Positions 1 through 28,726 of a stretch of 28,726 nt of DNA are shown here, in pieces. This DNA is from Pelagophyceae sp. CCMP2097 (lineage: Eukaryota > Sar > Pelagophyceae). The stretch is from positions 2,831-31,556 of the forward strand of contig MU657718.1 in assembly GCA_026770575.1 (NCBI GenBank). Reading direction: 5' to 3'. Both the position numbers and the translations under genes were made by a program. The notes beneath the pieces were generated by a model. The model was not told the DNA's origin. It saw only the letters and a list, made by a program, of their open reading frames with translations, and made no database searches. Every line of letters begins with the position of its first letter. Positions within the stretch are counted from its first letter, which is position 1.

Positions 1-300
1 TTTTATGACCCGAGACGGTCTCATGCGCACCCTCCCACGGTCCAACGTGGGCCTCGGCGGTCCTACACGGCACCTCGACGGTCTTCTATGGGCTTAAAAA
101 TATTCGATGCACCCTCGTGATAGTCCGTAGACGGTCCGGAAACGGCCCCTAGACGGTCCCATGCCCCCACGGTCTGACGGGGACCTCAAAGAATCTCTTC
201 GGCGCCTTGACGGTCCTACATGGCCCCTCGAAGGTCCGAGGCGCCCTCTGCATGGTCCGATGCGACCCCTCGACGGTCCGTAGATGGCCTGTCGACGGAA
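1..300. repeat. Degenerate GACGGTC-type short-unit array
   Basis: The sequence repeats a core of gacggtc or acggtcc every 12-30 bases, alternating with words such as tacatggcccctc. Spacing is irregular, so this is a decayed array and not a clean tandem repeat. The core is the reverse complement of the ccgtc core of the arrays at 13.8-17.7 kb. Reading frames of 60-75 codons here follow from the repeat and show no domain. It lies just upstream of the first recognisable SET-PUB exon and may be upstream DNA or part of a 5' intron of that gene. Confidence 0.6.
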
Positions 301-492
301 ACAAAATCGCCCGAACAAACAGCCCAGGGCTCATACGGCATCCCATGGGCTCTTATGGCCTCTTCCTAAGCTCATACGTGATCATGGGGTTCCACATGAG
401 CGCCCGTGCGGCGGCTCTGCGTGCGAACGAGAGGCTCGACAATATTCCCTTGGAAAGGGACGATGCGCGAAGCCTCACCGCCCTCCCTCTAG

Positions 493-3153
493 GACGACGC
501 CATCACGGGCAACAAGCCGGGCTGGTGGCGCCAGAAGTTCGCCGGCTCGCTGCCGCGGGACTGGCCGGGACCAGAGTCGGCGATTTCTGGTTGGAAAACC
601 CAAACCGTCGTCACAGACCGCGTCGGGAGCGGCATCAGAGGCGTGGGGGCGCCGGGCATGGCCCAAAAGCGTGGCCGTCGAGCGCGAGAGGCGGGGTGAT
701 TATGGAGCGCCGTCGACCGAAATTGCCACCCTAGGCCAGTGCTGAGCGTCGACAAGGCCAGGAAGGGCGCGGGCTTCGGCCTGAAGACGACGGCCACCAT
801 GACGCGGGGCGATGTCGTCGTCGAGTACCTGGGCGAGTGCGTCACGGAGGCCGAGCGGCTGAAGCTGCCGCCGACGCGCTACACGGTCTGGCTCGAGGGC
901 AAGAAGATGTGCATCGACGCCGAGGAATCGGGCTCGCTGGCGCGGTTCGCGAACAACGCCTGCACGCACCCGAACACGTAAGCGCGCCTCCCTCTGACGA
1001 CGAACAGTATCCATCCTCGAACGTTTTGCTGCACATTGACAATGGTTGGCATAGGACGCTCGAGTGGCGCGCGCTCCGTGTCCAACTATGCCGTGGTGCT
1101 CCCTGCTCAACCACGCTGAACTACGCCCAAGAGCCCATCTGCCTGACGACGTGTGAGGGCTCTTTCCCGCCGTGCCTCTGCGGCCGCCGCGACTGCACCG
1201 GCTTCATCGGCGCCACGGCCCGGCAGAATGCGTGGAAGGTGGCGCTCTTCGCGCAGCGCGCCGAAACGGAATGGCGCAAGAAGGCCAAGAGGAAGCGGGA
1301 AAAGGCCAAGAAGAAGCTAGAGTCCGCCCAGCTGGACGCCATGCTGCTCGACGACGCGCAGCTCGACGACGCGCAGCCGGTGCGCTTCGGCCGCTCCGAC
1401 GACGCGACGAGGTGATGTGACCGTGTTTGAAACGTGTGTTTGGCGGAACGGTCGTTGTCGCGACCCCGACGAGATAAAGGTCGACGCCACCGCTGGCCTC
1501 GCTGGCGCTGGACGACGTCGAGACGCGAGACCCGCAGTCGTGAGTCGAACGTCGTCGTCCGCGCGTGGTCCCTTCTTCATAATGTGCACCACAGGTCGGA
1601 ACAGCACGTCGACGGGCCGGCAGCGCGACCAACCCGATTCGCCGCGCGACCCGAGTCGCGCGACGCAGCGTCGAAAAAGAGACGCCTTTGAAAAAGGGCC
1701 CTCGAGAATGTCCGACAACTGACGACGGCCCGCACAATGGAAATTTCTAGGTCGCGCGACGAGGCCGCCAAGACGCAGCCGAGCCTGGCGCTGGTGCTCG
1801 TCGACGACCAGCGCGACGACGCCGACGCCGAGCCGCCGCGGCAAGAGAAGCGGTCGCGGGCCGCGCAAGACGGACGGAAGAAGCGGCAAGGAACGACGAG
1901 CAGTTCGGGAGGCGACTCGCAGCGACCTGCTCGCGACGCTGCACCGATACTGGCGCTAGAGACAGCACCGGTTGTCGCGCCGCAGGCCCCAGCGGTACGT
2001 GAACGTGTCTTTTGGTCGAACACGCCTCCAAAGCTCAAAATTGAAAATAGGTCTCGACGACACTCGGCCTGCAATGGCTCTCGTCGCAGTCGCGCGAGGC
2101 GCTGATCATGGTGCTCAAGTGCATCTACGCGTACCCGGAGGAGCCGACGTACCGCTGGCTCAAGTTGTCGAACCCGAACGTCAAGGCGCACCTCGACGTC
2201 CCGGCGGCGCAGCGCGTCCTCGCGGCGCTCGGCTTCGCGCGCGAGACGGTGCAGGGCCACGATTGGTTCATCTGCCGCGCGCAGCCGCACTTTGCGACAG
2301 TCGCCGAGCTCCAGCGCGCCCTCGAGGTCCTGAGACCGGCACACCTCGCGGCCAAGTACGCGGCGCCCCTCGACGCCGCCAAAACTCCTCGAGGGCCTCT
2401 GCCGACCGCGGCGACGACCAGCTCTCCGCGCACGGCCAACGCGCAGCCGTCGGCACAGCTTCGGGCGGTCGAGGCGCCGCGGCTCAACCGGCGCGTGGCG
2501 CTGGCGCTGCCAGGCGACCTGAACCTCGAGGCGTTCATCCGCGACTGCAAGCGGAGCCGCATCCTCAAGGACATGGCCAAGGAGGCGCTGCGACGGCAAG
2601 AAGAGGCAGACCCGGAGTGGTGGACTTCAAACGCGCTGCTCAAGTTTGAGGACCTGGTGCTGGTGCGCGCGACGACACTGCACGCGTGCGGCTTGCCGAA
2701 CTGGCCGTTCTACCAGGAGGAGCACGAGGCCTGGCGGCGCGCGAACCCGAAACTCGCGCGGCAGACTGAGGAGCGCGAGGACCACATCGTCCGGCCGGTG
2801 ACCGAGGCGCAGAAGAAGCGCGCGGCCGTTTTGAAGAAGTGTGACCTCGTCGAGTGCTACAGCGGCCGGTACTACCAGAACTACTACTTCGCCAGCAGAG
2901 CGGCCGGAAGAAGCCGTGGCGGCCCAAGGGGAAGTTCGCGAAGATCGAGCGGTCGGCGCCGCTCCCCGAGGCCGCGGCCGGCGGCGACGAGCTGGTGCCG
3001 GACCCGATGCTACTCGGCGAGCTCCGCGCGATCCGGCGCTGGAACCGCTGGCTTGCCGCGCGCGGGCACGCTGCGGCGTCGACCGTCTTTTGTGGGAATC
3101 TTTCGAAGGAGAGCTTAGTGGTCGAGCTGAGATCGTCGTCTCTTCTTGAATAG
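493..3153 (+). CDS. SET domain plus PUB-like domain protein, multi-exon (5' end unresolved, frame break in last exon)
   Basis: Exons chosen by reading phase: 493-575, 735-977, 1055-1411, 1480-1539, 1595-1669, 1751-1994, 2051-3153. All introns are GT-AG and every acceptor is followed by G. Exons 2-3 encode a SET domain, the lysine-methyltransferase fold: GAGFGL, VVVEYLGE, RFANNACTHPN (the usual NHS is NNA here), LNYA, and a post-SET CLCGRRDC zinc knot. A Lys/Arg-rich helix and a charged linker follow. The last exon carries a PUB-like domain (EALIMVLKCIYAYPEEPTYR ... VLAALGF), a fold known to bind p97/VCP, then helical sequence (NLEAFIRDCKRSRILKDMAKE). The frame shifts by one base near 2861-2907, after which the sense continues as KKPWRPKGKF to the stop at 3151-3153. 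The start codon was not found; exons upstream of 493 are likely. If the intron 1412-1479 is not spliced, the SET protein stops at 1413-1415 and the PUB part is a separate gene. Chromatin or substrate role is inferred. Confidence 0.72.
2861..2907 (+). other. Frame-breaking 38-bp segment between 9-bp direct repeats
   Basis: The 9-mer agcggccgg occurs at 2861-2869 and again at 2899-2907, an offset of 38 bases. Reading through changes frame. Joining the two copies keeps the upstream frame (ECYSGR) continuous with the downstream frame (KKPWRPKGKF). The segment has no GT-AG ends in any sliding register, so it is not a canonical intron. It may be an insertion or duplication, a single-base assembly error nearby, or a non-canonical ultrashort intron. 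Confidence 0.55.
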
Positions 3154-4115
3154 CGCCCGTCTTGAGTCCACCCGATAGGCTCGTGAAGCCGGACGCGGCC
3201 GCCTGCGACGACGTACATCCAATCGCGGCGTCTTTACGTGCATCTTATTGTGACAATATCAAAATGTCGAACCGTCGAACGATGTAGGGCCAGTGGATCT
3301 GGTGGTACCGCACTCACGCCTAAAGGAGGGCCTGTCCAAGATGACGCACATTCACGACCGCCCGGTCATTCGAGTTCCATCTCGAGCTCAGACGCCAGAG
3401 CAAAATCCGGGAACCAACGTCCAAATGTGCCGGCTCCGACGACGAACCTTCCGCCCACCTTTCACCGACGCGCCCGCCCGCCCTCCGAGGCACGCGCCAG
3501 CCGACGACCGACGAGCCTTCCAACAACCCCCCCATGAACACCCCCATGAACGAGACCACGACACGAACGAGTCCCAGAGAAACACCCACGCAGAACGCGA
3601 GAATCGCCGATCGACCGCGTGTCCGCACCGAGCCGTCGCCACCAGATCACGTCCATACCGACGCTCGAAGAGCCTCCGAATCCCCTATTCGAGCGCGGCC
3701 GCGCCACTTCGCCGGCTGCCGCAAACGAGCTCCGCCGCCCGCCCTGCCAACAAGCCCCTCGCCCGCCCGCCTCCAAAAGGACCCCGCGCACCGATCCACG
3801 CAAGTGCGCACTCCGATCACCCTCGATCCACCGCCGATGCCGGCCCCGACCTCAAACATAATGATATGCGCGCCATCGGCGGTGGGGAGGGGTTCGCCTG
3901 CCGCGGCCTCGGCCGGCGGGCCATCGTGCGAGTTGTCTGATGTGTTCTCCCTGACCTCTGGGCCCAGCTCTGGGCAGGGCCCTGCACTGCAGGCTCGGCG
4001 AGAACTCTGCACACCTCGTTTTGTCCGTTCACTCTAAGTCACGTTTTTGGCGAACCCGGACCTTTGTCCTTCGGCAGAAAGTGAGATCAGCCGGGGTGAA
4101 GATGTGATAGATGCT
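3154..4115. other. Intergenic region without a supported gene
   Basis: Between the PUB stop and the duplication upstream of the RRM gene I see no domain, no splice-bounded exon and no RNA gene. Overlapping frames of 70-215 codons exist on both strands but are proline/arginine-rich and unrelated to one another, as expected from GC-rich DNA. A short direct repeat of ccccatgaaca lies near 3530-3550. Confidence 0.5.
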
Positions 4116-4176
4116 CTGCATAATCGTGTGAGAGAGGCCGGCACGGGTTCTGCATGATCGTGTGAGAGAGGCCGGC
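4116..4176 (+). repeat. Tandem duplication, 34-bp offset, upstream of RRM gene
   Basis: A 27-base segment beginning ctgcataatcgtgtgagaga (4116-4142) is repeated with one visible mismatch at 4150-4176. It ends about 12 bases before the proposed ATG at 4188, so it lies in the presumed 5' leader or promoter. No function is evident. Confidence 0.7.
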
Positions 4177-4187
4177 GCGAGTACTGG

Positions 4188-7100
4188 ATGATCAAGCTCT
4201 GTACGATCAAGGTCGGTAGCGCACCACTGCGCCTTCCCGCGCGCTCCTTCGCCGCCAAAAGCTCGGCCGAGCTCTGCGTACGCAACCTCTTTCGCGGCGC
4301 CACCGCAGAAGACGTCCGCCGAGCCTTTGACGTGCGTGGGTCTCGCGGGGGCGTGGGTCTCACGGGGGCGTCTTCTCGATGCCTTGCGTACGCCCGGCGG
4401 CCGTGGGACGGAGGTACTCGACTTGAAGCGTGCACTCGTATGCATTCTCGAGGGGCCGTACGTATCGGAACGTTGCTCTCGTAAGCTCGGAGCTCTACGT
4501 CAAACGTATAGGGCGTCTGCGAAGTCATTCACGTGCGCATGGCCACCGACAAGGCAGGCCGGCAGCGCGGCTTCGCCTTTGCGACCGTCGACGCCCGCGA
4601 CGCGGTCGCGGCGCGGACATTGGACGGGGCGCGGCTGCGTGGGAGGGTGCTGGCCGTCGGCGCCGCGAGAAAGGATATCAACGCACAAATCCTCGCCGCC
4701 GAATCCCCAACCGCCGTCCTCGCAGTCTTCGACGCTGGCGGGTTCGGTGGCTCGAACTTCGCGACCGCTCTGCAGAGGCTCGGCGCGTTTAAGCGCGAGG
4801 GCGCGTTGCGGCGCGACGGCGCGTTGCGCGACGCCGCCGAGGGCAACGCCGCCGAATCCTCAACGCGCGACGCGTGCGCGCCGGGCGCACGCAAGCCGGG
4901 CAGCGCGCGCGCGCCGAGCGACGCACGCGCTCTGCATGGCGACGCACTGAACGGCGCACTGAGCGGCGCCGTGACCGCGCCGGGCAGCGTCGCAGCGAGC
5001 AGAGCGAGCAGCGTCGCGGCGCTCGTGACCGCGGCCGCAACGAGCCTCGCCGGCGGCAGTCGCTGGGACGCGCGGCACCTCTGCAGCGCGGCCAGGGGCC
5101 TCGCCGTCTGCGGCGGTGGGGGCGGGGCAGACGCGGAAGTGCGGCAAGCGTCGAAATCTCTCTTCGACGCCATCGCCTCCGCGTCCGCAGACAACCTGGC
5201 GTCGTTCAACGCCCAGGACCTGGCGACGACGGCCTGGGCCTTTAGCACGGCGGGGATTGAGGCGGCGGCGTTGTTTGAAGCGGTGGCGGCGGAAGCGGTG
5301 CGCAAGGTGGCAACGTTCAACGCGCAGGATATTGCGACAACTGCGTGGGCCTTTGCAAAGGCGGGCAGCACACAGGCGGGCAGTTTGGACGCTTGGGCGC
5401 TGTTCGCGGCGATGGCCAAGGAATCGGTGCCGAAGATTGCCTCGTTTCAGCCGAGGGAACTCTCGAACACGGCCTGGGCCTTTGCGACCTTTGGTCACGA
5501 GGCGCCCTGCCTCTTCCAAGCCATCGCCGCGCACGCTTCGAAGAGGATGGCGGCCTTCAACGCGCAGGACCTGGCGAACACGGCGTGGGCCTTTGCAAAG
5601 GCGGGCGTCGAGGCGCCGTCGCTCTTCCAAGCAGTCGCCTCGTCGTCCCGAAAGAACATTGCGCAGTTCACTCCGCAGGCCCTCGCGAACACGGCCTGGG
5701 CCTTTAGCACGGCGGGCGTCGAGGCGCCGTCGCTCTTCCAAGCAGTCGCCTTTGAATCGGCGGGGAAGATTGGGACGTTCGAACCGCAAGAGCTCGCCAA
5801 CACCGTCTGGGCGTATGCGACGGCGGGCTTGAGGGCGCCGGCGCTCTTCCAAGCAGTCGCGGGGGCGGCGGTGCGCAAGATGAAAAGGTTCAACTCTCAA
5901 TCTCTGGCCAACACGGTCTGGGCGTACGCAAAGGCGCGGTTCGAGGCGCCTTTACTTTTCCGAGCGGTGGCTGCGGAAGCGAAGATGGCGGCGTTCAAAC
6001 CGCAAGAGCGCGCCGCCGTCGTCTGGGCCTTTGCGACGGCGGGGCTGGAAGCGCCGGCGCTCTTCGACGCCGTGGCGGTGGCATCGGTCAAGGAGTGCGA
6101 CGCTCGGACCCTCGCCATCACAACGTGGGCCTTTGCAAAGGCGCAGCACAAAGGCCCGCGTGCCGCGGCGCTCTTCGAGGCCGTGGCCGCGGAATCGGTT
6201 TTGAAGATCGCAACGTTCGAACCGCAAAACCTCGCGAACGTGGTCTGGGCCTTTGCATCAACGAACGTGCACGCCCCACCCCTCCTCCGCGCCGCCGCCT
6301 TTGCGGCCGTGGGGAAGCTCGTTTCAACGGACGGTTCGAGTTCCAACGGACGGTTCTCGGCGCGGGAGCTGACCAACACGGCGTGGGCGTACGCGACGCT
6401 CGGCTTTGAGGCGCCGGCGCTGTTCGAGGCCGTCGCTCGAGAATCGTCAAAGAAGATTGAGATGTTCAACGCCCGAGACCTCTCCAACACGGCGTGGGCT
6501 TTTGCTAAAGTTTTCTCTCCAACGCCGCTGAAAACGGCGGGGCCGGACGTTGAGGCGTTGTTCGAGGCCGTCGCTGCGGCATCGGTGAGGAAGATTGCCA
6601 CGTTCGACGCGCGCGACCTCGTCAGCATTCTGTGGGCTTTTGCGACGGCGGGCGTGCAGGCGCCGTTGCTCTTCGAGGCCGCGGCGGTGGCCGCGGTGCA
6701 AAAGATGCCGTCGTTTGGAGCGCGAGGTCTCGCGAGCATCGCGTGGGCTTTTGCGAGAGGCGCAGCCACGGCGCCGCTCGAAGACCCCACACAAGCTCTC
6801 CTCGGAGCCGTCGCCGCCGAGGCGCCGAGGCAGATTGCGGACTTTGCCTCGCAAGACCTCGCCCAGACGGCGTGGGCCTTTGCGAAGGCGGGCGTGGCGG
6901 CGCCGTTGCTGTTCGAAGCAGTGGCCGCGGCAGCGTCGAATAAGATCGCGACGTTGGAACCGCAGGAGCTCGCCTTAACGGCGTGGGCCTTTGCAAAAGC
7001 GGGCGTCCACGGCCCGCGCGCCAGGGTCCTCTTCGGGGCCCTCGCTCTCGACTCGATTTCAAAGATCGAAAGGTTCAACGCGCAGGACTTGGCCAACACG

Positions 7101-7556
7101 GCGTGGGCATTTGCATCGGCGCCTTGGTCGGCTTCGGACCGCCAGCTCTTCGCCGCCGTCGCCGCCGAGTCGAGGAGGAAGATTGCGGCGTTCAACGCGC
7201 AGGACCTCTCGAACACGGCGTGGGCCTTTGCAAAGGCGGGCGTCGAGGCGCCCCAGCTCTTCGAGGCCGTCGCCGCAGAAGCATCCAAGAAAATTTCGAC
7301 GTTCAACGCACAAAACCTCGCAAACACCGCGTGGGCCTTCGCGAGGGCGGGCGTCGAGGCCCCGTCGCTCTTCGAGGCCGTCGCGGCCGAATCTGCAAAG
7401 AAGATGGACACGTTCAACGCGCAAAACGTCGCAAACGCGGCGTGGGCCTTTGCGGCGGCGGGCTTTGAAGCGCCGAAATTGTTCGAAGCCATTGCGCGGC
7501 GTCGGAACAAGCATGCGACAGGGGCCCAATGCGAACAATCGCACCGCGGCATTTAA
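4188..7556 (+). CDS. RRM plus 20 WAF/WAY helical-repeat protein, two exons
   Basis: Exons 4188-4331 and 4512-7556 join in phase across a GTGCGT...TATAG|G intron, giving 1,062 residues. The intron splits an RNA recognition motif: RNP2-like LCVRNLFRGATAEDVRRAF in exon 1, then GVCEVIHVRMATDKAGRQRG and RNP1-like RGFAFATV in exon 2. A low-complexity Ala/Arg linker (about residues 105-210) follows. The rest is a tandem array of about 38-40-residue alpha-helical repeats, consensus F-N-A-Q-D-L-A-N-T-A-W-A-F-A-K-A-G-V-E-A. I count 20 WAF/WAY cores plus one degenerate leading unit. These resemble the octotricopeptide/'ANTAWAFA' repeats common in algae and linked to organellar RNA binding. No RAP domain is seen at the C-terminus. 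A transcript-binding role is inferred; the organelle is unknown, and no clear targeting peptide precedes the RRM with this start. Residues after FEAIA (about 1,040) are non-repeat, so the true 3' end could be spliced differently. Confidence 0.88.
4332..4511 (+). other. Intron splitting the RRM between RNP2 and RNP1
   Basis: A 180-nt intron with donor gtgcgtgg and acceptor gtatag followed by G. Splicing is phase 0 on both sides and restores the order RNP2, helix, beta strand, RNP1. Unspliced, the frame of exon 1 runs on without RNP1, which supports removal of this segment. Confidence 0.82.
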
Positions 7557-7635
7557 AGATATAACCAGAGTCTCGATGGGGCTAACGCATTTCATATCGA
7601 GCCGCTCCAGTACTCAATCAAGCAATCGCGCCAAT

Positions 7636-7790
7636 TGAAGCCAAATCTGGAGCCTTCGGCCGAATTCAACTTCGGAAACGCGGCCGGTTCGGAGTGCGCC
7701 GTTCGGAGCGATGGTGCGTTCACCTTGCAAAAGCGAATGTTCGCACCCGAGAAACTCGCGCAATGCCAAGAAGCAGTCCACTAGCAGCCG
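7636..7790 (+). repeat. Dispersed repeat, copy A
   Basis: This segment shares blocks in the same orientation with about 8475-8700. Shared words include ttcaccttgcaaaagcgaat, the string gagaaactcgcgcaatgcca, and agccttcggcc followed by cgaccgg/cggccgg. The order of blocks differs between copies, and at the second site the word atgccaagaagca is itself repeated three times (about 8515-8551). It is non-coding as far as I can see. Confidence 0.65.
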
Positions 7791-7969
7791 AGGGCGATTG
7801 TTAAAACATATCTTAAAACATCGTTTTCGGACGGTTACCAGATTCCAATTTTTTGACTATTTTCGATGCAAGGATTGCAAGTGCAGGCAGCGCTGTCTCG
7901 GTCGCCTAAAGTCCAAAAACCGCAGGCCTAAGGGAGCTTAGAGGACCTGGTGCGCCTCGTGTGGGGGGC

Positions 7970-8048
7970 GGCTCCCGTGGACCCTGAGGGCTTCATCGCT
8001 TGCGCGCGCGAGGCCCATCCGATAGAACCCTTAGGGTCCACGGGAGCC
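7970..8048. repeat. 79-bp module with perfect 16-bp inverted ends
   Basis: The word ggctcccgtggaccct at 7970-7985 is perfectly complementary to 8033-8048. The two arms enclose a 47-base spacer, so RNA or single-stranded DNA could fold into a 16-bp hairpin. A diverged copy begins exactly 150 bases downstream. Confidence 0.75.
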
Positions 8049-8119
8049 TACGTCGTTCGCGCGTTTGTCCTCTCCGTAACCGGCCCCGGCGCCAAAGCTC
8101 AAATGCGACATTAGGGGTC

Positions 8120-8196
8120 GCCTCCTGTGGACCCTAAGGGTTCATCGCTTCGTTACCCGTGGCCCATCTGATAGAAACCTTAGGGTCCAACGGAAC
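8120..8196. repeat. Second, diverged copy of the 150-bp hairpin module
   Basis: cgcctcctgtggaccctaag at 8120 onward and accttagggtccaacgga near 8177-8194 match the module at 7970-8048, with mismatches that weaken the hairpin. Flanking DNA after both copies is also related, so the unit of duplication is about 150 bp. The first copy has a perfect stem and the second does not. Confidence 0.65.
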
Positions 8197-8349
8197 CCGC
8201 GTCGTCGCTCGTTTTCGCCCTCCAGCGTCCCGGATGCTCCGAAGCCCAGTTTGTCTCGAGGGCGCCCTTTACCCAAAGGCTCAAAAGGCTCAAAAGGCTG
8301 CATCGCTTCGGTATTCGACCTCTGGACCCTCATAGGCGGCGGCGCGGCG

Positions 8350-8469
8350 ATGGAGGGAGACGCGGCGGCTGCGTGGCGCTTCTCCGCCGGTTTGAAGGTG
8401 GACTGGTACCGCCGGTACGTGCGGCTCGACCTCCTCCAGAGCGAGTACGGCCTCTCGCGCGAGCAGCTC
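8350..8469 (+). CDS. Candidate first exon of an unrecognised protein
   Basis: From ATG 8350 the frame encodes 40 residues of good protein character (WRFSAGLKVDWYRRYVRLDL, then LLQSEYGLSREQL). It stops looking like protein exactly where the dispersed repeat begins. A gt at 8470-8471 could serve as donor in phase 0. I do not recognise the family. The next exon could be 10518-10558, which would make a 2-kb intron containing the inverted-repeat element at 8946-9668. It may equally be a gene remnant cut by repeat insertion. Confidence 0.35.
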
Positions 8470-8474
8470 GTTCA

Positions 8475-8700
8475 CCTTGCAAAAGCGAATGTTTGCACCC
8501 GAGAAACTCGCGCAATGCCAAGAAGCAATGCCAAGAAGCAATGCCAAGAAGCATTCTTTGTAAAGTTCAAGCCAAAACACAAGCCTTCGGCCCAACCCGA
8601 CTTTGAGCGAAAACGCGACCGGGCTGTAGTGCGCTGTATGTGGCGAGCGATGGTGCCATCAAAACGCCCTGTGAAAGCGAATGTTTGCACCTTGCTTGCT
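8475..8700 (+). repeat. Dispersed repeat, copy B with internal triplication
   Basis: Counterpart of the repeat at 7636-7790. It includes three consecutive copies of an atgccaagaagca word and, at about 8640-8700, a further gcgagcgatggtgc ... gaaagcgaatgtttgcacc block. It directly abuts the candidate exon 8350-8469. Confidence 0.6.
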
Positions 8701-8945
8701 TAAGATCCACCCTGGGTGGGGCTGCCCCAAAGGGGAATAACCGTCAAACCCGAGTCAAAGGCAGGCTTCCAGGCCCAGAGGCCCGGAGCCAAGGCCTCGG
8801 AGAGCGCGCCAGCACATATAGCGCGGCGTCTCCTCGGGTGGTATGGACGCCCAGTCACTTTGGCACTTCGGTCGTGGTTCGGTGGGGTAGCCAGTTCGAA
8901 ACTTGCCCAATCCCCGGGAAAAAGGACCTTGAAATTCCTCCCAAA

Positions 8946-9668
8946 TAGAGAGCTTCAGCTCAAAGTGATACCCTATCGAATTCATATCCTATCGAATCCA
9001 TCGGACAAGATCAAACTCATATCCTATCGAACTGATCTGCATATTTTGGAGACGACGTCGTGGTCTTATGGAGTGGTCAAGGTATCGGTCAGTTCTCGTC
9101 GGAATGAGGCGCTAAATGGCCCTATCGACGCGCCTTGGTCCCGCAGGGCCGGCCCTAACTTTGTTTTGCGTTGTGGCTACCCCTTGGGCAGCAGCGACGT
9201 GGCATCGGAAGGCGCGTGAGGAGCATGCGTTCGGGCCCTTGCGGGACCCGCCACGCGCCGGCAACCGGCGGGAACTGCGCGCAGGCGTCCGCAACCAATC
9301 CGGCAGCGTCCGGAACCGGCCGCGACAGCGCATCGCGGGTGGGTACGAACTCGAACACAAGTACCCAAAACGCCGATTCCGCTAGAGTCGACGCACCATG
9401 CGGAAAATCGGCGGGCGTCTGCGCATGGGCTTGTTGACTGCGCACCATCGATCCCGGGACGGGAGTCGGCTGGGGTGCCTCGGGGTTGCCCTCGGGCCAA
9501 AGTAGTACCTAGGTACTACTTTGATTTGGCTCGCGAGTTTGAGAGTTGTACGAGGTCCGTTGAACGGAGAGATCACTGCAAGCTCTATATATCAACGGGC
9601 TTTTAACGGGGTTTTATTTGATAGGGTATCACTTTCGATAGGGTATCACTTTGAGCTGAAGCTCTCTA
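8946..9668. mobile_element. 723-bp element with perfect 35-bp terminal inverted repeats (MITE-like)
   Basis: 8946-8980 (tagagagcttcagctcaaag... ending in ctatcgaa) is an exact reverse complement of 9634-9668. The outermost two bases on each side are TA, so a TA target duplication, as made by Tc1/mariner-type transposons, is possible but cannot be separated from the repeat itself. Just inside the ends, atcctatcgaa-type words recur on the left and gatagggtatcacttt is doubled on the right. The interior has no transposase-like frame, so it would be non-autonomous. It contains a 26-bp perfect palindrome. Confidence 0.72.
9498..9523. other. 26-bp perfect palindrome
   Basis: The inverted-repeat element holds a perfectly self-complementary stretch centred between 9510 and 9511, core agtagtacctaggtactact. 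Complementarity extends further outward (ggcc on the left, ggc on the right) after a short interruption. It could extrude as a cruciform or bind a dimeric protein. Confidence 0.8.
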
Positions 9669-9822
9669 ATCCCAAACTTACGGCCCGAACCAAGTTGGCG
9701 CAACAAGTGGACCGGGTTCCCGTGCTTCGTTGGGAGCTCGAAATTCGAAACGGTCTCGACGAGGAGAGCTCGAAAAAACAAAAATCGCCCAATTCCTGGA
9801 ATCGTCGTCGTTTGAAAGACCC

Positions 9823-9855
9823 CCCGACCGAGATAAGCCCCCGATCTCGGTCGGG
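9823..9855. other. 12-bp perfect stem hairpin
   Basis: cccgaccgagat at 9823-9834 pairs perfectly with atctcggtcggg at 9844-9855 around a 9-base loop. There is no T-run after it, and no adjacent coding region that would make it a terminator. Function unknown. Confidence 0.7.
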
Positions 9856-9874
9856 ATTTGAATGGTAATGCCTG

Positions 9875-9899
9875 TGTGACCTCGCCCGGCCAGGTCACA
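9875..9899. other. 8-bp perfect stem hairpin
   Basis: tgtgacct at 9875-9882 pairs with aggtcaca at 9892-9899 around a 9-base loop, 19 bases after the preceding hairpin. Short stems like this can occur by chance. Confidence 0.5.
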
Positions 9900-10130
9900 G
9901 TGAAACACTCCCAATGCTAATAAGCCGAAAATACATTGACCTCGCAAATAAAAATATGCAACTTGGGACGCCTTGTCCGCGCTGACAGTGAAAGCTATGG
10001 AGCTGATTTCGGTGCCATCGTACGGCCTCGTGTCTGGTCTCTGCGCAGCCCCAAAACATTTGCTCTAGGGGCACTGCGCGCCCCTACAAGACCACCAAGG
10101 CGGCTATGGTCGTAACTCGGTCAAATCGTC

Positions 10131-10209
10131 GAACGGTGTGTCCTCAATCGCGGCAGGAGGTAGCCATGGGCACCCTCTAGCCGGAATCGACCTTGAGGAC
10201 ACACCGTTC
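10131..10209. other. 17-bp perfect inverted repeat spanning 79 bp
   Basis: gaacggtgtgtcctcaa at 10131-10147 is an exact reverse complement of 10193-10209, enclosing 45 bases. The overall span equals that of the 7970-8048 hairpin module (79 bp), but the sequences are unrelated. It may be a small foldback element or a structured RNA; no sequence evidence decides. Confidence 0.7.
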
Positions 10210-10517
10210 CGACATTTTATCAAAAGACTTGTCATTCCCGTGTGGGTACTTCGTATAAAAAGCCTATACGTGCCTCTAGAGAGCCAAGAAGATGGGCCTG
10301 TGCGTTGCCAACGCCATGCCACCGGCTTCCAGAGCGGTTTCGAGCGCCATCAACAAAAAACACGTCCTATAGGACGCCCCATCGACCGTCATCAAATCGT
10401 CACAATATCTCAATAAGTACCCCCAAAAGGAGTTTATGAATTGCCCAAAGGCTCAATAAGCCTGTATTTTCGGTTTATTGCGAACAAACACTCTGTCTCC
10501 TTTCCGTGTTTCTGCAG

Positions 10518-10558
10518 GTGCGATTGGACCAGCTTATCGCCGAAAAGAGACTCGGGAC
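10518..10558 (+). CDS. Candidate 41-nt internal exon
   Basis: A pyrimidine-rich tract and tttctgcag precede G at 10518, and gtgagc follows at 10559. Between them the frame reads VRLDQLIAEKRLG in phase 0. This could continue the candidate exon 8350-8469 (SREQL joined to VRLDQLI). No further downstream exon was found, so support is limited to the splice signals and the charged helical sequence. Confidence 0.25.
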
Positions 10559-11655
10559 GTGAGCAATGCCAGTATAGATATTAGACGCCGTTCTCAAGCG
10601 CAGCGAGCCGAAATCGCTGAATGAAGTTAAGGCCGCTCGTGTAAAACGCCTCAACGGAAAATGGTTGGTTTTCAACGGAATGGTTGGCTTTCCCTCCCAA
10701 CCTTCGAACTGGGAGGCGCCGCCCCGCCGCGCACCGACGCCCCCCTGGGGTCAGGAGTGTCGCGATGGACGCGCCACGGCGCCTATACCCCGGGACCGCG
10801 AGCCTCCTTTCCCCTGGAGGCGCGCGGGCTGTTTTCGGTGTGTCCGAAAATGGTCTCGCCTGAAGCGCTCCAACTCCCCGATGCGGTCGAACTGCCCCAA
10901 TATGAAGCCGGGCCCATGCTCGGGACGTACCGCGCGTGCGCGCGCCGCCGCCAGACCTCGCCTGCCGGCTCGGGGAAGGCCGTCGGGCCGAGGCTCGGCA
11001 GCCCCACTTTTGCGCGTTCGTTTGGGCGAAACTTGGCTCGCTGCGCTCGATAATCGCGCCTCGGGAGGTTCATATCAAATCTTAAGTACTGCACGCATGT
11101 TCCAAAGTCAAATTGCCAAAATTTAAAACGAGATTCCGTTGAACTTTGGGCGCGATTATGTCAGCGCGGACCCCGCCCGCGGAGCTCAAGTTGGCGGATC
11201 TTGAAAGCTTGCATCGAGGCGCGTCGACTCCATCAAACAGTTTGTCTCAATTCGAGAATCGTGATTTTGAGAACCAATTGTTGAGAACGGCGCCTATATA
11301 TATTGGGCGACGAATGTTGATTGGCTTGCGATCACGTGCGTTGGCTGCCAACACTGGACAAAGAGCGGAGCGTTTTTAGCGATAACGAAGAACTTTGTTT
11401 CGGCGGTCGAAATCGAAGAGAGCTGTTCTGCGCGTCGCCTCGGCGCGTCGGCTCCCTTGTTGGCAGCTGGACCAAGAAGTCCAATATCGGTTTTTGATCC
11501 AGCGTCGCGGACGAGCCCCAACGAGGCCCTCATCCTCCCGATCGATATTTGCCGGGGATATTGAGCGGAAGAGCATCGCCGAGATTTCGCCGGTCCATAC
11601 GACTTTTTAAAAGCCCTTTTTGGAACCCCAATTTTTAAAAAGAAGTTCCTTAAAC

Positions 11656-11740
11656 CGCGCGGCCGCGCGGCCGCTCGGAGAGCGGCCGCGCCGGAGAGCG
11701 GCCGCGCCGGAGACGGCCGCGGCGGCCGCCGGCGCGCGTT
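11656..11740. repeat. GC-rich block with five GCGGCCGC octamers
   Basis: GCGGCCGC occurs at 11659, 11667, 11682, 11698 and 11722. Part of the block is a tandem repeat of ggagagcggccgcgcc. It lies immediately 3' of the minus-strand gene's stop codon at 11749-11751, in its presumed 3' untranslated region. Confidence 0.75.
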
Positions 11741-11748
11741 TCCAGCCG

Positions 11749-14700
11749 CTAAGGCTCGGGCACCACGTCGACCGCGGCGGCGTCGACCGCGGCGGCGTCG
11801 ACCGCGGCGGCGTCGACCGCGGCGGCGTCGACCGCTGCGTCGGCCGCCGCAGCAGCCGCGGCGGCGGCGTCGGCGGGCGCGTCGGGCGGCGCCGAGAGCG
11901 CCTCGATCTCGCGCAGCACCTTGTCGTGCCTAAGCGCGGCGTTATGGCGGGCCTCGATGCGGGATCACGTCTGCGCGGGCTTTTACAGCAGTTGCCACTT
12001 GATTTCCGAAAGTCCAAAACCAAAAGCCTCGGCCAAAAGCAAAAGCCAAAACCAAAGGCATGTCAAAATCTCAATAAGGCGGATATTTAGGATTTTATCA
12101 AATCAACTTCCTACATTTTTGGGCACAATTCTCACAAATAAGACTTTTGGGATTTTATTAAATCTTTAAATATCTGCCTTAATGAGATTTTGACATCTTT
12201 GGTTTTGGATCTTGGATTTTTGCTTTTGCTTTTGGCCGGTGCTTTTGGACTTTCGGAAATCAAGTGGCAACTGCCGTAATTTCCCACACCCGGTCGGCAT
12301 CATCTCGTGCCTGCCTCTCTTTGGAGGACCGCACACGAAATCCCGCTGCCTCTCGCCCCCCGGGCGCCGTGCCCGCTTCCTCGGCATGCGTCGGCATGTG
12401 TTGAGAATTGTTCGTATTCGAGACGGTCCCTCGAGGCGGTCCCCCGAGGCGGTCCCTTTCGACGGTTCCTCTCGGGTCCTTGAAGAGCTTTCTGGACGGG
12501 CCCCTGCAGAGGCCTCTTTGGCGGCCACTTGCGAGGCCCCTGGTCGCTTGCGATGCCTCTTTTGAGGGCTCTTGCACACGGTTCCTATCAATCTCCGGAC
12601 GGCGCCCTCTTTGGCGGCCATTCGCCAGACCGAATGCACGGCCCCTTGGAGGGTCCCTTTGGACAGGCCCTCTGGAGACTGGATGGTCTCTCTGGACGGC
12701 CCCTCTGGACGGGCCCGACGGGCCCTCTGGACGGTCCATCCAGACGGCCCCCTGAAATGTCTCTCTCTGCACGACGGCCCCTCTGGACGGTCCCTCTGGA
12801 AAGTCCATTTGAAGGGTCCATCTGGGCGTCGCTGAACGGTCCGTTTCGAGCAGCGAGGGCGCCGGAGGAGGCTCGACGGGACACTCCCCGCGCGGGGCTC
12901 CTCGCGCGGGGCTCCTCGCGCGGGGCTCCCCGCGCGGGGCTCCCCGCACGGGGCTCCCCGCACGGGGCCTTGGCCAGCGCCGACTCGTTCCACGGGCCCT
13001 TGCACGGGCCCTCGAGGCGGTCCCTCGCAAGGCCTCTTTCATGGGTGCGGCCTCTTGCAAAGGCGCATGCGAAATGCCCTCGAAAATCCGCCTCGAAAAG
13101 GCCCCTTGCGCAGTCTCATGCAAAGGCCCCTTGGACAAGGCCTCTCGCACGGGTTTTCTGCAAGGTGCACTCCCTTTGGATGGGCCTCGAGGCAAGGCGG
13201 GAGGCGGCTCCCTTGAAAACGCGGGTCCTCGCACGGCGCCTCGCGCGGACCCTGGGAAGACGCTTTGCGAGGCGCCTCGAAAGGGCCCTTTGGCGGTCTT
13301 TGCGAGGCTCCCGTTGGCCTCTACTGTGGCCTCTTCGACGGCGGCGCCTCGTGCGGTCAGAGGGCGGGCCTCCCGGTCCCTCGCGGGGCCCTCGGCGCCT
13401 GCAAGGCCACTCGAAAAGGGCCCTTGCACGGGCCTCTCGAAAAGGGCCATTGCAGAGGGCCCTCGCAAGGCTCCTTGTGGATATGCCTCGCCCCGGCGCC
13501 CAAGGACGGGCCCTTTGCGAGGCCGGGGCGGCGGCACCCTCGCCCGGTGTGCATCGTCACCGGAGCCACAGCCTTGATGGGATGCACCCGATCCGTACGG
13601 GGTCCCATGCGGCGGCTCGGGGCCCTTTGACGACCCGGAAGACGCGGCGAGGCGCCCGCATCGGGTCGAAGACGATGGCCGCCAAGAAGGACCGTCACGA
13701 TGATCGAGCCCGTCGAGGAGATTTAGATTATGGGCTCCGTTTTTGGCGACTAAATTACTCTGGCTCGAGAAGGAGGGCCGTCTGGAAGAATGCGGAGGAC
13801 CGTCTTCAAGGCCAGAGGGCAAGGCCTTCTCGAGGACATTCTTGGGGCCGTCTCGAGACCGTGCCAAGCAACGCTCGAAAAACGTCTCTCGAGGGCCGTC
13901 TCGAAGACCGTCTCAAGGGCCGTCTCGACGACGGTTCCTCGTTTTGAGGCAGTCTCGAGGGCCGTCTCAAGGGCCGTCTCGAGACTGCCTCGAGGGCCGT
14001 CACGAGGACCGTCTTCAGAACCGTCTCGATGCCGCCCCCAAGCCGTCGAGAAGGACCGTCTCAAGTTCGTTTTGAGGCCGTTGAGAGGCCGTCTCGAGAA
14101 CGGTCTCGAGAACGGTCTCGAGAACGGTCTCGAGAACGGTCTCGAGAACGGTCTCGAGGACGGTCTCGAGGACGGTCTCGAGGTCGGCGTGAGACCGCCT
14201 CGAGGGCCATCAAGAGGGCCGTGAAGAGACAGTTTGTTGAGCCATCTCGAGGGCCGTCTCGAGGGCCGTCTCGAGGACCGCCTGAAGAGCCGGGACCCTC
14301 TCGATGTCGTTTTGGGACCCTCTCGAGACCGTCTCGAGGGCCGTCTCGAGGACCGTCTTAAGGGCCATCTTCAAAGCTGTCTGAAGAGCCGTTCTCAAGC
14401 ATCGTCTCAAGGACCGTCTCAAGGACCGTCTCAAGGACCGTCTCAAGGATCGTCTCGAGGACCGTCTCAAGGATCGTCTCGAGGCCGTCTTCAAGACCGT
14501 TTTGATGGCGTCTCCGAGCCGTCTGTCTCGAGGACCGTCTCGAGGGGCCGTCTCGAGGGCCGTCTCGAGGACCGGCTCGAGGATCGTCTTCAGGTCGTCT
14601 CAAGGTCGTTTTGGGACCGCCAAGAGACCGCCGAGAGGGCCGTCTCGAGGGCCGTCTCGAGACCGTCTGAAGGACCGTCTCAAGGGCCGTCTCGAGTGCC

Positions 14701-17700
14701 GCCTCGAGTGCCGTCTCAAGGGCCGCCTCGAGTGCCGTCTCGAGTGCCGTCTCGAGGATGTTTTGAGACCGTCACGAGGGCCGTTAGGAGGGCCGTTTTT
14801 TAGGGCCGTTTTTGAGGGCCGTTTCGAGGGCCGTTTTTGAGGGCCGTCTTCCAAGCTGCCTCAGAGGCCTTTGAGAAGACCGTCGCAAAGGCCGTTTTTG
14901 CCATTTCCTCAGGGGCGCTGGACATGGCCATGATGCCGCCTTCTCGTAGTTGATGTTGAGGTCGAGCGACTGCGCAAAATGGTCGCGCGCTTGCTCGAGC
15001 TGCCTGCGGGCAAGACGGTGAAAATGCGGGCAACACGGTGAAAAGCGCCCCAAAAGACAAGGCAATGTTACCCGAGGGAATAGTGGCAAAGGCCGATGTT
15101 GTGCGACGTGACGTGGTGCGCGCCGATGTGCACCTCGATCACAGGTCAGATCGATCACAGGTCAGATGGGGACCGGGTCCATCTCAAAAGTGCAAACTGT
15201 CGAGCGCAAAAGAGGCGACAACGCCGGATCCAAGGGAGTGGCGTTGCGTCGTCCCGCGCTCGAAGAAGACCACAATAAGAAAGGGCGATTCACGGCCCGA
15301 TGCGATGCCCCGCGTGGTCCCTTTTTCCCCGCGACGGCGAGTCGCCCAATGTCCCGATGCACCATCCCTCGAAGCAAGACTATGCACTTGCAACGCGCGA
15401 CACGTCGCACCGTCGAGACGTGGTAGAACTCGAGCGCCTTTTGATAGTCCCGGATGCCGTAGTAGAAGCGGCCGACCTATTTGCTCGAACTGGGCACGGG
15501 CCCCAAACAAGGCACGACGGCCAAAACAAGGCACAACGGACCTCGAAGGCGACGTCCTTGGCTCTGTCCAGCGCGAAGTAGTTGGCCCAGACGCGAGGCA
15601 GGTTTCGGCACAGATCATTCCGCAGTTTCTGGCCGCAGGCAGGCACCTATGGCCATTTTCGTGCGACTCGGAATGCACTGTTCAATGCATCAAAGACCGG
15701 GCAAAACGACTGGAAATGCACCTGGTTCAGAATCACGTCCCTGAACTTGTAAAACACGTCCGGGTCCCAGTCGCTCAGCTTGAGCAGCGCCACGACGGCT
15801 TTCAGGGCCGGGGCCTATGCGGCATCAAAAGTACAAAATCGGGCTGGGCAACCCGAAATCCGCAACGACGCCACGAGCGCGCGGCTTCGAGGCCCGGCGG
15901 CCGCCCGGGCGGCCGCGGGCGGCGGACGTCTGGCCTCTGGCAGTACAGAGGCGGGAGCGCGGGCCGCCTCGAGGGCCGCCGGATCGTCTCGCGGCCCGTC
16001 TCTGCGGTTTTTGGGGCCGTTCAAAAGCCGCGTTGGGGCCGTTCAAAAGCCGCTTCCCGAATCTCGACGGCGCCTCGCGGACCGGGGCGCCCGTCTCAAG
16101 CCGCCTCGATGGCCGTCGGAGAGGCCGTCTCGAGTTCATCTCGGTACTTCATCTCGGGGCCGTCGAAAAGGACCGTCAAAGGGCTTGTCAAGAAGGCAAG
16201 TCTCCAAGCCTGTCCTGGGGCCGTCGAGAGGGGCAGTCTCGCAATGGTCTTGGACCTCGAGAGGGCCGCCGTTCAGGCCGTCTCGAGGGTCTCGCGAGGC
16301 CGCCTGCGGGAACGCCGAGGGGACGCTGACTCACGAGGCGTCGTCGAGAGGGCCGTCAAGAGGCCTTCTTGAGACCGCCTCGGGCTTGTCTCGGGGCCGT
16401 CCCGAGGACCGTCTTGTCTCGGGGGCCGTTTCGGTGCTTCTCCGTGATGCCTCGATGCCGTCCCGATGCCGTCTCGATGCCGTCTCGAGACCGTCGCGAG
16501 ACCCGTCTCAAGGACCGTCTCGAGGGCTCTCTTTGAAGCCATTTCGAGGACCGTCTTGAGGCGCCTCGAAGGCCATCCCGAGAATCAAGGCAAACTCGAG
16601 GGCCGTCCTGGGGCCGTCCTGGGGCCGTCTTGAGGACTGTCTTGAACGCCGTCTCGAGGCCGTCTTTGAGGACCGTCTCGAGGGCCGCCTCGAGGGCCGG
16701 CTTAAGTCCGTCTCAAGGCCGTCTCGAAAACCGTCCCAAGGGCAGTCTTGAGGCCGGCCTCTGGACAGTTTCGAGGACCGTTTCGAGGACCGTCTCGAGG
16801 ACCGTCTCGAGACCGTCTCGAGACCGTCTCGAGACCGCCTCGAGACCGCCTCGAGAGGCCGTCTCGAACCCGTCTCGGGCCCGTCTCGGGACTGTCTCGA
16901 GGACCGTCTCGAGGACCGTCCTGGGGCCGTCTTCAGGCCGTCTTGGGCCGTCTCGAGGGGCCGATTTATGACCGTTGGGTTCGACTCGAGACCATCTTCA
17001 AGCCGTCCAGACCGCCTCAAGGACCGTCTCGAGGCCATCTTGGGGCCGTCTTGAGGCCGTCGAAACCGTCTCAAGGACCGTCTCGAGGCCAGTCACGAGA
17101 CCGCCTTTGGGCCGTTTCGAAGACCGTCTCGAGGGCCATCTCGAGGGCCATCAAGGAAGTCGTCTCGAGGCCGCCTCGAGAGCATCGAGAGACCGTCGCG
17201 AGAGACCGTCGCGAGAGACCGTTTCAAGGACCGTCGCGAGGCCCGTCTCGAGAACCGCCTCGAGGGCCGTCGGGGGACCGCCTCTCGAGGGCCGCCGAGA
17301 GGCCGCCTGCAGGGCCGCCTCTCGAGCCCGCCGTTTCGAGGGCCGTCTCGAGGACCGTCTTTGGGGCCGTCTCGAGGGCCATCTCAAGGACCGCCTTCAA
17401 GAAGGCCGTTCCAAGGGCCATCTCGAGGACCGTCGAGGGCCGCCCTTGGTGCCGGTTCGAGGACCGACGAGGGACAGTGGAGAGGTCGGTCAAGAGACCG
17501 CCTCGAGGCCGTCTCCGGGTCGTCTCCGGGTCGTCTCCGGGTCGTCTTGAAGCCGTCTTAGGGACCGTCTTGGGACCGCTTCGAGGACCGTCTTTGAGAC
17601 CGTCTCGAGGGCCGTCTCGAGGACCGTCCTGGGGCCGTCTCAAGGGCCACCGAGAGGCCGTCGCGAGGACCGTCTTTGAGACGGTCTCGAGGGCCGTCTC

Positions 17701-20700
17701 GAGGACCGTATTGAGGCCGGTGCGGCGACCGTCTCGGGTGTCTTTGGCGGTCCGTTGAGGTCTGGCGGTCCGTTGAGGTCTCGAGACTGCCCCGCGGTCC
17801 GTGGACTGGGCCCTTGGAGGCGGCGTTGCAGACGGCCCTCGAGACGGCCGTCCTTGGGGAGGGTGAAGCGGTCCTTGGGGTGTTCGAAGCGGCCTTTTTG
17901 GGGCGCATCGCTTTTCCAAGAAGGTTACCTGCGCGTCCTCCTTGAGCGACTTTTGCAAGACGAAGAAATCGTTCGGCCTAAGTTCCGTTGGAGTTTCGTG
18001 CCGTTCAAAAACACACAAAATACATACACAAACACAAATACGAAAAGTGCTGAATACAACGGACCCGAATCGAACGACGGCGTCCTGGAAGATATGTCCC
18101 AAATGCGCAAACTTCAACGCTCTTTGCGCCGCCGCATTTTCGCAAGCCTCTGTCCACGCCATGGGCGCCGCCGCGCTCGCCTCCACCGCCGCGTCCGCCG
18201 CCGACGGGGCCGCATCGCTCGCTTCGTCGCCTGGAAATGATCGGTCAAGCTCCGCGCGCGGGATTCTGCCACCCGACTTCGTATTGGCCCATACGAGCGC
18301 GCGGGACTCGGGGCTCTCGGCGAGAGGGCGCTTCGAAGCCCGTCGATTGGGCTCGTCCACCCCCGTCTGGACCGTCGACGGGGCCGTGTACGACCCCCTG
18401 TCGGACCGTAAGGACCGCCACGTACCGACACGGTGGGGCGTGTCTGGCCGTCTCCGGCCCGGCGAGGGTCCGTCTCGGGCCGTTGAGGGGCCGTCGAGGG
18501 GCCGTCGAGGCGTCGCAGCAGGACGGTCATGCATCCAGAGGCCGTCTCCGTCTCGGGGCCGTCTCGGGGCCGTCTCGGGGCCGTCTCCGGACTTTCTTTG
18601 TGCCCCCCCCTCGCGGGGCCGCGCCGTCTCCGGGGCCGCATAGGTAGTTGGACGACGACGACGGGGGCGAAGAAGACCGTCTACGAGACCGCCATCGGAC
18701 CGTTGAGCGTCCCTCTCCCCGCATATGCATCGCATGGGCCCGTCTACGAGGTCTCTGTCGGAAAACGGGGCCTCCGTCGAGGGTCCCACGGAACCGTCGA
18801 CGGTGCAGCCGTCTCCAGGGCCGTCTCGGACCGGGGCCGTAGAGGGGCTTGAACGGAGGCGCCCCCCGCGGTCCGACAGAGGGCCGTCTCGGGGGCGTAC
18901 AACCGCGTCCGTCTAGGAACCGTCGACGGTGCAGCCGTCTCCAGGGCCGCGTGGGACCTTCGAGGGGCCGCATCGGACCGTCGACGGAGCGCATCGGACC
19001 GTCTCCGGGGCCGCATCGGGCCGTCGAGGGGCATTTCGAGGGGCCTTTCCTGGACCGTCTCCGGGGCATTTCCCGGACCGCCTCCGTCGGACCCTGGGGA
19101 CCGGCCGGGACCGACAAAGGGGCCGTAGATGACCATCGTCGAGGGGTCCCTCTATCCGTAGAGGAGTCGCGTGGGGCCGTCTACGGGGGCGCATCGGACC
19201 GTCTGCGGCCTCCGTCGGACGACGGAGGCCTCCGTCAAGGAGTCGCATGACCAACCGACGGCACTGCCGCTTCCAGGGCCGCTTCGGCCACGTCTCGACC
19301 CCGTCTCGGAGCCCGTCTCGGAGCCATCGAGGAGCCATCGAGGGGCCTTGAACATACCGCCTCGCGGACCGACAAAGCCTTGCCAGAGTCAAGGACCGTC
19401 TCCGGACCGTCTCCTCGGACCCGGTAGACAAGGCCCCCGACTTGGATCAGGTGGTTTTCGCACCCGTTTTCGCACCCCGACGCGTACTTTCGAGAAGGGC
19501 CCTCGATGCCGCCCTTGCAAATAGCCGGCAGTGGCCCAACAGGCGCACCCAGCACCCAACAAGTGCGCACCCAGCAGCACGAAGACGGAGACCTTGAGCG
19601 AGGCCTCCTCCTGCGGGTTGTGCAGCGCGAAGCCGCCGCGCGAGGCGCAGTACAGGCCTACACGGCGCTCCAGACACGCCGCTGCAAGACCCCAAAAGAC
19701 GCACCCAGCGCGTGGTAGTTGACCATGACGGAGAACGACCCGTGCACCGCAATGTGCGGGTCCAACTTGCCCCTGAACTGCTCCGGGTTGTTGTTGCCCT
19801 ACGATTTCAGGGAATTTCGGGGGTCCAACGGAAACAGTGCCGCGCACCTTATCGCCGGAGATGACCACGGCGCGGCCGCCCGACAGCGCCACCTAATTGC
19901 CGTCCGACGGGTTTGGATGCCGTCCGCCGCGTTGCCCTCTCGGCGGGTTTGCGTCCAGCGGGTGTGCGTCTCGACGGCCCGCGCACGCCGCGGTGCGCAA
20001 CGAGGCGGCCCTGCGTCGCGCGGCGGGTGTTTCCTTTCGGTGCGTCGCCGTGCAGAGCCGCGTGGGGCCCGGTATGGGTTTTCCATATTCGGGCGCGCAC
20101 GTGCTGAATTCGCACCTCTTCGAGACAGTCGCTTCGAGACAGTCGTAGAGACGGTCCCGAAGCCGTTGCAAAAGGCAGTCAGAGAAGAGGCCCGTCTCGA
20201 CGGCCTCTCCATGGTCCTCGAGGCGGCTTGGAGAAAATAACGGTCCTGAAGACGGCCCTCTCGGCGGCCCTTCAAACGGCCCTTCAAACGGTCTTTTCAA
20301 ACCGTCTTGAGCCGAGACGGCCCTCGGGACGGTCTGAAGAGACGGCTCTCGAGACGGTCTTCAGACGACTCTGAAGACGATTCTCGAGACGGTCTTCTAT
20401 ACGGCCTTCTATACGGCCTTCTATACGGCCTCCAAACGACCTCGAGACGGTCCTGGAAACGGCCCTCGAGACGGCCTTCTCGACGGTCTCTTGGGGGGCC
20501 TCTTGACAGACTCGAGACGGGCCCAAGACGGTCCTCGAGACGGCCCTCGAGACGGTCCTGAAAACGGCCCTCGAGACGGCCCTCTCGAGACGGCCTCAAA
20601 ACGGCCGCGAGACGGCCCTGAAGACGGCCCTCGAGACGGGCTCGAGGCCGTCGTAGAAACGGAGACGACGAAGAGACGGTCCCGAAGCCCGTCTCGAAAG

Positions 20701-23700
20701 CCGTCTCGACGGCCCTTCTCGACGACGCGATTTCGGTCCTCTGCAGCGTCTTTGCAGAATGCCTCGGGCGGCGCCTTTGACGGGCTCAAGATGGTCATTT
20801 CGACGGGCCTCTTCCTCGAGGGGGACATCTCCGAGAAGACAGATCAAAAAAATAAATAAATAAATAAATAAAATAAAATAAAATAACAATCCTCTCGGAC
20901 TCGGATTCCTTTTCTAGGCGTCTCTGCGCATGCCGCCGCGGCCGCGTCGAGGGGCCGTCTCGTGAGTCGAATCGCGTGCACGGGCCCGTTTGCACGGAGC
21001 CTCCCGAGTGCCCTTTTTTAAGAGGCCGCTTGCAAGACCCCGCCGGGACCCTTTTCGAGTGGCCTCGCAACGACCCGCGCAGACGGCCTTGCAGGGGACC
21101 GTACAAGAGGAGTGGCCCCGCGCGAAGGACCTTTGACCGCGGAGGCACCGCCCAATCTTGCAACGGACCGCCCAATCTTGCAACGGACCGCCCGGGCGCC
21201 TCTTCAGGGCCCGCGCCAGAGGCCCCGTACGAGGGACCGAGGGGGCTCGCAGGGCGCCCCGAGGCCGTGCAAGGGCCCGTACGAGGGGAGCGGCGAAGGG
21301 CCGTCGAGAGGGGCCGTCGAGAGGGGCCGTCGAGAGGGGCCGTCGAAAGAGACGAATTAGAGAGCTGTCTCGAGGAACCGCGTAGAAAAGCCATCTCTTC
21401 GGGGCCGCATCCAAGGGCCCTCGTGGGCCGCACTTGCTCGGGGTCTCTGCAGAGGGGCCTTTTGGGGGCCTTGTTCGACCACGGACTTTTTCAACGGACT
21501 TGGCACCCACGAGCCCGCATGCACTCCCGTGAGCCCGCACGGGACGAACCCCGCCGTCCACCGCCGCCGGTCCGGAACTGCACGGACGCCGGTGCTCGCC
21601 AAGTTGCGCATCGCTCGCACGGCGCCGATGGGCACCAGCACCGATGCGCCGCCGGGGCTCTCCCCGAAAAACTCCGTGTACCTTTGTTGGACTGTGCGTC
21701 TGACGGGCTCGATTTTTGTGTCGCGCGGCCCTCTTTTTCGCCAGGGCGAACGCACCAGCGCAGGATGCGCCGAAGGTGCGGCGCGTCTTGGTCGTTCTCG
21801 GCGTCGTAGTAACTTTCGTCGACGGGTCGATACGTGAACGCGTTGTCCAACCTGTTTTCGTGGTTGTCCAACCTGATTTCGAGGCAAGAATCCCGGCAAG
21901 AATACAGAAAATCCAGAAAATCCAGAAAATCCAGAAAATCCAGAAAATACAGAAAATACAAGAGGGGCAAGTGCCCAAGAGGTCCCCGCGACAGAGGGCC
22001 CCGTCTCCCGAGGGCCCTTTGGCCACGTCCCCGTGGCAACGTCGCCGTGACCTCGGACTCGTATGTCCCCGCGGCGCGCTTCCCGCAACGGCGCCCTTGA
22101 AACCGCAACGGCGCCGCCGTTTCAACGTCTTCGTGACAAGGTCGACGAGGGCCATCTGGCAAAGGGCCCTCTGGCCACGTCGCCGTGACAACCGTGACCT
22201 CGGACCCTGCGACAGAGGTCGCCGTGGCGGTCAAGATCTCTCCGACGAGGTTCCTGCGGCAAAGGCGCGACGAGGGCCCCGTGGCAAGGTCCTCTGAAGG
22301 GCCTCAGACGGCCGAAACGACGTCGTGAAGACGAGGCCGTGCCAAGGTCCCAACGCAAAGAGATCACTTGGACAAAGTCGTTAAAAGGCCGTTGGAAAAA
22401 GCCCCGTTTCGTGGTGCCTCCCCGTGAAGAGGGCCCCGTGGCAAGCTGTGGCACCGTCCCAGCGACGAGGTCCCTTTGACATGCACCCTGTGACATGCAT
22501 CCTGTGCAAACGTCCCTGAGAACCCGAAACTTGTGGCAAGAAGCGTGCAAACGTCCCCGCGGCAAGGTCCCTCGGGCAAGTCTTTTGTGAGACGAACCCC
22601 GCGGACATCGGTCCCCGCGACAAGGCCCGCGTGGCAAGGCCCGTGCGACGAGGTCCCTGAGAAAACCTTGGTCCCCGTGTCCAGTGCCCCGTGGCTACGT
22701 CCCCGCGAACAGGCCCGTATGGCAAAGACTCCGCCCGGCGGGGAACCGGTGGCGAGGACCCTGCGTTCCCCGCGGTCCTGTCGTGTGAAGACGTGAAGAG
22801 GCCCTCAAGACAAGGTCCCTGTGATGAAGTCCCTGTGATGAAGTCCCTGCGTCGAGGACCCTGTGCCGAGAACTCCGTGGCACGTCCCCGTGTCAAGGTC
22901 CCCGTGACAAGGTCCCTCGGTCTTTGTGACACGAACCCCGTGACGCGTCCCCGTGACCCATCCGATGAGGTCTTTGTGATGAGAACCATTTGACCCGTAT
23001 CCTGTGACAAGGTCCTTGTGACAAGGTCCCCGTCACAACTGCCCTCTACCAAGGTCCCTGAGACAGACTTGTGTGTTCCTGTGACAAGTATCCTGTGACA
23101 AGTATCCTGTGACAAGTATCCTGTGACAAGTATCCTGTGACAAAAGTCTGTGACGAGAATCCCGCGACACATTGTGACAAGGCCGCTGCGCCAAGGGCTT
23201 TGTGACCGTGATGCGAGCCCAGGCAAAGGGTCCCGCGACAAGGTCCCAGTGACAAGGCCCCTGTGACAGTCCCGTGAATCGATCCCCGTGAAAGGTCCCT
23301 GCGACAAAGTCGCTACGACTCGGTCCCTACCAGGGCCCTGCGCAAGGCAACGGCGACAGGGTCGCCGTGAAACCCGCTGAAAAGGCCCTCTGAAAAAGGG
23401 CCCCGCAAGAACCTCATCACAAGAACCTGATGACGAGAATCCCGTGGCGAGAAACCTGAAACAGGGTCGCCGTGGCAGGAGCCCCGCGACAAGGCCCCCT
23501 ACGACCAAGTCCCTCTGACAAGTTCATTTCGACAAAGTTGCTCTGACACGGTCACGATGGTCCCTCTGACGAGGTCACAAAGGTCCCTGCCCCGTGAAAA
23601 CGTCCCGGCAAGAAGCCTGCCGACGAGGTCCCAGTGACAAGGGCCCTACGAGGTCCCTCGGAACGGTGCCTGCGACGTGGTCCCTGCGAGATGCACCCTC

Positions 23701-26700
23701 TGGCAAGGTCCCTGCGACAAGCACGCTGTGAACCGAACCCTTTAGACAAGGTCCCCGATGCAGTCCTCCTGAAAAGGTCGCGTGGCAGTCCCATGAAGAG
23801 GGCCAAAGTCGCTTGGCAAGGCCCTAAGGCGATTGAAAGGATCCTCGGATTTTGGCCAGGCCGTCGCAAGGTCCTTTTGAGACGTCGACGAGGACCCGTC
23901 GAAAAGTTCCCATGAAAGGTCCATTTGACAAAGTGACGAGTTCATTGAGACAAAATGACGAGTTCCCTTTGACAACGCGACGAGGTCTCCGCGACAACAT
24001 CTCTGCGACGAGGTCGACACAGGCCCCGTGGCACGGGCCCCGTGGCAAAGTCCTCTGACGAGGGCCCTGTGACAAGGGTGGAACGTGACCCGAAACGGGC
24101 CATTTTTGAATACGTCGCGTGAAGACGTCCCGCGACCCCCTTTGGCGGCCACACTTTGAAAGAGGTTCTACGCAGAGGTGAATCGGTGCATGCGCAAAGG
24201 GCGCCGTTTTGGCAAGGTGCCTGTGACGAGGTATGACGACGTCCCTTTTATCCCATTTGACAAGCGCCCCACGGTCCGGACAGATACGCTCTCCGTCGAA
24301 ACCCCTCTCTCTCGGTCGAAACCCCCGTGACGAATGCCCCCTGTGGCCTCTGCTCTCGAACCCCGTACCGGTGTCTGACGAGGTCCCTGAGAGAACCCTG
24401 TGGCAACGTCGCCCTGGCAACGTCGCCCTGGCAACGTCGCCCTGGCAAGGAGGCAGCAACCCTGTCACAGGGTCCCCGTGACGAGGCCTGTGCGACGAGG
24501 CCCTTTGCGTGACGGCGCGCGTCCTGACCGCCGAAATCGTCTCGAGGCGGCCTCTTTCTTTCATCATTCGGCCTTCTTTCATCATTTTTTCGGCTTTCTT
24601 TCTTCATTTTTTCGGCCTTTTATGCCTTTCTCCCGTCGTGATTTCTCTGCAATTCGAGACTGACCTCGCGATGATGGCCGGGTCGAGCGCGTCGGGCTCC
24701 GAGGCGGCGCGCGATCCGACGGAGATGAGGCCCTCCATGAGGCGACCCTCGTCGACCTACTTGATCTTTCGACCTCTTCTTCACTCGCCCCGCTCACTTG
24801 GAAGACGTCGTGGCAGAGCGTGTCGAAGAGGTAGTTCGCAACGACGCAAATCGGGTTGGCGCACGTGTTCTTCGAGAGGATCTTCCCTAAGCCGACGATG
24901 CGAGATATTTCCCGCGTTGGACCCAATACTTGCCGAGAGAGGCTCCCTCCGTAAACCTCCCTCCGTAAACCTCCCGGAGGGATACAGGGCCCGTCGAAAA
25001 GGTTCCGGTAGAGGGATCGTTTCAGGCGGACAGGTAGAGGGATCGTTTCAGGCGGACAAGGAGATCGTTTTAGGCGGCCCGCCGAGGCCCGCCGAGGTCC
25101 GCCGAGGCCCCGGTGAGCCCGCGTGGGTACGTTGTTGGACCGGCGTCCTTGCAGGGCGGTCCGACGACGTCTGCAGAGGCCGTGCGGACCGGCCCGTCGG
25201 ACGGCGACGAGGGGCGGCGTCGAAAGACGGCGACGAGAGATCGCACAGGGATTGCACACAGGGACCGCGTCCGCGTCAGATCCCTTCGAGGTCAAAGCAT
25301 GCCCGTCTACGGTCCCGTCTCCGGTCCGTCTACGGTCTCCGTCCCCGTCTCGACGCCACGTGCAACGGCTGAGGTGCGCCCCTCGCACTAAAGAGCTCCG
25401 GGGCCCCGTTCACCGCGTACCGCTGTGGTGGAGCGTGATGGTCTCGTCGTTGACGGCGTCGAAGATGGCGAGGTCGAGTTGGCCGTTGTCGATGTATTTT
25501 TTTAGGCCTAGGAAGCAACTCCGAAAGGCAAACGGGAGCAAGTACGACGGGCATTCCTCGAGGAAATACGCGAGTCCGCCAACGAGAGCGCGCCTCGCCG
25601 AATGGCCCGACGGCGCCGGCCTCGAGCGGCGCCGCTCCCGGCTGGACCGAATCGAGGGCTTTCGAGATCGTTTCGAGGGCCGGCGAGAAGACCGTCTCGA
25701 GGACCGTCTCGAGGTCGCTTTGAGACCGTCTCGAGGACCGTCCTGGGGGCTGTCTCTTCAGACCGTCTTGAAAGCTGTCTCAAGGCCGTCTCAAGGGCCG
25801 TCTCGAAAGCCGTCGAGAGGACCGTCGAGAGGCCCGTCCCAAGATCGTTTTGAGGCCGTCAAGAGGCCGCCTCGAGGCCGCCTCGAGGACCGTCTCGAGG
25901 GCCGCCTTGAGGGCCGTCTCGGTGGCGTCTCCAGCCGCCTCGAGGACCGTCGAGCGGCCCTCGAGACGGGCCTCTTCTATGACTGTCTTCTGGAACGTCT
26001 TCTGGAACGTCTTCAAAAGCCGTCTTCAAAACCGTCTGAAGATCGTTTTGAGGCCTTCTCCGTGCCGTCAAGAGGGCCAGCAAGAAAGCCGTCGAGAGAC
26101 CGTCTCGAGGACTGCCTCGAGGGCCGTCTCTCGAGGGCCGTCTCGAGGGCCGTCTCGAGGACCGTCCTCAGACCGTTTGAAGGGCCGTCTCTTCAGACCG
26201 TCTCGAGGTCGGTTTGAGACCATCTCGAGGGCCGTCTCGAGGGCCGTCTCGAGGGCCGTCTCAGAAGCGTCTCCGCCTCGCCGCATTCGCATCCATGCCG
26301 AATTCGCAGACGGAAAAACGTGGCGCGTTTCCCCAGGCATGCTTGCGGCGCAGTAGATACCTTCGTGCTCGTTCCAGAATTTAAAGTTGGCTTCTGTAAA
26401 GTCGGTCATGACGTAGACGACTTTGCTCATCGGGAAGTCGACGAGATCGGCCATCTCCGTGAGCGCCTAGAGCAACGACTCGAGCAACGACTCGAGGCAA
26501 TACGAGACTCCTTGTGAGGAAATAGACAACTCTGGAGCGGCACCGCTTCGCAGCGTCGGCCTCGCGAGGGGCCGCGCGCTCTCCGCCTTTGGGGCCGCGT
26601 CTCTCGCAAGGGCCCAGCGCCGCCGTCACTCGAGAGGGACTTTCTCGAGGGGGCCTCTCAAGGGACCGTGTCGAGGGACCGTGTCGAGGGCCTGTGTCGA

Positions 26701-28310
26701 GGGACCTTCTCGAGGAGGCGTCTCAAGGGACGGTGCAGAGGAAGGGTCTCGAGGGACCTTGTCGAGAGACCGTGTCTAGGGACCGTCTCAAGTGACCCAG
26801 GGACGGTGTAGAAGGACCTTGTCGAGGGACCGTCTCGATGGACGGCGTCCTCGGGTCCGTCTCGAGGGGCCGTCTCGAGGGACCTTTCTCGAGGGACCTT
26901 TGTCGAGGGACCGTATTCTCGCGGTCGACGGGGCATCTCCGAGGGGCCTTTCTCCTCGGAGGTGCGGAATGGCCCCTTGGAACACGGCCAAAGGTTGGGG
27001 GGCCTCCTCTTCAAGTCTGGAAAAGGTTTTGAACACTTGGGAAAGGCTTTGCCATTGGGAAATTCCAAAAGCGCCATTGGGCAATTTCCAAAGCGCCATT
27101 GGGCAATTTCCAAAGAGCCATTGGACAATTCCAAAGAGCCCCCGGAACGCCTCCTTTGGGCATGCCACAAGTTTGCACAGCGCCTCGAAAGCGAACCGTC
27201 TCCCAGGACTGCCTCCTTTGAGCATGCCGGAGGCTGCCCCAAAGGACACGGCAGGCACGGGCCGTCTCTCGGGACCCCAAAGATCGAGCCCTTTCGAAAG
27301 GGCCCTCCGGCAAGGACCCCTTTGAAATAGGGGAACGGGTGACTCTTCGACCTTTAAAAAAACTCTGCAAGAACGCTTCGGCCCGGGGCAACAAGGAGAC
27401 CCCAAAGAACCCGTTGGAACTCGGACCGACCACTCTTGGAGCCCCCAAAGGGAGTGGCATGGGTCCAACACGCTCCCTCGGAAGCCCCGTTCGAGACGAA
27501 CCTTGAGCATAAAAAAGCTAAACTTGCCAGACCCGGCGCCGAGCTCGACGACGTACAGCGGCTCGCTCGGGTCGAGCCTAGAGGGCGGGTGGTCTACGAC
27601 GGCGACGCCTCGAAAGGATGCCTTTCCGCGGCGCCAAAGGCCCGTCGCCGCCTCAGCCGGGCGCGGGTCGCTTGCGGCATCTTCGCCCCGGGCCGCGAAC
27701 AGTCGCGGATGAAGCCCAGGAGGACCTGAAAACCCGTCGGCAAGGGCAACGGGCGAGGCCAAAGCGTGGGCCCAATGCGACTTTGGCGCGAAGCCAACGG
27801 CACAAGCTTCCAATGAAAACCCGCACCTTGGCGTATGCCCTTCCAATGAACGCGTTACATGTGATGAAGTGCGGCACGATGCCCGTCGACCACGACTCGA
27901 CGCCCTTGCGGTCGTAGAACGACCTGCGGGGGGGCGATAGACGAAGCGCAAAGAGGCGCAAAGGCCGCTGCCATCCCAGGGAAAGAGGCCGCCGAGGCGC
28001 GGTCCGCGCCGTCGCCGGGGGCTTCGTGCGCGCGGCGCGGAGCGAGCGGCGGGGTTTGGGGCGATTGGACACTGGCTTTGGGCATCATGAGCTTCCATAA
28101 GTGCGAGTCACTGAACCGAGTAAAGTCCTCCAGCACGGTCCGCCCCTTTGGCGCGTCGCCCGAGCGCACCTCCTCCGCCGGCGCCTCCGCCGCGGAGGCG
28201 GGGGATTCCGTCATGTGCGGTCGGCTTAGGCGCAGCGGCCGGCGCGCGGTCGAGAATCTCGGCGAGCGGAATTTCTGTTGATCGCCGAAGAGAAACCGGT
28301 CCACCATCAC
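11749..28310 (-). CDS. SAM-methyltransferase-like/TPR protein, 21 exons with repeat-filled introns
   Basis: I reconstruct 21 exons whose lengths sum to 2,052 nt (683 residues plus stop) in uninterrupted phase. Residues 1-110 hold LEDFTRFSDSHLWKLMMSF and WSTGIVPHFITCNAFIG. Residues 132-150 hold a class I methyltransferase motif I (VVELGAGSGKFSFFMLK), followed by an acidic strand end (VVYVMTDFTEAN, D172), LAIFDAVND and NPICVVANYLFDTLCHDVF. The last is reminiscent of the MidA/NDUFAF7 'ANExxDAxP' segment. Residues 275-413 carry FTYRPVDESYY, VVISGDK, HGSFSVMVNYHALG and GFALHNPQEEASLKV. After GPNDFFVLQKSLKEDAQ comes DWDPDVFYKFRDVIL, then TPR-like helices (FYYGIRDYQKALEFYHVS; HNIGLCHYSLGQLEQARDHF). 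The tail is a coiled region (ALRHDKVLREIEAL) and VDAAA repeats ending VPEP. All 20 acceptors are AG|G; 17 donors are GT and three are inferred GC. Substrate and location are unknown. Confidence 0.85.
11767..11826 (-). repeat. 15-bp coding minisatellite (VDAAA repeats)
   Basis: Four perfect copies of gtcgaccgcggcggc run from 11767 to 11826, with a partial copy following. On the minus strand they encode VDAAA repeated near the C-terminus, next to a poly-alanine stretch. Copy number is likely to vary between strains. The tail ends VPEP. Confidence 0.85.
11988..12274. mobile_element. 287-bp foldback element inside the last intron
   Basis: The outer 32 bases (11988-12019, starting gcagttgccacttgatttcc) are an exact reverse complement of 12243-12274. 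Complementarity continues imperfectly inward to about 12098 and 12150 through caaaagcaaaagcc and tgtcaaaatctca words. The AT-rich centre is loop-like. It lies in the terminal intron of the minus-strand gene and is much more AT-rich than its surroundings. No coding sequence and no clear target-site duplication is visible, so it is called MITE-like on structure only. Confidence 0.78.
12410..13560. repeat. Intron array, GACGGTCCCTC / AAGGGCCCTTGC variants
   Basis: Part of the 2,984-nt last intron. At 12410-12840 units such as gacggtccctcgagg and ctggacggcccct recur every 11-16 bases. At 13000-13470 the variant is ctcgaaaagggcccttgcac. Between them, 12885-12968 is a clean 14-bp tandem of ctcctcgcgcgggg/ctccccgcgcgggg (six copies). 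The predominant core is gacgg on the plus strand, opposite to the next array. Long frames across it are repeat artefacts. Confidence 0.78.
13560..13790. other. Non-repetitive island between two opposed arrays
   Basis: About 230 bases without the short unit separate the gacgg-oriented array on the left from the ccgtc-oriented array on the right, within the last intron of the minus-strand gene. Short protein-like frames can be read on both strands (for example AAIVFDPMRAPRRVF on minus), but none has matching AG|G and donor signals in phase, so I do not call an exon. Confidence 0.4.
13790..14880. repeat. Intron array, 12-bp CCGTCTCGAGGR units
   Basis: The unit ccgtctcgagga/g recurs, in places perfectly. 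At about 14098-14185 the variant cggtctcgagaa/ga runs for seven to eight uninterrupted 12-bp copies. The central CTCGAG is palindromic. It lies in the last intron and stops about 60 bases from exon 20. Since 12 bp equals four codons, repeat-derived frames of 100-190 codons run through it. Confidence 0.88.
15950..17740. repeat. Intron array, CCGTCTCGAGG units (intron 15)
   Basis: Fills most of the intron 15815-17928. It uses the same ccgtctcgagg core in the same polarity as 13790-14880, with variants ccgtcctgggg, ccgtcgcgaga and, at about 17510-17545, four tandem copies of tctccgggtcg. Both ends of the intron (about 140 and 190 bases) are free of the repeat. The intron is flanked by well-supported exons (KEDAQ and APALKAVV). 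Confidence 0.87.
18400..19400. repeat. Intron array, CCGTCTCGGGG and ACCGTCGACGG variants (intron 13)
   Basis: Lies in the intron 18231-19570. At 18540-18595 the unit is an 11-bp tandem ccgtctcgggg. Elsewhere it is longer and mixed (gcatcggaccgtcgacgg, ccgtctccggggc). The core polarity is mainly ccgtc on the plus strand. The family differs recognisably from the neighbouring introns' CCGTCTCGAGG type. Confidence 0.8.
20130..20740. repeat. Intron array in reversed polarity, GAGACGGCCCTC units (intron 10)
   Basis: Within the intron 19893-21587, the unit reads ctcgagacggccct or ctcgagacggtcctg, the reverse complement of the CCGTCTCGAGG arrays elsewhere in the same gene. A ctatacggcctt tandem occurs at about 20398-20430. 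A single transcript of the gene would contain both polarities and could pair with the arrays at 13.8-17.7 kb. Confidence 0.85.
20847..20886. repeat. AAAT/AAAAT microsatellite
   Basis: An A-rich run of aaat units followed by aaaat units, about 40 bases, between the reversed array and the rest of intron 10. On the minus (coding) strand it is a T-rich stretch within the intron. Confidence 0.85.
21300..21349. repeat. 13-bp tandem GGGCCGTCGAGAG
   Basis: About four consecutive units of ggggccgtcgaga, the last one altered to cgtcgaaagaga. The polarity is ccgtc on the plus strand, opposite to the array at 20130-20740 in the same intron, so intron 10 itself contains both orientations. Confidence 0.8.
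21852..21959 (-). repeat. 9-bp tandem CAGAAAATC next to an exon acceptor
   Basis: About six units of cagaaaatc/cagaaaata occupy 21904-21959. On the minus strand this is a pyrimidine-rich gattttctg run ending about 50 bases before the exon 9 acceptors, where it could serve as a polypyrimidine tract. Next to it (21852-21890) the acceptor-proximal gttggacaac...aacag segment is duplicated with a 21-base offset. Confidence 0.75.
21960..24540. repeat. Intron array, GTGACAAGGTCCC units (intron 8)
   Basis: Most of the intron 21852-24664 repeats words like gtgacaaggtccct and gcgacgaggtccc about every 13-16 bases. The cleanest part, 23078-23133, has four perfect 14-bp copies of cctgtgacaagtat. This family has a different consensus from CCGTCTCGAGG but shares the GGTCC/GACNAGG flavour. 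Frames of 100-375 codons on the minus strand here are periodic (TGTLSQ-, ILVTGYLSQ-like) and are repeat artefacts. Confidence 0.85.
24557..24628. repeat. Degenerate CTTTCTTTCATCATTTTTTCGG tandem
   Basis: About four imperfect units combining cggc(c)ttctttcatcat and tttttcggctttctttctt lie at the donor-proximal end of intron 8, about 40 bases from exon 8. On the minus strand they are purine-rich (gaaagaaggccgaa). Confidence 0.7.
24887..25420. other. Intron 6 of the minus-strand gene
   Basis: A 534-nt intron between exons 6 and 7. It has short local repeats: ctccgtaaacctcc doubled near 24950-24975, gagggatcgtttcaggcgga doubled near 25013-25050, and cgccgaggccg units near 25078-25110. There is no long CCGTCTCGAGG array. 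No nested gene is evident. Confidence 0.6.
25660..26270. repeat. Intron array, CCGTCTCGAGG units (intron 5)
   Basis: Occupies the middle of the intron 25508-26360 with the ccgtctcgagg/ccgtctcgaga unit, including runs such as ccgtctcgagggccgtctcg near 26225-26260. It is essentially the same family as introns 15 and 20, although these introns are 8-12 kb apart in the gene. The intron ends (about 90-150 bases) are free of the repeat. Confidence 0.86.
26630..26940. repeat. Intron array, 13-bp GAGGGACCGTGTC units (intron 4)
   Basis: Within the intron 26467-27501. Tandem units gagggaccgtgtc and gagggaccttctc repeat about every 13 bases, a length not divisible by three, unlike the 12-bp family. Further left (26460-26500) the word gagcaacgactc is doubled beside the exon 5 acceptor. 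Confidence 0.82.
27050..27142. repeat. 22-bp tandem GCGCCATTGGGCAATTTCCAAA
   Basis: About four units of gccattgggcaatttccaaa with single-base changes, inside intron 4. Unrelated to the short GC-rich units beside it and noticeably more AT-rich. Confidence 0.8.
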
Positions 28311-28491
28311 GCGTCCGTGTGTTGACGTCGATGTGCGCGATGGCCTATCGGCGTGTTCGGCGTGTTCGGCCTCTTTTATCGACGCTGCTGGCCCGTGGGC
28401 AACCGCCGATGGGCCCCTGGAGGTGACTGGGCCGGTCTGGGCCGCTCTCGGCGGCCAAAGCTTTCAGAAACCAAAGCGCGCGTCTTCCGAG
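28311..28491. promoter_or_regulatory. Probable divergent promoter/5' region
   Basis: The minus-strand gene starts at or below 28310, and a plus-strand gene has a coding exon from 28492, possibly with an earlier exon ending at 28422 (gag followed by gtgact). The two genes therefore diverge from a space of at most about 180 bases. I see no TATA box or initiator that I would trust; a gtgttcgg word is tandem at about 28353-28370. Confidence 0.35.
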
Positions 28492-28693
28492 GGAAACATC
28501 TCGAGCCGAATCGAGGCAATCCTGGCCGCGATATCGGACCTGGACGGCCCGGGCTTTGCGCCGGACCTGCTGGAGACTCGGTGGCCCCTCTCGGCGCACG
28601 GCGCGGCCGAAGAGGACGTGCGGCGACGACGCGCGGGCAGGGACGTCGACGCCTTTCCGATGTTTTGGGTCCCAGAGCGCCCTGGGTTGCCGC
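28492..28693 (+). CDS. Partial plus-strand gene: internal coding exon of unknown family
   Basis: After cttccgag, G at 28492 opens a frame of good protein quality: GNISSRIEAILAAISDLDGP, then FAPDLLETRWPLSAHGAAEE and DVDAFPMFWVPE. A gt at 28694 could be the donor. A preceding exon ending at 28422 (ATADGPLE) joins in phase 0 across a 69-nt GT-AG intron, but its start is unresolved. I do not recognise the family. The gene continues beyond the window edge. Confidence 0.5.
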
Positions 28694-28726
28694 GTAGGGC
28701 CCTACGTAGGGCCCTACGACCCTACG
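28693..28726. repeat. 12-bp palindromic tandem CGTAGGGCCCTA
   Basis: cgtagggccctacg is a perfect 14-bp palindrome, found at 28693-28706 and again at 28705-28718, then a partial copy to the window end. It begins at the putative donor of the last exon, so another short-unit array may fill the following intron. Confidence 0.7.

Follow-up and report, generated by a model that had tools for sequence, protein, structure and literature searches.

A predicted single-copy methyltransferase-TPR gene of Pelagophyceae sp. CCMP2097 with introns probably expanded by short tandem arrays

The window analysed in this study, i.e. the whole stretch of 28,726 nucleotides, is a part of contig C459 of Pelagophyceae sp. 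CCMP2097, an alga of the Arctic Ocean. Its plus strand carries a coding-like signal at positions 739-3087, belonging to a neighbouring gene, and an open frame at 4533-7553 (1,007 aa) with matches to FAST_1 (94.7 bits; cut-off 27.4) and DUF1601, which contains runs of a 111-nt (37-aa) repeat and whose putative product may have an organelle RNA-binding role. A further coding sequence lies on the minus strand. It is predicted to consist of 21 exons, which, after correction of the join with homologous proteins, form one open frame running from position 28307 to 11749 (2,022 nt; 673 codons plus stop) with no internal stop. The gene spans 16.6 kb, of which 87.8% (14,537 nt) falls into 20 predicted introns of 41-2,999 nt, in agreement with the earlier estimate that 88% of the gene is intron. 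In a codon-usage scan, the segments scoring above 18 between positions 11,761 and 26,466 were exclusively minus-strand ones, one of them being an array.

Exon 1 (28084..28307) begins with the predicted start ATG at 28307, which is 3 nt inside the position (28310) from which the gene had been thought to start; it encodes an N-terminal part that is not conserved and ends at a GC donor. The joined model, the homologue alignment and a genome match of the homologue P0005 together support exons 2 (27827..27923), 4 (27502..27577, encoding the methyltransferase motif VELGAGSGKF), 5 (26361..26466), 6 (25421..25507), 7 (24798..24886), 9 (21756..21851, placed at the downstream of two in-frame acceptors), 10 (21600..21681, with a GC donor), 12 (19705..19798), 13 (19571..19657), 16 (15722..15814), 17 (15542..15646), 18 (15411..15476) and 19 (15072..15133), the last of which encodes TPR sequence and is also supported by Pfam. 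The model and the alignment support exons 3 (27676..27725, with a GC donor), 8 (24665..24756), 11 (19848..19892), 14 (18065..18230, an alanine-rich linker poorly conserved in its first part), 15 (17929..17977) and 20 (14929..15003, again TPR with Pfam support, and with a GC donor). Exon 21 (11749..11929) encodes a weakly conserved Ala/Asp-Val tail and ends with the stop codon TAG.

An alternative join of 21 minus-strand exons, also without an internal stop, comprises 2,052 nt (683 codons); judging by its total length, this is the join of the original prediction, but the homologues favour the shorter model. The two differ at three junctions, which were changed on the homologue alignment: exon 3 is extended by 3 nt, the end of exon 10 lies 12 nt earlier and exon 9 starts 21 nt later, at the second copy of a duplication. 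This tandem duplication of 21 nt (21842-21881), which straddles the 3' splice site of intron 8, creates two in-frame acceptors 21 nt apart, the downstream one being favoured by the homologues. In a fresh alignment with 12 homologues, all 20 junctions lacked majority gaps and insertions in the three residues flanking them on each side. Identity to these homologues was 51-89% per exon, with the exception of exons 1, 14 and 21 (34, 33 and 18%, respectively), whose outer limits are soft because of their poor conservation. Four of the 20 predicted donors (introns 1, 3, 10 and 20; ends guided by homologues) are GC instead of GT, which is a high share, the comparison with other genes of the genome being a glance at seven chaperonin introns. 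Two predicted acceptors are not YAG, namely those of intron 9 (AAG) and intron 18 (GAG).

The joined protein matches Methyltransf_28 (PF02636; 25.0 bits, curated cut-off 23.3) and TPR_2 (30.8 bits, cut-off 27), as expected from the earlier proposal that a single gene encodes a methyltransferase-like and a TPR part. A protein search revealed 322 proteins at E<=0.001 among 7,993 scored. Twelve homologues taken from the best 120 listed were 53-66% identical to the predicted protein, and the first seven in that list (P0001-P0007) all have the two kinds of domain in a single chain, contrary to the possibility, raised with the original prediction, that the two halves are always separate proteins in other organisms. 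Homologues of Aureoumbra, Ectocarpus, Triparma and Phytophthora are named among the matches listed. With both domains in one chain and similarity along the conserved length, the protein falls into a stramenopile Methyltransf_28-TPR orthologue group. Since other stramenopiles also have both parts in one protein, the methyltransferase-TPR fusion is, judged from these protein comparisons, an old stramenopile gene, and a new domain fusion was rejected, the two-domain architecture being shared with the homologues.

When the genome (66.2 Mb in 638 contigs) was searched with P0005, all 13 matches were located on contig C459 and each overlapped an exon of the model; the gene is single copy. The long array-filled gaps could raise the suspicion that the exons come from more than one gene, or from a decayed copy, and have been joined by chance. 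This is hardly credible in view of the full-length single-chain homologues, the gap-free junctions in the homologue alignment, the lack of a stop in 2,022 nt and the lack of a second copy in the genome; separate genes are rejected by the gap-free homologue continuity across the 20 junctions.

P0005 is an Aureoumbra protein bearing the name "type II protein arginine methyltransferase". A structure model of this homologue (not of the present protein; mean pLDDT 73.8, 32 sequences) was compared with the PDB, and MidA (5ztz) was the sole match below E 0.001 (E 4.2e-05), with a weak superposition (TM 0.24/0.38, rmsd 9.1). Among PDB entries found by sequence, the top ones were mainly designed TPR proteins, accompanied by one weak methyltransferase match (AprA, E 0.029). 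The protein is likely to be a MidA/NDUFAF7-like S-adenosylmethionine methyltransferase (predicted activity) with a TPR half binding a partner. It is like the MidA and NDUFAF7 enzymes in its Methyltransf_28 match above cut-off, and unlike them it has, together with its stramenopile homologues, a C-terminal TPR half.

It had been anticipated that such a gene would be left unannotated. In line with this, no near-identical protein model was listed either in the full-length search (best 120 of 322 matches; at most 66% identity over the 12 aligned) or with the 221 C-terminal residues as the query (local identities of up to 81%, over 48% of the query), and the protein collection includes at least one CCMP2097 protein (P0121). 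These searches address models of about the length of the queries, and models much shorter or longer, or N-terminal only, lie outside their scope, so that the expectation is not proven.

Seven introns of 853-2,999 nt hold 12,861 of the 14,537 intron bases (88%). For each intron, self-match by lag was compared with the best of 100 mononucleotide shuffles. The values exceeded the best shuffle clearly in introns 4 (lag 13, 0.360 vs 0.311), 5 (lag 12, 0.463 vs 0.335), 8 (lag 14, 0.423 vs 0.291), 10 (lag 12, 0.400 vs 0.315), 15 (lag 12, 0.417 vs 0.317) and 20 (lag 12, 0.438 vs 0.293), and barely in intron 13 (lag 11, 0.354 vs 0.342). The earlier statement that, of the seven introns of 0.8-3 kb, six have a long array of their own is thereby confirmed. 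Two shorter introns did not rise above their shuffles: intron 6 (534 nt; 0.344 vs 0.344) and intron 18 (277 nt; 0.326 vs 0.374). The arrays are: (i) in intron 4, a 13-nt unit at 26633..26914 (minus strand, gene-sense), (ii) in intron 5, a 12-nt unit at 25690..26273 (minus strand, gene-sense), (iii) in intron 8, the core of degenerate 14-nt arrays at 22809..23588 (minus strand), (iv) in intron 10, a 12-nt unit at 20313..20646 (plus strand, antisense to the gene), (v) in intron 13, weak 11-nt arrays at 18459..18587 (minus strand, gene-sense), (vi) in intron 15, a 12-nt (also 11-nt) unit at 16458..17709 (minus strand, gene-sense) and (vii) in intron 20, a main array with a 12-nt unit at 13887..14849 (minus strand, gene-sense) and a second one with a 14-nt unit at 12884..12968 (no strand assigned). 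By eye, the units of 11, 12 and 13 nt have a common CTCGAGACGG-like core, from which the 14-nt unit differs. On the gene strand, a separate near-perfect 9-nt array (21901-21957; 6.3 copies) immediately precedes the acceptor of intron 8. The arrays had been described as GC-rich, which is correct in absolute terms (0.60-0.69 in the long introns), but these values are near that of the genome as a whole, for which the available text of the genome paper gives 85.8 Mbp, 62% GC and 27% repeats (PMC9756366); the published assembly and the one analysed here are thus not of the same size.

Repeats with a period of 9-16 nt cover 15.3% of the window and about 0.9% of the comparison DNA (TRF score >=60), the latter consisting of 20 hand-placed 10-kb stretches of larger contigs, of which three were all N (L022 and L023 on contig C1, L041 on C26) and eight more partly N, leaving 149.6 kb readable. 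Candidate places for the 12-, 13- and 14-nt arrays number 630, 378 and 201 genome-wide, and 40 candidate places scored per family yielded 96, 71 and 103 matches, respectively; the families are also present on large contigs, e.g. C1, C3 and C25, which ties C459 to the assembly. The assembly owes its name to a chaperonin (CCT delta) encoded on contig C2, which over the full query is 100% identical to a CCMP2097 protein; RuBisCO gave no match. Copying of arrays between the introns of this gene is not favoured: for the intron 20 array, 17 listed places on other contigs are better matches than the array of intron 15. Places of different families were found within 5 kb of each other in 8 pairs (mean of 3.0 in within-contig position shuffles; p 0.0125) and within 10 kb in 12 pairs (5.7 in shuffles; p 0.006), in a test that used the 38, 40 and 39 best-scoring places, not a census, and estimated lengths for many contigs. 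Six of the 8 and 8 of the 12 neighbouring-family pairs had the same orientation relative to the window.

Intron 20 also contains, near the last acceptor, a fold-back (MITE-like) dispersed repeat of 297 nt (11983..12279; no strand assigned), whose outer arms of 62 nt are 84% complementary (folding z -18.5; 100 shuffles) and of which there are 110 candidate copies in the genome, 40 of them scored. By eye alone, there is a hint of a TA duplication. This element, together with patches of 34-172 nt common to some array neighbourhoods and with the introner elements reported in pelagophytes (PMC9481584, in the text available), would fit a delivery of the arrays into introns within mobile elements (introner or MITE-like) followed by their expansion, instead of an origin in place. 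We consider such a delivery decidedly improbable. Common insertion ends around the arrays were not found in masked sequence of 16 array loci and 8 window introns, the shared patches in this set differ between pairs and are partly other repeats, and 1.6 kb separate the fold-back element from the main array of intron 20.

Introns of other genes were sampled in two ways. In the gene-first sample, drawn from chaperonin, kinesin and adaptin genes, 65 within-gene gaps with a median of 107 nt were formed from 108 of 132 exon-level matches; two gaps reached at least 800 nt, both in one adaptin gene on contig C26. Pairing was restricted to nearby colinear matches, so that genes combining small exons with long introns are under-represented and the sample is biased against long introns; a few isolated fragments of chaperonin and kinesin may come from genes of this kind. 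Inspection for arrays covered the two long adaptin gaps and the ends of seven chaperonin introns. One of the adaptin gaps is an intron of 885 nt, across which the profile continues from 352 to 353, and it holds a gene-sense 13-nt array (self-match 0.378); over the 4-kb locus there are 18 core motifs in sense and 7 in antisense. In the other gap there is an additional adaptin-like segment (E 0.011, not reaching the cut-off), and the self-match of this gap has no peak at 11-14 nt. In the array-first sample, 16 array loci were scanned, with L006, L011 and L013 left out of the Pfam search. At two of the 16, the same gene was recognised above the Pfam cut-off on both sides of the array: a histone deacetylase (HDAC) gene (L017; profile to 254 and from 246) and a PEP carboxylase gene (L008; to 113 and from 129). 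One-sided support was obtained for RrnaAD at L014 (26.2 bits, cut-off 24) and, below the cut-offs, for CFAP58_CC at L005 (24.2 bits, cut-off 27) and CDC27 at L007 (17.8 bits, cut-off 24.5), each with same-strand coding-like segments lacking a Pfam match of their own on the opposite side. L015 had no Pfam match.

The arrays tend to have one orientation with respect to the gene. They are gene-sense in all three cases with Pfam support on both sides (HDAC, PEPcase and adaptin), at the three one-sided loci L014, L005 and L007, and in five of six window arrays (introns 4, 5, 13, 15 and 20 sense, intron 10 antisense), the motif count of intron 8 being unclear (3 vs 4). L003 and L012 appear to be sense on both sides without a Pfam match, and sense neighbours flank the array on one side at L010 (EF-hand) and L021 (a weak allene-oxide-cyclase-like match below the cut-off). 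L004 (Sel1), L016 (PfkB) and L019 (WD40) run counter to this tendency: at these loci the closest exon with Pfam support is on the opposite strand, and exons of the same gene were not seen on both sides of the array. The sample is small, and since codon scoring could itself be biased towards the strand of the motif, the Pfam-supported cases carry most weight.

The intron 20 array, taken as RNA, folds much more stably than dinucleotide shuffles, with z values of -10.9 and -11.0 for the two strands (20 shuffles each). Four 12-nt arrays fold better than all their unit-permuted copies with the period kept (0/20, 0/40, 0/40 and 0/40 as good), the 14-nt array stands out modestly (0/20; z -2.2) and the 13-nt array does not stand out (2/40), folding better in antisense than in sense. 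These controls are approximate, since small indels within the arrays are disregarded by block permutation. The 12-nt units have a self-complementarity that exceeds what repetition as such would give, but it does not explain the orientation. RNA genes were rejected (no Rfam match at the gathering score and no ARAGORN gene), and folding is not supported as the reason for the orientation, given the equal values of both strands in intron 20 and the better antisense folding of the 13-nt array.

The gene-sense bias and the self-complementarity of the 12-nt units suggest that the RNA of the arrays may be compatible with intron removal or assist it. A stronger version of this idea is that the arrays are functional RNA elements, which by folding in the gene sense or by binding splicing proteins join distant splice sites or mark the intron, the unit and the orientation being kept by selection. 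The presence of similar units in arrays at many unlinked places would fit it, as would the orientation counts, the 12-nt arrays that outfold their permuted copies and the splicing mediated in zebrafish by paired intronic repeats, as described in the accessible part of a review (PMC9198270). We nevertheless regard it as unlikely. The intron 10 array is antisense, in intron 20 the array folds to the same extent in sense and antisense and the 13-nt array folds worse in sense, with 2/40 permuted copies as good; moreover, homogenised satellites share units without selection, the position of the array within the intron varies and the orientation sample is small. Slightly less probable is its most general form, in which orientation-fixed, self-complementary intronic minisatellites with a few related units of 11-14 nt would act genome-wide in the pre-mRNA, either folding introns as modules or offering a landing strip to a splicing factor, and array growth would set intron length in this lineage and permit long introns in an otherwise short-intron genome.

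The reading that we prefer, and consider very probable, is that of one single-copy methyltransferase-TPR gene with 21 predicted exons and minisatellite-expanded introns, which likely grew by slippage and are likely spliced out. The introns would initially have been short, like those of 40-200 nt sampled elsewhere in the genome, and 11- to 14-nt repeats of the genome-wide minisatellite families would have grown within them by replication slippage. The whole span would be transcribed as one pre-mRNA, from which the arrays would be removed by ordinary splicing at GT-AG and, for four introns, GC-AG sites. If this is true, gene finding in such genomes fails at array-bearing introns, since repeat masking hides the introns, and the 12-nt unit, which has no stops in any frame, invites false genes. 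The locus would also be a kilobase-scale case for testing passive slippage against splicing help of intronic satellites, made tractable by the recurrence of a small set of related units at many sites, for the confirmed cases mostly with one orientation relative to the gene. To specialists, the link between long introns and arrays in a genome where the sampled introns are short (a small sample), and the orientation bias, may be of interest.

A literature search, mostly without subscription papers, did not bring up a study of such intron arrays in CCMP2097, and the word "intron" does not occur in the main text of the genome paper (PMC9756366). Three known systems are comparable. Pelagophyte introner elements, according to the available portion of PMC9481584, have a characteristic length of about 210 bp and, like the arrays, are a repeated sequence common to introns of many genes in a pelagophyte, whereas a tandem array without common ends was seen in the loci compared here; closely similar units of intron length, the criterion for introners, were not found among 16 loci and 8 window introns (short introns left out). 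In zebrafish, dinucleotide repeats at opposite intron ends affect splicing (Lin et al. 2016, as cited in the accessible part of the review PMC9198270). Self-complementary intronic repeats are the common feature, but in zebrafish there are two arms at the intron boundaries and the splicing effect has been shown, and in CCMP2097 there is one array per intron. The third system is that of the Drosophila Y genes kl-3 and kl-5, whose satellite-DNA-containing introns comprise megabases of simple satellite, as far as the accessible text of PMC6508621 describes them. In both cases a protein gene is mostly intron filled with short tandem repeats. The Drosophila satellite is of megabase size and Y-linked, whereas the present arrays are of about 0.3-1.3 kb, have units of 11-14 nt, belong to several families on many contigs and are mostly gene-sense. 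Tandem repeats dominate introns of one coding gene here too, the longest intron being 2,999 nt and thus far from megabase size, and the gene therefore resembles those with satellite-containing (gigantic) introns in its working, without being classed as a member of that group.
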